Part shown: positions 1-64,000 of the stretch, in pieces
Position numbering within the stretch: the stretch's first letter is position 1
How the letters are laid out: each line of letters starts with the position of its first letter
Assembly (NCBI RefSeq): GCF_010747475.1
Contig: NZ_VSLZ01000001.1
Location: 434,001-498,000 of the forward strand
From: Halorussus sp. MSC15.2
GTDB taxonomy: Archaea > Halobacteriota > Halobacteria > Halobacteriales > Haladaptataceae
DNA: 64,000 bases
Direction of reading: 5' to 3'
The notes under the pieces: model-generated
Told to the model about the DNA's origin: nothing
Seen by the model: the letters and a program-made list of their open reading frames with translations, nothing else
Databases searched by the model: none
Made by a program: the position numbers and the translations under genes

Positions 1-137
1 TGCATCCCGGACCCCTCCATCGCGTCGAAGCGATAGGCGCTCTCGTCCTCTAGTTCCTCGCGGACCATCGGGATGCTCGCCGTGTCCGCGTTGGTGTGAT
101 ACTCGTTGATGAAAGCTGAGGCGTCTAGAACGTACAT
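1..137 (-). CDS. nob1: Nob1-type PIN-domain endoribonuclease, N-terminal part (runs off the window)
   Basis: The first 45 or so residues are visible on the minus strand, starting at the ATG at 137; the rest lies beyond the left edge. The start MYVLDASAFI carries the first catalytic Asp of a PIN domain (D5), and the following segment with PMVREELED looks like the N-terminus of archaeal Nob1, which cleaves pre-16S rRNA at its 3' end during 30S maturation. Nob1 normally carries a C-terminal zinc ribbon, which cannot be checked here. The start codon directly abuts the TAA of the PRC-barrel gene upstream (138-140), so the two are almost certainly co-transcribed. Identity as Nob1 rather than another PIN protein is inferred from this short segment. 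Confidence 0.7.
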   Translation of the reverse strand, partial: MYVLDASAFINEYHTNADTASIPMVREELEDESAYRFDAMEGSGM

Positions 138-383
138 TTACCGCTGAACGACGATGTAGTCTTTTACTGCCTGCACTCGTTTGACGGGGACCTGAAATCG
201 ACCCTCTTCGTCGGAGTCGAACTCCACCGTGCCACGTTGCAACTGTTCGTCCGGTTCGACGAGTAGGTCCGCGAGTTCACCCGTCTTGAGGTCCATGGTG
301 ATGTTGTACAACATACCGAGTTCTGTTCCGTCTGACCCCATGACGGCCTTCCCCGAGAGGTTTTCGGCGAGGATTTTCGACAT
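138..383 (-). CDS. PRC-barrel domain protein
   Basis: An 81-residue acidic protein that is essentially one PRC-barrel fold. The opening AENLSGKAVMGSDGTELG and the following MDLKTGELADLLVEP are the typical first strands of the family, and the chain ends with a VPVKRVQAVKDYIVV strand. PRC-barrels occur in photosynthetic reaction centre H subunits and in the ribosome-maturation factor RimM. Stand-alone archaeal versions are common and mostly uncharacterised. Here it sits immediately 5' of nob1 in one transcription unit, so a role linked to ribosome maturation is plausible but inferred. A TATA-like box lies 24-31 bp upstream, fitting a leaderless transcript. Confidence 0.88.
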   Translation of the reverse strand: MSKILAENLSGKAVMGSDGTELGMLYNITMDLKTGELADLLVEPDEQLQRGTVEFDSDEEGRFQVPVKRVQAVKDYIVVQR

Positions 384-406
384 ACGGGGGGTTACTGAGT
401 GCTACA

Positions 407-414
407 CCATAAAG
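407..414 (-). promoter_or_regulatory. TATA box of the PRC-barrel/nob1 unit
   Basis: Read on the minus strand the sequence is CTTTATGG, centred about 28 bp upstream of the ATG at 383. That is the usual distance for a haloarchaeal leaderless promoter. It lies in the 147-bp divergent spacer shared with infB; a weaker AT-rich stretch at about 471-479 (AAGTTAAAT) may serve infB. Confidence 0.5.
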
Positions 415-530
415 GATACGGGGTGGTGTGACCCCCGGCAGTTCGGTCGCTGACGTACAGCGGAGTGAAAAAGTTAAATGCTACGCGGAGTACCTCTTGA
501 GTAAGAACCTTCTTTCCCCGGTGGTAGCCT

Positions 531-2333
531 ATGCCTGACACTAATACACGCGAGAACGGACAAGGTCTGCGCACCCCCATTGTCGCCGTACTGGGGCACG
601 TAGACCACGGCAAGACCAGTCTTCTGGACAAGATACGCGGTTCGACCGTCATCGAGGGGGAGGCGGGTGCTATCACCCAGCACATCGGTGCGACCGCCAT
701 CCCGCTCGACGTGGTGTCGAAGGTCGCGGGGAGCCTCATCGACCCGAGCGACTTCGACTTGCCGGGCCTGCTGTTCATCGACACGCCGGGTCACCACTCG
801 TTCACGACGCTCCGGTCGCGCGGCGGCGCGCTGGCCGACATCGCCATCCTCGTCGTGGACGTGAACGACGGCTTCCAACCGCAGACGCTCGAAGCCATCA
901 ACATCCTCAAGCAGTCCCAGACGCCGTTCGTCGTCGCGGCGAACAAGATAGACACCATCCCGGGGTGGAAACCGAACGAGGACGCACCGGTCCAACAGAC
1001 CAAGGAGGCCCAGAGCGACCGGGTACAGTCGGCGCTCGACGAGCAACTCTACGAGATTATCGGCGAACTCAGCGACGAGGGGTTCTCGGCCGACATGTAC
1101 TGGCGGGTGCAGGACTTCCGGGGGAACATCGGCGTGGTACCGGTCAGCGCGGAGACCGGCGAGGGTGTCCCCGACCTCCTGACCGTCCTGATGGGTCTGG
1201 CCCAGCGGTACATGAAAGAGGACATGGCCATCGACGTGACCGGGCCGGGCGCGGGCACCGTTCTCGAAGTCAAAGAAGAGAAGGGCTTCGGGACGACCCT
1301 CGACGTGGTGCTGTACGACGGCACCATCCGCGAGGACGAGACCATCGTGGTCGGGGGTCTCGACGACCCAATCGTGACCGACGTGCGCGCCATCCTGAAA
1401 CCCCGGCCGCTCGCCGAGATTCGGACCGAAGACCGCTTTGAGAAGGTGGACGAAATCGCGGCCGCGTCCGGCGTCAAAATCGCGGCACCTGACCTCGACG
1501 ACGCGATGGCGGGCGCGCCAGTCCGCGTGGTCCGCGACCGAGACATCGAGGAAGTCATCACGGAGGTTCGGGCCGAACTCTCCGAAATCGAGGTCGAGAC
1601 GCAGGAACAGGGCGTGGTCGTGAAGGCGGACACGCTCGGCAGTCTGGAGGCCATCGCCAACGCCATGGACGAGGCCGAGATTCCCATTATGCGCGCCGAA
1701 GTCGGCGACGTTGCCCCCCGCGACATCAGCGTGGCGTCCACCGCGAGCGAGGACAAGCACAAGACGATTCTCGCGTTCAACGTGGACGTGCTGGCCGACG
1801 CCGAACAGCAGGCCGAGGAGAGCGACGTGAAACTGTTCGAGAGCGGCGTCATCTACCGACTCATCGAGGAGTACGAGGAGTACATCGAGGAACTCGAACG
1901 CGCCCAGCAGGAGACGGTGCTGGACAACATCACTCGGCCCGCGCGGTTCCAGATTCTACAGGACCACACCTTCCGCCAGAACGACCCCGCCGTGGTCGGC
2001 GTCGAGATTCTCGCGGGCACCGTCAAGAAGAACAGCAACGTGGTGAAGTTCGACGGGAACGACCCGACGCGGGTCGGCCAACTCAAGGGGATTCAGGAGC
2101 AGGGCGAAGACGTGGACGAGGCTCGGAGCGGGAACCGCGTCAGCGTCGCCATCGACGGACCGACGGTCGGCCGCCAGATAGAGGAGGGCGACGAACTCTG
2201 GATGGAACTCCCCGAGAAGCACGCCAAGATTCTCGAACAGGAACTTGCCGACGACATCCCGGTGGACGAACTCGAGGCGCTCCAGATGTACCTCGACAAA
2301 CGGCGCAAGCGCGACCCCTTCTGGGGCAAATAG
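531..2333 (+). CDS. infB: Translation initiation factor aIF5B (IF-2)
   Basis: A 600-residue GTPase that promotes initiator tRNA placement and subunit joining. Near the N-terminus the P-loop [12 protein letters not shown] is followed by the switch-II sequence DTPGHHSF and the NKID guanine-specificity motif, then by the beta-barrel domain II (about 230-330), domain III (about 350-450) and the domain IV barrel that ends in the basic [12 protein letters not shown] tail. The length is that of archaeal aIF5B, without the long N-terminal extension of eukaryotic eIF5B. The ATG at 531 gives a short, family-typical N-terminus. It is transcribed divergently from the PRC-barrel/nob1 pair. The long open frames on its opposite strand are codon-bias shadows. 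Confidence 0.98.
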
Positions 2334-2584
2334 GTCGGGCCGAAACCGCTGTCCGCGCCCCACCGACTTGAATTCCAGCCACGTACCGGGTTTCTTATAA
2401 ACAGTCGGCTCTATTTTTCACTGTTTATTACTCAATCAGTCCAAACAATAGTGCGGTTAAAATTACCTCTGGATATGGGTTCTTGGCGGGTTTCAGCCGC
2501 GCTCGTAGGGTTTTAAACGGTCTGAAGAGCGAAAACGGCTTCCTCCTTTGAAGTATCAACCCTCGTTCACTGTCGAGTGGAGTC

Positions 2585-3583
2585 ATGACGGAACGTACTA
2601 CGACGCGACGACGGTTCCTGCAAGCATCGGCCGCGACGGTCGTAACTGGCGCCCTCCCCGCGACTGCGACCGCCGCCGAGACCGGGTGGACGGTCGCCGA
2701 GACGCCGTCGGACACGTCCGACGAGCCTTGGCAGACTGCCAAGACCCCCACCGGAAACACCCTCTACGACGTGGAGTACACGAACGACGGCGCGTACGCG
2801 GTCGGCGCCGGCGGCGTCGCCATCCGCCGGACGCCCGACGGCTGGCGGACGGTCTTCGACGGCGGCGTGACCGGAAACGGGAACTCGTTGTACGGCGCGG
2901 ACGTGACCGACGACGGCAAGCAAATCTGGATGGTCGGTTCGTCTGGCGCGGTCGGCGCGTACGACGTGGAGACCGGGACCCTCTACGACCACTCCAAGCC
3001 CGTCGGAAGCACGAACAACTTCAACGACGTGTCCGTGACGGGTCCCGCTGGCGAGGCGAACGTCTACGTCGCGGGCGACTCGGGCAAGGTCTACTACAGC
3101 TTCGAGAACGGGGAGTCCCAGACGTGGAACTACGTCACGCCCGGTAGCGGGTCGGGACTCTCGGCCATCGACTTCCACGACGTGAAGTCCGGCCACGTCG
3201 TGGACACCAACCAGAAAGTGTTCCAGACGACCGACGGCGTTTCCTACGACGACATCGGCATCGCCGACGCGAACGTCAACTTCTACGGCGTGGACAGCGA
3301 CGCCCGCGACGACGTGTGGGTGTCGGGCGGCGGCGGCATGGTCTTCCACTGGGACGGTGCCAACTGGACGCCGACCGACCTCGGCGACGCCGGTCTCCGC
3401 GACGTCGAAGTCACCGACGACGACCGGAACGGCTTCACCGTCGGCGGGGGCGGCAAAGTCTTCGACCTGACCGACGGCAAGTGGGCGCAGGACGCCACGC
3501 CGACCGGCCAGAACCTGAAGGCGGTCGTCCGCGGCAGTCCGAACGTCGCCGTCGGTGCCGGCGGGACGGTCGTCGAGAACTGA
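2585..3583 (+). CDS. Tat-exported beta-propeller protein (Ycf48-like repeats)
   Basis: This is a 332-residue protein. It opens with a twin-arginine signal (TRRRFLQASAA, then an Ala-rich stretch to about residue 30), so it is predicted to be exported folded, the common haloarchaeal route. The rest is built of repeats of about 40 residues containing motifs such as LYDVEYTNDGAYAVGAGG and VSGGGGMVFHWDGANWT. These resemble the blades of YCF48/photosystem-II-stability-factor propellers and BNR repeats. The protein stops at residue 332 without a membrane anchor. Ligand and role are unknown. It is preceded by 250 bp of AT-rich spacer and has no obvious operon partner. Confidence 0.85.
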   Translation: MTERTTTRRRFLQASAATVVTGALPATATAAETGWTVAETPSDTSDEPWQTAKTPTGNTLYDVEYTNDGAYAVGAGGVAIRRTPDGWRTVFDGGVTGNGNSLYGADVTDDGKQIWMVGSSGAVGAYDVETGTLYDHSKPVGSTNNFNDVSVTGPAGEANVYVAGDSGKVYYSFENGESQTWNYVTPGSGSGLSAIDFHDVKSGHVVDTNQKVFQTTDGVSYDDIGIADANVNFYGVDSDARDDVWVSGGGGMVFHWDGANWTPTDLGDAGLRDVEVTDDDRNGFTVGGGGKVFDLTDGKWAQDATPTGQNLKAVVRGSPNVAVGAGGTVVEN

Positions 3584-3727
3584 GCGGCGATTGCCCTCGC
3601 GGAGTCGAACGCTCGCGACAGGCCCTCCGACTCCAGTGTCGCTCCTCGCTCTCCGCCGGATAGGATTACCACCGACCAATAATTTTTAGTCGACGGCTAC
3701 CATATACACCTACTGGAAGGTGGTTTC

Positions 3728-3979
3728 ATGCTCGGGCAAATCCAACTACCTAGTGGTAACGCCGGAGTACCGAACGCATCCTACTACGACCTCGCTCTCG
3801 TCTTCCTTCCGATGCCGCTGCTGGTCGGTCTGCTCGCCGGGAAACTGTTCGGCGTCGCGTCCCAACTCAGCGTGTCGGCGGGCGCGGTGCTGTCGGCGAT
3901 TGCGCTCGCTCATCTGCTCTTCCGGAACCCGCCGACGCGCCGCGGTCCGCGCGGACAGGTCGGCGGACCCTCCGCGTGA
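3728..3979 (+). CDS. Small two-helix membrane protein, function unknown
   Basis: An 83-residue protein with two hydrophobic helices (about 19-43 and 47-66) and a basic, Gly/Pro-rich tail (NPPTRRGPRGQVGGPSA) that should face the cytoplasm. The start is supported by the purine-rich GGAAGGTGG immediately upstream and by an AT-rich TATA-like element (AATAATTTTTAG) around 3678-3689. I recognise no family. An overlapping frame starting at 3720 is a shadow. Confidence 0.72.
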   Translation: MLGQIQLPSGNAGVPNASYYDLALVFLPMPLLVGLLAGKLFGVASQLSVSAGAVLSAIALAHLLFRNPPTRRGPRGQVGGPSA

Positions 3980-4123
3980 AACTGCTGATTCTCCTGCGTG
4001 AGAGTCGACGGCCGCTCTGCGCGAGAACCAGTAGCCGCTCGACACGACGGACGGTAGTCGGTCCGCGTGAGAATCGATGGTCGTTCGAGTGATAGTACGT
4101 GACCGGCGAGCGGACGCGGACGC

Positions 4124-4516
4124 TTATCGCGCGGTCGGCGTGATGTTGTCGCCCATCATCTGCTTGACCTGCATGGCGGCGCTCGCCGCGAGACCTCGGG
4201 CGACCTCCGCCTCCTCGTGGGTTTCCAGGTTGTCCCCGTCGAAGTCGTCGATGCTGGGTTTGAACCCGGCACTCACGGGGTGGCCGACCGGCGGTTGGAC
4301 CGACACCTGCGCCTGCGGTCCGTTGCCGTCGTCGGCGACCTTCGACCCGACGACGTACTCGTCGGGGAGGAACTCGCGGGTCCGGGTGGCGATGTCGGTG
4401 ATGCTGTCGCGAAGCGACTGTTTCTGCTCGGGGGAGAGGTCCGGAACGTCGGCGTTCGCACGTTTCCCGGCCTGCGTCTTGCCGGGGACGCCCGCGTAGG
4501 GGGTGTTTCCGTTCAT
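4124..4516 (-). CDS. Haloarchaeal conserved protein, DUF5811-like
   Basis: A 130-residue soluble acidic protein. The beginning (MNGNTPYAGVPGKTQAG), the central REFLPDEYVVGS and the tail VARGLAASAAMQVKQMMG match my memory of the haloarchaeal family DUF5811, for which no function is known. The C-terminal third should form a helix; no metal-binding or catalytic motif stands out. It is a single gene with its own spacer on both sides. The family name is from memory and should be confirmed by a Pfam search. Confidence 0.78.
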   Translation of the reverse strand: MNGNTPYAGVPGKTQAGKRANADVPDLSPEQKQSLRDSITDIATRTREFLPDEYVVGSKVADDGNGPQAQVSVQPPVGHPVSAGFKPSIDDFDGDNLETHEEAEVARGLAASAAMQVKQMMGDNITPTAR

Positions 4517-4606
4517 CGGTCTGACGACGATAGTTAGGTCCCGACGTTATAAAAGCTCTCGGCTTCGGCAGACTCTGGCACGGTTCTCCACCACGAGCGA
4601 GTCCGC

Positions 4607-5083
4607 TCAGCAAATCGGCTCGCTCTCGCCGTAGACGGCCACGACGACCGCCGTCGCGTAGACCCCGGCCTCGGCGTCGATGCTCGCGGTCTCGACGCGC
4701 TCGCCGGTGAACGTCCACTCGCGCAGTTCCCGCCCGGCCGCCAGACCGGTCCGGACGCGCTCGGTCACGTCCTCGGGGTCGGTCTCGCCCGCGGCCTCGT
4801 AGAACAGGCCCGGTCCCTCCTCGCTCGCGGTCCACCCGAGCGCGGCGGAGACGTGGCCCGGTCCGGCGCGTGTCGCGCGCGCCTGCACGACCGTCAGGCG
4901 CTCGCCGGCCGGTCCGAGGTCCGGGGCCGTGCCGACCGCCTCGACCTCGGCGTCGGCCGGAATCATCGACGAGACCGCGACGAGGTTGTAGTTGTGGAGG
5001 TTGGCGTCCGCGAGGGCGGCGTCGTACGAAGACATCTCCGTGGGACCGGTCCCGGTCCCCCACGCGACCCGAATCGTGCTCAT
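4607..5083 (-). CDS. pdaD: Pyruvoyl-dependent arginine decarboxylase
   Basis: A 158-residue protein of normal PdaD length. It decarboxylates arginine to agmatine, which archaea need for agmatidine at position 34 of tRNA-Ile2 and for polyamines. The self-cleavage site is VAVSSMIP with Ser38-Ser39; cleavage there turns the second Ser into the pyruvoyl cofactor and yields beta and alpha chains. The N-terminal strand IRVAWGTGTGPTEMSSYDAAL and the C-terminal YATAVVVAVYG strand are also typical. It is a monocistronic gene. The identification rests on the cleavage motif and overall pattern and is strong. Confidence 0.95.
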   Translation of the reverse strand: MSTIRVAWGTGTGPTEMSSYDAALADANLHNYNLVAVSSMIPADAEVEAVGTAPDLGPAGERLTVVQARATRAGPGHVSAALGWTASEEGPGLFYEAAGETDPEDVTERVRTGLAAGRELREWTFTGERVETASIDAEAGVYATAVVVAVYGESEPIC

Positions 5084-5173
5084 ATCTAGTGTGAATCACC
5101 GGGCGAGGTAAGGGATTGCGATTTTCGGTCTAGTCGCGGACTCGGCAGTGAGGTCACTCACCACCGAGTCCAG

Positions 5174-5869
5174 TCAGAGGTTCGGTTGTTCGACGGTCTC
5201 GGTCCAGAACTCGTCGCGGAGGTATCGCTCCTCGACCGGGCGGTGGCCGAGGGACTTCGCGACACGGCCGAGCGTGGCCCAGAGCAGTCGCTGGACGGCC
5301 GGGGGTCCGACCGCGACTCTCGTACCGTCTCGGAGGTACTCGGTCATCACGAGTCCGTAGAGGAAACTCGGCTCGCCGTAGTCGCCGCCCGAACCGAACG
5401 CCCCCTCGTGGTCCAACCCGGCGACGGTGAGTTGCGTTTCGAGGGTCTTCGCCCACGGAAGGTCCACGTAGAAGGCGACGAAGTCGTCGGTGTCGTTCCG
5501 GAAGTAGTGTTCGCGCCCGGGCCGGACGGTGTGCTCGTCGCCGGGTTCGAGACGGCGGGGGTCGCCTTCCTCGACGACGGTCAGTTCGCCTTCGACCGCG
5601 CGGAACTGCTCCTCGTCGGCGGTGTGGACGTGTGGGGGGAACTCGGTCGCGTCCGGCGACAACCAGACCAACATGGCGGGCGACTCGTCGGCGTCGTCGG
5701 GCCACCGCAGGGGAGCCATCCACATCCCGGTCCCGGGACTGGACGCGAGCGGGTAGGGCGAATCCGCGAAGAGGTCGGCGGCGGCCCCGTCGGGGTCGAG
5801 TTCGAGCGCGGGTCCTTCGGTCGGTGTGCCGTCCTCGTCGAGGGGACGCCCGGTCGTGAGCGAGTCCAT
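5174..5869 (-). CDS. Cupin-domain protein
   Basis: About 231 residues from the ATG at 5869. An upstream in-frame start at 5923 would add 18 residues but is less likely. The centre carries a cupin barrel: FPPHVHTADEEQFRAVEGEL gives the HXH...E metal set, and GDEHTVRPGREHYFRN the second motif with its His. Cupins bind a metal ion and range from dioxygenases to isomerases and non-catalytic binders, so the reaction cannot be named. The C-terminal 70 residues (VQRLLWATLGRVAKSLGHRP) form a helical extension seen in other haloarchaeal cupins. No operon partner is visible. Confidence 0.85.
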   Translation of the reverse strand: MDSLTTGRPLDEDGTPTEGPALELDPDGAAADLFADSPYPLASSPGTGMWMAPLRWPDDADESPAMLVWLSPDATEFPPHVHTADEEQFRAVEGELTVVEEGDPRRLEPGDEHTVRPGREHYFRNDTDDFVAFYVDLPWAKTLETQLTVAGLDHEGAFGSGGDYGEPSFLYGLVMTEYLRDGTRVAVGPPAVQRLLWATLGRVAKSLGHRPVEERYLRDEFWTETVEQPNL

Positions 5870-5986
5870 GCTCGAAAAAGTCAGCCCGAGGACATAACTC
5901 TCGGGGAATACTTTGCGGGGCACGCCGGGTGAATCAACGAGTATAACCTGCGCGCACCCTCACCCCGAACCAACGGAGACCCCTTC

Positions 5987-6526
5987 ATGACAATCAGATT
6001 CGTGACGAGCAACGAAGGTAAGGTCCGAGAGGCGCGCGAGTACCTCGACGACGACGTGGAGCAGGTCAACTACGACTACACCGAGATTCAGAGCGACGAC
6101 CTCGGCGAAATCGCGGTCGCCGGGGCGAAGGAGGCCTTCGCGGAGACCGGCGGGGACGACCCCGTACTGGTGGACGACGCGGGCCTGTTCGTAGACGCGC
6201 TCGGCGGGTTCCCCGGACCGTACTCCTCGTACGTCGAGGACACCGTGGGCGTCGAGCGCGTCTGGAATCTCGTCGAAATGGAGGAGAACCGCCGGGCGCA
6301 GTTCCGGTGCGCGGTGGCCTACTACGACGGCGAGACGGCCGAGACGTTCGACGGCGCGGTGCCGGGCCGCATCGTCGCGCCGCGCGGCGAGGGCGGGTTC
6401 GGCTACGACCCTATCTTCGAACACGAAGGGGAGACGATGGCCGAGATGAGCACCGAGCGCAAGAACGCGATTTCCCACCGCGGGCGGGCACTGGCGAAGT
6501 TCGCGGACTGGCTGGCCGAGGACTGA
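5987..6526 (+). CDS. XTP/dITP diphosphatase (HAM1/RdgB family)
   Basis: A 179-residue house-cleaning enzyme that hydrolyses ITP, dITP and XTP to the monophosphates, keeping deaminated purines out of nucleic acids. Family signatures are the N-terminal VTSNEGKVREAREYL, the catalytic-region VDDAGLFVDALGGFPGPYSS and the C-terminal FGYDPIFEHEGETMAEMS followed by KNAISHRGRAL. The length matches the family. A possible promoter (GAGTATAACC) lies about 40 bp upstream. The gene is convergent with the downstream HTH regulator. Confidence 0.96.
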   Translation: MTIRFVTSNEGKVREAREYLDDDVEQVNYDYTEIQSDDLGEIAVAGAKEAFAETGGDDPVLVDDAGLFVDALGGFPGPYSSYVEDTVGVERVWNLVEMEENRRAQFRCAVAYYDGETAETFDGAVPGRIVAPRGEGGFGYDPIFEHEGETMAEMSTERKNAISHRGRALAKFADWLAED

Positions 6527-6550
6527 GCGAACGACGCCTCTAGCGGTCGC

Positions 6551-7504
6551 TCAGTCCGAAATCGCCTGCGTTCCGTCGGAGGACGCCGACCGACAGCCCC
6601 GTTCCAGTTCGAGGACGTTCAGGTCGCCGTCGAGGGTCACCGACAGCATCTCGTCGTCCAGCGGAATCTCGACCAGTATCTGCCACGGGTCCTCCGAGAG
6701 GATGGTCGTCTGTTCGTCGCTGACGCACCACGCGAGGTCCCAGTACGGCGTCGTACACAGGTCCACGCCGTGTTCGCGGTGGAACGTCACCACGTCCGAC
6801 TGGTCGAGGAGCGAGAGTCCCACCGCCGAGTAGAGTTGGTGGTGACACTGCTCGCACTCGTGGTCCACTCGCACCTCCAGTCCGAGGAAGTCCTCGTCGT
6901 CGCGGGTAATCGCGGTGGACATCCGGCCGTTGCACTCCGGGCAGACGCCGTCGGCCGCGAGGCAGTGGAGGTGGCGCACGCGCTGGTTGAACGCGTCCAT
7001 TATCTCCTCGCGGGTGCGGTCGTTCAGTCCGCCCGGCGGGAAGGGGTAACAGCCGTGGTTCTTCCCGCACTCCTTGCACTCGATGGCCAGCATCTCGTCG
7101 TCGTAGTACGCCTGTAGTCCGCCGTCGCAGGTCGCACAGGTCCCCTGCACGTCGAACGGACCCATCTCGGGGTGTTCGTTGAACGACCCGGCGAGGATGG
7201 CCCGGACGACCTTCTTCCCGGCCTGCCTGAAGTCGTACCCGTCGTCGGTCTGGACGACGAAGTGGTCGGTGAGCTGCTTGAGGTGGTAGTTGAACTGGGC
7301 GCTGTCGCGCATGCCGACCTCGCGTCGAAGCTCCGAGAAGTTCACCGGGCGGTCCGAGGCCTTCCAGAGCGCCTCCAGAATCGACAGTCGCGTCTCGTTG
7401 GCGATGACCGAGAACGCCTCGGCCGGGGCCACGCAGTCCTCGCAGTCCCGAATCGTGGACTCCTCGGCGTCGAGGTCCGCGTTCGGCCCTGTTGTTCCGC
7501 TCAT
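6551..7504 (-). CDS. ArsR-type winged-helix regulator with C-terminal zinc-ribbon-like domain
   Basis: A 317-residue transcription factor typical of haloarchaea. Residues about 28-95 form a winged helix (FSVIANETRLSILEAL, then FNYHLKQLTDHFVV as the recognition-helix region). The remainder carries paired cysteines (CATC ... CKEC, CPEC ... CEQC) that should make two zinc-binding modules, then a beta-rich C-terminal part. An additional CEDC pair precedes the HTH. The architecture suggests a metal- or redox-responsive or ligand-binding regulator, but the targets are unknown. Its upstream spacer (7505-7879) is shared with the aIF2-gamma operon. Confidence 0.88.
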   Translation of the reverse strand: MSGTTGPNADLDAEESTIRDCEDCVAPAEAFSVIANETRLSILEALWKASDRPVNFSELRREVGMRDSAQFNYHLKQLTDHFVVQTDDGYDFRQAGKKVVRAILAGSFNEHPEMGPFDVQGTCATCDGGLQAYYDDEMLAIECKECGKNHGCYPFPPGGLNDRTREEIMDAFNQRVRHLHCLAADGVCPECNGRMSTAITRDDEDFLGLEVRVDHECEQCHHQLYSAVGLSLLDQSDVVTFHREHGVDLCTTPYWDLAWCVSDEQTTILSEDPWQILVEIPLDDEMLSVTLDGDLNVLELERGCRSASSDGTQAISD

Positions 7505-7832
7505 ACGACGAGATGCGGTCGCATCCGGCTAAAGTGTTGCCTTAATCGCATTTTTGTTGCGTTTCTTACTATTCGGCGGAGATGCGCCGTACCGTCAGCA
7601 GGCCGGTCTACGGCCAAAACTTGTTTACTCGAAGCGGTGGTGGTCCCTCGAAGAGCGATGCTGCTGGAACGGGTCGCGTCGGGAGGCACTCTCCGTCGGC
7701 AACCGACCGAGAACGAAGGGGTCGGACGCGTCCCCGACGAGCGTGATTCCGCCGACCGGGACCGTCCCGACCGTCGTAACTGTGCACGGTAGGAACCGTC
7801 CCGACACCCGAACGAGAACAGTAGGTTTATCA

Positions 7833-7842
7833 GTCGTTCGGG
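7833..7842 (+). promoter_or_regulatory. TATA box for the aIF2-gamma operon
   Basis: The element GGTTTATCAG lies about 40-47 bp before the TTG start. Transcription would begin near 7860-7865, giving a short leader of 15-20 nt that includes the Shine-Dalgarno sequence at 7867-7874. Inferred from spacing and sequence only. Confidence 0.5.
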
Positions 7843-7866
7843 GCGAATCTTCCAGTAGAATTACTT

Positions 7867-7874
7867 CAGGAGGT
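7867..7874 (+). promoter_or_regulatory. Strong Shine-Dalgarno site that fixes a TTG start
   Basis: The sequence CAGGAGGT is complementary to the 3' end of archaeal 16S rRNA and sits 5 nt before TTG at 7880-7882. An in-frame TAG at 7856-7858 excludes any start further upstream, and no ATG or GTG lies between, so TTG must be the start of aIF2-gamma. Confidence 0.8.
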
Positions 7875-7879
7875 CAACT

Positions 7880-9112
7880 TTGACAGGAAATTACGCCCAA
7901 CCGGAGGTGAATATCGGACTGGTCGGTCACGTAGACCACGGAAAGACGACGCTCGTGCAGGCGCTTTCCGGCGAATGGACTGACCAGCACTCCGAGGAGA
8001 TGAAGCGTGGCATCTCCATCCGGCTCGGGTACGCAGACGCCACGTTCCGGCAGTGTCCCGGTCTCGACGAGCCGGAGCGATACACGGTAGACGAGACGTG
8101 TCCGGACGGCAGCGAGAGCGAACCGCTCCGCACGGTGTCGTTCGTGGACGCCCCCGGACACGAGACGCTGATGGCGACGATGCTCTCGGGCGCGGCCATC
8201 ATGGACGGCGCGGTGCTGGTCGTCTCGGCCAGCGAACCCGTCCCGCAGGCCCAGACCGAGGAGCACCTGATGGCGCTCGACATCATCGGCATCGACAACA
8301 TCGTCGTCGCCCAGAACAAAATCGACCTCGTGGACCGCGAGCAGGCCCAGCGCAACTACGAGGAGATACAGGAGTTCGTGGAGGGCACCGTCGCCGAAGA
8401 CGCGCCGGTCGTCCCCATCTCCGCCCAGCAGGAGGTCAACATCGACCTCCTGATGCAGGCCATCGAGGAGGAGATTCCGACGCCCGACCGCGACCCCGAC
8501 GCGGACCCGCGGATGCACGTCGCTCGGAGTTTCGACATCAACCGTCCCGGCACGACGTGGGACGGTCTGATGGGCGGCGTCCTCGGCGGCAGTCTGGTCG
8601 AGGGGAGACTCACGGAGGGCGACGACATCGAACTCCGCCCCGGCCGCGAAGTGGAGGAGGGCGGCGAGACGCGATGGGAACCCGTCGAGACCGACGTGCG
8701 CTCGCTTCAGGCGGGCGGCGAGACGGTGGACGAAGTGACGCCGGGCGGATTGCTCGGCGTCGGGACCGGTCTCGACCCCAGCCTCACGAAAGGCGACGCG
8801 TTGGCGGGACAGGTCGCCGGGACGCCCGGTACCCTCCCCCCGACGTGGAACAAGTTCACGATGGAGGTGGACCTGCTCGAACGCCTCGTCGGACTCGACG
8901 ACCAAGACATCGACGACATCTCGACCGGCGAACCGCTGATGCTCACCATCGGCACCGCCACGACGGTCGGGTCCGTGACCAGCGCGCGCGAAGGCGAGTG
9001 TGAGGTCGCGCTCAAGCGACCGGTCTGCGCACCCGAAGGTGCCCAGATAGCCATCAACCGCCGCATCGGCGCACGCTGGCGACTCATCGGAGTCGGCACG
9101 CTCACCGAGTAG
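7880..9112 (+). CDS. eif2g: Translation initiation factor aIF2, gamma subunit
   Basis: A 410-residue GTPase, the core of the aIF2 heterotrimer that carries methionyl initiator tRNA to the small subunit. The P-loop [16 protein letters not shown], switch [11 protein letters not shown] and NKIDLV are present, followed by the two beta-barrel domains; the chain ends with the family-typical [15 protein letters not shown]. The zinc-knuckle region retains only one Cys of each pair ([21 protein letters not shown]), so it should not bind zinc as in other archaea. Start is TTG with a strong Shine-Dalgarno site. It heads an operon with a PIN nuclease, rpo7 and spt4. Confidence 0.98.
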
Positions 9113-9113
9113 C

Positions 9114-9494
9114 ATGGTCGTCACGGTCGCCATGGACACGAGCGCGCTCATGATGCCGGTCGAGTCGGACGTGCGGTTGTTCGACGAACTCGACCGACTC
9201 CTCGGCACCTTCGAGTGCGTCGTCCCCCGCGCCGTCTGCGACGAGCTGTCGAAGCTCGCGGAGGGCGCCGGAAAGGAAGCCGTCGCAGCGAGCGTCGGTG
9301 CGGACTTGGCGGCCGAGCGATGTCGAACCGTCGAACACGAAGCATCGTACGCAGACGACGCGCTTGTCGAACTCGCCCCCGAGTTCGACTACGTCGTCAC
9401 GAACGACGGTCCCCTCAAGGGGCGCCTGCTCGACGCGGACGCACCGGTAATTCATATAAGGGGCCGGAACAAACTCGCAATCAGCAAACCTTAG
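9114..9494 (+). CDS. PIN-domain nuclease (Fcf1/Utp24-like)
   Basis: A 126-residue single-domain PIN protein. Conserved acidic residues are in VAMDTSALMMP (D8), PRAVCDELSKLAEG (the Glu/Asp site), ADDALVELA and VVTNDGPLKGRLL. PIN proteins are metal-dependent ribonucleases; the version conserved between aIF2-gamma and rpo7 in archaea resembles Fcf1/Utp24, which acts in rRNA processing, but this assignment is inference. It begins one base after the aIF2-gamma stop and ends one base before rpo7, so all three are translated from one message. Confidence 0.92.
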   Translation: MVVTVAMDTSALMMPVESDVRLFDELDRLLGTFECVVPRAVCDELSKLAEGAGKEAVAASVGADLAAERCRTVEHEASYADDALVELAPEFDYVVTNDGPLKGRLLDADAPVIHIRGRNKLAISKP

Positions 9495-9495
9495 C

Positions 9496-10068
9496 ATGTA
9501 CAAACGGGTTAGACTCAAAGATACGGTCGAGGTACCCCCAGAACACCTCGCAGAGGTGACGCCGGAGCTAGTGAAGCGGCTCCTGCAGGACAAGTTGGAG
9601 GGACGAATGGACGAAGATGTCGGAAGCGTCGTCAGTGTCGTGAACGTCAACGACATCGGCGACGGTGCGGTTCTTCCGAACCGACCGGGCGTGTACTACG
9701 AGGCCGACTTCGACGCGGTCACGTACGACCCCCAGATGCAGGAAGTCGTGGACGGCGAAATCGTGGAGGTCGTCAACTTCGGTGCCTTCGTCGGCATCGG
9801 TCCGGTGGACGGACTGCTCCACGTCTCGCAGATATCGGACGAGTATCTCGCGTACGACGAAGAGGGCCAGATGCTCGCGTCCCGCGAGTCGAACCGCACG
9901 CTCGGCGTCGGCGACTCGGTGCGGGCGCGCATCGTCACCAAGAGCATCGACGAGCGCAATCCGCGCGAGAGCAAGATTGGTCTCACGGCCAAGCAGGTCG
10001 GTCTCGGCAAGCACGGCTGGCTGAAAGAGGAACGCGAGAAGCGTCAGGCCACCACCGAGAGTGAATAA
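9496..10068 (+). CDS. rpoE1: RNA polymerase subunit Rpo7 (E')
   Basis: A 190-residue stalk subunit that pairs with Rpo4 and binds the emerging transcript. The N-terminal RNP-like half begins MYKRVRLKDTVEVPPEH. Residues about 82-165 form an S1 RNA-binding domain (GEIVEVVNFGAFVGIGPVDG, LLHVSQISDEYLAYDEE). Length is normal for the family. The start overlaps no neighbour but lies one base from the PIN gene stop, and spt4 follows after 2 bp. Confidence 0.97.
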   Translation: MYKRVRLKDTVEVPPEHLAEVTPELVKRLLQDKLEGRMDEDVGSVVSVVNVNDIGDGAVLPNRPGVYYEADFDAVTYDPQMQEVVDGEIVEVVNFGAFVGIGPVDGLLHVSQISDEYLAYDEEGQMLASRESNRTLGVGDSVRARIVTKSIDERNPRESKIGLTAKQVGLGKHGWLKEEREKRQATTESE

Positions 10069-10070
10069 CG

Positions 10071-10268
10071 ATGGCTAGCAACCGCCTCGCCTGCCGCGAA
10101 TGTCACGCCGTGGCCGAACCCGACGAGGACACCTGTCCCATCTGCGGTTCGACCAGCCTCACGGAGGACTGGAGCGGCTTCGTCATCATCGCGCACCCCG
10201 ACGAGAGCCAGATTGCCGAGGAGATGGAAGTGACCGAACCGGGCAAGTACGCGTTGAAAGTCCGGTAA
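10071..10268 (+). CDS. spt4: Transcription elongation factor Spt4 (Rpo subunit E'')
   Basis: A 65-residue zinc-finger protein. Two CXXC pairs, CREC near the N-terminus and CPIC about 17 residues later, make the zinc site; the following SLTEDWSGFVIIAHP strand is the Spt5 NGN-binding face. With Spt5 it forms the universal processivity clamp on RNA polymerase. It is translationally close to rpo7, whose product acts in the same complex, and is followed by the dephospho-CoA kinase gene. Confidence 0.96.
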   Translation: MASNRLACRECHAVAEPDEDTCPICGSTSLTEDWSGFVIIAHPDESQIAEEMEVTEPGKYALKVR

Positions 10269-10284
10269 CCGCTACTGATTCACC

Positions 10285-10839
10285 GTGAGTGACGTTCTCG
10301 TCACCTTGCCCGCGGAGATGCGCGGGGAACTCAAGGAACCGATGGGACCGATTTTCACCGACGCCGAGCGCCTGCTGGCGGCGGCGGGCGACGGCCCGCT
10401 CGTCGCGGTGGGCGACGTGGTGACCTACCATCTCGAACGTGCCGGCGTCGTGCCCGACGTGGCCGTGGTAGACGGTCTGACCGAGCGAGAGGAGGTCGAG
10501 GACGACGTCGCGGAGGGCGTCGCTAGACTCGGCCAGTCCGCACGCGAAGTCCGCGTCGAGAATCCCGCGGCGACCGTCACCCGCGAGATGGTCGTGGCGC
10601 TCCGCGAGGCGATTGCCGACACCGTCCCGACCGTCATCGTGGTCGAAGGCGAGGAGGACCTCGTCACCCTCCCGGCAATCGTGGCCGCGCCGCTGGGCGC
10701 GAGCGTAGTCTACGGTCAGCCGGGCGAGGGGATGGTCCTCGCCGAAGTGACTGCGGACGCCAAAGATAGGATGCACGACCTTCTAGGCCGAATGGACGGC
10801 GACGCCGGCGCGCTGTTCGAGATTCTGGACGCGACGTAG
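10285..10839 (+). CDS. GTP-dependent dephospho-CoA kinase (DUF359 family)
   Basis: A 184-residue protein of the archaeal family once called DUF359, which phosphorylates dephospho-CoA with GTP in the last step of coenzyme A synthesis. Typical motifs are VAVGDVVTYHLERAG, VVDGLTEREE, VENPAATVTREM and VVEGEEDLVTLPAI with its acidic pair. The start is GTG at 10285 (MSDVLVTLP), 16 bp after spt4. The enzyme has no obvious tie to the neighbouring translation genes; its place in this operon is a common archaeal arrangement. Confidence 0.93.
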   Translation: MSDVLVTLPAEMRGELKEPMGPIFTDAERLLAAAGDGPLVAVGDVVTYHLERAGVVPDVAVVDGLTEREEVEDDVAEGVARLGQSAREVRVENPAATVTREMVVALREAIADTVPTVIVVEGEEDLVTLPAIVAAPLGASVVYGQPGEGMVLAEVTADAKDRMHDLLGRMDGDAGALFEILDAT

Positions 10840-10880
10840 CTTCGGTCCGCAGCCGAGTTCGGGTTGTTCACTTCGAAATC

Positions 10881-10890
10881 CTTTTACAAC
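10881..10890 (+). promoter_or_regulatory. TATA-like box before rps24e
   Basis: CTTTTACAAC lies about 37-46 bp before the rps24e ATG in an 87-bp spacer that is AT-richer than its surroundings. It suggests that the ribosomal-protein genes have their own promoter in addition to read-through from the upstream operon. Confidence 0.4.
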
Positions 10891-10926
10891 GTTCACAGCC
10901 AATAACAGAGTAACTGAGCGATACAC

Positions 10927-11244
10927 ATGGAAGTTGAAATCCTCTCCGAGGAGCAGAATCCGATGCTCCACCGGTCCGAAGTGCGGTTCCAGATAGTTCA
11001 CGACGAAGCGACGCCCTCCCGGCTCTCGGTCCGCGACAGTCTCGCGGCGAAGTTGGACAAGGACTCGAGCGAAGTCGTGGTTCACGAGATGAACACCAAG
11101 TTCGGAATGCGCAAGACCGTCGGCTACGCGAAGGTCTACGACAGCCCCGAGCACGCCCGCGACGTCGAGCAGGAGTACATGCTCGAACGTAACAAGATTG
11201 CCGCGGACGCCGACGCCGAACCCGAGGCGGAGGAGGCCGAATAA
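10927..11244 (+). CDS. rps24e: Ribosomal protein S24e
   Basis: A 105-residue small-subunit protein found only in archaea and eukaryotes. The first strand [19 protein letters not shown], the [14 protein letters not shown] helix and the [17 protein letters not shown] segment are diagnostic. The C-terminus is an acidic tail ([12 protein letters not shown]), a haloarchaeal adaptation. Its TAA stop overlaps the ATG of rps27ae by one base (TAATG), so the two are coupled. Confidence 0.97.
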
Positions 11245-11378
11245 TGGCGCGCAACGAGATGTACGACGACGACGGAACGACCGATAAAGAGACCTGCACC
11301 CGGTGTGGCGACGCGTTCCTCGCCGACCACGGCGACCGCCTCCACTGCGGTCGGTGTGGCTACACCGAGTGGAAGTAG
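11244..11378 (+). CDS. rps27ae: Ribosomal protein S27ae
   Basis: A 44-residue protein that is easily missed because of its size. Reading from the ATG at 11244 gives [18 protein letters not shown], then CTRCGDAF and [10 protein letters not shown] before TAG. The four cysteines in two CXXC pairs form the zinc ribbon of archaeal S27ae (the ribosomal half of the eukaryotic ubiquitin-S27a fusion). The start shares a base with the stop of rps24e, its usual partner. Confidence 0.95.
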
Positions 11379-11438
11379 GGCGATGCGCCGAGCGGGAGCG
11401 AACTGCATCGTGAAAACGCGAACGGCGACGAAGGAGCC

Positions 11439-13052
11439 GTGAGCGAGCGAATGCGCGTCCTCGGCATCGAGGGCACCGCGTGGGCGGCCAGCGCGGCCGT
11501 CTACGACACTGAAGACGACCCCGACTCGATTTTTATCGAAACCGACGCCTACCAGCCCGACAGCGGCGGTATTCACCCGCGCGAGGCCGCCGAACACATG
11601 AGCGACGCCGTCCCCGAAGTCGTCGAGACCGCCTTGGCCGAGGCCGACGGCGATATCGACGCGGTGGCGTTCTCGCGCGGGCCGGGTCTCGGTCCCTGCC
11701 TGCGGACGGTCGGCACCGCCGCGCGAGCGCTCGCCCAGACGCTCGACGTGCCCCTCGTCGGCGTCAACCACATGGTCGCCCACCTCGAAATCGGTCGCCA
11801 GCAGTCGGGGTTCGACTCCCCGGTCTGCCTGAACGCCTCGGGCGCGAACGCCCACGTGCTGGGCTACCGCAACGGCCGGTACCGCGTGCTGGGCGAGACG
11901 ATGGACACCGGCGTCGGCAACGCCATCGACAAGTTCACGCGCCACGTCGGGTGGTCCCACCCCGGCGGACCGAAGGTCGAGGAGGCCGCCAAAGACGGCG
12001 AGTACGTCGAACTCCCCTACGTCGTCAAGGGGATGGACTTCTCGTTCTCGGGCATCATGAGCGCCGCCAAGGACGCCTACGAGGAGGGGACGCCCGTCGA
12101 AGACGTCTGCTACTCCCTGCAGGAAAACGTCTTCGCCATGTTGACCGAAGTCGCCGAGCGCGCCCTCTCGCTGACCGGGAGCGACGAACTCGTGCTGGGC
12201 GGCGGCGTCGGGCAGAACGCCCGTCTCCGCGAGATGCTCGGTGCGATGTGCGACCAGCGCGGCGCGTCGTTCCACGCCCCGGAACCGAGATTCCTCCGGG
12301 ACAACGCCGGGATGATAGCGGTCCTCGGCGCGGAGATGGTCCGTGCGGGCGACACCATCCCGGTGGAGGAGTCGGCCGTGGACCCGGACTTCCGGCCGGA
12401 CCAAGTCCCTGTCACGTGGCGCGACGACGACGAGTCCGTGGCCGTCTGGCGCGAGAACGGTGCGGAAGTGAAGGGCGCGGAGGCCACCGTCGAAATCGGC
12501 GACGAGCGCGTCACGAAGCGCCGCCTGCCGAAGCGCTACCGCCACCCCGAACTCGACGCGCGCCTCCGGCGCGACCGGACGGTCCTCGAAGCGCGCCTGA
12601 CCAGCGAGGCCCGGCGACACGGCGTTCCGACCCCGGTGGTCTACGACGTGGACCCACAGGAGGGCGTGCTGGTGTTCGAGCGCGTGGGCGAGGCCGACCT
12701 CCGCGAGAATCTCACGCCGGACCGCGTGCGCGACGTGGCCCGGCACCTCGCCGCGATTCACGCCGCGGGGTTCGTCCACGGCGACCCGACGACGCGGAAC
12801 GTCAGGGTCGGGCGACGCGACGGGCCGTCCGGACCGGACCGGACCTACCTCATCGACTTCGGACTGGGCTACTACACCGACGACGACGAGGACTACGCGA
12901 TGGACCTCCACGTCTTCGCCCAGAGCCTCGCCGGGACCTCGGACGACGCCGAGGAGTTACGGCGCAAGTTCGAGGAGGCCTACGCCGAGGCTGGCGACGA
13001 TACGGTGTTGACTCGGCTTCGGGCGGTCGAAGGCCGCGGTCGCTACCAGTGA
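11439..13052 (+). CDS. kae1-bud32: Kae1-Bud32 fusion: tRNA threonylcarbamoyladenosine synthase/kinase
   Basis: A 537-residue fusion of two KEOPS subunits that make t6A at position 37 of ANN-decoding tRNAs. Residues 1 to about 325 are Kae1: the metal-binding HMVAHLEIG supplies H111 and H115, and DFSFSGIMSAAKDA plus LVLGGGVGQNARLREML are the ASKHA nucleotide-binding motifs. Residues about 340-537 are Bud32, a small RIO-like kinase/ATPase with VHGDPTTRNVRV (catalytic loop) and YLIDFGLGYYT (DFG). The fusion is known in several archaeal lineages. GTG at 11439 or ATG at 11451 may start it; they differ by four residues. Confidence 0.97.
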   Translation: MSERMRVLGIEGTAWAASAAVYDTEDDPDSIFIETDAYQPDSGGIHPREAAEHMSDAVPEVVETALAEADGDIDAVAFSRGPGLGPCLRTVGTAARALAQTLDVPLVGVNHMVAHLEIGRQQSGFDSPVCLNASGANAHVLGYRNGRYRVLGETMDTGVGNAIDKFTRHVGWSHPGGPKVEEAAKDGEYVELPYVVKGMDFSFSGIMSAAKDAYEEGTPVEDVCYSLQENVFAMLTEVAERALSLTGSDELVLGGGVGQNARLREMLGAMCDQRGASFHAPEPRFLRDNAGMIAVLGAEMVRAGDTIPVEESAVDPDFRPDQVPVTWRDDDESVAVWRENGAEVKGAEATVEIGDERVTKRRLPKRYRHPELDARLRRDRTVLEARLTSEARRHGVPTPVVYDVDPQEGVLVFERVGEADLRENLTPDRVRDVARHLAAIHAAGFVHGDPTTRNVRVGRRDGPSGPDRTYLIDFGLGYYTDDDEDYAMDLHVFAQSLAGTSDDAEELRRKFEEAYAEAGDDTVLTRLRAVEGRGRYQ

Positions 13053-13119
13053 GGACTCGGCCCACCACCTCCCGTCTCGGCCCACCAACTTCTTTCGGAC
13101 GGCGGTCGAGTACCTCCCT

Positions 13120-13359
13120 ATGGACGACGAACTCGAGTGTCACGCGGACGGTAGCTTCGAGTACGGCGGTCAGGACGGATATCTTGACGAGGTGGACGGC
13201 GGTACGGTCGGCGTCGATTCCGACGGTAGCCTCGTCAACCTGAACGTCAAGGTCACCGAACGCGAGGAGTTCGTACACGCGAGAGCTAAACTCACTCCCG
13301 AGGAGGCCCGCGAGGTCGGCGAGTGGCTCCTCGACTACGCCGACCGCACCGAGGAGTGA
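13120..13359 (+). CDS. Small haloarchaeal conserved protein, function unknown
   Basis: A 79-residue, strongly acidic soluble protein (net charge typical of a halophile). The first half is beta-rich (FEYGGQDGYLDEVDGGTVGV, then SLVNLNVKVTEREEF), the second is a helix (LTPEEAREVGEWLLDYADR). No catalytic or metal-binding residues stand out. It follows kae1-bud32 by 67 bp and might be co-transcribed. I do not recognise a named family. Confidence 0.7.
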   Translation: MDDELECHADGSFEYGGQDGYLDEVDGGTVGVDSDGSLVNLNVKVTEREEFVHARAKLTPEEAREVGEWLLDYADRTEE

Positions 13360-13434
13360 CTCTCGACGGACCGCCGCGCACGTCGTCCCGCGGTCCGCCG
13401 CGGGAACCGTTCAGCTTTCGACCGTAGCCAAAGC

Positions 13435-13442
13435 ACTTTATC
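13435..13442 (+). promoter_or_regulatory. TATA box for the DUF5808-like gene
   Basis: ACTTTATC lies 24-31 bp before the ATG at 13466, the canonical spacing for a leaderless haloarchaeal message. Confidence 0.55.
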
Positions 13443-13465
13443 CCTCTCCGCCGTATTTCTCTCAC

Positions 13466-13741
13466 ATGGCAGACAAACCTACCACCGGCGAACTGTTCGG
13501 CGTTCCGTACAACTTCGAGCGACCGAGCATCGGACGGATGCTCTCGTCGTACTGGAAACCCGACGAGGGGATGCTTGTGGACAAGCCCTTCGGCATCGGC
13601 TACACGCTCAACCTCGCCAACTGGCGGTCGTGGATAGTGCTGGCCGTCGCCGGCGCGCTCCTCTGGCACGAGCGCAAGAACGAGCAACAGGAACTGACCG
13701 CCGAGGGCGGTCCGGTCGAAGTCGTCGTGGACGACGACTGA
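13466..13741 (+). CDS. DUF5808-like membrane-associated protein
   Basis: A 91-residue protein. The first 60 residues resemble the domain DUF5808 (FGVPYNFERPSIGRMLSSYW, DKPFGIGYTLNLANW), a short module found in bacteria and archaea, often beside membrane helices. One hydrophobic stretch follows (WIVLAVAGALLW, about 64-75), then a charged tail ending in VVVDDD. The function is unknown. The gene stands alone behind its own promoter. Confidence 0.78.
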   Translation: MADKPTTGELFGVPYNFERPSIGRMLSSYWKPDEGMLVDKPFGIGYTLNLANWRSWIVLAVAGALLWHERKNEQQELTAEGGPVEVVVDDD

Positions 13742-13900
13742 GGACTCCGATTCTCTGCTCTGGAGTTACGAACGCGTCGATGGCGCTTCGTGACGGATAG
13801 TCGCTACGCTAGCCCGTAACGGCAACAGGAAGCAAAGTAGCAGGATAAGTCCCGTCGCTCGACAGCGGCGGTCGTCCGAGCGCCGTCGGACTTCCGAGCA

Positions 13901-13908
13901 GTTTTAAC
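13901..13908 (+). promoter_or_regulatory. TATA box for the UppP-type gene
   Basis: GTTTTAAC lies 23-30 bp before the ATG at 13931, so a leaderless transcript is expected. Confidence 0.5.
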
Positions 13909-13930
13909 CGCAGACGAACGCCCATCGAGT

Positions 13931-14878
13931 ATGAACCGGTCCGCGCTCGTCGCCGTCGCCGCCGGAGCGTTACAGGGCGTCTTCGAGTGGTTACCCATCT
14001 CCAGCGAGGGCAACATCACCGTCTTCTTGACCGCGCTCGGGTCCTCGCCCGAGGCCGCGGTCCAGTTCTCGCTGTTCCTCCACGCCGGAACTGCGCTCTC
14101 GGCCGCGGTGTACTACCGCGACGAGTTGCGCGACGTGCTGGCCGCGCTTCCCCACTGGCGGCCGGGGTCGGCGTTCGACCCCGCCGCCGACGCTCCGGGT
14201 GCCACGGGCGCGCCCGGCGCGACGAGTGCGGGCGCAGGAAGCACGGACAGTCGCGTCGCGAGTGCGCGTACCGCCAGCCAACGCCCGACCCTCTCGTTCC
14301 TCGGGGTCGCGACGCTGGCCTCGGGCGTCGTGGGCATCGCGGCCTACGCCACGCTCGACCACGTCGTTTCCGCGCTCACGGGCGGCGCCTTCGTCGCGCT
14401 GGTCGGCGTCCTGCTCGTGCTGACGGGCGTCCTCCAGCGGGTCGCCGACGACTTCGAGTTCGGCGGCCGCGAGTCGCCGGACCTCGTCGACGCCGTGCTG
14501 GTCGGCGCGCTACAGGGGCTGGCCATCCTCCCGGGCGTCTCCCGGTCGGGAACGACCACTTCGGCCCTGCTCTTCCGGGGTCACGACGGGCCATCGTCGT
14601 TCCGACTCTCGTTCCTGCTGTCGATTCCGGCCGCGCTCGGGGCCGGCGTTCTCGTCCTCCTCGACACCGGGGTTCCGGAAGTCGGGGCGACCGAGGCCGC
14701 ACTGGCGCTGAGCACCGCCGCGGTCGTCGGCTACCTCACTATCGACGCGCTGATGCGGGTCGTCGAGCGCGTGCCCTTCTGGGGGGGTCTGCGTCGGACT
14801 GGGCGCGCTGGCGATACTGGGCGGCGGAGCGCTGGCGATATAGGACGGCACTCCGACAGTACCGACGACTTTCGGTGA
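13931..14878 (+). CDS. uppP: Polyprenyl-diphosphate phosphatase, UppP/BacA family, with a C-terminal frameshift
   Basis: The open frame gives 315 residues. The start LQGVFEWLPISSEGN and the later ALQGLAILPGVSRSGTT are the two conserved catalytic segments of UppP, which removes a phosphate from polyprenyl diphosphates; in archaea this could recycle dolichyl carriers. Five or more membrane helices are visible. At the G7 run 14781-14787 the frame slips: the present frame ends in a basic, Arg/Gly-rich tail, while removing one G restores VCVGLGALAILGGGALAI, the normal last helix, ending at a TAG at 14841-14843. Either a real mutation has spoiled the last helix or the run was miscounted. A low-complexity Ala/Gly/Thr loop lies near residues 85-115. 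Confidence 0.88.
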   Translation: MNRSALVAVAAGALQGVFEWLPISSEGNITVFLTALGSSPEAAVQFSLFLHAGTALSAAVYYRDELRDVLAALPHWRPGSAFDPAADAPGATGAPGATSAGAGSTDSRVASARTASQRPTLSFLGVATLASGVVGIAAYATLDHVVSALTGGAFVALVGVLLVLTGVLQRVADDFEFGGRESPDLVDAVLVGALQGLAILPGVSRSGTTTSALLFRGHDGPSSFRLSFLLSIPAALGAGVLVLLDTGVPEVGATEAALALSTAAVVGYLTIDALMRVVERVPFWGGLRRTGRAGDTGRRSAGDIGRHSDSTDDFR

Positions 14879-14979
14879 TAGACGATTTGTGGCGACGGAA
14901 CGGGTTCGGCCGCCGACCGTCCGGTCGAGCGACCGCTGGAAGCCGAAGGTTCATGCCCCTACTTGTCGATGTTTCATCT

Positions 14980-16182
14980 ATGACTGTTCGCGCCGCCGTC
15001 GTGCTGGCCGCTGGAGAGGGGACTCGCTTGCGTCCGCTGACCCGAAACCGTCCGAAACCGATGCTCCCGGCCGCTGACCGACCGATTCTCGAACACGTCT
15101 TCGACGCGCTCATCGGGGCGGGCATCGAGCGACTCCACGTCGTCGTCGGGTACAAGCGCGACCGCGTGCAAAACCACTTCGGACCGACGTACCGGAACGT
15201 CCCCGTCAACTACGTCGTGCAGGACAAGCAGTTGGGGAGCGGCCACGCCCTCCTGCAGGCCCGCGAAGCGGTCGAAGGCGAGGACGGCTTCCTCGTGGTG
15301 AACGGCGACCAAGTCATCGAGCGCCAGATGGTCGCCGACGTTCTCGACGCCTTCGAGGAGACCGACGGGAGCGCGACCCTCGCGGTCACCGAACAGGCCG
15401 ACGTCTCCCACTACGGCGCTGTCGTGATGGACGGCGACCGCGTGGTCGAACTGGTCGAGAAACCCGAGACCGACGACTACCGCCTGCTCAACGCCGGGGT
15501 GTACGCCTTCGACCCGTCCATCTTCGAGGCCATCGAGGAGACGCCCCGCGTGCAGGGCGAACTCGCGCTGACCGACACGCTGGTCCGCCTGCTCGACCGC
15601 GAGGCGACGGTCCGGGGCGTCGTGACCGAGGAACTCTGGGAGGACGCCACCTACCCGTGGGACCTGCTCGACGTGTCCAGCGACCTGCTACTCCACGGCC
15701 GAGTCACCGAACCCGAGCGCGAGGAGTCGGTCTGGGTCGCCGACAGCGCGACGATTCACGAGGACGCCAGCCTCCAAGGCCCGGTCGTCGTCGGTCCGGA
15801 CACCGAGGTCCGACCCGGCGCGGTCGTGGGTCCGTACGCCGCGCTCGGCCGGAACGCCACGGTCGGCGCGAACGCGGTCGTCTCGCGGTCGGTGCTGGAC
15901 ACCGACACCCGCGTCGGTCCCAACTCCACCCTGTTGGACTGCGTGACCGGACAGGGGGTCTCGCTCGGCGCGGACGCCACGGTTCCGGGCGGGCCGGGCG
16001 ACGTGCGAGTCGGCGCGAGGGTCTTCGAAGGCCAGCGACTCGGCGCGCTGCTGGCCGACCGCGTCCGCGCGGACGGGGACGTGAGCTTCGACCCGGGCAC
16101 GCTTGTCGGCCCGAACGCTCACCTCCGGACCGGCGTGACCGTTTCCGAAAATATAAGCGAACACGCCGAGGTGTTCCGGTGA
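14980..16182 (+). CDS. glmU: GlmU-like sugar-1-phosphate nucleotidyltransferase with left-handed beta-helix
   Basis: The real start is the ATG at 14980; the longer open frame upstream is a shadow of uppP. The 400-residue product has an N-terminal Rossmann nucleotidyltransferase (LAAGEGTRLRPLTRNRPKPM, LVVNGDQVIE, VVELVEKPETDDY) and, from about residue 250, hexapeptide repeats of a left-handed beta-helix (VVVGPDTEVRPGAVVGPYAA). This is the layout of bifunctional archaeal GlmU enzymes that acetylate glucosamine-1-phosphate and couple it to UTP. glmS follows directly, which favours UDP-GlcNAc as the product. Strict sugar and nucleotide specificity cannot be read from sequence. Confidence 0.92.
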   Translation: MTVRAAVVLAAGEGTRLRPLTRNRPKPMLPAADRPILEHVFDALIGAGIERLHVVVGYKRDRVQNHFGPTYRNVPVNYVVQDKQLGSGHALLQAREAVEGEDGFLVVNGDQVIERQMVADVLDAFEETDGSATLAVTEQADVSHYGAVVMDGDRVVELVEKPETDDYRLLNAGVYAFDPSIFEAIEETPRVQGELALTDTLVRLLDREATVRGVVTEELWEDATYPWDLLDVSSDLLLHGRVTEPEREESVWVADSATIHEDASLQGPVVVGPDTEVRPGAVVGPYAALGRNATVGANAVVSRSVLDTDTRVGPNSTLLDCVTGQGVSLGADATVPGGPGDVRVGARVFEGQRLGALLADRVRADGDVSFDPGTLVGPNAHLRTGVTVSENISEHAEVFR

Positions 16183-16278
16183 GTGACCGTGACATCTGCT
16201 GACTCGAACGGGGGTGGTCCCACGGACGAATGGTGTGGCCACCGAGACGAGCGAGGGGGCTACCGAGGTGACGGACTG

Positions 16279-18069
16279 ATGTGCGGTATCATCGGCTGTG
16301 CCGGCCGCGGCGACGAGACGCTCGACGTTCTCCTGTCGGGACTGGAGGGACTCGAGTACCGAGGGTACGACTCGGCGGGCGTCGCGCTCTCGAACGGGAA
16401 CCTCTCGGTCTGCAAGCGCGAGGGCGAGATACATCGCCTCCAGCAGGCCGTCACCGGTGACCTCGTCGGGCCGGTCGGCATCGGCCACACGCGGTGGAGC
16501 ACCCACGGCCCGCCGAGCGACGCCAACGCCCACCCGCACACCGACTGCTCGGACGACGTGGCTGTCGTCCACAACGGCATCGTGGAGAACTACGCCGACC
16601 TCCGGGCGGAACTGGCCGACCGCGGCCACGCCTTCGACAGCGACACCGACACCGAGGTCATCCCCCACCTCATCGAGGAGGGACTCGCCGACGGTGCGAC
16701 CTTCGAGGAGGCGTTCCGCGCCGCGGTCGCACGACTCGAAGGGAGTTACGCGCTGGCCGCGGTCTCGTCCGGGTCGGAGACCATCCTCGCCACGCGCCAC
16801 GACTCGCCGCTGGTCGTCGGTGTCGGCGACGACGCCGCCTACATCGCCAGCGACGTGCCCGCGTTCCTCGACTACACCGACCGCGTGGTGTACCTCGAGG
16901 ACGGCGAGTTCGCCCGCCTCGAATCCGGGTCGTGGACGGTTTCCGACTCGGACGGTCGTCTCCTCGACAAGTCGGTCTCGCGCGTCGAGTGGGACGCCGA
17001 GGAGACCGCCAAGAGCGGGTACGACCACTACATGCTCAAGGAGATTCACGAGCAACCGCGCGCCCTCCGGAAGTGCCTTCGGGGTCGCGTGGATGAACTC
17101 ACCGGCGCGGTGGACGTCGAGGCGCTCGACGGATTGGACCCCTCGTCGGTCCAGTTCGTGGCCTGCGGTACGTCGTACCACGCCGCGCTCCACGGCGCGA
17201 GCGCCCTCCGCGAGGCGGGGGTCCACGCGCAGGCGTTCCTCGCCAGCGAGTACGCCACCGCGCCCGCACCGGTCACCGACGACACGCTCGTCGTCGGCAT
17301 CACTCAGAGCGGCGAGACGGCCGACACCCTCTCGGCGCTGCGAGAGGCCCAGCGGCGGGGCGTCGAGACGCTGGCCATGACCAACGTCGTGGGTTCCACC
17401 GCGGCCCGCGAGTGCGACCGGGCGCTGTTCATCCGGGCCGGACCCGAAATCGGCGTCGCGGCCACCAAGACGTTCTCCTCGCAGGTCGTCGCGGCCAACT
17501 TGCTGTCGGCCTCGCTGGCCCCGCAGAGCGACGCCCGCGAGGTGGTCGAGGCGCTGCGCGACCTGCCAGGACAGGTTCAGGAGGTGCTGGACTCCTCGCG
17601 CGCCGAGCGGGTCGCCGAGCAGTTCTTAGACAGCGAGGGCTACTTCTTCGTCGGCCGCGGTTACCACCACCCGGTCGCGTTGGAGGGCGCGTTGAAATTG
17701 AAGGAGATAACCTACAAGCACGCCGAAGGCTTCCCGGCGGGCGAACTGAAGCACGGCGTACTGGCGTTAGTTACCGAGGAGACGCCGGTGTTCGCGCTCG
17801 TGACGGGGAACGGCGAGGAGGCGACGAAGACCGTCGGAAACGTGAAGGAGGTCGAAGCGCGGGAAGCGCCGGTAGTAACTGTGACTGACGGGGTCTCGGA
17901 CGTCGAGCGATACGCAGATGCAGTGCTGGAGATACCCGAGACGCACCCGCGAGTGGCTCCGGTGTTGGCGAACGTGCAGTTGCAGTTGGTGGCGTATCAC
18001 GTGGCGAAGAAACTCGGTCGGAGTATCGACAAACCGCGGAATCTGGCGAAGAGCGTTACCGTGGAGTAG
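16279..18069 (+). CDS. glmS: Glutamine-fructose-6-phosphate aminotransferase
   Basis: A 596-residue enzyme that makes glucosamine-6-phosphate, the entry to UDP-GlcNAc. The start must be the ATG at 16279, because the mature N-terminal Cys of MCGIIGCAGRG is the glutaminase nucleophile; a longer reading from 16183 would bury it. Residues 1-230 are the Ntn glutaminase (TRWSTHGPPSDANAHPH, HNGIVENYADLR); two SIS domains follow (FVACGTSYHAALHGA, VVGITQSGETADT, then FVGRGYHHPVALEGALKLKE). The C-terminus KKLGRSIDKPRNLAKSVTVE is the classical GlmS tail. It lies about 100 bp after the glmU-like gene in the same direction. Confidence 0.97.
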   Translation: MCGIIGCAGRGDETLDVLLSGLEGLEYRGYDSAGVALSNGNLSVCKREGEIHRLQQAVTGDLVGPVGIGHTRWSTHGPPSDANAHPHTDCSDDVAVVHNGIVENYADLRAELADRGHAFDSDTDTEVIPHLIEEGLADGATFEEAFRAAVARLEGSYALAAVSSGSETILATRHDSPLVVGVGDDAAYIASDVPAFLDYTDRVVYLEDGEFARLESGSWTVSDSDGRLLDKSVSRVEWDAEETAKSGYDHYMLKEIHEQPRALRKCLRGRVDELTGAVDVEALDGLDPSSVQFVACGTSYHAALHGASALREAGVHAQAFLASEYATAPAPVTDDTLVVGITQSGETADTLSALREAQRRGVETLAMTNVVGSTAARECDRALFIRAGPEIGVAATKTFSSQVVAANLLSASLAPQSDAREVVEALRDLPGQVQEVLDSSRAERVAEQFLDSEGYFFVGRGYHHPVALEGALKLKEITYKHAEGFPAGELKHGVLALVTEETPVFALVTGNGEEATKTVGNVKEVEAREAPVVTVTDGVSDVERYADAVLEIPETHPRVAPVLANVQLQLVAYHVAKKLGRSIDKPRNLAKSVTVE

Positions 18070-18070
18070 A

Positions 18071-18544
18071 TTACGTTCGCTGGTCTTCGTCCGGAGATTC
18101 TGGTGGTTCGAGTACGGCGAGCAGTAGCCGAACCGTTCTCGACTCTCTGACCCACTCACTTTCGGCGGAGTTTCGGAGCACTCCCGTTGCTCGGGAAACG
18201 AATGACGCCCGCCACGTGCGTTCGAGGTGCGGGACGAGTCGGTCGAGGAGCGCAACGAGGGGACCGACAGTGTAGGTGTCCCGGAGATTGACGACGACGA
18301 CGTCGGGTTCCGATTCCGTCGTGAGCCAGCGATACAGAAGCGAGCAGCGCGTCCAGCGTGCGAGCACTCGAACGATTCCCGCGAGTCCAGACGTGTCGGT
18401 CGCAACTTCGAGGGCGTTCGTGATGGCCCCCACTGTGCTCGCGACCCACGACGCCGTGAACCACGCTCGAAGTCGGAGTACGGTCGTGCGGACGAATCCG
18501 ACGACGGTCGAATCGTCGGCGATTCGTCGGGTGTCCGTCGTCAT
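18071..18544 (-). CDS. Unknown protein in a two-gene unit with a DUF4330-like gene
   Basis: A 157-residue protein. The first 55 residues are helical and Arg/Ala/Val-rich (FVRTTVLRLRAWFTASWVAS) and could associate with the membrane. The centre has a strand-turn segment, DVVVVNLRDTYTVGP, and the end is charged. I recognise no family or active site. Its ATG overlaps the TGA of the DUF4330-like gene by one base (TGATG), so the two proteins are made from one message and probably act together. The stop lies one base from the glmS stop on the other strand. Confidence 0.75.
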   Translation of the reverse strand: MTTDTRRIADDSTVVGFVRTTVLRLRAWFTASWVASTVGAITNALEVATDTSGLAGIVRVLARWTRCSLLYRWLTTESEPDVVVVNLRDTYTVGPLVALLDRLVPHLERTWRASFVSRATGVLRNSAESEWVRESRTVRLLLAVLEPPESPDEDQRT

Positions 18545-19038
18545 CAGTTATCGCTTGCGAGATTCGTGACGGTTCCTTTCACGGTGACATGGCCGAAGTC
18601 CAGCGTGAGTTGGCGACCGACTTCGAGCGGCTTATCTTGGAACGTGATGTCCTCGTCCGTCGTCGTAGTGTTGAGCGAAACGCGGAGCGTGACGGTTTGT
18701 TTGCGCGGATGTTGGCGTTCGTGGAGTGTCCCGTTCTGGTCCCTGACGATGACCTCGGTCGGTCGCACGGATTTGTTCTCGACGGCGGTGATGCTGTCCG
18801 TGCCGATTCGACCTTCCGTGATGGCGTCGGCGACGTAGGGCTGGACGCCGGTTATTTCGAAGGTGGCTACGGTGGTCGTGTTGTCTGTCAACGCCTGTGT
18901 CGCGTTGGCGGGTTGGTTGTCGCCTCCGAGTACGAGCGCGGTGCCAGCACCGGCGACTGCGAGGACGAGCAGGACAACGAGTGCGTCGATGATATTGATG
19001 GTGCCGAGGAGACGGCCCTTGTCGTCGATGAGCTTCAT
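18544..19038 (-). CDS. DUF4330-like membrane-anchored protein
   Basis: A 164-residue protein from the ATG at 19038. The opening MKLIDDKGRLLGTINIIDAL followed by one hydrophobic helix (VVLLVLAVAGAGTALVLGG, about 21-40) is characteristic of DUF4330. The rest is a beta-rich, Thr-rich domain likely on the outside of the cell. The family is of unknown function and is often seen near polysaccharide genes, which fits the neighbouring sugar locus, although that link is from memory. A longer start at 19113 would add residues without family likeness. Confidence 0.8.
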   Translation of the reverse strand: MKLIDDKGRLLGTINIIDALVVLLVLAVAGAGTALVLGGDNQPANATQALTDNTTTVATFEITGVQPYVADAITEGRIGTDSITAVENKSVRPTEVIVRDQNGTLHERQHPRKQTVTLRVSLNTTTTDEDITFQDKPLEVGRQLTLDFGHVTVKGTVTNLASDN

Positions 19039-19506
19039 AGGTGGAGACTCCGTTTTCGTGTTTGAATCCGTGGTCCGCCACGCCGCTAAACTGTTGTGTT
19101 TTGGCTTGTGCAAAAGTCACGGTCTAGACTCGACGTTACCCTTCGTCTATTCCCTACGGCTTGATTCAGATGAACGTTTTTTTCGTAGCTCCGCTGGAAC
19201 AACAGCGCATCCGTAAATTTACCACCACATATCTTACAGTTCCCTCTATTTCGACATACGTATTTTACGATGGACAGGTATTTTTAACAACCTTGTTGTT
19301 CGTTCACCTACTAAGTGTGGTTTACTGGGAGTGGCAAAAGTTGTCTTCATGAATGTGCATAGTAGTGTCTAAAGGACGTCCACTGCTAATTTTGACAGCA
19401 CGTATTTATAAGATATGAGTAGGGTACTTCGGATGAGGGTGTCCGTGAGTTAATCGCTTTTTGATCTACGTGCTCGAGTGCGATTACGTCAATTTTGAGA
19501 AATTTG
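19039..19506. other. AT-rich boundary spacer of the sugar locus
   Basis: About 470 bp without a convincing gene. Base composition changes here, from G+C-rich on the left to A+T-rich from about 19,150 rightward. Visible are runs of T (near 19,178), a CGTATTTATAAG element at 19,401-19,412 that could be a TATA box on either strand, and a short open frame at 19161-19352 lacking any family likeness. No tRNA, integrase or flanking direct repeat was found by eye. It may be the left junction of an imported segment and may hold remnant sequence. Confidence 0.55.
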
Positions 19507-21012
19507 TCATCCGCCGGAGTTGGTTAGCGTTATCCCGAGTTTGTCCTCCATTTCGTTAACGAAAACAAGCTCTTCTGTTCCTAATGCGAATGTCCATACA
19601 ACAAAGAGGTGCACAAGTAGGAAAAGGATGATAGCAGAGGCCATTTGGAGTATACCAGCGAATATACTGGATAAAGCAAAGTTCATTGCAAAAAAGCTCG
19701 GAATGCTTATGAATGCTACCCATCCGAGTTGTTTTGATAAAGGCTGAATGTTGACAAAATGGTACAACTCGACCAGTCCGATAATGTTTAGTAGTATGTA
19801 CGAAAACGCTGTCGCCAAAGCGGCACCAGAGATGCCTAACCGTGGAATAAAAGCTATATTAAGCCCAAAGTTCACGACTGCAATAGCGATAGTGTTATAC
19901 ATGACCACTTTTGTTCGGCCAATCGAAGTTAGGCAATTCATGGTTGGCCCAGCAATAACGGAACCAAAGAAACCTATAGCAAGAATCGTAAGCGCTATCG
20001 CCCCTCTTACATACTCATCTCCGAATGTAAGCTGAATTATTAACCGTGGGAATGAAGTCATCATGAGGAATATTGGAAGACTCAAAATGAACAGCCATTT
20101 CACGGTCATTTTATATATTTGACTCATCTCGTTTAACTCTCCGTTTGCGTGGTGTTTTGAAAGTAGTGGCATGGCAAGGAAGATAAATGCACCTAAGACC
20201 GTAGTCAGTAAATTTGCCAATGGATAGATGACGTGATAAATACCGACAGTTCCAGTTGAACTAAAGTAAGCTAGTAGATATGTGTCAATGTCCGATAGTA
20301 CAAGCGACATAAGGCCCGTAATAGCAAGCGGTGCAGAAAATTCTAATAGCTCACGGTGCTGTGTCGGCTGGGTGAATAATCCTTGCATCGGCGCATACTT
20401 CCAGAGGTACCACAGACTGACAATACCACAGACGATGAAAGGAATAGTATATGCCAGTATCCCTCCGAAGGTTCCTAGTCCTAATGAGATGGCGAAGGCG
20501 ATAAGTAATAAGCGAACTCCCGGCCGTACAACATGTCTGATAACGACTTTTGGAGTGGTTAATTCAAGCCCACGCATTGTACCAATCACATAACGCGTGA
20601 GTACTGCAAACGGCCCAATAATGGCGAATGCCTGAACTATTTTCGTTAATGACGGATCCTGGAATACATAGCGACTAAGAAACGGTGCTGCGATAAAGGC
20701 CAATATTGATAGAATAATTGAGAGAAATATCGTTAATTGGAGGCCTGAGTCAACCAAATCTTGACGTTCTTCTAATGTCTCTAACCGTGGGAGGATTTGA
20801 GCAACTCCTGTATTCATACCCAGAAGCGCAATTATCTGTATTGTGAGTACAATGGTAAGTCCGATTGAGACTGCCCCGAAATCAACCCGACCGAGATATC
20901 TTGAGATAAGCGCTTTTCCAACGAACGAAATAGCGTGGTCGAGATATGTTGCGAAGATTAGCAGTATTCCACTCTTAAAAAGAGAGTTTAGAGATTCGGA
21001 AATGTTTGTCAT
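19507..21012 (-). CDS. Wzx-type polysaccharide/oligosaccharide flippase
   Basis: A 501-residue integral membrane protein with about 14 predicted helices, the layout of MATE-like lipid-linked sugar flippases (Wzx, or AglR in Haloferax). The N-terminal FVGKALISRYLGRVDFGAVS and the central GPTMNCLTSIGRTKVVMYN, GLNIAFIPRLGISGAALATA are family-type segments. It would move polyprenyl-linked glycans to the outer face. It is followed upstream, in the same direction, by a sulfatase-fold gene, a glycosyltransferase and a Wzy-like polymerase. The codons are A+T-rich, unlike the flanking genome, which suggests horizontal transfer. Confidence 0.92.
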   Translation of the reverse strand: MTNISESLNSLFKSGILLIFATYLDHAISFVGKALISRYLGRVDFGAVSIGLTIVLTIQIIALLGMNTGVAQILPRLETLEERQDLVDSGLQLTIFLSIILSILAFIAAPFLSRYVFQDPSLTKIVQAFAIIGPFAVLTRYVIGTMRGLELTTPKVVIRHVVRPGVRLLLIAFAISLGLGTFGGILAYTIPFIVCGIVSLWYLWKYAPMQGLFTQPTQHRELLEFSAPLAITGLMSLVLSDIDTYLLAYFSSTGTVGIYHVIYPLANLLTTVLGAFIFLAMPLLSKHHANGELNEMSQIYKMTVKWLFILSLPIFLMMTSFPRLIIQLTFGDEYVRGAIALTILAIGFFGSVIAGPTMNCLTSIGRTKVVMYNTIAIAVVNFGLNIAFIPRLGISGAALATAFSYILLNIIGLVELYHFVNIQPLSKQLGWVAFISIPSFFAMNFALSSIFAGILQMASAIILFLLVHLFVVWTFALGTEELVFVNEMEDKLGITLTNSGG

Positions 21013-21014
21013 TG

Positions 21015-22334
21015 TTAGGCGTAACCCATGTCCCGCAACTGTTGCAATGTTCCTTCGCTTATTTCCACATCGGCACTGCCAGTTTCTTTGGTATCAAGGT
21101 CTTCGACAATTTTATCAAGCGACTTTTTTAGATTTTCGGACTTGCCATTTTCTACAACCCATTTTTCATTAGTCTGGTAGCCATAGTTGCTTGGCGGATG
21201 TATAATTCCTCGAAGTTGAGTATCGTATGGCTCCGGATTAAATCCGTCACTGATTAGTTTCGCTTTTCGACGCTCTCGAAGCCCGTGTCCTTCAATCAGT
21301 CTCGGAACCGGTTCTTTATCTTTCAATAGGTGACGGCCCCGCGAATGTTGATTATCCACGTCAGCTATATCCAAGATTGTTTTATGTACATCTAGCAAAC
21401 TGGTGATATCGTCCCGCTTCTTGTCCTTACTTGATCCATCATAGACAACTAATGGCACCTTAATGAGCTCGGGGTATAACCCATAGTCATGACCCCAATA
21501 CCCATGTTCTCCAAGCAGTTCGCCGTGATCAGCAATTGTAATTACATAATCCATATCGTCTGCTAACTTTTCAAAAATATCCTTATATTTTTGCGAAAGA
21601 TATTCCGCAGCGTCATCGTATGCCGTCTTTACCGATGCATCAGGTGGTGATTCTTTATTCTCAAGGCCTAATTCAGAGGGGGGAGAGTAGTCTAGATGTG
21701 TTTGCGCTTCTTTTGGGATTTCATCATATGGTGTGTGAGCTTCCATTAAATTGATGAAAACGAATTCGGAGGAGCTGAAGTTCTGATTCGCTAACCATGT
21801 ACGGGCATTACTTACACCGCTATCCTTTGGCGACCATAGTCCACGATTCTGAAGAGACATTTGTAACCCATATTTTACCGACAAAAGTGTTTTACAATCG
21901 TTCTTAAAACACCCAGTAAGAGCCCGAATATACCGTTTGGGGCCGGTCCCTTCGTTCATTTTGAAGAACTCTGCCCAATCGAATACCTCATCTTGAAGAG
22001 CCTGAACGCGATAGTTCCCGCTAAAAATATCAAAACCACGGTCAAAATTGAACGCGGGCGAAATATTTGGATTCGCAGAGTAAGCTCGTGTCGAATAACC
22101 GTTTTTTGTGAGGATTTCTGGTAGGGTTGCTTGTTCTACGTTGAGCTTCTGGTTTTTGGCGTGTACCCCATGTTCTGAGGGATACTTTCCGGTAAAGAGT
22201 GATGCATGGGCGGGTGCCGTCCAGTGCGATGTTGTCCAGGCGTTCTCGAATCGGATTCCAGGAAGCCATTGGAAGTGTTTATCGAAAAAATCCTTCCTGA
22301 GAGTATCAAGAACCACTAAAGCGATTCGAACCAT
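21015..22334 (-). CDS. Sulfatase-fold (alkaline phosphatase superfamily) enzyme, T-X-P-A-H type
   Basis: A 439-residue soluble protein with no signal peptide. Metal ligands are apparent in VVLDTLRKD (D10) and ADHGELLGEHG (about 269-279). The nucleophile region reads WTAPAHASLFTG: Thr39 stands where sulfatases have the Cys that becomes formylglycine, and His replaces the Arg of C-X-P-X-R. It therefore probably uses Thr as nucleophile, as phospho-transfer members of the superfamily do, and need not be a sulfatase. It ends with the tail LQQLRDMGYA shared with the second copy at 26588-28054. It lies 2 bp from the flippase gene. Confidence 0.9.
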   Translation of the reverse strand: MVRIALVVLDTLRKDFFDKHFQWLPGIRFENAWTTSHWTAPAHASLFTGKYPSEHGVHAKNQKLNVEQATLPEILTKNGYSTRAYSANPNISPAFNFDRGFDIFSGNYRVQALQDEVFDWAEFFKMNEGTGPKRYIRALTGCFKNDCKTLLSVKYGLQMSLQNRGLWSPKDSGVSNARTWLANQNFSSSEFVFINLMEAHTPYDEIPKEAQTHLDYSPPSELGLENKESPPDASVKTAYDDAAEYLSQKYKDIFEKLADDMDYVITIADHGELLGEHGYWGHDYGLYPELIKVPLVVYDGSSKDKKRDDITSLLDVHKTILDIADVDNQHSRGRHLLKDKEPVPRLIEGHGLRERRKAKLISDGFNPEPYDTQLRGIIHPPSNYGYQTNEKWVVENGKSENLKKSLDKIVEDLDTKETGSADVEISEGTLQQLRDMGYA

Positions 22335-22433
22335 TGTCCTTGACTCGAAGCTAACCTCAAATTAACGTTGCGCTTGACCACTCATCTTCCACCGAGTCAC
22401 CTCTATAACCAATAAAATAGAATGAAATATGTA

Positions 22434-23261
22434 TTAGTAATCTTCTCTGAACCGAGAGAACACTTTTCGCACTTGCTTCTTTATTGCCGGAGGGAGAAGT
22501 ATATAAAAGAGACGTAGCAACGGAAATACATAATAACGAGTTGGTAGAGAGAAGGACCGTACAGCTTTAATATTAAACCAAATGAGTGTGAGGTTCCTTC
22601 TCCATAGGCCGTATTTAGAGTGCCATGTACTATCAGGACGGATTTTTCTTTCAACAAGAATCTCATTTATATTGGCGAACTTAGTGTGCTGGCCTACTCT
22701 TGTCCAAAGTTCCAAATCTTCAATATCATTAATAGTTCCGTCATACAATCCAGAAGTAATAAGTATTTCCCTCCGAGCCATTACGCCACTATGTATAAGT
22801 GGAATTCCCTTTGCCATCTCTTTTCGAATTTGGAGATCCTCAGTTGGATAGTATCGATCGTATTCCTCTTCACGAATCGTATCGATAGACTTGTTTCCGA
22901 CGCCAACTACCCCCACATCAGGATTTTTATTTAGGAAGTCCACTTGTTTCTCAATCCTATCCTCCATAGAAAAGTCATCAGAGTCAACTCGAGCAATGTA
23001 TTTTCCTTTTGCTCTGTCGATAGCGAAGTTGAGAGAACTAGAAAACCCCAGTCCTTGCTTAATAAACAAATCTATTCTTTCATCACTATACTCATTTATT
23101 TTGCCAATTGTTCCATCTGATGAACCCCCGTCAATAATCAAAACTTCGAAATCTTCGAAAGTTTGCGCAAGCAATGAATCAATTGCTTCCTCTATGAACT
23201 CTTCCTCATTTAAAGTCGGTAGGATAATGCTTACTTCAGGGGATGGCATCAAGGTGCACAT
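22434..23261 (-). CDS. Family 2 glycosyltransferase
   Basis: A 275-residue GT-A enzyme. The N-terminus VSIILPTLNEEEFIEEAIDS, then IDGGSSDGTIGKI, and the metal-binding DSDD in IARVDSDDFSMEDRIEKQ are the GT2 hallmarks; a C-terminal hydrophobic stretch (YYVFPLLRLFYILLP) suggests membrane attachment. It transfers a sugar from a nucleotide donor to the growing chain; sugar and linkage are unknown. Starts at 23261 or 23249 (MPSPEV) differ by four residues. It is part of the A+T-rich minus-strand run with wzy and wzx. Confidence 0.92.
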   Translation of the reverse strand: MCTLMPSPEVSIILPTLNEEEFIEEAIDSLLAQTFEDFEVLIIDGGSSDGTIGKINEYSDERIDLFIKQGLGFSSSLNFAIDRAKGKYIARVDSDDFSMEDRIEKQVDFLNKNPDVGVVGVGNKSIDTIREEEYDRYYPTEDLQIRKEMAKGIPLIHSGVMARREILITSGLYDGTINDIEDLELWTRVGQHTKFANINEILVERKIRPDSTWHSKYGLWRRNLTLIWFNIKAVRSFSLPTRYYVFPLLRLFYILLPPAIKKQVRKVFSRFREDY

Positions 23262-23282
23262 CTCTTTTACGCCGTTAATTAT

Positions 23283-24542
23283 CTATCGATTTGAGGTCTC
23301 TAACGTCTTTGTAAAATCCTTAGCGTCGCCCCTTTTACCAGAATTTGATACTCCAAGTGCAAGACCTATTAGAAACCAAAACTGCCTTGATTTATAAATA
23401 TCTAAAAACACGCCCCAAAATAATAAGGATGAGAGCGAAATAAATACAAAAGACGAGATGACGTTTCGCCGACAGATAATGTCTCTACCAAGCCTTGTTA
23501 ACGGAATGAAAATTATTGCTATAGACGAAGCGAGACCTACAACCCCAAATTGAGAAAGTATTCCCACATAGATATTATGTGATGAGCGAGCGGATACCTC
23601 GAACGGAAGTCCGAAGAAATAATTGTTAGGACCAAGTCCAAGAAACGGATAATTCTCCCAACTCACTATTGCTCCTTTCCAAAGGGTAATTCTGTTACGT
23701 ATCCCCGCAACTACTGATCCTGAACGTAGGAAACGCATATTAAACAAATACAAAAATCGGTCAAAAAACACTAGAACTGACGATAGAATGATAATTATTA
23801 GGGTGGAAAAATGAGAAATTTTAATTGAAAAATCCGTTAATGAGTAAATGCATGACATAATGAAAAGTGCTGTGGTCAAGATTAGGATTCCTAATCCTGT
23901 CCGCGACCCTGTGGCCACAATCCCTATTCCAATAAATGACGGAAGAAGCCCTGAGAGGATAACTAGGGGTGTCGATTTACCATTAGAATATAAATCATAT
24001 ACTATGTGGAAAGATAATACATAACCAATAGTTAGAACGCTACCATATTGATTAGGGTCGTAATAAAATGGTTTTGCACGTGCTTGATTGACTCCGGAGA
24101 GCATACTCTTTACCCAACCAGGCTGATATCCCACTAGAAAAAGCACGGAGACAGTAATTGCAATCGCACAACTAACTACCGTGGATATAACAAAAACATT
24201 CCTTACTTGTTTGAATGATATCTCTTTACGATATATATAATTAAAGGTGAGTAGGGACGTGAGAAATCCAGTAATATACCTAAGCACGTCTAAAAACCCT
24301 TGACCAGATAGACTTACTGGTGACCTAGCTAATGAAGTTAACACAACTACTAAGAAAAATGAAAATGAAAGACTGAATTTTGGTTCAATTATGATTGAGC
24401 TTCTATAGACAAGTATATATGAGAAAACCGCTAGTCCAAGAACGATATCTGCGTATTTCACCGAACCAATTTCCGGTCCACGAAAGAGAAATAATGAAAT
24501 AGAAGCTAAATACAAAAATTTCGGAATAATGGTTTGCTTCAT
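23283..24542 (-). CDS. Wzy-like O-antigen ligase/polymerase
   Basis: A 419-residue membrane protein with about 10-12 helices and a large outer loop before the last helices, the pattern of the O-antigen ligase/Wzy_C superfamily. The loop contains SARSSHNIYVGILSQFGVVG, with the conserved His of the family. It should polymerise or transfer lipid-linked glycan repeat units outside the cell. It heads the minus-strand group and faces the FkbM-type gene divergently across about 100 bp. Sequence drift in this family is large, so ligase and polymerase cannot be told apart. Confidence 0.88.
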   Translation of the reverse strand: MKQTIIPKFLYLASISLFLFRGPEIGSVKYADIVLGLAVFSYILVYRSSIIIEPKFSLSFSFFLVVVLTSLARSPVSLSGQGFLDVLRYITGFLTSLLTFNYIYRKEISFKQVRNVFVISTVVSCAIAITVSVLFLVGYQPGWVKSMLSGVNQARAKPFYYDPNQYGSVLTIGYVLSFHIVYDLYSNGKSTPLVILSGLLPSFIGIGIVATGSRTGLGILILTTALFIMSCIYSLTDFSIKISHFSTLIIIILSSVLVFFDRFLYLFNMRFLRSGSVVAGIRNRITLWKGAIVSWENYPFLGLGPNNYFFGLPFEVSARSSHNIYVGILSQFGVVGLASSIAIIFIPLTRLGRDIICRRNVISSFVFISLSSLLFWGVFLDIYKSRQFWFLIGLALGVSNSGKRGDAKDFTKTLETSNR

Positions 24543-24645
24543 ACCTCTTCGTTTTGTTCTCTACAGGTAAAGATGACGGACTTCCTCAGCAAGGGGCCAC
24601 TCTGTATCGAAAAGCTTGAGTATTCACCAAGTTTGGTTGTGCCAT

Positions 24646-25422
24646 ATGTCGGACCTACTTAAACGAGCTCATAAAGTGTACCACCGAGATGGCCTTGGGA
24701 TACTTTTAGGAAAGTCATTACGGTACACATATAATAGAACGCTTCGTCGATTCCTTCCCAAAACCCAAGAAACCGCCACTTTCAATGGCGTGCATGTTTC
24801 CCAAAGACGTTGGTTAGATAGCATTGTTCCTTGGTGGACTCCACCTGGACAAGATATGCCCCTCTATGAAACGGAACTCATTCGGGGTGCTCGTAGTCAG
24901 ATTGAAACCGGTGACAAAATAACCATTATTGGCGGTGGGTGGGGTGTTTCCACCGTGGTAGCGGCACAAGAGGCAGGTGAAGAAGGGAAAGTTGTAACAT
25001 ACGAGGGTGCAACTAAACAGGTGAAACGAACTCAGCAAACCCTCCTTCTTAATGACACTCTAGCAGAGGTTTCCATCATCCACGCTGTTGTCGGTAAGAC
25101 GAAAAACCTACGAGGGGATGCAGGCCGTCCAGAGCAGATTAATCCGGATCAATTGTCTCCTTGTGATGGGCTCATAATGGACTGTGAAGGAGCGGAAATG
25201 GATATTTTGACCGATCTACGCATTAGACCACGCTTTATTGTCGTCGAGACTCACGGTTTGTATGATGCTCCGACTGAAAAAGTGAAAGAGAAATTGGTGG
25301 AAATGGAGTATGAAATAGCAGCATCAGGTGTAGCTGAGGAGTGGAAAAAGGAGGATTGTTATGAAAACGATGTCTATGTCCTTACAGCTGTCAAGGAAGA
25401 GACCTCGGAAAACAAATCATGA
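24646..25422 (+). CDS. FkbM-type SAM-dependent methyltransferase
   Basis: 258 residues from the ATG at 24646. A TTG-start reading from 24616 has less support. The SAM-binding region is DKITIIGGGWGVSTVVAAQEA with VVTYEGA following; further on GLIMDCEGAEMDIL and RFIVVETHGLYD match the FkbM pattern. FkbM-like enzymes O-methylate sugars and polyketides, so methylation of a glycan residue is likely here. The stop overlaps the next gene start (ATGA), implying coupled translation with the glycosyltransferase. Confidence 0.88.
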   Translation: MSDLLKRAHKVYHRDGLGILLGKSLRYTYNRTLRRFLPKTQETATFNGVHVSQRRWLDSIVPWWTPPGQDMPLYETELIRGARSQIETGDKITIIGGGWGVSTVVAAQEAGEEGKVVTYEGATKQVKRTQQTLLLNDTLAEVSIIHAVVGKTKNLRGDAGRPEQINPDQLSPCDGLIMDCEGAEMDILTDLRIRPRFIVVETHGLYDAPTEKVKEKLVEMEYEIAASGVAEEWKKEDCYENDVYVLTAVKEETSENKS

Positions 25423-26582
25423 ACGATAGGATAACACGAGATGAAATGCAGAAAGTTGCAATTGTCCATCCTGATTTAATGCAAAAAGGGGGAGCGGAGT
25501 CAGTCGCTATGCATATTTTAGAGGCATTACAGGATAACTATGAAGTTTATTTAATTACTTACACTAATCCCGACATTAGCGAATTAAATAGTTTCTTCGA
25601 CACTACAGTCAAAGACGTTGAGATAGAACGGATTGATGGTCCTTCTCAATGGTTCAACAAGGTTGTCCAAGAACGGGTCGTTATGCTTAAAAATGTAATC
25701 CTCTGCCGTCACGCTAATGCTCAATCTTCGAACTACGACCTTCTTATCAGCACTAAGAATGAACTGGGTTTGAATCCTCCTTCAATAGAGTACATTCATT
25801 CGCCCACCTTTGATACCAGTCAACTTCCTTCTTCACAGCAGAATAAACCTGGGACTGCAAGACAAATTTATAAGGAATTATGTATGAGGTTGAGTAACAT
25901 CAATCAAAGCGTGTTAGATACGACACAGCTTTTATCGAACTCCGAATGGACAGCGAACGTCTTTGAAAGAACGTATGGGCGACGACCCACTCCAGTTTAC
26001 CCGCCAATCAATACTAGTATATTTGAAAGCCCTCCTTGGGAGAATCGCGAAAACGGGTTTGTAGTTGTTGGCCGTATTCACCCAAGCAAGAATTTACTGA
26101 AGCTTATCAATATTGTCGAAAAAGTCCGGTCAAGAGGTCATGATGTACACGTCCATTTTGCTGGTCCTCCATCTAAGGGGCAGTACCACGAAGTGATTTC
26201 AAGGAAACATCAAGACCTACCCTTCGTCCACTTAGAGGGTGAACTGAGTAGACGAGAACTTATTTCGCTTATTTCTTCCCATAAGTATGCACTTCACGGG
26301 AAAGAGTTTGAACATTTTGGAATGTCTATTGCTGAGTACGTTGCTGCTGGATCCATTCCTTTTTTACCAAAAAGTGGCGGACAAGTAGAAATTGTTGACG
26401 GGAAATCGGAACTCTTGTACTCATCGTTAAGTGGAGCTGTAGAACAAATTGAGGCGGTAATTACTGATAAGGAGTTGCAGGAAGAAATCCGCGAAGATCT
26501 ACGCGGTGCTACAGAAAAGTTTAACAAAAAACGTTTTGAAGAGGAAATACTAGAAATAGTAACGGCTGTCTGCAAAGGGTAA
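25419..26582 (+). CDS. Family 4 glycosyltransferase (ALG11-like)
   Basis: A 387-residue GT-B enzyme. Domain 1 starts VAIVHPDLMQKGGAESVAMH; domain 2 has FVVVGRIHPSKNLLKLINI and the donor-binding EHFGMSIAEYVAAGSIPF. It probably adds a hexose or mannose to the lipid-linked chain. The ATG overlaps the methyltransferase stop by four bases, and the gene is convergent with the second sulfatase-fold gene across 5 bp. Its codons are A+T-rich like its neighbours. Confidence 0.93.
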   Translation: MNDRITRDEMQKVAIVHPDLMQKGGAESVAMHILEALQDNYEVYLITYTNPDISELNSFFDTTVKDVEIERIDGPSQWFNKVVQERVVMLKNVILCRHANAQSSNYDLLISTKNELGLNPPSIEYIHSPTFDTSQLPSSQQNKPGTARQIYKELCMRLSNINQSVLDTTQLLSNSEWTANVFERTYGRRPTPVYPPINTSIFESPPWENRENGFVVVGRIHPSKNLLKLINIVEKVRSRGHDVHVHFAGPPSKGQYHEVISRKHQDLPFVHLEGELSRRELISLISSHKYALHGKEFEHFGMSIAEYVAAGSIPFLPKSGGQVEIVDGKSELLYSSLSGAVEQIEAVITDKELQEEIREDLRGATEKFNKKRFEEEILEIVTAVCKG

Positions 26583-26587
26583 TTCTG

Positions 26588-28054
26588 TTACAAATACCCG
26601 AGATCTTGGAGGCGTGATTTAGTACTACCATCTAGTTTGTTATCTTCTCCACCACTGTCTATTTTGGATTTACTAATCCAAGGTTCGATTCCTTCTAAAA
26701 GGTCTTCTTTATCTTGAAGAGTCGTTTGTTTTTCATTGAAGCCATTAATCTTGTACGTGGTTCTACTTCCATCTGCCTTGTGTACTAGTTTCCTCTTTGG
26801 TGTCCTGATGGCCTGTCGAGGATGTTGGTAGTCCTGAAATTTCGTAGCATCATAATCGCCGTCAGTTCGTCTATCTACAGCTTTTTCAGGAGGATTTGTT
26901 CCTAAGAGTTCCGAAATAGCATACTTTCGCCCTTCTTCTGCGTACGGCGGGGGAAGGATAGCTCCGTTCGGGTTTGTGACCTCACTTTTATCCACTCCAG
27001 CCTCATGAAGGATCAGTGAAAATAGATCCGTGGTTTGAATCTGGGATTCCACTAACCTTTGATGGCCATCACCGGTTTTGACAGCGCACGGAACCCGAAC
27101 TAAGGTGTCGTGTAATGAATAGAAGTGGCTCATTAATCCGTGTTCGCCAATATTCTCACCATGATCTCCTAAAAATACCACAACAGAGTCTTCCCTCGCC
27201 CCTATTTCATCGAGAAATTCATAAATCTCTTCTAACTTTCTGTCAAGATACAGAAGCTCGGCTTTATATAACTGTTGTAGTAGACTTAAATCATCATCAT
27301 TGATTGGATTTTTCCCGAACATATGTTCCAATGGTTCTTGTGGGACAGAACGAGCCTTATTCAAATCACTATCGTTGAGGAATTTGAGGGCTGTCTCTTT
27401 TGGTGGATCGTATTCTAAATGAGGCTCTAAATAATTAGCAAAGAGAAAGAATGGATTTTCTCGGTCCCATTCATCGATTAACCATTTTTTAACTATTTTA
27501 TTTATCCTTGTTGCACCGTGGTCATGGCGATTATGAAGAAACTTTCCATAAAAACCGTTAATAGTATTCACAACTGGATTTCCAGATAGTATATCCTTGG
27601 TAATATGCTTAAGAGTTTCAACTGATGATTTGTCCTTCGATAAGCGACTAGTCTCAATAAGGTCCTTTTCAGTTTGAATTAACTGCCAAATTTTGTAGAA
27701 GTCGTCGAAACCCCTAGCCAGGCCGAAAAGGTCGCTCACCCATGAATTATTCGTGACTCCAACAGTCTGGTACCCCTCCGAATGAAGAAGACCTGCTAAA
27801 GTATCAATCGACGGCGAAAGGCTATCTTCCCAACTGTTAACACCGTGATTACTGGGGAACAACCCGGTAAAAAGAGAAGCGTGTGCAGGTAGTGTCCACG
27901 GGGCTGTAGAAATACATTGTTCGTACATAACGTTTTCTTCAGCAAAGGAGTCGAAAAACGGGGTTGTTTTCGGTGAAAACTCAGAGTAAGCAGAAACACT
28001 TGAAGCACGAACGGTATCAAGAACAAACAAAATGATATTAGGCTGCTCTCTCAT
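26588..28054 (-). CDS. Second sulfatase-fold enzyme, T-X-P-A-H type
   Basis: 488 residues from the ATG at 28054 (MREQPNIILFVLDTVRAS); an in-frame start at 28081 adds nine. Metal-binding D13 in FVLDTVRAS and FLGDHGENIGEHGLMSH near the middle are the alkaline-phosphatase-fold ligands. The nucleophile segment PWTLPAHASLFTG has Thr54 and His in place of the Cys and Arg of sulfatases. The chain ends KSRLQDLGYL, like the copy at 21015. The insert around residues 145-260 is longer than in that copy. The substrate may be a phospho- or sulfo-group on the glycan; this is inferred. Confidence 0.9.
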   Translation of the reverse strand: MREQPNIILFVLDTVRASSVSAYSEFSPKTTPFFDSFAEENVMYEQCISTAPWTLPAHASLFTGLFPSNHGVNSWEDSLSPSIDTLAGLLHSEGYQTVGVTNNSWVSDLFGLARGFDDFYKIWQLIQTEKDLIETSRLSKDKSSVETLKHITKDILSGNPVVNTINGFYGKFLHNRHDHGATRINKIVKKWLIDEWDRENPFFLFANYLEPHLEYDPPKETALKFLNDSDLNKARSVPQEPLEHMFGKNPINDDDLSLLQQLYKAELLYLDRKLEEIYEFLDEIGAREDSVVVFLGDHGENIGEHGLMSHFYSLHDTLVRVPCAVKTGDGHQRLVESQIQTTDLFSLILHEAGVDKSEVTNPNGAILPPPYAEEGRKYAISELLGTNPPEKAVDRRTDGDYDATKFQDYQHPRQAIRTPKRKLVHKADGSRTTYKINGFNEKQTTLQDKEDLLEGIEPWISKSKIDSGGEDNKLDGSTKSRLQDLGYL

Positions 28055-28242
28055 GGTTGCCAGTGGCAATGAGGCCTTCACTTAGATATAAATTTTGGAC
28101 TGGACCGAATCGTGAACGGACACACGAAGCAGGAACTGTGGTTAGCTACAACAGTTAGTAGGTCAAAGGTTGGCGATTAGTAGCACAGTAAGGGTAGTGT
28201 CAACAAGTGGTGGGGAGTACAAGTGATGGCTACGAAGATAGA

Positions 28243-28260
28243 CAATAAATAGATTTATTG
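28243..28260. repeat. 18-bp perfect palindrome in a divergent spacer
   Basis: CAATAAATAGATTTATTG has 8-bp arms around AG. It lies in the 315-bp spacer between the second sulfatase-fold gene (minus) and a glycosyltransferase (plus), about 110 bp before the latter. It could be an operator or overlapping promoter elements for both directions. No second copy was noticed. Confidence 0.45.
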
Positions 28261-28369
28261 GGGTTCATCTCTCTGGAGAAAGCCCCAGAATCCCAAGGCT
28301 TAGCTTCTGTGAAGAGCAGGCTTCGAAACAAAAGGTTAATATTGAGTCCAACCATCGGACAGGATAAAA

Positions 28370-29275
28370 ATGGAGGTATCCGTAATCATTCCTACTTATG
28401 GTAGAACGTCGGAATTGCGTGAAGCGATAGAAAGCGTTCGAAAGCAGTCTACGCAACCTGCAGAGCTTATCATCATAGATGAGGATCTAAACAGTAGCGT
28501 TGGGGATTTTATCTCTAATATTAGCTTTTCGTCCGGGACAAACATTAAGTACTTTAATGGTCAATACGGTGGATTAACTGCATCGAAAAACGTAGCTGCT
28601 GAGAAATCAACTGGTGATATAGTGCTGTTTATCGACGATGATGCCGAACTTCATTCGGATGCGATTAAAAACCTTATTATTGTCTATGAAAGAATTAATC
28701 CAGACGGTGTTTGGCTTGTAACCGATGAGCAGCCCACCATTGCACAACGGCTTTATACCCAGCTTTTCCATTTTGGCCCATTTAATTATGGGCTAAGAGA
28801 AAGGGAGCTTAATAAGGAAGAGACAGGAGTTTTTACGGAAACGGATGCTATGGGGGGTTGCGGAATGAGTGTTCGAAGCTACGTCCTTGATGAATTCAAA
28901 TTCGATGAATCGGACCCGGTGACGTTCCTGCCAGAAGATATTGACTTTTCATATAGGATGAAAGAGAATCACAAAATTGGTGCGACCGCGATTGCCCGGA
29001 AGGACCATAAACGGGTAAAGCGGAATAATCTTTCTAAACAAGAGTTGGAGAGGGGTTTTTATCGAAAGCCGTATTCATATAATTATCTCTACACACAAAC
29101 ACTCAACCGTAATCCTAAATTCCTACCTCATTACTTAATAGTGAATATTGGAATACTAATCAGCGCCATCTATGTAGGGTGGCAAAACCGGACCATAGCA
29201 CCTATACTTGGTTTTCTCAAGGGAGTCTGTTCGATTATATTTGGAAATAGCGTGGAAGAAGAGTACTTACAATAG
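28370..29275 (+). CDS. Family 2 glycosyltransferase with C-terminal membrane segment
   Basis: A 301-residue GT-A protein: EVSVIIPTYGRTSELREAIE, IIIDEDLNSSVGDF and the DXD-type FIDDDAELH, then GGCGMSVRSYVLDEF and FLPEDIDFSYRMKENH, the acceptor-side ED motif. Near the C-terminus YLIVNIGILISAIYVGW is a membrane helix. It probably extends the lipid-linked glycan. The TAG stop is followed without a gap by the ATG of the asparagine-synthase-like gene, so they are co-translated. It is the last clearly A+T-rich gene of the locus. Confidence 0.92.
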   Translation: MEVSVIIPTYGRTSELREAIESVRKQSTQPAELIIIDEDLNSSVGDFISNISFSSGTNIKYFNGQYGGLTASKNVAAEKSTGDIVLFIDDDAELHSDAIKNLIIVYERINPDGVWLVTDEQPTIAQRLYTQLFHFGPFNYGLRERELNKEETGVFTETDAMGGCGMSVRSYVLDEFKFDESDPVTFLPEDIDFSYRMKENHKIGATAIARKDHKRVKRNNLSKQELERGFYRKPYSYNYLYTQTLNRNPKFLPHYLIVNIGILISAIYVGWQNRTIAPILGFLKGVCSIIFGNSVEEEYLQ

Positions 29276-31165
29276 ATGTGTGGGATTGCAGGGGTTCTTG
29301 ATTCAAAATCACATCCTAGACAAACCGACTTGGCCCGAATGAACGAAAGTATGGAGCACCGTGGCCCAGATGACTCCGGCATTTACTGCGACGGGCCTAT
29401 TGGACTTACCCACAGACGGCTAAGCATCATCGACCTTTCGAGCGGTCACCAGCCGATTTTTAACGAGGACGAGTCAGTAGCAGTAGTGTTCAACGGTGAA
29501 ATATACAACTATACGTCACTACGCAGCTCTCTATCAAGTGTCGGTCACACGTTTTCGACTGACACGGACACCGAGGTCCTCGTTCATCTTTACGAGGAAC
29601 ACGGGCCATCGTTCGTCGAGAGGTTGGAGGGGATGTTCGCCTTCGCTATATGGGACAGCGAGAAGGAGAGACTGGTGCTCGCACGCGACCGAATGGGAAT
29701 AAAGCCACTTTTGCTCGCCTCAGATGATGATGCGGTCGCGTTCGCGTCCGAACTCCCCGCTCTACTCAAAGCCGAGGTAAACCACGGCGGACTTGACCGA
29801 ACGGCCATCGCTCAGTACTTCGCGTTCGGGTTCATCCCCTCCCAACGGACTGCGTTTAAGAACATCACGAAACTTCGACCGGGGGAACTCGCCATCGTCT
29901 CCGAAGACGGAGTCCAGCGAGAATCGTTCTACTCACCATCGATTACCCCTCGCGAACCGGGTCTCGACACCGCGGCCACCGAACTCCGGGAGCGAGTTGA
30001 GCGGTCGGTTGAGAGACGACTGCAGAGCGACGTCCCACTTGGGGCCTTCTTGAGCGGCGGTATCGATTCGAGTATCGTCGTCGGGACAATGGCACAGATA
30101 TCCGATGAACCGGTAAAGACGTTCACGGTCGGGTTCGATGAAGAACTGTTTGACGAGTCGTGGGCCGCGCGCGAAGTTGCTTCCTTCCACAACACCAATC
30201 ACCACGAATTTACAGTTTCGCCGGACGATGTGCGCGAGTTGATTCCAAAAGTGGTTGGACGTCTCGGCGAACCGTTTGCCGACCAGTCGCTGCTGCCCAC
30301 GTTCGTGGTTGCCCAGAAAACTCGGCAGAACGTAAAGGTCGCTCTCTCAGGTGACGGTGCCGATGAATTGTTCGCCGGATACGGGAAGTACCGCGGAGAG
30401 TATTATTCCCAGTACTATCGGACAATTCCGCGTTCGCTACGCCGACGACTTATTCAACCAGCGGTCGAATCACTTCCGGCCTCGCGGACGAACACGGTGG
30501 GTGAGTTCTCGCGTAAGGCGCAAAAGTTCCTTCGCGGCGGTCAGTCCGATACCGCAGCGCGCCATTTTGAATGGCTTCGCATACACGATAATTCTGCAGA
30601 TCGTCTGTTCGACGATATTTCGCCGTCGGACGTGGGACGAAACGCGATTTCGGCCCAACACGCAGAACTGGAATCCTGGCTTCCTCCAAGTCGTCGCGAT
30701 GCGTTGAGTCGCATGCAAGCTGTCGATACTGGCTTCAGTCTCCCGAACCAAATGCTCCAAAAAGTTGATACGGCGAGCATGTTCAATTCATTAGAAGTCC
30801 GAGTCCCGTTCCTCGATACCGCAGTGGTGGAGTACGCGATGTCGTTACCGACGTCGTACAAAATTACACCGCGAACTCAAAAGCGGGTGTTGATTCGAGC
30901 GTTCGAGGACCGACTGCCACGGTCGATTCTCAAACGTGACAAACAGGGGTTCGACATGCCAATCGGCGAGTGGTTCAAAGACGAACTCGCTACCGAGTTC
31001 TGCGAAACCCTCCGTTCGACTGATACCGAACTTCTCGATACCGACGAAGTTCGTTCGGTGTACACCGAACACTGCACCGGCAACCGCGAACACGGGAAGT
31101 TCCTCTGGAGCGTGTACGTTTTCTTGAAGTGGCTCAAACGGATGCGGACAGATGGTGTCCTCTAA
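29276..31165 (+). CDS. asnB: Asparagine synthase-like glutamine amidotransferase
   Basis: A 629-residue two-domain enzyme. The N-terminal Cys of MCGIAGVLDS is the Ntn glutaminase nucleophile, with MEHRGPDDSG and FNGEIYNYTSL completing the glutaminase. The PP-loop ATP site LSGGIDSSIV lies near residue 260. In sugar loci such paralogues amidate hexuronic acids rather than aspartate, and UDP-hexuronate genes lie nearby, so glycan amidation is a fair inference. The first about 100 bases are A+T-rich, the rest G+C-richer. The end overlaps the next, opposite gene by 4 bp. Confidence 0.93.
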   Translation: MCGIAGVLDSKSHPRQTDLARMNESMEHRGPDDSGIYCDGPIGLTHRRLSIIDLSSGHQPIFNEDESVAVVFNGEIYNYTSLRSSLSSVGHTFSTDTDTEVLVHLYEEHGPSFVERLEGMFAFAIWDSEKERLVLARDRMGIKPLLLASDDDAVAFASELPALLKAEVNHGGLDRTAIAQYFAFGFIPSQRTAFKNITKLRPGELAIVSEDGVQRESFYSPSITPREPGLDTAATELRERVERSVERRLQSDVPLGAFLSGGIDSSIVVGTMAQISDEPVKTFTVGFDEELFDESWAAREVASFHNTNHHEFTVSPDDVRELIPKVVGRLGEPFADQSLLPTFVVAQKTRQNVKVALSGDGADELFAGYGKYRGEYYSQYYRTIPRSLRRRLIQPAVESLPASRTNTVGEFSRKAQKFLRGGQSDTAARHFEWLRIHDNSADRLFDDISPSDVGRNAISAQHAELESWLPPSRRDALSRMQAVDTGFSLPNQMLQKVDTASMFNSLEVRVPFLDTAVVEYAMSLPTSYKITPRTQKRVLIRAFEDRLPRSILKRDKQGFDMPIGEWFKDELATEFCETLRSTDTELLDTDEVRSVYTEHCTGNREHGKFLWSVYVFLKWLKRMRTDGVL

Positions 31166-32274
31166 AGCCGTTGCTTGATTTCACGCGTCGTCTCCGCGAC
31201 TGTATCTTCCCACCGAAACCGTTTAGCAACTACATGCCGCCCTTGTCGGCCGTACTCCTCCTGTTTCGTTCTATCGCTCACCAAACTCCGCAACTCACGT
31301 CCGAACCCCAAAACGTCTCCCACCGGAACGGTCGCACCGGCTCTTTTGACGACTGGCGCAACCTGTTCCAGGTCGCTGGCAACAACTGGCGTTCCGGACG
31401 CGAACGCCTCCAGAACCGTTCGAGGCAGTCCCTCTGCGCGACTCGGTAGTACCAGTACGTCCGTAGATCGATACACGTTCGGCATCTCGTCGTAGGATAC
31501 GTGGCCGAGAAAGGTGATGGACTCGTCTAGTCGTCGTTCGTCCACCTGTTGTTCCAGTTTCGATCGAAGCGGACCGTCGCCACAGAGATACAACTCCGCA
31601 TTGGGGTACTCCTCGTGGACATTTTTGAACGCCTCGATGGCGTCTCCGGGTCGTTTTCCCTCTACCAACCGACCGACGAACAACACGACCGGACCGTCGG
31701 CATCTATCAACTCGCTTTCCGGCCCGTCCGGCGTAAATCTAGACTGATCAATACCGTTGGATACGACTTCGATGTCGGTCTGTACCCCGAAGTCGCGTAC
31801 GCGCTCCTTGTCCTCGTCGGTATAGCAGAATACAACATCTGCGCTGTCAAAGGTCCACTTCCCGACCGTTTTCAGGTAGGCATCAAAAATCCACTCCGGT
31901 GCGGTCTGCGAGTAGAGTCCGTGATTTGTGATTGCTAGCGGTGTGTCACCTAGCCGCCGTTTCAGTGCGGCAAGGTTCGTCGAGAAGTAGAGGTGGGAGT
32001 GGGCGTGAACCACATCGTAGTTGTCAGCGCTTGCGAGAAACTTTGCCACGCCAGCAGCGATTTCGTTACCTAGCACGTTGATGGTCGGAGACCGACGAAC
32101 GACGGTGTATCCGTCACGAGTATCTCGCCTGGGCTTTGAGTTGTCGTCCGTGACTGTCAAGACGGTCACGTCGTGACCCATTGCTGCCTGATCTCGGCTC
32201 ATCGCGTGGACGTGGTACGTACCACCGCCGGGAACCTCCGGATAAACATTCTGTGCAACGCGGAGGATGTTCAT
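31162..32274 (-). CDS. Family 4 glycosyltransferase
   Basis: A 370-residue GT-B enzyme. Domain 1: MNILRVAQNVYPEVPGGG, the acceptor-binding loop. Domain 2: VVLFVGRLVEGKRPGDAI and LPSRAEGLPRTVLEAFASG with the E-X7-E donor motif, then TPVVASDLEQVAP. It adds one sugar to the lipid-linked chain; specificity is unknown. It is transcribed with the sugar transferase, epimerase and nucleotidyltransferase upstream on the same strand, with host-like base composition. Confidence 0.94.
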   Translation of the reverse strand: MNILRVAQNVYPEVPGGGTYHVHAMSRDQAAMGHDVTVLTVTDDNSKPRRDTRDGYTVVRRSPTINVLGNEIAAGVAKFLASADNYDVVHAHSHLYFSTNLAALKRRLGDTPLAITNHGLYSQTAPEWIFDAYLKTVGKWTFDSADVVFCYTDEDKERVRDFGVQTDIEVVSNGIDQSRFTPDGPESELIDADGPVVLFVGRLVEGKRPGDAIEAFKNVHEEYPNAELYLCGDGPLRSKLEQQVDERRLDESITFLGHVSYDEMPNVYRSTDVLVLPSRAEGLPRTVLEAFASGTPVVASDLEQVAPVVKRAGATVPVGDVLGFGRELRSLVSDRTKQEEYGRQGRHVVAKRFRWEDTVAETTREIKQRL

Positions 32275-32313
32275 GTACCCCGTCGTTCTTCTGCGAGAAC
32301 GTAAAGCCGCCGA

Positions 32314-33744
32314 TTACTTGACGAATGATTTCAAATCCACGAAGACTGCCCACACTTGCCTTACAACAATCTTCACGTCGAACCAAAACGACTGTTTCCG
32401 GACGTACTGGATGTCGTAGTGCAGTTTCTCCTCCGGTTGCTTGCCCGTCGCATCGTTTATTTGTGCCAGTCCGGTCAGCCCTGGCTTGATGAACCACCGC
32501 TTGCGCCACTCAACGACACCGGTTCGGATGTCGGCCTCCAACTCTGGACGTTCCGGTCGCGGACCCACGACGCTCATATCGCCCACCAGAATTGACCACA
32601 ACTGTGGGACCTCATCTAAGTGTGTCTGTCGGAGGATTCGCCCGACCCGCGTCACTCGTGGGTCGACCTCTCCGGCGTCCTCGTCGCTTATCGTCGCTCC
32701 AGTCGCAGCCTCGGCGTCGGTTACCATGCTTCGGAACTTGTACACCTCAAAGGTTTCACCGAACTCTGCGGTCCGTTCCTGACTGTAGAACACCGGACCC
32801 GGACTGTCTAATTTGATAGCGACCGCGATAACTCCGATGAAGGGTGCGAACGCGAGTAGGCCGATGGCCGCAAACACCACATCGAATACTCGCTTGAACA
32901 CGTAGTCCTGCCAGTCCCACGGTTCTAGGTCAATATCGATTACGTCGTCGTGCCCAGTGGTCGGCGTGGTGGTTAACACGTCATCTGCATGGTCACGGTG
33001 GACCTTCGCATCCACACCATGTTCGTAGCACGTATCGAGCGCCCCGAAGAACTCCGCGCGGTCGGGGTAAGCGAACGCCAATACTGCGGTATCGACGTCG
33101 TACTCGACCAGTACCTCGCCGAGTTGCGAGAGACCGCCAAGGCATTCGAGGTTGTCTGTCATCACGTCACCGCTCCCGTCGGCGATAGCAGGCGTCGTAA
33201 CTTGGCGGTCATCTTCGGAGTAGTACGGACTTGGCGGCGAGACGTAGCCCACTAGCGGGACGCTAGTAGCGTCAAGTACGTCGCGAATCTCTTCGGGGTC
33301 ATCACCGACGATGACCGCATTCACCTTCCGACTGGGCCGGTAGCCGATAGCGACAAACCACGCAGGAAAGACTACTAGCAATCCGACCACCGTTAGCATG
33401 AGCGTCGAACGCGGAAGTGGATAGCTGTAGTCGAAATAGCCGACAGTTGCCATCGCAAATCCGGCAACGACCACTCGCTTTTGAGTGAACAGAATTGTAT
33501 CTAAAATCCGTCGCGGTCGGGGCTTGAACAGAGGAATTAGACTCATGGTGACAATAAGAGTGGTCGTAACTGTGGCTATGAGTAAATCGTTCCCAGATAA
33601 CACGTCGGCAGGGAGTCGCCGGAACACCGGTATAACGGTTGTTAGCCACTGGACAGCCGGGTGGTTTGCGAAGATTACCACCCCGGCCGTTCCCAAAAGT
33701 GTACCGACGACACTCACGACTCGATACCGATAACCGGAGACCAT
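32314..33744 (-). CDS. Polyprenyl-phosphate sugar-1-phosphate transferase (initiating enzyme)
   Basis: 476 residues from the ATG at 33744 (a GTG at 33759 would add five). Four or five N-terminal membrane helices lead to a nucleotide-binding-like middle region; the C-terminal 200 residues are the catalytic domain: KRVFDVVFAAIGLLAFAP, then KLDSPGPVFYSQERTAEFGE, VYKFRSMVTDAE, LRQTHLDEVPQLWSIL and VGPRPERPE. It starts glycan assembly by moving a sugar phosphate from a nucleotide sugar to the polyprenyl carrier. The layout is that of WbaP/EPS-type transferases. Confidence 0.94.
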   Translation of the reverse strand: MVSGYRYRVVSVVGTLLGTAGVVIFANHPAVQWLTTVIPVFRRLPADVLSGNDLLIATVTTTLIVTMSLIPLFKPRPRRILDTILFTQKRVVVAGFAMATVGYFDYSYPLPRSTLMLTVVGLLVVFPAWFVAIGYRPSRKVNAVIVGDDPEEIRDVLDATSVPLVGYVSPPSPYYSEDDRQVTTPAIADGSGDVMTDNLECLGGLSQLGEVLVEYDVDTAVLAFAYPDRAEFFGALDTCYEHGVDAKVHRDHADDVLTTTPTTGHDDVIDIDLEPWDWQDYVFKRVFDVVFAAIGLLAFAPFIGVIAVAIKLDSPGPVFYSQERTAEFGETFEVYKFRSMVTDAEAATGATISDEDAGEVDPRVTRVGRILRQTHLDEVPQLWSILVGDMSVVGPRPERPELEADIRTGVVEWRKRWFIKPGLTGLAQINDATGKQPEEKLHYDIQYVRKQSFWFDVKIVVRQVWAVFVDLKSFVK

Positions 33745-33812
33745 CACGCTATGCAGCACAGTCAGTCAGCTTAAAAGCTATGGAGTGCTACTTAGGTGTG
33801 AAATTTGACTGT

Positions 33813-34799
33813 TCATGAGTTCCGGATTAGTGGCTCGTACCAATCCCGGTTGTCACAATACCACTCAGTGAACTGCTCGACGCCTTCACGGATAGTCGTC
33901 CTTGGCTCGTAGCCGAGTAACTTCCTCGCTTTTGAAATATCCGCGTGAGTGTGTTTAGCGTCGGCTGCGTTACGCTCACCGTATTCAAGTTCGAGATCGG
34001 GAGCAAGTTGATCGCGGATTTCCTTGGCCAGCGTTCGGATTTCGATATTGTCGGTACTCCCGACGTTCAAGATTTCGCCATCCGCACTGTCGTTGTCGAG
34101 CAGGGTCTTGTTCGCCTGGACGACGTCATATATATAGGTAAAATCACGAGTCTGGGTCCCGTCGCCGTATATGACCGGTGGTTCGTCATTTAGACATCGA
34201 GAAACGAAATTGCTGATGGCCATATTCGGTCGCATTCGCGGGCCATAAACGGTGAAATACCGGAGCGTGACGGTTGGGAGATTGTACACCTCATTATAAA
34301 TCCGCGCGTACTGCTCTTGCGCAACCTTCGAAGCACCGTACGGACTTACCGGCGTTGTGGGATGGTCTTCGTCGTAGGGGAGATACTCTGGCTTACCGTA
34401 CACGGATGATGAACTCGCCACGACCACACGCTTAGTATCGGAGTTACGGGCTGCCTCTAGCATGTTGAGGGTACCCGAGACGTTGACATCGTTGACTTTC
34501 TGTGGCTCTTCGACACTCGCACGGACGCCCGCCTGTGCAGCTTGATGGAAGATTACGTCTGCATCGCCGACGTACTCGTTAACGATGTCCTCATCGCGGA
34601 TATCGCCCTGAGTCAGTTCATAGCTTCCGTCACTCTCGGCAGCTGTATCTCGACCGACCTTGACGTTGTGTTCTTTGATGCCCCGGTCGTAGAACGGTTC
34701 GAAGTTGTCGAGCGCTACTACGTCGTGGCCGTCTCGGACGAATTCCTCGGCGAGATGGCTCCCGATGAACCCTGCGGCACCGGTAACGAGTATTCGCAT
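33813..34799 (-). CDS. NAD-dependent sugar-nucleotide epimerase/dehydratase
   Basis: 328 residues from the ATG at 34799, an extended short-chain dehydrogenase. The NAD site is MRILVTGAAGFIGSHLAEEF, the catalytic pair is the Y and K of SPYGASKVAQEQYAR, with VVASSSSVYGKPEY before it. Members of this group interconvert UDP-glucose/galactose or UDP-GlcA/GalA. With the UDP-sugar dehydrogenase next door, a UDP-glucuronate 4-epimerase is a reasonable guess, not proven. It lies in the same minus-strand unit as the nucleotidyltransferase. Confidence 0.92.
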   Translation of the reverse strand: MRILVTGAAGFIGSHLAEEFVRDGHDVVALDNFEPFYDRGIKEHNVKVGRDTAAESDGSYELTQGDIRDEDIVNEYVGDADVIFHQAAQAGVRASVEEPQKVNDVNVSGTLNMLEAARNSDTKRVVVASSSSVYGKPEYLPYDEDHPTTPVSPYGASKVAQEQYARIYNEVYNLPTVTLRYFTVYGPRMRPNMAISNFVSRCLNDEPPVIYGDGTQTRDFTYIYDVVQANKTLLDNDSADGEILNVGSTDNIEIRTLAKEIRDQLAPDLELEYGERNAADAKHTHADISKARKLLGYEPRTTIREGVEQFTEWYCDNRDWYEPLIRNS

Positions 34800-34852
34800 T
34801 ACTACTGGCCGGACACGCAATTAGCAAAAAGGCATCGGGACCGTACTGAACC

Positions 34853-35602
34853 TTAGTTGGCGGACGCTTCGGAAATTTTGGGTTCAGATTCGTCGTCTTG
34901 AAGGAGTCGTTCAGCTTTATCCCGATCCTCAGGATATCCCACGTCCACACGCCATCCATCCATCCGAATTGCGTCAATGGTACGACCGCTCTGGATGAGG
35001 AGGTCGATAGCCTCACTAATCTCGTACTCACCACGTTTTGACGGTTGGACCAGATGACAAGCGTGAAAGATAGCGGGGCTAAAGGTGTAGAACCCGGTCA
35101 TTACGAGGTTCGATGGAGGATTCTCGGGTTTCTCGACCACGTCGGTGATTTCGCCGTAGTCATTGGTATCACAAACACCGTAGCGGTCTGCCTCCTCGAG
35201 GGGCACCTCCTCGGTCAGGAAGGCCGCATCTGCACGGTCCTCCTGCTGACGGTTGATTACGTCACCGAGGTTTGCGTCGAAGATATTATCACCTAGAATC
35301 AACATAAAGTCATCGTCTATGTACTCCTCCACCGTGAGGAGGGCGTGTGCGAGGCCCTTCTGCTCCCGCTGGTGAGCGTATGTGAGAGGAATACCGTCAA
35401 ACTCATCACCGTAGTAACTGATTATGTCCTGCTTGCGGTAGCCGACCACGACAACGAACTCGTCGGCCCCTAAATCTACCAATTGATTGAAACAGTGTGT
35501 CAAAATCGGCTTTCCGTCAACTTCGACCATTCCCTTGGGCTTGTCCTCGGTCAAGGGGCGCAACCGAGTTCCTTCCCCCGCGGCTAGCACGACGGCTTTC
35601 AT
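34853..35602 (-). CDS. aglF: Sugar-1-phosphate nucleotidyltransferase (AglF-like)
   Basis: A 249-residue single-domain enzyme. It starts MKAVVLAAGEGTRLRPLTED with KPKGMVEVDGKPILTH, and has FMLILGDNIFDANL and ITDVVEKPENPPSNLV as nucleotide and sugar contacts. Haloferax AglF is a glucose-1-phosphate uridylyltransferase feeding N-glycosylation; this gene has that size and stands next to a UDP-glucose dehydrogenase, as aglF does near aglM. UTP versus dTTP preference is not certain. It lacks the beta-helix of the GlmU-like protein at 14980. Confidence 0.88.
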   Translation of the reverse strand: MKAVVLAAGEGTRLRPLTEDKPKGMVEVDGKPILTHCFNQLVDLGADEFVVVVGYRKQDIISYYGDEFDGIPLTYAHQREQKGLAHALLTVEEYIDDDFMLILGDNIFDANLGDVINRQQEDRADAAFLTEEVPLEEADRYGVCDTNDYGEITDVVEKPENPPSNLVMTGFYTFSPAIFHACHLVQPSKRGEYEISEAIDLLIQSGRTIDAIRMDGWRVDVGYPEDRDKAERLLQDDESEPKISEASAN

Positions 35603-35626
35603 GTACGAGGAAACTCCGACGGAGTG

Positions 35627-35633
35627 TTAAATA
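35627..35633 (-). promoter_or_regulatory. TATA box for the aglF-like unit
   Basis: On the minus strand TATTTAA lies 25-31 bp before the ATG at 35602, as expected for a leaderless transcript covering the nucleotidyltransferase, epimerase, sugar transferase and glycosyltransferase genes. Confidence 0.55.
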
Positions 35634-35690
35634 CCTTTAGACTCGTCGCCATCCAAACACTCAAGAGAGCGGACGGATACGAGGCGGGTA

Positions 35691-36983
35691 ATGAACCTCA
35701 GTATCGTCGGAAGCGGCTACGTCGGGACGACCGTCGCGGCGTGTCTCGCCGACTACGGCCACGAGGTGACGAACGTCGATATCGACGAGGAAGTCGTCGC
35801 GGCCATCAACGCGGCCGACGCCCCGGTCCACGAACCCGGTCTCGACGACCTCGTCGCCGAACACGGCGGCGACCGCCTGCGGGCCACGACCGAGTACGCC
35901 ACAGTTCGAGAGACCGACGTCACGTTCCTCGCGTTACCGACACCGACGGGCGACGACGGCCGCATCGACCTCGAAATTCTCGAAGCGGGCGTCCGGTCGC
36001 TGGGCGACGCGCTCGCGCCGAAGGACGAACCGCATCTGGTCGTCGTCAAGTCCACGGTCGTTCCGGGGACGACCGAGGAGACCGTCGCACCGATACTCGC
36101 CGACGCCGCTGGCAAGACGCTCGGCGACGACCTCCACGTGGCGATGAACCCCGAGTTCCTCCGCGAGGGGAGCGCCGTCGCGGACTTCCGGGACCCCGAC
36201 AAGGTCGTGTTCGGGACCCGTACCGAGTTCGCACGTGACCGCCTCCGCGAGGTCTTCGCGCCCCTGCTCGACCAGTCGGACGCCGAACTGGTCGAGACCG
36301 GAATCCGGGAGGCCGAGATGATGAAGTACGCCAACAACGCCTTCCTCGCGTCGAAGGTCAGCCTCGTCAACGAACTCGGGAACATCTGCAAGGAGTACGA
36401 CGTGGACGCCTACGAAGTGGCCGAAGCCATCGGACTCGACGACCGAATCGGGAAACGATTCCTCCGGTCGGGGGTCGGGTGGGGCGGAAGTTGCTTCCCG
36501 AAGGACGTGTCGGCGCTCGTCGCCGCCGCACGCGAGGTCGACTACGAACCCACTCTGTTGGAGGCCGCCGTCGAAGTCAACGAGAAACAACCCGACAGAC
36601 TGCTCGACCTGCTCGACGTTCACCTCGACCCGGCCGGGAAGCGCGTCGCGGTCCTCGGACTCGCGTTCAAACCCGGCACCGACGACGTGCGCAACTCCCG
36701 CGCGATACCCGTAATCGAAGGTCTCCGCGAGCGCGGGGCCGAAGTCGCGGCCTACGACCCCGTGGCGACCGAGAACATGCGCGAGCGTTTCTCCGACATC
36801 GAGTACGCTCCCTCCGCGGAAGCCGCCCTCGACGGCGCGCACGGCGCGGTCGTCGTGACCGACTGGGACGAGTTCGCCGCCCTCGACTCGGCGTTCGATG
36901 CGATGGCGAATCCGGTCGTCGTGGACGGCCGCCGCGTCGTGGAGCGCCGCGACGGAATCACCTACGAAGGACTCACGTGGTGA
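35691..36983 (+). CDS. aglM: UDP-glucose/nucleotide-sugar 6-dehydrogenase (AglM-like)
   Basis: A 430-residue dehydrogenase that oxidises UDP-hexose to the uronate with two NAD. N-terminal NAD fold: [20 protein letters not shown] and THR-like binding near [10 protein letters not shown]; middle domain [14 protein letters not shown]; catalytic Cys in [13 protein letters not shown] at about residue 266; C-terminal domain [16 protein letters not shown]. In Haloferax AglM makes UDP-glucuronate for the S-layer glycan. It diverges from the aglF-like gene and is convergent with the AglB-like gene. Confidence 0.95.
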
Positions 36984-37045
36984 CGTACGCGAACACGGTA
37001 CAGAGATGTAGGAAGATGCGAGGGGATGCGGAAAAGACAGCGTAG

Positions 37046-39406
37046 CTACGCGCCGACGCTGACGTTACCGCCGTTCTCGACTGCGCTTTCGGAGACCGTT
37101 ACCGTCTGATTCCCGATACGATACGTGCCGGGATACGAGACCGTCACCGAGAAGGTTCCGTCCGGGCCGACCTCTGCGTTCCGGCGATAGACGAACTTCG
37201 TCCCGTCCACCTCGACGGTGTTCGAGACCGACACCGTCCCGTTAGCCGACGCCGTCCCGGTGAGGTTCGCGCCCGGTACCAGCGCGAACGCTTTCACCGA
37301 CCCGTCTCCGCTAACGTGCATCATCCGGTAGTGTCCTGCGCCGCTCGCTCCACCCCCCGCGCTCCCGTGTCGCTGGTGCAGTCGTGCGTAGTTGGAGTCC
37401 TTCGGAATCCTGTTTAGGTCGAGGTCCGTCGTGACGACGAACCCGACTCTCTCCCGGAGTTTCTCGTACTGGGCCACGGGGTTCTTGGCCGCGAGGAAAC
37501 TCTCGTAATGCTGCAGTGCGAACCCGTAGGACCTCGACTGCCCGTTCACGAAGTAGTTGTACACCCGGTTACGGCCCCACTTAGTCAACACGTAGTTCTC
37601 GGGGTATTCTTGCCCGCGCTGCTCGGCGTACTCGTTCATGGACACCGACGACCGGAACTTGTCGTCGGCGATTTTCACCTGTTCGTGTCGGACCGCGGTC
37701 TGGGCCGCGCCCGCACTGGTAACGAACAACAGGAGGACGGCGACCGCCGTAATCGTACTCCTATCCGGGAGTTCGAGAGACGAGGTCGGTTCTGTCTGCC
37801 CCCTCTTGTTCGCCTTCCCACCGAACGTGGGCGGCGTCGTCAGGTCAAGTTTCGCGACGAACGCGACGAACGCGTATCCGGCGAGCACCGCGGCGAACGG
37901 CGCGAGTTCGCCGACGAACCGACGCTGGAGCGTCGCCAACGCGAGGAAGTACCACCCATACGTGCAGACCACGAGCCACGGACGGTGCCGTTGTCGATAG
38001 GCCCGCAGACTCGCCAGCACTAACATCGGAACCGCGAGTAACCACGCGAAGCCGAGTTCGAGTATCGGACCGACGAGGAATCCCGACGGGCCACCGGCGA
38101 ATATCGACTGGGTCTCGGCCGGGCCGGACTTGAACAACAGGTAATCGACTTGCTCGATTAGTTTCGACCCGTACGCCGGCAGGACGGTCTGAAGAATGAC
38201 GAGACCCGCCAGTCCCCCAGCGACGACACCGGTACCGAAGACGAACGCGGGCATGTCGGCTCGGCGAACCCCCTCGCCGAGCAGCGACACGGCTAACACG
38301 CCGACCAGCAACAGTACCGGGGAGTAGGCGACGATGTCGGTGTGCCATCCGAATCCGGTGTGGGCGAGATGTGAGAGCAGCGACGCGAGCGCGAGTCCGC
38401 CGAGTATCGGTGCACTCGCTACCAGCGGTGACTGGTCGGCCCGCACGTCCACAGCGGCGCGACTTGCGACGTAGACGCCGAGCGCCCCGACGAGGAGCGG
38501 TCCGGCCTCCCACGCCAGCACCTGTCCGGCCACCGCGACGCCGAGGACCCCCGCCACGAGCCACGTCCGCGTGTCCGAGAGGTCCTCGCGGTCCACGTCG
38601 GCCAGCCAGACCAGTGAGAGCGCGGTCAGCACCAGCCACGGGTAGTCGAACGCGTGGTGGTCGGCGAAGCCCAGACCGGTCCGGTAGGCGAACGCGGGAA
38701 TCGTCGCCAGCAGGACCACCGCGGCAAGACCGACCCGGCGGTCGTCGGTCACGCGGACCGCCATCGCGTAGGCGAGCGTCGCGACGACGACCGACGAGAC
38801 GACGGGATACCACGCAAGCACCCATCCCGCAGCGTCGGCCCCGCCGAACAAGTTGGTCAGCCACCAGAGCGCCCCGACCATCAGGGGTTCGCCTTTGCCG
38901 ACGGCACCGGGAAGCCCCGAGAGGACGCTGAAGTCGAAGACGCCGGTCGCCTCGGCGGAGAGCTGCTCGACCCAGTAGCGGTAGTAGTACGGGTCGTTCG
39001 AGGGGAGGACGACGTAGTCGCCGCGGAAGACGCTGGGAAAGACGTACGTTCGCAGCAGGACGACGAACGCCAGCGCGGCCCCGAACGCGCCCGCCTCTAC
39101 TCGCGACACCGACGGGAGCGACACCGACGGGAGCGTGGGACCGTCACCGACGTCGGATTCGGCGTTGGTCGTCTCACCGTCGAGGCTCGCCCGAACCGCG
39201 GGCGGGTCCGCGATTTCGTATTCGTCGCCGTCCTTGGCGACGATGTCGCGTGAGACCAACTCGCCGAACGTCCCGGAGTCGAGGGGTACGTCGTCGAAGG
39301 TCCACCCGTCGGCGCGTTCGTCCACCGCGAGGAGGTCGCGGAGGTCGGGTTCCAAGTCGGGTTTCTCCGCGAGGAGGTCGTCGGCCGCCTCACGCACGTC
39401 AGTCAT
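37046..39406 (-). CDS. AglB/STT3-like membrane protein with degenerate WWDXG motif
   Basis: A 786-residue protein with about 12 membrane helices and a C-terminal soluble domain. It resembles archaeal oligosaccharyltransferase: NDPYYYRYWVEQL in the first outer loop (about 138), GFADHHAFDYPW (about 246), and GPAETQSIF (about 430) at the place of the TIXE motif. The WWDYG-type motif of the C-terminal domain is not present; the aligned stretch is VLTKWGRNRVYNYF (about 606). About 80 N-terminal residues look like a winged helix before the first membrane segment. It is shorter than Haloferax AglB, as I recall that protein at over 1000 residues. It may be a divergent paralogue, with catalysis doubtful. 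Confidence 0.87.
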   Translation of the reverse strand: MTDVREAADDLLAEKPDLEPDLRDLLAVDERADGWTFDDVPLDSGTFGELVSRDIVAKDGDEYEIADPPAVRASLDGETTNAESDVGDGPTLPSVSLPSVSRVEAGAFGAALAFVVLLRTYVFPSVFRGDYVVLPSNDPYYYRYWVEQLSAEATGVFDFSVLSGLPGAVGKGEPLMVGALWWLTNLFGGADAAGWVLAWYPVVSSVVVATLAYAMAVRVTDDRRVGLAAVVLLATIPAFAYRTGLGFADHHAFDYPWLVLTALSLVWLADVDREDLSDTRTWLVAGVLGVAVAGQVLAWEAGPLLVGALGVYVASRAAVDVRADQSPLVASAPILGGLALASLLSHLAHTGFGWHTDIVAYSPVLLLVGVLAVSLLGEGVRRADMPAFVFGTGVVAGGLAGLVILQTVLPAYGSKLIEQVDYLLFKSGPAETQSIFAGGPSGFLVGPILELGFAWLLAVPMLVLASLRAYRQRHRPWLVVCTYGWYFLALATLQRRFVGELAPFAAVLAGYAFVAFVAKLDLTTPPTFGGKANKRGQTEPTSSLELPDRSTITAVAVLLLFVTSAGAAQTAVRHEQVKIADDKFRSSVSMNEYAEQRGQEYPENYVLTKWGRNRVYNYFVNGQSRSYGFALQHYESFLAAKNPVAQYEKLRERVGFVVTTDLDLNRIPKDSNYARLHQRHGSAGGGASGAGHYRMMHVSGDGSVKAFALVPGANLTGTASANGTVSVSNTVEVDGTKFVYRRNAEVGPDGTFSVTVSYPGTYRIGNQTVTVSESAVENGGNVSVGA

Positions 39407-39491
39407 GGTCGGCGAATGTCGTGAACGGGCTATAAAGCCTGCGACACGAATTTGAACCGCGTCGAGAGCGCGGCCGGGCGGACGTCGTCAC

Positions 39492-39782
39492 TCACAGGAG
39501 GTCCCGGACTCTGCCGAGTACGCCCGTCCGGTCTCGCCCCCACGATTTCCGGACGACCCGGCCGGGCGCTTTGACGTACGGCGGGCCGCTACGCTCGTCG
39601 CGTTCGTATCGCACGACGACCGAGACCGCGTTCCCGACCGCCTCGGCCTCCACCTCGCCCAACCCGATACACCCCGTCTGCGGGTCCTCCGCGTACAGTA
39701 CCGCTTCCTCGCTGACCGAGACGGGTTCGTCGAGGTGCACGACCTGTAGGCGTTCGCGGATGGCGTCGGGGTCCGCGTCCAT
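39492..39782 (-). CDS. Small conserved-looking protein, function unknown
   Basis: 96 residues from the ATG at 39782. A start at 39809 would add nine. The middle is beta-rich and acidic (LGEVEAEAVGNAVSVVVRYE), and the C-terminus is basic (GRVVRKSWGRDRTGVLGRVRD). Codon use is consistent with coding. No family is recognised. It stands upstream of the AglB-like gene on the same strand, with an 85-bp gap, and diverges from the CoA-transferase gene. Confidence 0.62.
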   Translation of the reverse strand: MDADPDAIRERLQVVHLDEPVSVSEEAVLYAEDPQTGCIGLGEVEAEAVGNAVSVVVRYERDERSGPPYVKAPGRVVRKSWGRDRTGVLGRVRDLL

Positions 39783-39949
39783 ACCGCGACCCACGGCGTC
39801 CACCGACAAACGCTTTCCTCCGACTGCGACCCACTCGTCCCGAGTCCCCGCCGACTGGCAGAGCGACCCGTCTCGAACTCACAGTCGCGCGGCGTTGGTT
39901 GCAGTGGCCGGACGAACACTTATGCTGGCGGGTTAACAACCCGCACTCA

Positions 39950-41158
39950 ATGGGGACCGACACGAACGACAGTCAACCGCTCTCGGACGTTCGGGTACTG
40001 GAGTTGGGGAACATCGTCGCCGGACCGTTCGCGAGCGTCATGCTCGCGGACCTCGGTGCCGAGGTGGTGAAGGTCGAACGCCCCGGTAGCGGTGACGTCC
40101 TCCGTAGCGCGGGCGAGGCCGGACCGCCGATGTTCGACGCGCTGAACCGCAACAAACGCTCCATCGAACTCGACCTCAAGAGCGACGCGGGACGCGAGGC
40201 CTTCCTCGACCTCGCCGACCGGGCGGACGTGGTCGTCGAGAACCTCGGTCCCGGCGTCGCGGACCGACTGGGTATCGGCTACGACGAACTGAGCGAGCGG
40301 AACCCGGAACTCGTCTACCTCTCCATCAAGGGGTTCCTCGACGGACCGTACGGCGACCGGGCCGGGATGGACGTCGTCGCCGAAGCCATGTCCGGGCTGA
40401 TGAGCATGACCGGCGAACTCGGTCGCAAACCGGTCCGCGTCGGCACCTCCATCGCGGACATGGGCGCGGCGATGTACGGAGTGATGGGGGTGCTCGTCGC
40501 GCTCCGAGAACGGGAACGCACCGGCGAGGGCCGGAGAGTGGACGGTCCGCTGTTCGAGGCGGCGGCCTCTTGGATGGGCTACTGGATAACCTACGCCGAC
40601 CGGTACGGCCGCGACCACCCGTCGCTCGGGGCGTCCCATCCCACGTGGGCGCTGTACGACGTGTTCCGCGTCGGCGGCGAGGACGACTGGTTGTTCCTCG
40701 GCGTGACGACCGAGCGCCACTGGCCGGCGCTCTGTCGCGCCATCGACCGGGAGGACCTGCTCGCCGACGAACGGTTCGAGACGTCCCAGTCGCGACTCGA
40801 CCACAAGGCGGAACTGACCGAGACCGTCGCCGAGGAACTGCGCGACCGCGACCGCGAGAGCGTGCTGGCGGCGCTGTTGGCCGAGGACGTCCCCGCAGCG
40901 CCGGTGAACGACCCGTCCGACCTCGTGGACGACGACCACCTCGACGCCGTCGACCTGCTGGCGGAGTTCGACTCCGCGGAGGACGGCGAGTCGCTACAGA
41001 CGGTGATGACGCCCGTTCACGGCGACGGAATCGCGCCGGCTCAGCGACTCGACCCGCCGGAACTCGGGGAACACACCGAGGAAATCCTGCGCACTGCCGG
41101 ACTCGACGACGACGCCATCGCTGCGCTTCGGAACCGGGGGGCGTTCGGGAGCGAGTAG
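39950..41158 (+). CDS. Family III (CaiB/BaiF) CoA-transferase
   Basis: 402 residues from the ATG at 39950. The start LSDVRVLELGNIVAGPFASVMLADLGAEV is diagnostic, and YGDRAGMDVVAEAMSGLM holds the catalytic Asp that forms the acyl intermediate; AGPPMFDALNRNKRSIELDL is also typical. Such enzymes move CoA between short-chain acids (formyl/oxalyl, succinyl, mesaconyl). Substrate cannot be told from sequence. The convergent LeuA-like synthase next door and the methylaspartate cycle known in haloarchaea make a C4/C5 dicarboxylate plausible. Confidence 0.93.
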   Translation: MGTDTNDSQPLSDVRVLELGNIVAGPFASVMLADLGAEVVKVERPGSGDVLRSAGEAGPPMFDALNRNKRSIELDLKSDAGREAFLDLADRADVVVENLGPGVADRLGIGYDELSERNPELVYLSIKGFLDGPYGDRAGMDVVAEAMSGLMSMTGELGRKPVRVGTSIADMGAAMYGVMGVLVALRERERTGEGRRVDGPLFEAAASWMGYWITYADRYGRDHPSLGASHPTWALYDVFRVGGEDDWLFLGVTTERHWPALCRAIDREDLLADERFETSQSRLDHKAELTETVAEELRDRDRESVLAALLAEDVPAAPVNDPSDLVDDDHLDAVDLLAEFDSAEDGESLQTVMTPVHGDGIAPAQRLDPPELGEHTEEILRTAGLDDDAIAALRNRGAFGSE

Positions 41159-41197
41159 GGATTCGCGGACGAAGCGCGGAAACAGTCGACTACGGAG

Positions 41198-42307
41198 TCA
41201 GGATTCGACGGCTTCCGCGACGACCTCCGCTGCGGCCTCGCGGGACAGCGGCTCTCCCCGCTCCGCGGCGGCATCTCGCAGCGCTTCCTGCCCGACGGCG
41301 ACCTGTTCGTCCGTCGCCTCCAGTCCGGTCGCGTCGAGCAGAGCACGAACCCCGCCGCTGCCGGTTCCGCGGCCGAACAGCAACTCGCGCTCGGCACCGT
41401 ACCGCTCGGGGTCGAACGGTTCGTAGGTGCTCGGTTCGCGGAGCATCGCCGCGGTGTGGAGGCCGCTCTCGTGGCGGTACCCCTCCCGGCCCAGCACGGG
41501 TTTGCCCTCGTAGTCCACGTCGAGCGCGTCGAGAATCTCCCGGCAGGCGGGGACGAGTTCGGGCAACTCCAGTGCGACGTCGTCGCCGCGCTCGCTTCCG
41601 AGGACCGCGACCTCCTCCAGCGGGGCGTTTCCGGCGCGTTCGCCGACGCCGCCGACCGTGGCGTCCACGCTGTCGGCACCGGCGTCCACCCCGGCCACGG
41701 CGTTGGCCGTCGCCACGCCCATGTCGTCGTGGGTGTGAATCGTCACCGCGAGGTCGCCGCCGACCTCGTCGGCGACCGCGGCGACCGTCTCCCGGACCGC
41801 TTCCGGGTCGCCCGCACCCGTCGTGTCCGCGAGCGTGACGTGGCGGCCGCCCGCGTCGCGGACCACTCGCGCCCCCGCTCGGAGGTGGTCGTTGTCCGCC
41901 CGTACGGCGTCCATCAGCGTCGCACCGGCCGCGACGCCGCCCTCGACCGCTCGCTCGACGTTCTCCCGCAGGAGGTCCAGCGACTCCTCGCGGGTCTTCC
42001 CCAGCGCGTGTTCGAGTTGGACGTCAGAACTGTTGACGATGACTTCGATTTCGTCTGGTTCGACGTCGAGGGCGGCATCTACGTCGGCCGGAACGGCCCG
42101 AGCGAGCGCGGCCGTCCGCAGGCCGAGCGACTCCGCGTGGCGGTACAGTTCCTCGCGCGGCGCGGCCCGGGGAAACGACACTTCCACCCGGCCGACGTTC
42201 ACGCGCGCCAGTCCGTCGAGGACGCGCTTGCCGACGTCGTCGGTGATTTCGAGGCCCGGCACCTGCGACCCCTCCCGGAGCGTGAGGTCCTTGAACGAGA
42301 TAGTCAT
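41198..42307 (-). CDS. LeuA/HMG-CoA-lyase-fold acyl transferase (homocitrate/citramalate synthase-like)
   Basis: A 369-residue TIM-barrel enzyme. DLTLREGSQVPGLEI is the metal and substrate-binding start of the DRE-TIM family, with the usual D(R/L)xxxE core as LREGSQ; HTHDDMGVATANAVAGVDAG carries the HXH metal ligands and GVGERAGNAPLEEV the glycine-rich turn. The regulatory C-terminal domain of LeuA/CimA is absent, so it is closer in size to homocitrate synthase or a lyase. It condenses acetyl-CoA with a 2-oxo acid; which one is unknown. Confidence 0.88.
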   Translation of the reverse strand: MTISFKDLTLREGSQVPGLEITDDVGKRVLDGLARVNVGRVEVSFPRAAPREELYRHAESLGLRTAALARAVPADVDAALDVEPDEIEVIVNSSDVQLEHALGKTREESLDLLRENVERAVEGGVAAGATLMDAVRADNDHLRAGARVVRDAGGRHVTLADTTGAGDPEAVRETVAAVADEVGGDLAVTIHTHDDMGVATANAVAGVDAGADSVDATVGGVGERAGNAPLEEVAVLGSERGDDVALELPELVPACREILDALDVDYEGKPVLGREGYRHESGLHTAAMLREPSTYEPFDPERYGAERELLFGRGTGSGGVRALLDATGLEATDEQVAVGQEALRDAAAERGEPLSREAAAEVVAEAVES

Positions 42308-42599
42308 ACGGTATCAATCACCAACATCCCGGTTAGGACTTTTCCAAGCGGCAACGGGTACCTCCGGTCAGGGCGGTTCGGTTCCGACGCACCGACACAG
42401 CGATTCCTCTCGGTCGGCGTCGAACCGCTAGGTCGGGAGTTCGCCGGACCGCGTCTCCTCGAACTCGTGTACGCTTACGAGCAGGCGACGGGACGTCGGC
42501 GGTCTCCGAAACGATTCGCCGGGAGTGCGTGACCGTCGTCCGAACGTCCGGACGAGCGAAAGGAACAGCACTTTCCGGACCTCTCACTATTCAGTACGT

Positions 42600-43022
42600 A
42601 TGTCAGACGTGTCTGCACACCACTTCGGCGTGACGGTGACCGACCTCGACCGGGCGGTCGAGTTCTACCGCGAGGTACTCGGTCTCGACGTGCTCGACCG
42701 ATTCACCGTCTCGGGCGAGGCGTTCTCGGAGGCCGTCGGCGTCGAGAGCGCGACCGGTAACTTCGCACATCTCGACGCAGAGTCGGCCCGGGTCGAACTC
42801 GTCGAGTACGAACCGGAGGAGGACACGGACCGTGACGCCGAGCGCGTCAACCGACCGGGCGCGAAGCATCTCGGTCTCTCCGTCGAGAATCTGGACCGCT
42901 TCTACGAGCAACTGCCGACGGACGTCGAGACCCTCAGCGAACCCCGGACGACCGAGAGCGGGACGCGAATCCTGTTCCTCCGCGACCCGGAGGACAACCT
43001 CGTCGAACTCGTCGAGTCGTAA
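42600..43022 (+). CDS. VOC-superfamily (glyoxalase-fold) protein
   Basis: 140 residues from the ATG at 42600; a longer reading from 42525 is unlikely. Two beta-alpha-beta-beta-beta modules: HHFGVTVTDLDRAVEFYREV and KHLGLSVENLDRFYEQLP, each followed by its strand set, ending FLRDPEDNLVELVES with the metal-binding Glu. Metal-binding VOC proteins include glyoxalase I, methylmalonyl-CoA epimerase and dioxygenases, so the reaction is open. The gene is isolated. Confidence 0.9.
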   Translation: MSDVSAHHFGVTVTDLDRAVEFYREVLGLDVLDRFTVSGEAFSEAVGVESATGNFAHLDAESARVELVEYEPEEDTDRDAERVNRPGAKHLGLSVENLDRFYEQLPTDVETLSEPRTTESGTRILFLRDPEDNLVELVES

Positions 43023-43123
43023 TTGCGTCACGACGGGCGATTCGCTTCGGCGTTTTGCATCGCGTGTCAGTTGACAGTACAGTTCCGACACCTTCATTAT
43101 CCGGTGTCGTTCTGTTCCGAACG

Positions 43124-43288
43124 ATGCAACACGTAGCTTCAGAGGACGCGGCCGAACCGCTGCTCGTTACGCTCGCGGGTGACGACTGTCGCTGGTGCGC
43201 GTCCGGAACGCTCGCACGCGAGCAGTTCAAGGGTGACGATGCGGTCGTCTGCGAAGACTGCGGGACGCCCGCGGCCCGCGTCTGGTGA
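43124..43288 (+). CDS. Small zinc-finger protein (HVO_A0556-like)
   Basis: 54 residues from the ATG at 43124. Two CXXC pairs (CRWC and CEDC), separated by about 20 residues and ending TPAARVW, define a zinc ribbon. The pattern, including the REQFKGDDAVVC stretch, resembles haloarchaeal micro-proteins named after HVO_A0556; this is from memory. Such proteins are thought to be regulators or binders. An upstream frame from 43055 is less likely, because the family start is MQ-like. Confidence 0.8.
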   Translation: MQHVASEDAAEPLLVTLAGDDCRWCASGTLAREQFKGDDAVVCEDCGTPAARVW

Positions 43289-43322
43289 GTTCGTCGTCGC
43301 GTTCTCTCGGCATCCGCTACCT

Positions 43323-44486
43323 TCAGAACAGCGCTTCCAGTTCGTCGCCGTCGTCCCTGACCAGACTCTCCAGATTCTCCTCGCTCTCTTCCCGTATGTC
43401 TTCGAGGTTGTCCTGCGTCTCGACCGCGACGCCCTGTAGGTCCTTGATTCGCGGGACGTCGGTGACGCCCGACAGCAGCGTCACCGCCGCGACGTGGTCG
43501 GTCCCCTGCATCGGGTAGTCGCCGCCCCGGACCTCCATGCTCGCGGTCTCGTTCTCCAGCCACTTCCGGCCGCGCTCTATCCCCTTCCGGTTGAGGTAGT
43601 CCTGCGGTCCCCCGACGACGACCAGCGACCGGTCGGTGCTTCGGACCTCGCACGGGAGGGTAAGCCGCCCGAGGGCGGCCTTCCGGACGAGGCTGGTGAT
43701 GCGATTAGTTGTCTCGGTCGCGTCGAGTTGCTCGTCGGTGAACCGGCCGAGCAGACCGCCGCTCGCTGTCTCGACCTGTTCGGTGGCGTAGCCGATGGTC
43801 GAGACGCCGCCACAGGAGAGCGTGTTGATTATCTCGCTGGAGTCCACGACGCTCTCGCCGACGTCTTGGCCCGCCTGCACCTCCCCGGCCGAGAAGAGCA
43901 TGCCGAACCGCCGGACTATCTCCTCGTTGATGCGGTCGTAGCCGCCCCGGACCGACTCGCCGGTCTCGCGCCACGCGTCGTTGTCGAAGACGAGGAGGTT
44001 GTCCACCTCGTCCACGAAGGTCTTGAACGACCGCGCGGCGTTCAGGGTGTAGATGCCGCCCTCGTCCTCGGCGGGCAGGACGCCCAGTCCGTAGACGGGT
44101 TCGGTGTAGATGCGCTTGAGGTGGCTGGCGAGGACCGGCGCGCCGCCCGACCCCGTCCCGCCGCCCATGCCCGCGACCACGAGGAACGCGTCGATTTCGT
44201 GGACCGGAACTTGGTCGATAGCCCCCTGAATCTCGTCCATGTCCTCTTCGGCGATGTCCGCGCCGAGTTCGTTGTCCGCGCCCACGCCGTGGCCCTTCAC
44301 GCGGGCCTGCCCGATGAGGACGCGATTACGCTCGGGGACGTGGTCGAGTCCCGCGAGGTCCGCCTTCGCGGTGTTGACTGCGATGGCCGACCGGACGACG
44401 TCGCTTCCCGTCTCCCGGTCGTACTCCACGAACTTGTCCACGATTTTACCGCCAGCCTGCCCGAATCCAATCATTGCGAGCTTCAT
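43323..44486 (-). CDS. cetZ: Tubulin-like protein CetZ
   Basis: 387 residues from the ATG at 44486, which is preceded by a strong Shine-Dalgarno site. The family start MKLAMIGFGQAGGKIVDKF and the GTP-binding G-box VVAGMGGGTGSGGAPVLA are clear. CetZ proteins polymerise beneath the membrane and control cell shape and motility in Haloferax; several paralogues exist and I cannot say which this is. The C-terminal acidic tail (EESEENLESLVRDDGDELEALF) is typical. The gene stands alone. Confidence 0.96.
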   Translation of the reverse strand: MKLAMIGFGQAGGKIVDKFVEYDRETGSDVVRSAIAVNTAKADLAGLDHVPERNRVLIGQARVKGHGVGADNELGADIAEEDMDEIQGAIDQVPVHEIDAFLVVAGMGGGTGSGGAPVLASHLKRIYTEPVYGLGVLPAEDEGGIYTLNAARSFKTFVDEVDNLLVFDNDAWRETGESVRGGYDRINEEIVRRFGMLFSAGEVQAGQDVGESVVDSSEIINTLSCGGVSTIGYATEQVETASGGLLGRFTDEQLDATETTNRITSLVRKAALGRLTLPCEVRSTDRSLVVVGGPQDYLNRKGIERGRKWLENETASMEVRGGDYPMQGTDHVAAVTLLSGVTDVPRIKDLQGVAVETQDNLEDIREESEENLESLVRDDGDELEALF

Positions 44487-44915
44487 AGTTTGGTGCCTCC
44501 CTAACGCCGATTTCCGCGAGTTACCCGGCGACTGACCGCGAGTTGTGCCGGGCTTATCGGCTGTATCACCACACCACACCGGTTCTACCCATAGTTATAC
44601 GGCGTCACACGGGAGTTCAGGCGGTGCCATACGACCGCGGAACGGAGTTCGGTCGCGGTCGCTCGGTCGTCAGTTCGCTCCTCGGACCGCCCTGCGAGAC
44701 CGACGACCGGCCGCCCGTCACAGATGCCGGAATCGTCGTCCCGCGTCGGAGTTCCTCCGACTCCCCGCGTTCGTAAGCACCGCCTGAAACGCCTGTTCTC
44801 GGTCGTTCCGTCGCCGCCCGCGGACTGAATCCCGGCGACCTGTGCAGACTCGGCCGACGCTCCGCCGACCGATAGCTTCGACGGGCGTATTATCCCCGGC
44901 CGCCAACCGACGCGC
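44487..44915. other. Spacer between cetZ and trmY
   Basis: About 430 bp. At the left end is the cetZ Shine-Dalgarno site (GGGAGG on the minus strand, 44496-44501), 9 nt before the ATG. The rest contains several short overlapping frames without family likeness and AT-poor sequence (about 44,600-44,900) that I cannot assign. No RNA gene or repeat was seen. Confidence 0.5.
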
Positions 44916-45512
44916 ATGCGCCAGTTCATCGTCCTCGGTCACGACGCCCCGACGACGCCCGACTTCTCGCTCGACGACCTCGCCGGCGGCGCTGGCCGCC
45001 TCGACGTGCTGTGTCGGTGCGTCAACTCCGCGTTCTTCCTCTCCCACGCGATTCGTGAGGACGTGCGGGTTCACCTCGTGTTGCAGGACGAGGTGACGGT
45101 TCACTTCGAGGGGAGCGAACTCCGGCGACTCAACCCCGACGAGCGGAGTACGGCGGCCCTGATTCGGGGCGCGTTAGAGGAGAAAGACGAGGCTATCGGC
45201 CACATCGCGGCCGAGAGTTCACCGGGCGTCTCCGTCTCGAAGCGCGGGTTCGAGTCGGTGCTGGAGGAGGCCGCGAGCGAGGGAACCGTCGTCCAACTCC
45301 ACGAGGACGGCGACCCCGTGGTGGACGTGGAACCGCCCGAGGACCCCGTCTTCGTCCTCTCGGACCACAACGACTTCCGCGACGAGGCGGCGTCGCTGCT
45401 CGCCGACGCCGCCGACCGGCGCGTGCGCCTCGGCCCGGAACTGCTCCACGCCGACCACGCGATTACCGTGGCCCACAACTATCTCGACACCGACGGGTTC
45501 GCGTCGTACTGA
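44916..45512 (+). CDS. trmY: tRNA (pseudouridine-54 N1)-methyltransferase TrmY
   Basis: A 198-residue SPOUT-class enzyme that makes m1-pseudouridine at position 54 of archaeal tRNAs, replacing the ribothymidine of bacteria. The start [30 protein letters not shown] and the segment [19 protein letters not shown] are characteristic; the SAM-binding knot lies in the C-terminal part ([32 protein letters not shown]). Length is normal. The gene is preceded by a long spacer and has no clear operon. Confidence 0.95.
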
Positions 45513-45915
45513 GGGTGACTCAGCAGAACACGCGCGGGTGGAGACTCGGCTCTGGATTCACTCCGTGTAGAAAACCACCCGGCGCGCTGGCGCGGCGGCT
45601 CGTTCGCCGCGCCAGTGCGCGAGGGATGAGGACCGCAGGCCCGTGGCCGAGGACCGCAATCGGTTGGGGAGGACGTGGCCCGCGGTGGCGGTCACTCCTC
45701 GGAGTCGGCAATAGCTAGCTCCTTCTGGGCCAAACCTCCAGATAGAGCGCATTCTCGACTGATGATACAGCGCACTCCTCGACCGAGAGTAGCCCGAAGC
45801 TAACTTTCGGCTTGAGCCTCGGAGTCTACCGCCTCCGCCCCGCACCCTCGTCCTCCCCACCCACTCTCACGTCTCGAACGACACCCTCACGGTCCGCCCG
45901 ACCTACTCTCCGACC
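45513..45915. other. Spacer carrying a likely dispersed repeat element
   Basis: About 400 bp after trmY. From about 45,580 to 45,720 it holds a G+C-rich hairpin (45587-45615) followed by sequence rich in GAGGACCGCA-type repeats. The right half, before 45,916, contains CTCGACCG and CTAACTTTCGGC but no clear promoter. No convincing gene: frames here have low-complexity Arg/Ala products. Confidence 0.55.
45587..45615. repeat. Perfect 11-bp inverted repeat (hairpin), possible dispersed element
   Basis: The arms CTGGCGCGGCG and CGCCGCGCCAG flank a 7-nt loop (GCTCGTT). Downstream, ATGAGGACCGCA and GAGGACCGCAATCGG share the core GAGGACCGCA at 45,627-45,636 and 45,649-45,658. In my memory such hairpin-plus-GAGCGACCGC sequences occur in many copies in haloarchaeal genomes, but copy number here cannot be tested without the whole genome. 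Confidence 0.5.
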
Positions 45916-46380
45916 ATGCGAGTCAGCGTCATCGGCGGCGGCACGGTCACCGACGCGGAAGCCGAGACCGCCGAGGAGGTCGGTCGGCGTCTCGCCGAGC
46001 GCGGACACACCGTCGTCTGCGGCGGTCTCGGCGGCGTCATGGAGGCGGCGTGTCGCGGCGCGAGCGAGGCCGAGGGGCGGACCATCGGCATCCTCCCCGG
46101 CGAGGACCGGGCCGCCGCGAACCCCCACGTGGACACCGCCATCGCCACCGGGCTGGGCCACGCCCGCAACGCGCTCGTGGTGATGAACGGCGACGCGGTA
46201 ATCGCAATCGACGGGGGCGTCGGCACGCTCTCGGAACTCGGGTTCGCGGGCGTGTTCGACCGGCCGACCGCCGGACTCGGGACCCACGACGCGCCGGGCG
46301 TCGAAGCCGTCTCCTCGCCCGCCGAGGCGGTGGCGTTCGTCGAGTCCGAGGACGACGGTGGGACCGACCGAGAGGCGTAG
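45916..46380 (+). CDS. TIGR00725-type Rossmann protein (LOG/DprA-like fold)
   Basis: A 154-residue protein. MRVSVIGGGTVTDAEAETAEEVGRRLA, then VVCGGLGGVMEAACRGA and AIAIDGGVGTLSELGFA are the motifs of TIGR00725, related to the LONELY GUY/lysine-decarboxylase-like group. The G-G-G-V-G-T-L-S-E signature resembles the nucleotide-binding PGGxGTxxE of LOG proteins, which release cytokinin bases from nucleoside monophosphates; an equivalent activity here is not established. It is followed after 52 bp by a small unknown gene. Confidence 0.93.
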   Translation: MRVSVIGGGTVTDAEAETAEEVGRRLAERGHTVVCGGLGGVMEAACRGASEAEGRTIGILPGEDRAAANPHVDTAIATGLGHARNALVVMNGDAVIAIDGGVGTLSELGFAGVFDRPTAGLGTHDAPGVEAVSSPAEAVAFVESEDDGGTDREA

Positions 46381-46432
46381 CGTCACCGACCCCGCGACAA
46401 CGCTCAAGGACGCTCGTCCACTACGTCTCGTG

Positions 46433-46738
46433 ATGCCACTTTCCGAGGCCCAGTGGGAGCAGGCCGAACCGGACGACAACGTCATCGCGCTCGTCTACGG
46501 CTTCCTCGAAAGCGAGAAGCCGACCGCGTACTCCATCGAGGAGATATTCTCGCAGGCCGAGGCGAACGTCCAGTCCGACTCGTCCTCGACGTGGGAGGAC
46601 GTGGGCGCGCTCCTCGGCGAGCAGTCGGCCGAGGAGAAGTACCGGTGGGCCTTCGAGTACCTCGTCCACGCGGGCGAACTCGAGAAGCGCGCGGTGTTCG
46701 ACGGCGGTGAGAAAGTCGAGTTCTACCGAGCCACGTAA
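46433..46738 (+). CDS. Small helical protein of unknown function
   Basis: 101 residues from the ATG at 46433. A longer frame from 46358 overlaps the previous gene. Composition is acidic (AQWEQAEPDDNVIALVYGFL), with helices and a terminal pair of short strands (LEKRAVFDGGEKVEFYRA) that might be a winged-helix wing. No metal ligands or transmembrane parts. No family recognised. It lies 60 bp before tRNA-Pro. Confidence 0.7.
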   Translation: MPLSEAQWEQAEPDDNVIALVYGFLESEKPTAYSIEEIFSQAEANVQSDSSSTWEDVGALLGEQSAEEKYRWAFEYLVHAGELEKRAVFDGGEKVEFYRAT

Positions 46739-46767
46739 CCCGCGGTCGGTCGGGTGAATCCGGAAGG

Positions 46768-46775
46768 ATTAAACT
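46768..46775 (+). promoter_or_regulatory. TATA-like box of tRNA-Pro
   Basis: GATTAAAC lies 25-32 bp before the tRNA 5' end, in the right place for the archaeal TATA/BRE-driven tRNA promoter. Confidence 0.5.
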
Positions 46776-46799
46776 TCGGACGCGCCTTGGTCCACGTGC

Positions 46800-46872
46800 G
46801 GGCCGGTGGGGTAGCTTGGTATCCTTCGGCCTTCGGGTGGCCGTAACCGCGATTCGAATTCGCGCCGGCCCA
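46800..46872 (+). tRNA. tRNA-Pro (anticodon CGG)
   Basis: The 73-nt cloverleaf is complete. Acceptor GGGCCGG pairs with CCGGCCC and is followed by discriminator A. The D-stem GGGT/ATCC includes one G-U pair. The anticodon stem CGGCC/GGCCG encloses TTCGGGT with U33 and anticodon CGG, and the T-arm CGCGA-TTCGAAT-TCGCG carries the conserved TTCGAAT loop. CCA is not encoded; no intron. It reads CCG proline codons. A TATA-like box lies upstream. Confidence 0.96.
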
Positions 46873-47164
46873 CTTCTTCCCGCATTTCACTTCGACGCAG
46901 CGAGGTGTTCAAAACGCCACGTCTGTACGGAGATGTAGAGCGTCCGCTGACTCCGCGTCAGTTCGTCGCGCCGAGCGCCTCGGTGGGGTCCTCTCGAGAG
47001 AGCGAGTTCGCGTCTACGGCTGTACCGAATCTTCTCGTCTGGGCTTCGCGCTATCTCGAGCCAGTTTTGCGCAGACAGGAGCGAATCCACGCCCATTGGT
47101 GTCAATTGTTTATCTAGATTCTATAGAAAATTTTAACGTTATATCCAACTAACTAATTAATGCC
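46873..47164. other. Spacer with promoter of the Tat-exported gene
   Basis: 292 bp. The left two-thirds holds nothing I recognise. The last 60 bp are strongly AT-rich (TTTATCTAGATTCTATAG near 47,109) and contain GTTATATCC about 30 bp before the ATG at 47165, a likely TATA box. Confidence 0.55.
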
Positions 47165-47650
47165 ATGTCGGAAAAGACACGGCGTTCGTTCGTAAAGCAA
47201 AGTGCCCTGACCACTGCCGGCCTCGGTGCGCTCGCCACCGGAGTTGGCGCCGCCCAAGACCGCGTGAGGCTCACGGCCGACGATGCCATCCGGAAGCAAC
47301 TCGACCTCGCCGACATCGAGTTCCCCGGTGGAGGCGTCTCGACGATGGCCTCGTGGCCGGTCAGTTTCAGTTTCGACGTGGCTCCCGGTGAGGGGAAGTT
47401 CGGCGACTCCCCCGCCATCGCCGAAGGTGCGTACTACGACTTCGACCTCAGTTACTCGCCCGAACTCACCGTCGCCATCGGTTTCCTCGACACGGCGACC
47501 GGCGAGTTCAACGGGTACAAGGTCACCGGTAGCAATCTCTACCGAGTCGAAGCCCCCGTTAGCATCCCCGAAGATAGCGCGGCCGTGGGAGTCTTCAACC
47601 TCTCCGACAACAGCCGTGCGGTCTCGGGCGACCTGTCGGTGACCAATTAA
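47165..47650 (+). CDS. Tat-exported protein of unknown function
   Basis: A 161-residue protein with a twin-arginine signal (KTRRSFVKQSALTTAGLGAL, then Gly/Ala to about residue 30) and a predicted cleavage after GAA. The mature part is beta-rich: VSFSFDVAPGEGKF, YYDFDLSYSPELTVAIGF, NLYRVEAPVSIPEDSAAVG, and could be a small jelly-roll or Ig-like domain. No known family. It is monocistronic, with a T-rich terminator directly behind it. Confidence 0.85.
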   Translation: MSEKTRRSFVKQSALTTAGLGALATGVGAAQDRVRLTADDAIRKQLDLADIEFPGGGVSTMASWPVSFSFDVAPGEGKFGDSPAIAEGAYYDFDLSYSPELTVAIGFLDTATGEFNGYKVTGSNLYRVEAPVSIPEDSAAVGVFNLSDNSRAVSGDLSVTN

Positions 47651-47663
47651 CCGGACACCCCCA

Positions 47664-47670
47664 TTTTTTT
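47664..47670 (+). terminator. T-run terminator behind the Tat-exported gene
   Basis: Seven consecutive T's 14 bp after the stop codon of the gene at 47165-47650. Archaeal polymerase stops at such T-runs; no hairpin is needed. The following region is G+C-rich. Confidence 0.5.
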
Positions 47671-47838
47671 GTTCTGCACTGCTGCTCGTAGCGTAGGTCT
47701 TTAGCGACTTCCAGCGTAGACTGCTCTGCGCCGTCGGGAGTTCGCCGAGGACAGGGACGACGTCCTGAGCGTCTCGAATTCGTCGCCAAAACGTCGTGGA
47801 CGGGAAGCCGAGAAGGGGCCGGAGGGGCGGCGTCAGAC

Positions 47839-48246
47839 CTACTCGTCGTCTTCGGTGCCGACCTCCACCAGACCGTCACCGACCGAGGTGATTCTGGTTA
47901 CGTCGGTGCGGAACGACTCGTCGGCCGTGAGCCGCTCGTCGTACTCGACACTACTCCCTTCCCCGACGGTCTCGTCGGCCTGTTCGTCGCTACCGTCCAT
48001 ATCGACCCTGACGACGTCATCGCCTTCGGCGTCCATTTGGCTCTCGTTCAGGTCGATGTGGAACGACTCGTCGGCCGTGAGCCGCTCGTCGTACTCGGTG
48101 CTGTTGTTGGTCGCGGTAGTCGGTTCTGTCGGCTGTACGACCTCGGAACTGTCGGAACTCACGTCGTCGGTGGCGACGATGCCGCCGGTGACGACCGTCA
48201 ACATCGTCACGACCGCGACGGTGAGCGTCATCATTTTCGATTTCAT
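47839..48246 (-). CDS. Small exported protein with an internal sequence repeat
   Basis: 135 residues from the ATG at 48246. An N-terminal signal-type helix (MMTLTVAVVTMLTVVTGGIVA) precedes an acidic, Thr/Ser-rich chain. The chain contains EYDERLTADESF twice, about 50 residues apart, followed by HIDLNESQM and RTDVTRIT. At DNA level the copies (47910-47947 and 48060-48097) are identical over 38 bases, so the duplication is recent or maintained. No family is recognised. Confidence 0.72.
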   Translation of the reverse strand: MKSKMMTLTVAVVTMLTVVTGGIVATDDVSSDSSEVVQPTEPTTATNNSTEYDERLTADESFHIDLNESQMDAEGDDVVRVDMDGSDEQADETVGEGSSVEYDERLTADESFRTDVTRITSVGDGLVEVGTEDDE

Positions 48247-48435
48247 GGGTATCACTATTGGTGAGTGACTCGGGCGACAGCAACCCGGCGGACGCGGCTT
48301 GCCGGTCGCCGCTCGTCCGAGCCACTCCGTTTCAGGATTGTACGAAAACCCACTTAGATTCCCGTTGGAAACGAATTAGAAACAAGGAGAGAAAAGTTCC
48401 GAAACTGCGCGCAGTCGCGTTACGACGACCGTACG

Positions 48436-48981
48436 TTACAACAGCACGACCCTGTTTCCCATGCCGTGTCGTTTCCGCTCCGCGAGGTTCTTGCTTTCGA
48501 GATTGTCCAGTACTCTGCTGACCGTCGCCTTCGACAGGTCGGTTCGCTCGACGATTTCGTTCTGCGCGAGAACGCCGTCTGCTTCGAGGACGGTTTCGTA
48601 GACGACCTGCTCGTTGTCGACTAGTTCGTCGGCCACCTCCTGCCACTCCCGGCGGCGGGTTTCGAGCAGTTCGTCGCTCGATTCGACGCCCTCGTCGCGG
48701 TCGCCGACGGACTCCGAGTCGGTCCGCTCGGAGTCGGAGTTCGATTGGCCGTCCACCAGCAGGTACGTTCCGCTCGACCCCAAGAGACACGACGCCACTG
48801 CAACCGTCCCGACGGCGCGATAGCTGAAATAGCCGCCCAACTCTGCGACCTTCGTTCCGTTTTCGCCGACCGAGACCATCACTGGTGACGGGGTAATCAA
48901 CTGCAGCGCGAGGACGAGACTCGAGGCGACGAAGACGACTGCCGCAAACAACTGCTTGTCGCGGAGGGCACGCACGTCCAT
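48436..48981 (-). CDS. Membrane-anchored winged-helix regulator
   Basis: A 181-residue protein. Two hydrophobic helices (about 10-31 and 49-77) sit at the N-terminus, a charged, Ser/Asp/Glu-rich linker (80-125) follows, and the C-terminal 60 residues form a MarR-like winged helix (VLAQNEIVERTDLSKATVSR, then VLDNLESKNLAERKRHGMG). This is the layout of haloarchaeal DUF7343-type regulators, thought to sense membrane or surface events; that name is from memory. It diverges from the secreted protein at 49061, with a candidate operator between them. Confidence 0.86.
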   Translation of the reverse strand: MDVRALRDKQLFAAVVFVASSLVLALQLITPSPVMVSVGENGTKVAELGGYFSYRAVGTVAVASCLLGSSGTYLLVDGQSNSDSERTDSESVGDRDEGVESSDELLETRRREWQEVADELVDNEQVVYETVLEADGVLAQNEIVERTDLSKATVSRVLDNLESKNLAERKRHGMGNRVVLL

Positions 48982-49051
48982 ATTTCACTGTTCTAAGGGT
49001 CCTCCTAATTACCGTCGATTCACCTCGGCCAAAAACCGACAGAAAGGGCTT

Positions 49052-49085
49052 GAAACGCCTATGAAACGCGTTTCGAACGCGTTTC
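49052..49085. promoter_or_regulatory. Candidate operator: GAAACGC array with palindromes
   Basis: Half-sites GAAACGC start at 49052 and 49063 (11 bp apart), and GAACGCG starts at 49075 (12 bp further). The middle copy is part of the perfect palindrome GAAACGCGTTTC (49063-49074), followed by GAACGCGTTTC (49075-49085). The array lies between the membrane-bound regulator and the divergent secreted-protein gene, and covers the first residues of the longest reading of the latter. Confidence 0.55.
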
Positions 49086-49777
49086 ACCACAGTACTGATG
49101 TGGCCTTTCGTACAACGTTACACGTGATGAAAGACGCCGTTCGTTTCCGAGTTCTCGCCCTCGTCGGACTCGCCGCGCTCGGAGTCGGGTTGGCTCTCGT
49201 CGGAACCGCCATCGGAGTCGGCGGACCGCTCGCCGATACCGGTTCCGACGTGGAGTTCACGGTCTCCGAGGACAACGTCACGCTCTCGAACGACCGCCGA
49301 ACGGTGACGGTCGTCGAGAACATGACCGGCGTCGAAACCGTCGAGATAACGGAAGACGACGGCCAGTTTCGGGTTCGAACCGGCGGGAGCGACTCGCTCA
49401 CGGCCGCCGAGCGCGACCGTGCGGTGGCGATAGCTCGGAACAACGCCACCGTGAGCCAGTACCTCGACCGCACGAACCGATACGAACTCGGCGTCGAACT
49501 GATAGAGCGGATAAACGCCAGTTCCGGTCGGAGAGTAACGGGAGACGCTGGGCAGAACCTGTCGCTCGACGAGTCCGGAACGGCGACGTTCACGGTGGAG
49601 AACGTCACGACCGCGGACGGCGACGACTCGGTTACCATCGACCGTGACCTCTCCTCCGCCGAGCAGCGAGTGACCGTCACGGTCAGACGGCCCGCGGACG
49701 GCGAACTTCGATACTCGATTACCGTCGATTTAGCGGACGAAACCGTGGTCGAGATTACGGACTGGGGAACGCCGTAG
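49061..49777 (+). CDS. Exported protein of unknown function, divergent from the membrane regulator
   Basis: 238 residues if the ATG at 49061 is used, 216 from the ATG at 49127. The second start is favoured because the first lies inside the candidate operator and encodes a non-signal stretch before the signal helix (FRVLALVGLAALGVGLALVG). The mature part is acidic, Thr/Asn-rich and beta-predicted (VEFTVSEDNVTLSNDRR, then LRYSITVDLADETVVEI). No family known. Being divergent from the membrane regulator, it could be its target. Confidence 0.75.
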   Translation: MKRVSNAFHHSTDVAFRTTLHVMKDAVRFRVLALVGLAALGVGLALVGTAIGVGGPLADTGSDVEFTVSEDNVTLSNDRRTVTVVENMTGVETVEITEDDGQFRVRTGGSDSLTAAERDRAVAIARNNATVSQYLDRTNRYELGVELIERINASSGRRVTGDAGQNLSLDESGTATFTVENVTTADGDDSVTIDRDLSSAEQRVTVTVRRPADGELRYSITVDLADETVVEITDWGTP

Positions 49778-50077
49778 CGAGGCGCCAAGAGTCCCGATTC
49801 GCGGAGACCGCCGAACCGGAAACCCTCCGCCGCGTCCGACCCCTTCGGGTGGCGTCGCGGTTCGGCGTTTCGGCTTCGACTCGAACGCTCCTTCGATATC
49901 GCGACCGTTCCGCCACGAGAACGTATCAGCCTACCGAAAACGGCGGCGAACAACGTTTTATACTTTCGGTAGCATCCACGAACGACGACAAATGGCGACC
50001 GCCACAGGCGAGAGATTTCCACGTCACCGAGTAGAGCGCGTACGCCCGACGGACACCGCCGACGCGACCATCGACCC
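49778..50077. other. Spacer with promoter and a possible leader ORF before the CheC-like gene
   Basis: A 300-bp gap. CGTTTTATACT (49953-49963) is a good TATA-like element. About 30 bp further an ATG at 49992 opens a 29-codon frame that ends in TGA at 50079-50081, overlapping the GTG start of the next gene. The rest, 49778-49950, shows nothing recognised. Confidence 0.5.
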
Positions 50078-50953
50078 GTGATACGCGGTGGCGACGCGGC
50101 GGACCGCGACCAACGCGCGGACGAAGAACGCGGAGTGAACGACGAACGCCGAGGAGAACACGGGGACGGCGACGGCGGCGACGATACGTCCGACCGACGC
50201 GAGGACGCGTTCGAACCCGCCGACCCGATAGACGCCGACCGCAAACGCACGGAAGGAGCTTCCGACGCCGCGAGCGAACCCACGAAATCAGTCTCCGACC
50301 GCGACGGCGACTCGGCGGGACCGACGCCGCGGACCGACGACCGACTCTCGATTCCGCTCGAAACCATCGCGGTCCTGAACTGGCTGGGCGAAATCGGCGT
50401 CGACGGCGTCGAATCCCGACTCCGAGCGGTCTCGACCGACGACCTGACCGTCGAGACCCAGCAGGTCAAAATCGGCTACGCCGGGCCGGAGACGATTCTC
50501 GACCAGTTCGGCGTCGAGGACCGGGCGGGTGCGCGCATCCCCGTCCAGAAACCGTTCTCGGGGACCGTGCTGGTGCTGTTCCCGGTCGAGAGCGCGAACC
50601 GCGCGGCGTCGCTCATGCTCCGGCGCGCGGTCGAGGACGCCGAGTCGGTCGTCTCCACGGAGATGGGTCGGGACGCGCTGACGGAACTCTGCAACGTGAT
50701 GGCGAACGGGTTCGTGGACGAGTGGGCGGAACTGTTCGACACGCCCATCGACACCGGCGCGCCCGTCGCGGTCCAGAACCCCGAGATGACGCTGCTCCAC
50801 CACATCTTCTCGGTCTCGGACGTGGGGCTGTATCTCACGTCTCGGCTCCGTCTCGCGGCCGACGACATCGACGTGACCGTCTTCGTCTTCCCCGGCGAGG
50901 AGCGGTTCGTCACCGAGATTTCACAGTTCCGCCCCGACGTGATAGACCGGTAG
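50078..50953 (+). CDS. CheC/CheX-like protein with disordered acidic N-terminus
   Basis: 291 residues with GTG start at 50078; a GTG inside the acidic stretch is an alternative. Residues 1-90 are disordered, Asp/Arg-rich. The C-terminal 200 are CheC-like: VLFPVESANRAASLMLRRAV and LTELCNVMANGFVDEWAELF resemble the E-N paired helices of CheC phosphatases, and PVAVQNPEMTLLHHIF the beta core. CheC lowers CheY-phosphate. No other chemotaxis gene is nearby, so it may act on another receiver. The conserved catalytic Glu-Asn pair is suggested, E-x-x-N, in ELCN. Confidence 0.78.
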   Translation: MIRGGDAADRDQRADEERGVNDERRGEHGDGDGGDDTSDRREDAFEPADPIDADRKRTEGASDAASEPTKSVSDRDGDSAGPTPRTDDRLSIPLETIAVLNWLGEIGVDGVESRLRAVSTDDLTVETQQVKIGYAGPETILDQFGVEDRAGARIPVQKPFSGTVLVLFPVESANRAASLMLRRAVEDAESVVSTEMGRDALTELCNVMANGFVDEWAELFDTPIDTGAPVAVQNPEMTLLHHIFSVSDVGLYLTSRLRLAADDIDVTVFVFPGEERFVTEISQFRPDVIDR

Positions 50954-51021
50954 CCGGTCGTGACTCGGCCGAAGTACCGCGTCGCTGTGGGCTGTCGAAT
51001 CTATCTCGACGCGACCGATGC

Positions 51022-51705
51022 TCAGGTCTCGAACTCGTCGGCGAGGTCGTGGAACGTCTCTACCGTCAGGTCGGGTTCGGTGTCGTACGGTCCCCAGAGC
51101 GTGTCCTGCCGGTTGACCCAGACCCCCTGCATCCCGGCGTGCATCGCGCCCGGCACGTCCCACCACCCAGCGGCCGCGAAGGCGAGTTCCTCGGTCGGCG
51201 TTCCGATGCGGTCGGCGGCGTGGCGGTAGAGTTCGGTCTCGGGTTTGAACCGCTCGACCTCGTCGGCGCTGACCGTGTCCTCGAGCAGGTCGCCGATGTC
51301 CGCGTGGTCCACCATGGAGTCGAGCATCTCTTCGTTCCCGTTCGAGACGACGTAGAGGTCGTAGCCCGCCTCGCGCAACCGCTCCATCCCCTCCCGAACG
51401 TCGTCGAAGACGGCGAGTTCGTGGTACGTCGAGAGAATCTCCTCGCGTCGGCCCTCGTCGAGTTCCACGCCCTGTGCGTCGAGTGCCCACTTCAGCGCGT
51501 GGCGAATCAACTCGTAGAACGAGTGGTACTCCTCGATGGCGTTGCCGACCATCGCGTACTGCAGCGACCGATTCCGCCAGAGTTCGGCGACCGCGGCGGG
51601 ATTCTCGACGTGTTCCGACAGTGGCTCTTCGACGGTGTTCACGTCCACGATGGTTCCGTACGAGTCGAACGCTATCGCCTCGACCGCGTCGGTATCGAGC
51701 GTCAT
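51022..51705 (-). CDS. HAD-superfamily hydrolase, haloacid dehalogenase type II-like
   Basis: A 227-residue HAD protein. Motif I AIAFDSYGTIVDVNT with nucleophile D14 (dehalogenase II has D-X-Y-G-T); motif II VVSNGNEEML; motif III Lys in ERFKPETELYRHA; motif IV AGWWDVPGAMHAG with the acidic residue. Type II enzymes hydrolyse 2-haloacids, but many members have other substrates. The gene is isolated and convergent with the CheC-like gene. Confidence 0.9.
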   Translation of the reverse strand: MTLDTDAVEAIAFDSYGTIVDVNTVEEPLSEHVENPAAVAELWRNRSLQYAMVGNAIEEYHSFYELIRHALKWALDAQGVELDEGRREEILSTYHELAVFDDVREGMERLREAGYDLYVVSNGNEEMLDSMVDHADIGDLLEDTVSADEVERFKPETELYRHAADRIGTPTEELAFAAAGWWDVPGAMHAGMQGVWVNRQDTLWGPYDTEPDLTVETFHDLADEFET

Positions 51706-51843
51706 GTCGGCCGTACGTCCACCCGGACGCCGAAATAGCTTCCCGCCGAACGACCGCGGGGTTCTGACCGCACGCCGAATCCGACCACCCGCCGTTCGCC
51801 GGGGTTCACACGACTTTTAGCCCTCGCGTCCCTCCGGACGCCA

Positions 51844-52563
51844 ATGACAGAGCTGTTCGACCTCCCCGTCGATTCCGCCGAAGACGTCGCCGAGCGCCGC
51901 GAGGAGGTGGTCGCGCAGGTCCGCGACCACGCGGGCCGAATCGCTCGCGAACTCGCGCTCCTGCAGGGCGGCGACTACGGGAAGCAGACCTTCGAGACCG
52001 ATGACGGCGAGTGGACCGTCAAGTACGAGGCGGGCGACCTCCAGTTCCTGCTGTTCGAGGGCCGGAGGGCCGAGACCTACGTTGTCTCGACCCACCAACC
52101 GCCCGACCCCGAGGACCTCGCGGCGGCGCTGGCCGACTACGACGCCTTCGTCGCGGCGTTCAACGACTACGTCCGGTCGCTCGACGGCGTGCTGGACGAC
52201 GTGGCCACCGACTTCTCGGAAGTCGCCTCCACAGACTCGGTCGTGGCCGAGCGCGAGCGCATCCTCGGACGCGTTCGCGAGGTGGCCGACCAGATGGCCC
52301 ACCAACTCGCGCGCTACGAGGGCGGCGACTACGGCACCTACGGGACCCGAGTCGCGAGCAACCGGTGGGAACTCAAGTGGGAGAACGGCGAGGCGTCGTA
52401 CCTCCGGGTGGGCGGCGAGGGCGGCATCTACCTCCTCTCGCAGTACCAGCCACCGTCGGCCCACGACGTGCGCAACCTCGCCGAGGACGTTCCGGCGTTC
52501 GTGGCGGCGTTCAACGACTACGTGGACGACTTGGACGCGAGCCTCGACGGCGTCTCGCTCTGA
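51844..52563 (+). CDS. Protein with a tandem-duplicated domain of unknown function
   Basis: A 239-residue soluble protein composed of two similar halves of about 110 residues. Each has a helix, GGDYG, a strand set with W (EWTVKYEAGD and RWELKWENGE), a YVVSTHQPP or YLLSQYQPP stretch, and DAFVAAFNDYV or PAFVAAFNDYV near the end. The repeat is clear but not identical. No catalytic residues are obvious. It probably binds something as a pseudo-dimer. Confidence 0.85.
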   Translation: MTELFDLPVDSAEDVAERREEVVAQVRDHAGRIARELALLQGGDYGKQTFETDDGEWTVKYEAGDLQFLLFEGRRAETYVVSTHQPPDPEDLAAALADYDAFVAAFNDYVRSLDGVLDDVATDFSEVASTDSVVAERERILGRVREVADQMAHQLARYEGGDYGTYGTRVASNRWELKWENGEASYLRVGGEGGIYLLSQYQPPSAHDVRNLAEDVPAFVAAFNDYVDDLDASLDGVSL

Positions 52564-52608
52564 GCGGGTCGGTCGCTAAAAGAATCGGGCCGAACGCACG
52601 CCGCGGGT

Positions 52609-52995
52609 TCAGATTGCCGGTTCGCCGCCGGCAGAACCGCCACCGCGACCGCCGCCGCGGTACGACGCGTCGCCGAACGCCAGCAACGGGAAGAACACGA
52701 ACGGCAGGAACCAGAGACCGACGCCCCAGCCGATACCTTTGCCGAACGCTTTCGCTACGCCGACGTACATCTTCCCGGCGGCGTAGATGTTGGCTATCGG
52801 GATGATAAACAACAGGAGGTACCAGCCCGGATTGTCACCGATTTTCAACATGACGTAGGCGTTGAAAATCGGAATGAGCGCGGCCCAACCGGGTTGGTCG
52901 GCTTTCTGGAAGACTTTCCACATGCTCGCGACCGTCAGGACGAGAATCCCGAGATAGGCGACGAGCAGTATCGTATTTGCAATATCGGGTGCCAT
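52609..52995 (-). CDS. DUF5684-like small membrane protein
   Basis: A 128-residue membrane protein with four helices (about 8-27, 38-52, 57-74, 88-108) and a Gly-rich tail (RGGGRGGGSAGG). The pattern KADQPGWAALIPIFNAYVML and GDNPGWYLLLFIIPIANIY is that of DUF5684 (name from memory), a family of unknown function often found near signal peptidases. It stands alone here. Confidence 0.85.
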   Translation of the reverse strand: MAPDIANTILLVAYLGILVLTVASMWKVFQKADQPGWAALIPIFNAYVMLKIGDNPGWYLLLFIIPIANIYAAGKMYVGVAKAFGKGIGWGVGLWFLPFVFFPLLAFGDASYRGGGRGGGSAGGEPAI

Positions 52996-53099
52996 TGGTA
53001 AGTGTATTAACTCGATATTACGATGAACGCTGATAAGTTCTTTGGTGTTTCAACAGATGTACCGAAACCAAATACGGGACGCCCGATGATACCACCCGG

Positions 53100-54323
53100 C
53101 TACTCCGACGAAAGCAATCCCGTCGCGGCCCGCTTCAGAATCTCGAGTGCGAGCGCGGCGTCTCCGAGGTCGATTCGCTCGTCGGCCGCGTGGGCCTGCG
53201 AGAGGTCGCCCGGACCCCAGATGATGGCCGGGGTCCCGGCCGCCACGAACTCCCGAGCGTCGGTCGCGGCCTCCAGTCCCCACGGTTCTCGCGGCGCGTC
53301 GGCCGTCTCGGCGGAGAGTCGGCGGAACCGCTCGGCGAGCGCGTGGTCCGTCGCAATCCCGGCGGACGCGTAGTGCTCGACCAGCGTCAAGTCGGTCTCG
53401 ACGCCGGTCCGGCGCTCGGTCTCGGCCAGCACGTCCTCGATTTCGGCTTCGACCGACTCGAACGTCTCGTCGGGCAGGATGCGCCGGTCGAGCAGGAACT
53501 CGGCCCGGTCGGGAAGCACCGCCATGTTCGAGTCGGTCCCGGCCTCGAACTCGGTGACGGTGGCGAACGCCCGGCCGACGAGGGGGTCCTCGCGCTCGCG
53601 GAGTCGCTCGTCGTAGTCGTCTATCGCCGCGAGGACGGGACGGGCGGCGTCTATCGCGTTGGTGCCTTGGTCGGGGTGACTCGCGTGGGAGGCCGACCCT
53701 GCGACGCCGACGCGGTAGGTCACGACGCCCTTCGCACTCGTGGCGACTCGGAAGTCGGTCGGTTCCAGCACGACCGCGCAGTCGCCGCCGTACCCCGCTT
53801 CGACGAGCGTCCGGGTGCCGGGGTCGCCGGTCTCCTCGCCCATCGCGCCGTGGAAGACGAGCGTCCCGTCGAGGTCCCCCGCCTCGATGTCGGCCGCGAG
53901 GTCGCGGAGCGTCAGCATGGCGACGGCGAGACCCGTCTTCATGTCGGCGCTCCCTCGGCCGTGGAGCGTGCCGTCCTCGACGATTCCGGCGAAGGGGTCG
54001 CGGTCCCACTGGTCGGGGTCGCCCGCGGGCACCACGTCGAGGTGACCGTTGAGGACGAGCGTGGTCCCGTCAGCGTCTCCGCTCTCGCCGGGGTTCGCTC
54101 CTCCGGAGTCGTCTCCGTCCGCGGGGTCGTCGCCGACCCACGCGACCGCCTGCGCCCGGTCGGCGCTCGGTTCTTCCACGAGGCGGGCGTCGATGCCGCG
54201 CTCGGCGAACCAGTCCACGACGAACTCGGCGCAGGGGCGCTCGTCGCCCGGCGGATTCTCGGTGGGGATGCGGACGAGTCGGGCCGCGAGGTCGGCGAGT
54301 TCGTCGGCGTCGTCACCCTCCAT
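53100..54323 (-). CDS. M20-family metallopeptidase (ArgE/DapE-like)
   Basis: A 407-residue amidohydrolase. LVLNGHLDVVPAGDPDQWDR gives the first His and Asp zinc ligands; LHGRGSADMKTGLAVAM has the bridging Asp; HGAMGEETGDPGT has the catalytic Glu-Glu. The lid domain inserts at about 190-300 with HASHPDQGTNAID. M20 enzymes remove acetyl or succinyl groups or cleave dipeptides; acetylornithine deacetylase-like activity is one option. Its stop is at 53100, and the trans-sulfuration gene lies 6 bp upstream on the same strand. Confidence 0.92.
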   Translation of the reverse strand: MEGDDADELADLAARLVRIPTENPPGDERPCAEFVVDWFAERGIDARLVEEPSADRAQAVAWVGDDPADGDDSGGANPGESGDADGTTLVLNGHLDVVPAGDPDQWDRDPFAGIVEDGTLHGRGSADMKTGLAVAMLTLRDLAADIEAGDLDGTLVFHGAMGEETGDPGTRTLVEAGYGGDCAVVLEPTDFRVATSAKGVVTYRVGVAGSASHASHPDQGTNAIDAARPVLAAIDDYDERLREREDPLVGRAFATVTEFEAGTDSNMAVLPDRAEFLLDRRILPDETFESVEAEIEDVLAETERRTGVETDLTLVEHYASAGIATDHALAERFRRLSAETADAPREPWGLEAATDAREFVAAGTPAIIWGPGDLSQAHAADERIDLGDAALALEILKRAATGLLSSE

Positions 54324-54329
54324 GGCTGG

Positions 54330-55502
54330 TTATTCGGCGGCCACCTCGAAGGTCGCTTCGACGGCCCCGTCGAGGTCCGCGAGCAGGTCGTCGGGGTGTT
54401 CGGTGCCCACGCTCAGGCGGACCAGAGTCTCACCGATGCCCGCCTCGGCCAACGCCTCGGGCGAGAAGTCCTGATGGGTCATCACGGCGGGGACCTCCGC
54501 GAGGCTCTCGACGCCGCCGAGACTCTCCGCGAGGGTGAACACGTCGAGGTTCGCCGCGAACCGCGCGGCCTCCTCGACGCCGCCCTCCAACTCGAAACTG
54601 ACCATCCCGCCGAAGTCGGCCATCTGTCGGGCCGCGACCGCGTGGTTTTCGTGGGACGCCAGACCGGGGTAGTAGACGGTCCGGACCTGCGGGTGGTCGT
54701 CCAACCACTCGGCGACCGCCCGGGCGTTCCGGCAGTGGCGGTCCATCCGGGCCGAGAGCGTCTTGACCCCGCGCAGGGCGAGAAAGCAGTCGAAGGCGCT
54801 CGGAATCGCACCGCGGGCGTACTGGACGTAATCGAGTCGCTCGGCGACCGCCTCGTCGTCGGTCGCGACCGCCCCGGCGATGAGGTCCGAGTGGCCGCCG
54901 ACGTACTTGGTCAGCGACTCGACCACGACGTCGGCACCGAGTTCGAGGGGGCGCTGGAGGTAGGGCGACGCGAAGGTGTTGTCCACCGCGCAGAGGGCGT
55001 CGCGGTCGGCGGCGACCTCGGCGATGGCCGCCACGTCGCCGACCCGAAGCACGGGATTGGTCGGCGTCTCGAAGTAGACCAGCGCGGTGTCGGGCGTCAT
55101 CGCGTCGGCGACCGCCTCGGCGTCGGTGATTTCGACGTGGGTCACCTCGACGCCGTACTCGGCGTACACCTCGGTCAGGAGTTCGTGGCTCTCGGCGTAG
55201 AGGTTCGCTCCTGCGACGACGTGGTCCCCGCTGGAGAGGAGCGAGAACACCGCGTCGATGGCGGCCATCCCGCTGGCGAACGCCGAGCCGTGGGTGCCGC
55301 CAGCCATCCCGGCGAAGGTCGCTTCGAGTCGGTCGCGAGTGGGTTCGGCCATCCGGGAGTAGCGGTAGTCGCCGCGGGTCTCGGTAGGGGTCTCGTACTC
55401 GTAGGTGGCGGTGGTCTGAATCGGCGGGGCGAGCGCCCCGTGTTCGCCCCGGCCGCGCCCCGAGTGGACCTCTCTGGTCTCAAACTGCCTGTCGTCGGCC
55501 AT
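54330..55502 (-). CDS. PLP-dependent trans-sulfuration enzyme (cystathionine gamma-synthase/lyase)
   Basis: 390 residues from the ATG at 55502. TREVHSGRGRGEHGALAPPI and TTATYEYETPTETRGDYRYSR are the N-terminal substrate-cofactor contacts; VVVESLTKYVGGHSDLIAGA holds the PLP lysine; LSVGTEHPDDLLADL closes the chain. It works in methionine/cysteine interconversion; synthase and lyase cannot be separated by eye. The next gene downstream is the M20 peptidase (6-bp gap), so both are one unit. Upstream is an array of short repeats. Confidence 0.93.
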   Translation of the reverse strand: MADDRQFETREVHSGRGRGEHGALAPPIQTTATYEYETPTETRGDYRYSRMAEPTRDRLEATFAGMAGGTHGSAFASGMAAIDAVFSLLSSGDHVVAGANLYAESHELLTEVYAEYGVEVTHVEITDAEAVADAMTPDTALVYFETPTNPVLRVGDVAAIAEVAADRDALCAVDNTFASPYLQRPLELGADVVVESLTKYVGGHSDLIAGAVATDDEAVAERLDYVQYARGAIPSAFDCFLALRGVKTLSARMDRHCRNARAVAEWLDDHPQVRTVYYPGLASHENHAVAARQMADFGGMVSFELEGGVEEAARFAANLDVFTLAESLGGVESLAEVPAVMTHQDFSPEALAEAGIGETLVRLSVGTEHPDDLLADLDGAVEATFEVAAE

Positions 55503-55525
55503 AATGTAGTATGGCAACACATCTC

Positions 55526-55533
55526 ATTAATAG
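55526..55533 (-). promoter_or_regulatory. TATA box of the trans-sulfuration unit
   Basis: On the minus strand CTATTAAT lies 24-31 bp before the ATG at 55502, the leaderless spacing. Confidence 0.5.
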
Positions 55534-55585
55534 CTACCGCATCGCGAGATACCGCGAACTGGGGGCTGAAAACGAGAAACCGGGA

Positions 55586-55656
55586 CCCGGGCGTGGGAAT
55601 CCGGGACGCTCGAACCCGAACGTGAGAACCGGGAAACTGAAACCCGAGCGTGGGGA
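55586..55656. repeat. Three direct repeats with 28-29 bp period
   Basis: CCCGRRCGTGRGRA occurs at 55586-55599, 55615-55628 and 55643-55656. Between copies 1-2 and 2-3 the linkers are also similar (CCGGGA, then MNCTSRAA-like sequence), and a weaker partial unit precedes copy 1. The array begins about 85 bp upstream of the trans-sulfuration start and lies in the divergent spacer before the P-loop kinase. Confidence 0.6.
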
Positions 55657-55775
55657 TAGCGGCCGATGCCCGTCCAATTTTCCACACCTTCATAAGGGAT
55701 TGGCTTCGTGGATTACAGTAATTGAAATGACTCGGACTTGCCCGAAACCGCGTTCCGGGGCGGTCGGTGGTCGCC

Positions 55776-56306
55776 GTGTCTGAGGCGGAGCCATTCGACG
55801 CACGACAGGAGACGCCGACGCTGGTCGTCGTCTGCGGCCTGCCGGGCGTCGGCAAGACCACCGTCGCCGAGGAAGTCGCCGAGCGCCTCGACGGACTGCT
55901 CCTCCGGACCGACGTGATTCGCAAGGAGATACTGTCCGACCCCGACTACACGGAGGAAGAGTCACGGATGGTCTACCGTGAACTGTTCGACCGGGCGCGC
56001 CGGACGGTCGAAGACGGCCGGAGCGTGGTCCTCGACGGGACGTTCAAGGACGCCGACGACCGTGACCGGGCGACCGAACTCTCGGCGTCGCTCGGCGTCG
56101 AGTTCCGACTCGTCGCGGTCGAGTGCGACGAGGACGTGGTTCGCGAGCGCATCGAGCGCCGGGAGGGCGACGAGAGCGACGCCGACTTCGAAGTCCACGC
56201 CATGTACCGCGAGCAGTTCGACCCCATCTCGGTGGACCACGTCACGGTGGACAACTCCGAGGGTATCGAGGAGACGACCCGACAGGTGGCCGAGTCGTTC
56301 GAGTAG
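55776..56306 (+). CDS. P-loop kinase (AAA/zeta-toxin-like, gluconate-kinase fold)
   Basis: 176 residues from the GTG at 55776 (MSEAEPFD); GTG at 55767 adds three. P-loop LPGVGKTTVAEEVAERL, then RTDVIRKEIL, the acidic-Walker-B-like VVLDGTFKDADDR and RRREGD-type lid (ERIERREGDESD). This pattern, called AAA_33, covers small-molecule kinases and tRNA kinases; the target is unknown. It diverges from the trans-sulfuration gene across the repeat array. Confidence 0.88.
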   Translation: MSEAEPFDARQETPTLVVVCGLPGVGKTTVAEEVAERLDGLLLRTDVIRKEILSDPDYTEEESRMVYRELFDRARRTVEDGRSVVLDGTFKDADDRDRATELSASLGVEFRLVAVECDEDVVRERIERREGDESDADFEVHAMYREQFDPISVDHVTVDNSEGIEETTRQVAESFE

Positions 56307-56351
56307 CCGGTCCGACACCCCGCTTAAGTCGGCGTCTACCGATGTCCCGGC

Positions 56352-57359
56352 ATGCGAACGAGCGGGACCGAACTACCGTCGGAGGACGTTCCGGACGACG
56401 AGTACGAGTTCCGACTGCCCGCCGAGACCTCGCTCGGTCGTTGGTTGGTGTTCGACGCGAATCGACTGTTACTCGCCTCGCTCGTCGTCGCCGGAGTCTT
56501 CGCGTGGTTCCTCGCGCTCACTTGGTCCGGGACGCTCGTCGTGACCAACGAGAACACCGCGTCCCTGCTTCTGAGCGTCTTCGTCGCCGGGAACTTCACG
56601 CTCATCTCCATCGTCATCACCATCAACCAACTCGTCCTCTCGCGGGAGTTCGGCAAACCGCACACGCTCCGCGAGCGAAACGAGGGCATCAAGCGCTTCC
56701 GGGAGAGTCTCGAATCGCTGGCGGGCGTGACCGTCGGTCCACCGGACCCGCTCGAACTCCTCCGGATGGTCCTCCGGAACATCGCCGACCGGACGAACGC
56801 GCTGCGGGAGGCGACCGGCGAGACCGACGACCCGCGGTTGCGCGCCGAGACCGACCGACTCGCCGACACCGTCACCGAGGAGACCGAGCGAGTCGATTCG
56901 ACCCTCGACGAGTCGCAGTTGGGCGACTTCGACGTGCTGGTCTCGATGCTATTCTACCGCTCGGCGTGGCAACTCAACGCGGCCCGCAGAATCAGGGGGC
57001 AGTACGCCGATACCCTGCCGGAGTCGGCCGCCGAATCGCTCGACGAACTGGAGGAACTACTCCGCGGGTTCAACGTCGCCCGTCAGTACGTCCAGACGCT
57101 CTACATGCAGAAGGAACTCGCGGAACTCTCGCGCCTGCTGCTCTACGTCGGCGTCCCATCGCTCGTCGTCTCCTCGTCCGCGATGCTCGTCTACAGGGAC
57201 CCGGGAGTGACCGTCGGCGCTGGTCCCCTCGTCGTCGTCTACAGCGCGGTGGCCGCCGCGGCCTTCGCTCCGATAGCGATTCTCCTCTCGTACGTCATTC
57301 GCGTCTCGACCATCGTCAGTCGGATGCCGTTACTCAGTCCGTTCGTGACCGACGGATAG
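56352..57359 (+). CDS. Four-helix membrane protein of unknown function
   Basis: A 335-residue protein. Helices at about 40-60 (LLLASLVVAGVFAWFLALTW) and 70-95 (LLLSVFVAGNFTLISIVITI) are followed by a long cytoplasmic helical region (about 96-260, rich in Arg/Glu) and two C-terminal helices. The arrangement recalls haloarchaeal membrane proteins of no known role. It starts 46 bp after the P-loop kinase gene and precedes nucS. Confidence 0.8.
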   Translation: MRTSGTELPSEDVPDDEYEFRLPAETSLGRWLVFDANRLLLASLVVAGVFAWFLALTWSGTLVVTNENTASLLLSVFVAGNFTLISIVITINQLVLSREFGKPHTLRERNEGIKRFRESLESLAGVTVGPPDPLELLRMVLRNIADRTNALREATGETDDPRLRAETDRLADTVTEETERVDSTLDESQLGDFDVLVSMLFYRSAWQLNAARRIRGQYADTLPESAAESLDELEELLRGFNVARQYVQTLYMQKELAELSRLLLYVGVPSLVVSSSAMLVYRDPGVTVGAGPLVVVYSAVAAAAFAPIAILLSYVIRVSTIVSRMPLLSPFVTDG

Positions 57360-57442
57360 TCACCGTCCGTCGGCATATTTGCGCCCGCGCCGTCCGCGAA
57401 CCACTACCTTTTTGCTCCGGTGCTGACCACCGAGCAAAGACG

Positions 57443-58234
57443 ATGGTCGCCGAACAACTCGACGCGCCCGACCCCGAAACCCTCGTCGGCGAGGCGAAGG
57501 CGGCGTTCCGGGACGGCGCGATGCTGACCGTGCAGGCCCACTGCGAGGTGGAGTACGAGGGCCGGACCTCCGGCCACCTCGGCCCGGGCGACCGGATTCT
57601 GGTCGCCAAACCCGACGGGACGTTTCTGGTCCACCAACCCACCGGCCACAAGCCGGTCAACTGGATGCCCGGCGGGGGGACCGTCTCCGCGCGCGCGAGC
57701 GACGAGGACGCGGTCCTGCTCGCGCGGCGCACGAACCCCACCGAGCGCGTCGAGGCCCGGATTCTGGAGGCCTACGGCGTGACGCGCTTCGACGCCACCG
57801 ACGGCGCGACCTACGAGGAGTCCGGCACCGAGGCCGAGATGCACGAGTACATCGAGACCAACCCCGAGGTGCTGGAGGAGGGTCTCCGCATCGTGGAACA
57901 TGAGCGCGAGAGCAAGTACGGGTTCATCGACTTCTTCGCCCGCGACGAGGCGGGCACCCCCGTCGTCGTGGAGGTCAAGCGGATTCAGGCGACGCTGAAC
58001 CACTTCGACCAACTCCAACGCTACGTCTCGCTCTATCAGGAGGGCGAGGCTTCGCCTCGGGAAGGCGGTGTAACCGCCGAGAGCAACGACGAAGTTCGCG
58101 GGATTCTCGTCGCGCCCTCGGCCTCCGAGCGCGTGAAGCGAGCGCTTCGGGACAACGGACTGGAGTTCGTCGAACTGTCGGAGTTCGAGACCGACGCCAA
58201 GGGGGCGACCGAAGCGAAGTTGACCGACTTCTGA
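57443..58234 (+). CDS. nucS: Mismatch-specific endonuclease NucS/EndoMS
   Basis: 263 residues from the ATG at 57443; the longer open frame from 56123 is a shadow. N-terminal beta-sandwich about 1-120; C-terminal PD-(D/E)XK nuclease: GFIDFFARDEAGTPVVVEVKR carries the D...EXK catalytic set with DF and EVK. NucS/EndoMS cuts both strands around mismatches and gives archaea and actinobacteria a mismatch-repair route without MutS/MutL. Length agrees with the family. A short insert is visible around SPREGG. Confidence 0.94.
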   Translation: MVAEQLDAPDPETLVGEAKAAFRDGAMLTVQAHCEVEYEGRTSGHLGPGDRILVAKPDGTFLVHQPTGHKPVNWMPGGGTVSARASDEDAVLLARRTNPTERVEARILEAYGVTRFDATDGATYEESGTEAEMHEYIETNPEVLEEGLRIVEHERESKYGFIDFFARDEAGTPVVVEVKRIQATLNHFDQLQRYVSLYQEGEASPREGGVTAESNDEVRGILVAPSASERVKRALRDNGLEFVELSEFETDAKGATEAKLTDF

Positions 58235-58392
58235 CCGACGCGGCCCGCGAATCCGCCGATTATCGCAGACACCAGTGAGGTCTGCGAAGTGGCCTGTCTC
58301 GGGCATACGACTCATGACGCTCGAACGCGAACAGTGACGCGAGATGAGGTTCGTTCGACGGACGACCGTTCTCGACCCGGCGCGCTCCATCC

Positions 58393-60060
58393 ATGCCCAC
58401 TAACTGGTCGAAGTGGTTCGAGGGCGATGGCTCGTGGCTGCCGTGGTTGACCCGCCGCCAGCGCCTCGTCACCACTTACGTGGTCGTCCTCGTCCTGCTC
58501 ATCCTGCTGTACTCGGTCCTCTACAACTACGGAATGCGGACGCTAGAGGGCCACGACCACTCGCTGTTCCGGTCGTTCCAGACAGTGGTCGAGACGATGA
58601 CGACGACCGGATACGGCGCGGACGCGCCGTGGTCGTCACCGCTGATGAACGTGTTCGTCGTCTTCATGCAGTTGACCGGCATCGGCATCGGGTTCGCCAC
58701 GCTCCGGGTCCTCATCATCCCGCTGTTCGAGCGCGCGCCGATGGACCTCAGCGACCGCCTGACCGCGAAGGACGACCACGTAATCGTCTGCGAGTACCGC
58801 CGCGACACGGGCGTCCTGCTGGACGAACTGGAGGGTCTGAACGTCGGTTACGTTCTCATCGAGTCCGACGCCGAGCAGGCCAAGCGACTCTCCGACGGCG
58901 GCTATCAGGTCATCCACGGCGACCCCGAGGAGGGCGCGGAACTCGAACGCGCGATGGTGAGCAAGGCCAGCACCATCGTCACCGACGCGGGCGACCGCAA
59001 CGCAAGCATCGTCCTGACTGCACTGAGACGGAACGACGACCTCCGGGTGATATCGTTCACGGACACTCCGGACCACGACGCCGCACTCCGGGAAGTCGGC
59101 GCTGACGTCGTGCTGTCGCCCGACGCGCTCATCGGTCGGCGACTCGGCCAGAAGACGACGGCGTGGGCCGACACGCCGGAGGCGATGGGTGACGCCACCG
59201 TCGGTGACGTCCGCATCCGCGAGGTACTGGTCCGCCGCAACAGTCCGCTGGCGGGCGTCCAGATAGCGGACACGGCACTCGCCACCCACTCCGACCTCAC
59301 GCTCGTCGGCGCGTGGATAGACGGCGACCTCAGACTCCCCGTGGACCCGGCGGAGGTAATCACGCCGAACTCGGTCCTCATCGTGGCCGGGACCGAGTGG
59401 GCCATCGACGACGTACAGGAGTTCGCGGCCGGACTTCGACCGCCGCGCCGCCACGACAACGTCGTCGTCGCCGGGATGAGCGTCGGGGGTCAGGCCGCGT
59501 ACGAGGCGCTGGCCGAGGACGTCACCGCGACGACCATCGACACGGAGGACGGTCACCGCGTGGACGTCGTGGGCGACGTACGCGACCCGGAGACGCTCGA
59601 AACCGCGGGCATCGAGGACGCCAGCGCCCTCATCGTTACCGTGGGCGACGACTCGACGGCCATGCTCGCGGTCGCCATCGCGCGCACCCTCACCGACGAC
59701 ATCGAGATTCTGGTTCGGGTGGACGGCACGGCGAAGTCGCCCACCGCGTTCGACGCCGGGGCCGACTACGTCCTCTCGACCCAGCGGGTCAGCGCCCGCC
59801 TGCTGGCCCGCGAACTCCGGGGCGAGGACGTTCTCACGCCGTTCGAGCAACTGCGAATCGTCCGCACGGACGCCGCGGCGTTCGTGGGGCAGACGCTCGG
59901 TGACGTGAGCACAGAGACGGAAGCCGGGTACGTCTTCGTCGGGGTGGAGCGCGACGGAACGTTCGTCACCGACGCCAGCACGGAAATCGCGACCGACGAC
60001 AGACTCGTCGTCGCCGGAACCGACGCGACGATTCGGGAGTTCGAGTGCCGGTACGCGTGA
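58393..60060 (+). CDS. Potassium channel with two RCK (TrkA-N/C) modules
   Basis: A 555-residue protein. First helix VTTYVVVLVLLILLYSVL, pore helix and filter in ETMTTTGYGADAPW (TTGYG is the K+ filter), second helix FVVFMQLTGIGIGFATL. Residues from about 126 form RCK1 (HVIVCEYRRDTGVLLDELEG, then TrkA-C at about 265-330); a second module follows (NVVVAGMSVGGQAAYEALAE). Such channels are gated by Ca2+, nucleotides or NAD(H). It would regulate the high intracellular K+ of a halophile. Confidence 0.94.
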   Translation: MPTNWSKWFEGDGSWLPWLTRRQRLVTTYVVVLVLLILLYSVLYNYGMRTLEGHDHSLFRSFQTVVETMTTTGYGADAPWSSPLMNVFVVFMQLTGIGIGFATLRVLIIPLFERAPMDLSDRLTAKDDHVIVCEYRRDTGVLLDELEGLNVGYVLIESDAEQAKRLSDGGYQVIHGDPEEGAELERAMVSKASTIVTDAGDRNASIVLTALRRNDDLRVISFTDTPDHDAALREVGADVVLSPDALIGRRLGQKTTAWADTPEAMGDATVGDVRIREVLVRRNSPLAGVQIADTALATHSDLTLVGAWIDGDLRLPVDPAEVITPNSVLIVAGTEWAIDDVQEFAAGLRPPRRHDNVVVAGMSVGGQAAYEALAEDVTATTIDTEDGHRVDVVGDVRDPETLETAGIEDASALIVTVGDDSTAMLAVAIARTLTDDIEILVRVDGTAKSPTAFDAGADYVLSTQRVSARLLARELRGEDVLTPFEQLRIVRTDAAAFVGQTLGDVSTETEAGYVFVGVERDGTFVTDASTEIATDDRLVVAGTDATIREFECRYA

Positions 60061-60112
60061 CGTTCGGCCGCGACCAACGGCCTTTTCGCCGCGACACGTT
60101 TACGTCTCGCCG

Positions 60113-61141
60113 ATGACTGCCGCCATCGAAGTCGAAGACCTTCGGAAGCAGTACGACGGGGTACGGGCGCTCGACGGAGTGTCGCTGTCGGTACCCGAAG
60201 GGAGTTTCTTCGGCCTGCTCGGGCCGAACGGCGCGGGCAAGACCACCTTCATCAACATCCTCGTGGGGTTGGTCCGGCGGAGCGGCGGCCGGGCCGAGGT
60301 GTTCGGCCACGACGTTGAGGACGACTACCGCGAGGCCCGTGACGCCATCGGTCTCGCGCCCCAAGAGTTCAACGTGGACCACTTCTTCCCGGTGCGCGAA
60401 GTGCTGGAACACAAGGCGGGCTACCACGGAATTCCGGCCGACGAGGCCCGCGAGCGCGCCGACGAGGTGCTGAAGCAGGTCGGCATCTACGACAAGCGCG
60501 ACACCCGGTTCAACTGGCTGTCGGGCGGGATGAAGCGCCGGTTCATGCTGGCGCGGGCGCTAATCACCGACCCCGACCTGCTGATTCTGGACGAACCGAC
60601 CGCCGGGGTGGACGTGCAGTTGCGCCACGACCTCTGGGACCTCATCACCGACCTCAACGAGTTGGGAACCACGATTCTGCTCACGACTCACTACATCGAG
60701 GAGGCCGAGCGCCTCTGCGACGAGGTGGCGATTCTGGACTCGGGCAACCTGCTGACCGTGGCGACACCCGAGGAACTGATGGACCGCGGGCCGGACAAGA
60801 TTCGGGTCACGCTCCGGAACGCGCCCGCGAGCGTGCCCGACCTGCCGATGCTCTCGGGGACCCGCGGGGCGACCGACGAGGGCCGCGTCGAGAGCGTCGA
60901 ACTCGACGGCGACCAACTGGTCGTGACCGCGACGCAGGGCGGACTCGTCGCGCCCGACCTCGTGCGGGCGCTCGACCGCGCCGGTCTCGAAATCGTTGAC
61001 TTCGACATCTCCCGGACCTCGCTCGAAGAGGTGTTCGTGGACATGACCCGCGAGGGCGGGAGCGACCAGTCCGCGGAAGCGGTCGCGGCGGACGGCGGAA
61101 TCGGTGGAGCGGTCGAGGACGACGGAGGTGTCTCCGAATGA
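60113..61141 (+). CDS. ABC transporter ATP-binding protein (ABC-2 export type)
   Basis: A 342-residue ATPase. Walker A GLLGPNGAGKTTFINIL, Q-loop APQEFN, signature WLSGGMKRRFMLARA, Walker B LLILDEPTAGVD and the H-loop TTHYIEEAERLCDE. The C-terminal extension (about 230-342) is typical of DrrA/NodI-type exporters. The ATGA overlap with the permease gene makes them one exporter. Its substrate (drug, lipid or polysaccharide) is unknown. Confidence 0.95.
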   Translation: MTAAIEVEDLRKQYDGVRALDGVSLSVPEGSFFGLLGPNGAGKTTFINILVGLVRRSGGRAEVFGHDVEDDYREARDAIGLAPQEFNVDHFFPVREVLEHKAGYHGIPADEARERADEVLKQVGIYDKRDTRFNWLSGGMKRRFMLARALITDPDLLILDEPTAGVDVQLRHDLWDLITDLNELGTTILLTTHYIEEAERLCDEVAILDSGNLLTVATPEELMDRGPDKIRVTLRNAPASVPDLPMLSGTRGATDEGRVESVELDGDQLVVTATQGGLVAPDLVRALDRAGLEIVDFDISRTSLEEVFVDMTREGGSDQSAEAVAADGGIGGAVEDDGGVSE

Positions 61142-61923
61142 ACCTCCGCGGTCTCACTGGCTTCAAGACCCTCGCGCGCCGCGAGATTCTGCGGTTCCTC
61201 CGGCGGCCTCGGAACACGTTCGTCCCGCCGTTCGTGACGAACGTCCTCTACTTCTCGGTGTTCGGTGTCATCCTCGGCGACCGCGTGGGTCGAATCAGCA
61301 TCGACGGCGGCGACCCCATCGACTACATCCTGTTCATCCTGCCCGGACTCGTCGTGCTGGGAGCCATCTCGAACGCCTTCGAGAACGCCTCGTTCTCCAT
61401 CTTCCACGGGCGCTGGAACGACTACATCGAGGAGACGCTGACCTCGCCGATGTCCTACTCGCGGATGGTCGTCGCCTACATCGTGGCCGGGGCGACTCGC
61501 GGCCTGCTCGTCGGGTCGCTCATCGCGGTCATCGGCGCGTTCTTCACCACGGTCGGCGTCGCTCGGCCGCTCTATCTGGTCGCGTTCGGTCTGGTCGTCA
61601 GCCTGTTGTTCGCCAGTTTCGGCGTCGTGGTCGGTCTCTGGGCCGACGACTGGGACAACCTGACCATGATGAATCAGTTCATCGTCCGTCCCCTCGTCTT
61701 CTTCGGCGGCGTGTTCTACGCCATCCGGGAACTCCCCTCGCCGTATCAGGAACTCTCGATGCTGAACCCGATGGTCTACATGGTCAACGGCGTCCGGTAC
61801 GGCTTTCTGGGCGTCTCGGAGGTGGACCCGAACTGGTCGCTGGCGGTCCTCTCGGGCCTGACCGCGGCCATCTTCGCGCTCGACGTCGTGCTGTTCAAGC
61901 GCGGGTACGGTCTCACGGACTGA
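61138..61923 (+). CDS. ABC-2 type permease
   Basis: A 261-residue protein with six membrane helices; FVPPFVTNVLYFSVFGVILG, LVVLGAISNAFENASFSIFHGRWND and FIVRPLVFFGGVFYAIRELPSPYQ are ABC-2 motifs (DrrB-like). It pairs with the ATPase at 60113, whose stop overlaps its ATG by four bases. It exports an unidentified substrate, likely hydrophobic or a glycoconjugate; this is inference only. Confidence 0.94.
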   Translation: MNLRGLTGFKTLARREILRFLRRPRNTFVPPFVTNVLYFSVFGVILGDRVGRISIDGGDPIDYILFILPGLVVLGAISNAFENASFSIFHGRWNDYIEETLTSPMSYSRMVVAYIVAGATRGLLVGSLIAVIGAFFTTVGVARPLYLVAFGLVVSLLFASFGVVVGLWADDWDNLTMMNQFIVRPLVFFGGVFYAIRELPSPYQELSMLNPMVYMVNGVRYGFLGVSEVDPNWSLAVLSGLTAAIFALDVVLFKRGYGLTD

Positions 61924-62004
61924 GGTGGTTGCGGAGGCGCGAGATGACCGCGAGCGCAGAAGCGTTTCCACCACAGTAACGTTGGCTACGAGTAACTTTT
62001 ACCC

Positions 62005-62256
62005 GTGACCTCCGAAACAATTGTCCTCCTCAGGTCGATTCGACGGTGGCTTCTAGTCGGTGTGTTCCTGCTGGGAGTCGGCGTCCTCACGCTGGCTCAC
62101 ACCGGCTATATTCTGACCAACACTGAGATACTGTACTGGCAGAGCCTCGTGTTTAGCATCGCGGGTGTCCTCGGCGGAGTCGTCGCGGGCGTCGCCGGAG
62201 TGAAACTACTCGGCAAGCGTCCGACTTCTGCACCCGACGAACCGGCGACCGAATGA
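62005..62256 (+). CDS. Small two-helix membrane protein
   Basis: 83 residues with a GTG start at 62005. Two hydrophobic helices (about 15-37 and 46-67) flank a polar turn (TGYILTNTEILYWQS); the second is Gly-rich (GVLGGVVAGVAGVKLL). The tail is acidic. Function unknown. It follows the ABC permease by about 80 bp but with its own AT-rich leader, so co-transcription is uncertain. Confidence 0.7.
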   Translation: MTSETIVLLRSIRRWLLVGVFLLGVGVLTLAHTGYILTNTEILYWQSLVFSIAGVLGGVVAGVAGVKLLGKRPTSAPDEPATE

Positions 62257-62300
62257 CTCTCTCAGGTAAACGACGAAGCCGGGTCAGTTCCTACTGGCCC

Positions 62301-63113
62301 TCACTCCACCCTGAACTGCTGCTCTCGGCCCTCGCCGTACATGTTCTTCGTCTCGCCGCCCTCGCCGCGGGCCTCCGCGTTGTAGGTGTAGGACCCCGTC
62401 GGCAGGTCTGAGAGCGTGACCGAGAACTCGCTCGACCCGCCGTCCCCGTCGAGTTCCACGTAGTCGGTCCACTGCTTCTCGCCGTCCTCTCGCTGGTAGA
62501 AGAAGTGGCCCGTCACCTCGTCGTAGGCGTCAACCCCCTTCGCGGACCCGCGGAGCGTCACCTCGCTCCCCGCGTCGTTCGTCTTGGGTGCCAGCGTCTC
62601 CACGCGCAGGCAGTTGGTCGAGGGACCCGAACAGGGGTCGCCCGCCGTGACCGCGAGCGTCTCGCTGACGCGCCGGGACTGGCCTTCGTAGTCGGTCAGG
62701 GTCGCCTCGGCGCGGTACTCGTAGGTCCGGCCGGGTTCGAGACCCGAAGCGGTGGCTTCGAGGTAGATATCGTCGGCGAGCGGGCCGGTCTCGGTGGCGA
62801 GTCGTCGCCACTTCGCACCGGCGTCGGTCGTATCCCCGCCGCCGGACGCCGGTTTCGGTCGGTAGAACAGGTTCACCTCGACCTCGTAGTCCGTCTCGTA
62901 GGCCGATTCGACCGCGGCGCGGAAGGTGACGGCGGTGTCGCCGATTTCGGCGGGTCGGGCGTAGACGCCACCCAACTGCCAATTCTGTCCCACGCCGGAC
63001 TCCGACTCGTCGGGCGCGTCGGTCCCGTCCGAGCGTCGGGCCGTCGCCGTGATTCCCGTGCCTGTCGTGCCAGCGACCGCGTAGCCGAGGAGTTCGCGTC
63101 TGCTGAGTGCCAT
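62301..63113 (-). CDS. Tat-exported beta-sandwich protein
   Basis: 270 residues from the ATG at 63113, beginning MALSRRELLGYAVAGTTGTG, a twin-arginine signal; the longer frame to 63155 is a shadow. The mature part holds two Ig/fibronectin-like stretches: VTFRAAVESAYETDYEVEV and YLEATASGLEPGRTYEYRA, then VETLAPKTNDAGSEVTLRG and FSVTLSDLPTGSYTYNAEA. A single disulfide may form between CSGPSTNC. The function is unknown; likely cell-surface binding. Confidence 0.84.
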   Translation of the reverse strand: MALSRRELLGYAVAGTTGTGITATARRSDGTDAPDESESGVGQNWQLGGVYARPAEIGDTAVTFRAAVESAYETDYEVEVNLFYRPKPASGGGDTTDAGAKWRRLATETGPLADDIYLEATASGLEPGRTYEYRAEATLTDYEGQSRRVSETLAVTAGDPCSGPSTNCLRVETLAPKTNDAGSEVTLRGSAKGVDAYDEVTGHFFYQREDGEKQWTDYVELDGDGGSSEFSVTLSDLPTGSYTYNAEARGEGGETKNMYGEGREQQFRVE

Positions 63114-63291
63114 CCGTTCCGCGCACTCGCCGGAACCGGCATGAATCCGCGTCACCGTTCCGAGGGAAATCGGCCGTTTCCCGTTTTTGTCGCGAGGTAA
63201 GCCCCAGTTTCCCCGACGTTTCGAGTGTCTTCACGTCCGCCGAGTGCTTCGACGGGTACCGGGCGTCTTCACCACCTGTCGAGTCGTCGGG

Positions 63292-64000
63292 TTACTCCTC
63301 CCACGGTTCGCCGCCCTGCTGGTCGCCGAACAGTTCGCGCATCAGCGTCACGATGCTCTCGGGCGGGAACTGGCCGCGCTCGGTCACGATGGCGTCCACG
63401 TACCGCGGCGGCGTCACGTCGAAGGCGGGGTTCTCGACGGTCACGTCGCCGATTTCCTCCTCCTCGTCGAGGGTGAGCACCTCGCGCTCGTCGCGCATCT
63501 CGATTTCGACGGTGTGGCCCGTCATCGTGTCGGGGTGGAGCTTCAGCGTCTGGGCCGCGACCATGACGGGGACGCCGCGCTCGCGGGCGTTGACCGCCAG
63601 CCCCGAGGTGCCGACCTTGTTGATGACCGACCCGTCGGCCGCGATGGAGTCCGCGCCCACGAGCACGTGGTCGGTCTGGTCGAGGTACCGGCGCGCGGCG
63701 TTGTCCACGATGAGCGTGACGGGGACGTCCATGTCGCGGAGCCACTGGGCGGTGATGTGACCCTGCTTTCGCGGACGGGTCTCCTTGACGATGGCGTGAA
63801 TCTCCTTCCCTTGGTCCAGCGCCTTCTCGACGCACGAGAGCGCGTCCGTGGAGTGACAGTGGGTCATCACGGTGTCGCCGTCCCGAAGTCGGTTCGCACC
63901 GATACGCCCGAGGTTGTCTTGGGCCTGCCCGAGTTCGCGCTGGAACTCGTCGGCGCTCTCGACCACGCTCTCGCGGAGTTTCGGGACCGAACCTCCCTCC
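63292..64000 (-). CDS. Ribose-1,5-bisphosphate isomerase (e2b2 family), C-terminal part
   Basis: The open frame continues beyond the right edge, so the start is not seen (the GTG at 63966 is internal). The C-terminal about 235 residues contain MTHCHSTDALSCVEKAL, VKETRPRKQGHITAQWL, VDNAARRYLDQTDHVLVGADS and GTSGLAVNARERGVPVMV, matching the eIF2B-alpha-like isomerase group. The archaeal member converts ribose-1,5-bisphosphate to ribulose-1,5-bisphosphate in the AMP/nucleoside salvage route that feeds RubisCO; an eIF2B-like role is the main alternative. Terminal sequence is EPWEE. Confidence 0.9.
   Translation of the reverse strand, partial: EGGSVPKLRESVVESADEFQRELGQAQDNLGRIGANRLRDGDTVMTHCHSTDALSCVEKALDQGKEIHAIVKETRPRKQGHITAQWLRDMDVPVTLIVDNAARRYLDQTDHVLVGADSIAADGSVINKVGTSGLAVNARERGVPVMVAAQTLKLHPDTMTGHTVEIEMRDEREVLTLDEEEEIGDVTVENPAFDVTPPRYVDAIVTERGQFPPESIVTLMRELFGDQQGGEPWEE

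Follow-up and report, generated by a model that had tools for sequence, protein, structure and literature searches.

Two sulfatase-fold genes in a surface glycan cluster

The stretch of DNA that we analysed (64,000 nucleotides, hereafter the window) belongs to a haloarchaeal genome of 4.4 Mb. At 19-29 kb it contains an island of 38-44% G+C within a surrounding chromosome of 63-72%, and the two open reading frames of the original prediction, encoding the sulfatase-fold proteins P0001 and P0002, are both present there at their predicted positions.

Genes of the P0001/P0002 region with positions in the window, strand and assignment. For P0001 and P0002 the predicted metal/catalytic residues are given.

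19507..21012, minus strand, Wzx-type flippase (PF01943), 2 bases from P0001
21015..22334, minus strand, P0001, sulfatase-fold protein, 439 aa (predicted Asp10, Thr39, His43, His200, Asp269, His270, His282)
22434..23261, minus strand, GT2 glycosyltransferase
23283..24542, minus strand, Wzy_C / O-antigen ligase-type membrane protein
24616..25422, plus strand, FkbM-type methyltransferase (weak match)
25419..26582, plus strand, GT4 glycosyltransferase
26588..28054, minus strand, P0002, sulfatase-fold protein, 488 aa (predicted Asp13, Thr54, His58, His212, Asp297, His298, His310)
28370..29275, plus strand, GT2 glycosyltransferase
29276..31165, plus strand, asparagine synthase-like amidotransferase
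31162..32274, minus strand, GT4 glycosyltransferase
32314..33759, minus strand, bacterial-type sugar-phosphate transferase (PF02397)
33813..34820, minus strand, NAD-dependent sugar epimerase/dehydratase
34853..35602, minus strand, AglF, UTP-glucose-1-phosphate uridylyltransferase (436.7 bits, curated NCBI cut-off 400)
35691..36983, plus strand, AglM, UDP-glucose 6-dehydrogenase (779 bits, curated NCBI cut-off 670)
37046..39406, minus strand, AglB-type oligosaccharyltransferase (TIGR04154; E 3.6e-42, under the strict cut-off)

The genes form a glycan cluster anchored by aglB, with aglF, aglM, a flippase, Wzy and four glycosyltransferases. For P0001 and P0002 themselves, sequence, fold, residues and this gene neighbourhood are shown. 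The P0002 frame could also be opened at GTG 28081, giving 497 aa; the ATG at 28054 is the likelier start. In a congener, a relative of P0002 (38% identity) lies within a similar aglB cluster (locus L113; AglB 892 bits, AglF 490, sugar transferase 595), and a Haladaptatus plasmid cluster (L102) holds three such proteins alongside aglM, aglF and glmS. Relatives of P0001 also occur by themselves on plasmids (L101, L103), and at L098 a P0002-like and a P0001-like gene form a pair at a distance from glycan genes.

Family assignment and kinship

Both proteins belong to the Sulfatase family PF00884 with scores far beyond chance, namely 92 bits (E 6e-26) for P0001 and 110 bits (E 2e-31) for P0002 against a cut-off of 25 bits. 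The NPP profile PF01663 (cut-off 23 bits) is exceeded by P0002 (49.8 bits) and not reached by P0001 (21.3 bits); PF00884 is far stronger than PF01663 for both, and NPP was rejected as the main label. Furthermore, models of phosphoethanolamine transferases match a portion of the C-terminal region. Both proteins begin at the catalytic domain, with no N-terminal membrane domain, no TM-like segment and no 19-residue stretch of mean hydropathy above 1.0.

P0001 and P0002 share 27% identity and fall into different, well supported clades in a tree of 37 relatives, thus the pair did not arise by recent duplication. Homologues of P0001 are present in 27 of the 28 genomes of the family, and the same count holds for P0002. 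P0002 as sole query against the genome contigs retrieved no relatives. In viral contigs, only four relatives were found, all of them distant.

The two proteins end in LRDMGYA and LQDLGYL, respectively. The shared tail noticed in the original prediction is therefore real, but it is not peculiar to the pair, as nearly all homologues terminate in L-x-x-L/M-G-Y.

Active-site residues

In sulfatases, formylglycine derives from the Cys or Ser of the (C/S)-x-P-x-R motif. In phmmer alignments with formylglycine sulfatases such as 5g2v, 7oz8 and 9koq, this motif is occupied by Thr39-Ala-Pro-Ala-His43 in P0001 and by Thr54-Leu-Pro-Ala-His58 in P0002, in agreement with the prediction that in both proteins Thr takes the place of the formylglycine residue and is followed by Pro at +2 and His at +4. 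The alignment revealed one further change that had gone unmentioned before: the sulfatase Lys is replaced by His282 in P0001 and His310 in P0002. In contrast, Asp10/13, His200/212 and an Asp-His-Gly-Glu motif are retained, and the last His lies 13 residues after the metal Asp (269-282 in P0001, 297-310 in P0002).

The Thr/Pro/His set and the Asp/DHGE/His set are conserved among homologues. The nucleophile column of the homologue alignment, whose 59 rows are the best matches to P0001 and P0002 (P0001, P0002 and their own loci among them, so that more distant sulfatases are not represented), holds Thr in 57 rows, Ser in 2 and Cys in none. The other PF00884 proteins of the same genome with a readable site likewise carry Thr there. 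Read from the sequence, these residues suggest a nucleophilic hydroxyl and a pair of metals, like those of the transferases and phosphodiesterases of the superfamily.

We found no formylglycine-generating enzyme (FGE) of the PF03781 type in the genome, and among the 28 family genomes such an enzyme is present in two and absent from 26, whereas homologues of each of the two proteins occur in 27; the search covered the PF03781 type, as distinct from the anaerobic rSAM type. Since the genome has no FGE of the PF03781 type and the 59 rows no Cys, we conclude, as originally predicted, that P0001 and P0002 are not formylglycine sulfatases. The opposite reading, for which the PF00884 match speaks, has a negligible probability: it is already contradicted by the residues, with both the Arg and the Lys of the site changed to His, and by the missing FGE. 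Moreover, conversion of Thr to formylglycine is not known (PMC5066984). The authors of SulfAtlas noted in 2016 that Thr occupies this position in 30 of the 59 PF00884 seed proteins of Pfam, and that such proteins should not be taken for functional sulfatases unless experiments show it (PMC5066984).

The unfamiliar chemistry that had been proposed for the Thr-containing motif is not supported, since T-x-P-x-H is the nucleophile motif of NPP enzymes and Thr in PF00884 was already on record in 2016 (PMC5066984). In the NPP alignment, T-L-P-A-H-A-S-L-F-T-G faces T-Y-P-N-H-Y-T-L-V-T-G of ENPP5. This T-x-P-[NA]-H correspondence, together with the PF01663 score of P0002, would suit a role as NPP-type phosphodiesterases or pyrophosphatases with nucleotide sugars or lipid-linked intermediates as substrates. 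We consider such a role distinctly unlikely, because sulfatases provide both the whole-length matches and the nearest solved structures, Ala stands where NPP enzymes have Asn at +3, P0001 does not reach the PF01663 cut-off, and two divergent copies per glycan cluster suit modification better than turnover.

Predicted structure

AlphaFold models were built on four-sequence alignments, because the viral contigs supplied just four distant relatives, and for the same reason reached a mean pLDDT of only 48. At this confidence (pLDDT 48), the P0002 model matches sulfatases with a VIA Z of 17.7 over 250 residues at 3.8 A and MCR-1 with a VIA Z of 15.7 over 246 residues at 3.8 A; among solved structures, sulfatases are the nearest. 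The structure prediction proposed earlier thus confirms the sulfatase/alkaline-phosphatase fold, by a low-confidence model, and not the geometry of the site.

Relation to the glycan sulfotransferases Agl30 and Agl31

The closest functional precedent comes from Halobacterium salinarum, in whose aglB cluster Agl30 (VNG1056C) and Agl31 (VNG1057C), annotated as alkaline-phosphatase-domain or sulfatase-like proteins, were shown by genetics in 2025 to be needed if the N-linked tetrasaccharide is to be sulfated on its third and fourth sugars (PMC11980604). Agl31 is cytosolic, and either protein, when expressed in Haloferax volcanii, adds a group with the mass of sulfate to the glycan; a third paralogue, VNG1063H, showed no role in glycan sulfation (PMC11980604). 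The shift reported in Haloferax volcanii, 39.98 at z=2 (PMC11980604), is given to two decimals and by itself does not separate sulfate (79.957) from phosphate (79.966). NMR also supports the sulfation of the glycans on which these relatives act (PMC11980604). The cloning primers published for Agl30 and Agl31, in frame with the Strep tag, encode the tails HLEDLGYL and LEELGYT (PMC11980604). Because this tail is family-wide, the match supports membership of the family and not orthology. Agl30 and Agl31 themselves were found neither by the exact primer in 391 genomes of the class, nor in a genus that is probably Halobacterium, nor by a wobble pattern over all genome contigs. A kinship of P0001 and P0002 with Agl30 and Agl31 is suggested by family, gene setting and tail. 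As a side observation, the qPCR primers of Agl30 contain frames (DFGHLDM, ITDRTV) that suggest the same C-terminal region; these frames were guessed and are not counted as evidence.

The original prediction spoke of a new archaeal decoration system, which is not supported, as the relatives Agl30 and Agl31 were shown to sulfate the N-glycan in 2025 (PMC11980604). On the other hand, its idea of a transfer onto the glycan is the best reading. We hold it somewhat better than an even bet that P0001 and P0002 are cytosolic, metal-dependent glycan transferases with a Thr nucleophile, probably sulfotransferases of the Agl30/Agl31 kind; addition of sulfate to surface sugars is most likely, ahead of phosphate. 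The fold and the metal set would also permit hydrolysis, and Thr-using sulfate- or phosphate-ester hydrolases that edit or recycle the glycan would fit the relatives outside glycan clusters (L098, L101, L103). This is very improbable for proteins that are predicted to be cytosolic, whose cluster is biosynthetic and whose nearest studied relatives perform transfer.

The sulfuryl donor and phospho-group transfer

The usual donor of sulfotransferases is PAPS. In the genome studied, however, no Sat-type ATP sulfurylase was found, and neither CysD (best 27 bits, cut-off 397) nor the APS kinase gene apsK (best 26 bits, cut-off 139) was detectable. An APS-kinase match within the window (55767-56306, 26 bits) scores far below the apsK cut-off and was discarded, since it reads as a generic P-loop kinase. 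True apsK occurs in 4 of the 28 family genomes and in none of 13 genomes from what may be the genus Halobacterium. Thus PAPS may be lacking in this genome. Haloarchaea may then have a different route of sulfate activation or a donor other than PAPS, unless phosphate is what some of these enzymes transfer. The literature that we searched describes no donor for haloarchaeal sulfation.

The main rival to the sulfotransferase reading is transfer of a phospho-group (phosphoglycerol-like, phosphoethanolamine-like or another substituted phosphate) to the glycan by cytosolic enzymes resembling EptA/MCR or LtaS; phospho-transfer as such had been the first suggestion of the original prediction. The Thr nucleophile with a His ligand set as in MCR-1, the C-terminal match to phosphoethanolamine transferase models and the undetectable PAPS synthesis make it possible, but it does not lead, and we regard it as unlikely. 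Enzymes of the EptA/LtaS type have membrane domains and work on the outer face with phospholipids as donors, unlike the soluble P0001 and P0002. Furthermore, the only haloarchaeal relatives characterised so far are enzymes that sulfate glycans, and NMR also supports this sulfation (PMC11980604).

In the sulfotransferase mechanism that we infer, with its metals, covalent intermediate, transferred group, donor and acceptor, each protein would place a sulfuryl group on a sugar of the surface glycan that the aglB-anchored cluster builds, while this glycan is lipid-linked and before the flippase turns it outward. Asp10/13 and the Asp-His pair (269-270 in P0001, 297-298 in P0002) would hold a metal, and the metal-bound Thr39 or Thr54 would attack the donor to give a sulfo-threonine intermediate, from which a sugar hydroxyl would receive the group, while His200/212 and His282/310 might serve as ligands of a second metal or in acceptor binding. 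A Thr ester would suit transfer because, unlike the formylglycine ester, it does not break down by elimination.

Proteins of this kind were first described in 2025; what is new here, and open to test, is the mechanism at residue level and the gap at the donor. We found no residue-level mechanism for the Agl30/Agl31 sulfotransferases in the literature that we read, and the conserved Thr/His set provides one that can be tested. The missing sulfate-activation genes raise the question of the identity of the haloarchaeal sulfuryl donor. Moreover, the sulfatase annotation that many such haloarchaeal proteins carry makes them read as glycan-degrading, whereas P0001 and P0002 probably build glycans. 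More tentatively, and with considerable doubt on our part, they might represent a class of sulfatase-fold enzymes, widespread in haloarchaea, that transfer sulfuryl groups through sulfo-threonine from a non-PAPS donor and so build sulfated surface glycans in organisms without the usual sulfate-activation genes.

Comparison with known systems

P0001 and P0002 share with the formylglycine sulfatases (S1, PF00884) the fold, the Asp and Asp-His metal motif and the best full-length matches, but differ from them in Thr for Cys/Ser, His for Arg at +4, His for Lys and a genome without an FGE of the PF03781 type. With NPP enzymes (PF01663) they have in common the T-x-P-x-H nucleophile motif followed by TG..(P/A)..HG, whereas the Asn at +3 is Ala and the proteins are overall nearer to sulfatases. 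In MCR-1, Thr285 is the nucleophile, Zn1 is bound by Glu246, Thr285, Asp465 and His466, and Zn2 by His395 and His478 (PMC5175174). The spacing of 13 from Asp465-His466 to His478 is that of P0001 and P0002, and, judged by alignment and spacing, the Thr nucleophile and two-metal His set of EptA/MCR-1 also occur in both; however, the two proteins lack the membrane domain, have another nucleophile motif and match much more weakly in sequence. Agl30 and Agl31 are likewise sulfatase-like proteins with an alkaline-phosphatase core, encoded in an aglB-anchored cluster and ending in tails of the L-x-x-L-G-Y type, but P0001 and P0002 belong to a different cluster and a different glycan.

Composition and gene content

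The G+C content falls sharply to 0.38-0.44 between positions 19000 and 29000 of the window, as against 0.63-0.72 outside this stretch, which corresponds to the flippase-to-GT2 portion of the glycan cluster and which, given so abrupt a drop, suggests an exchanged cassette. A search of the organism's whole genome detected neither ATP sulfurylase (Sat or CysD type) nor APS kinase, the latter being found in only 4 of the 28 family genomes. One further gene was considered:

55767-56306 of the window, small P-loop kinase, weak APS-kinase match

Its reading as an APS kinase is probably false.

Relatives of the sulfatase-fold proteins

An additional Thr-type sulfatase-fold paralogue (G000:C9:10700-12157; loci L001 and L109, relatives L015-L035) is a core haloarchaeal gene, almost unchanged across the family (92.5% identity between loci L109 and L114); its neighbours, among them a multi-pass membrane protein, are also kept, and no recognised glycan cluster surrounds it. 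On a Haladaptatus halobius plasmid (L098:11950-14799), a P0002-like gene adjoins a P0001-like gene on one strand, distant from glycan genes. Relatives also occur on predicted viral contigs from IMG/VR (L116:6001-7221 and L117:5989-7224); these carry Ser at the nucleophile position, within S-D-P-N-Y/H, and the tail ALGYA, and have the same DHGELLGE...H motif.

Amidotransferase

29276-31165 of the window, asparagine synthase-like amidotransferase, within the glycan cluster

A uronic acid may be amidated by this protein, which is close to the XrtA/PEP-CTERM amidotransferase model.
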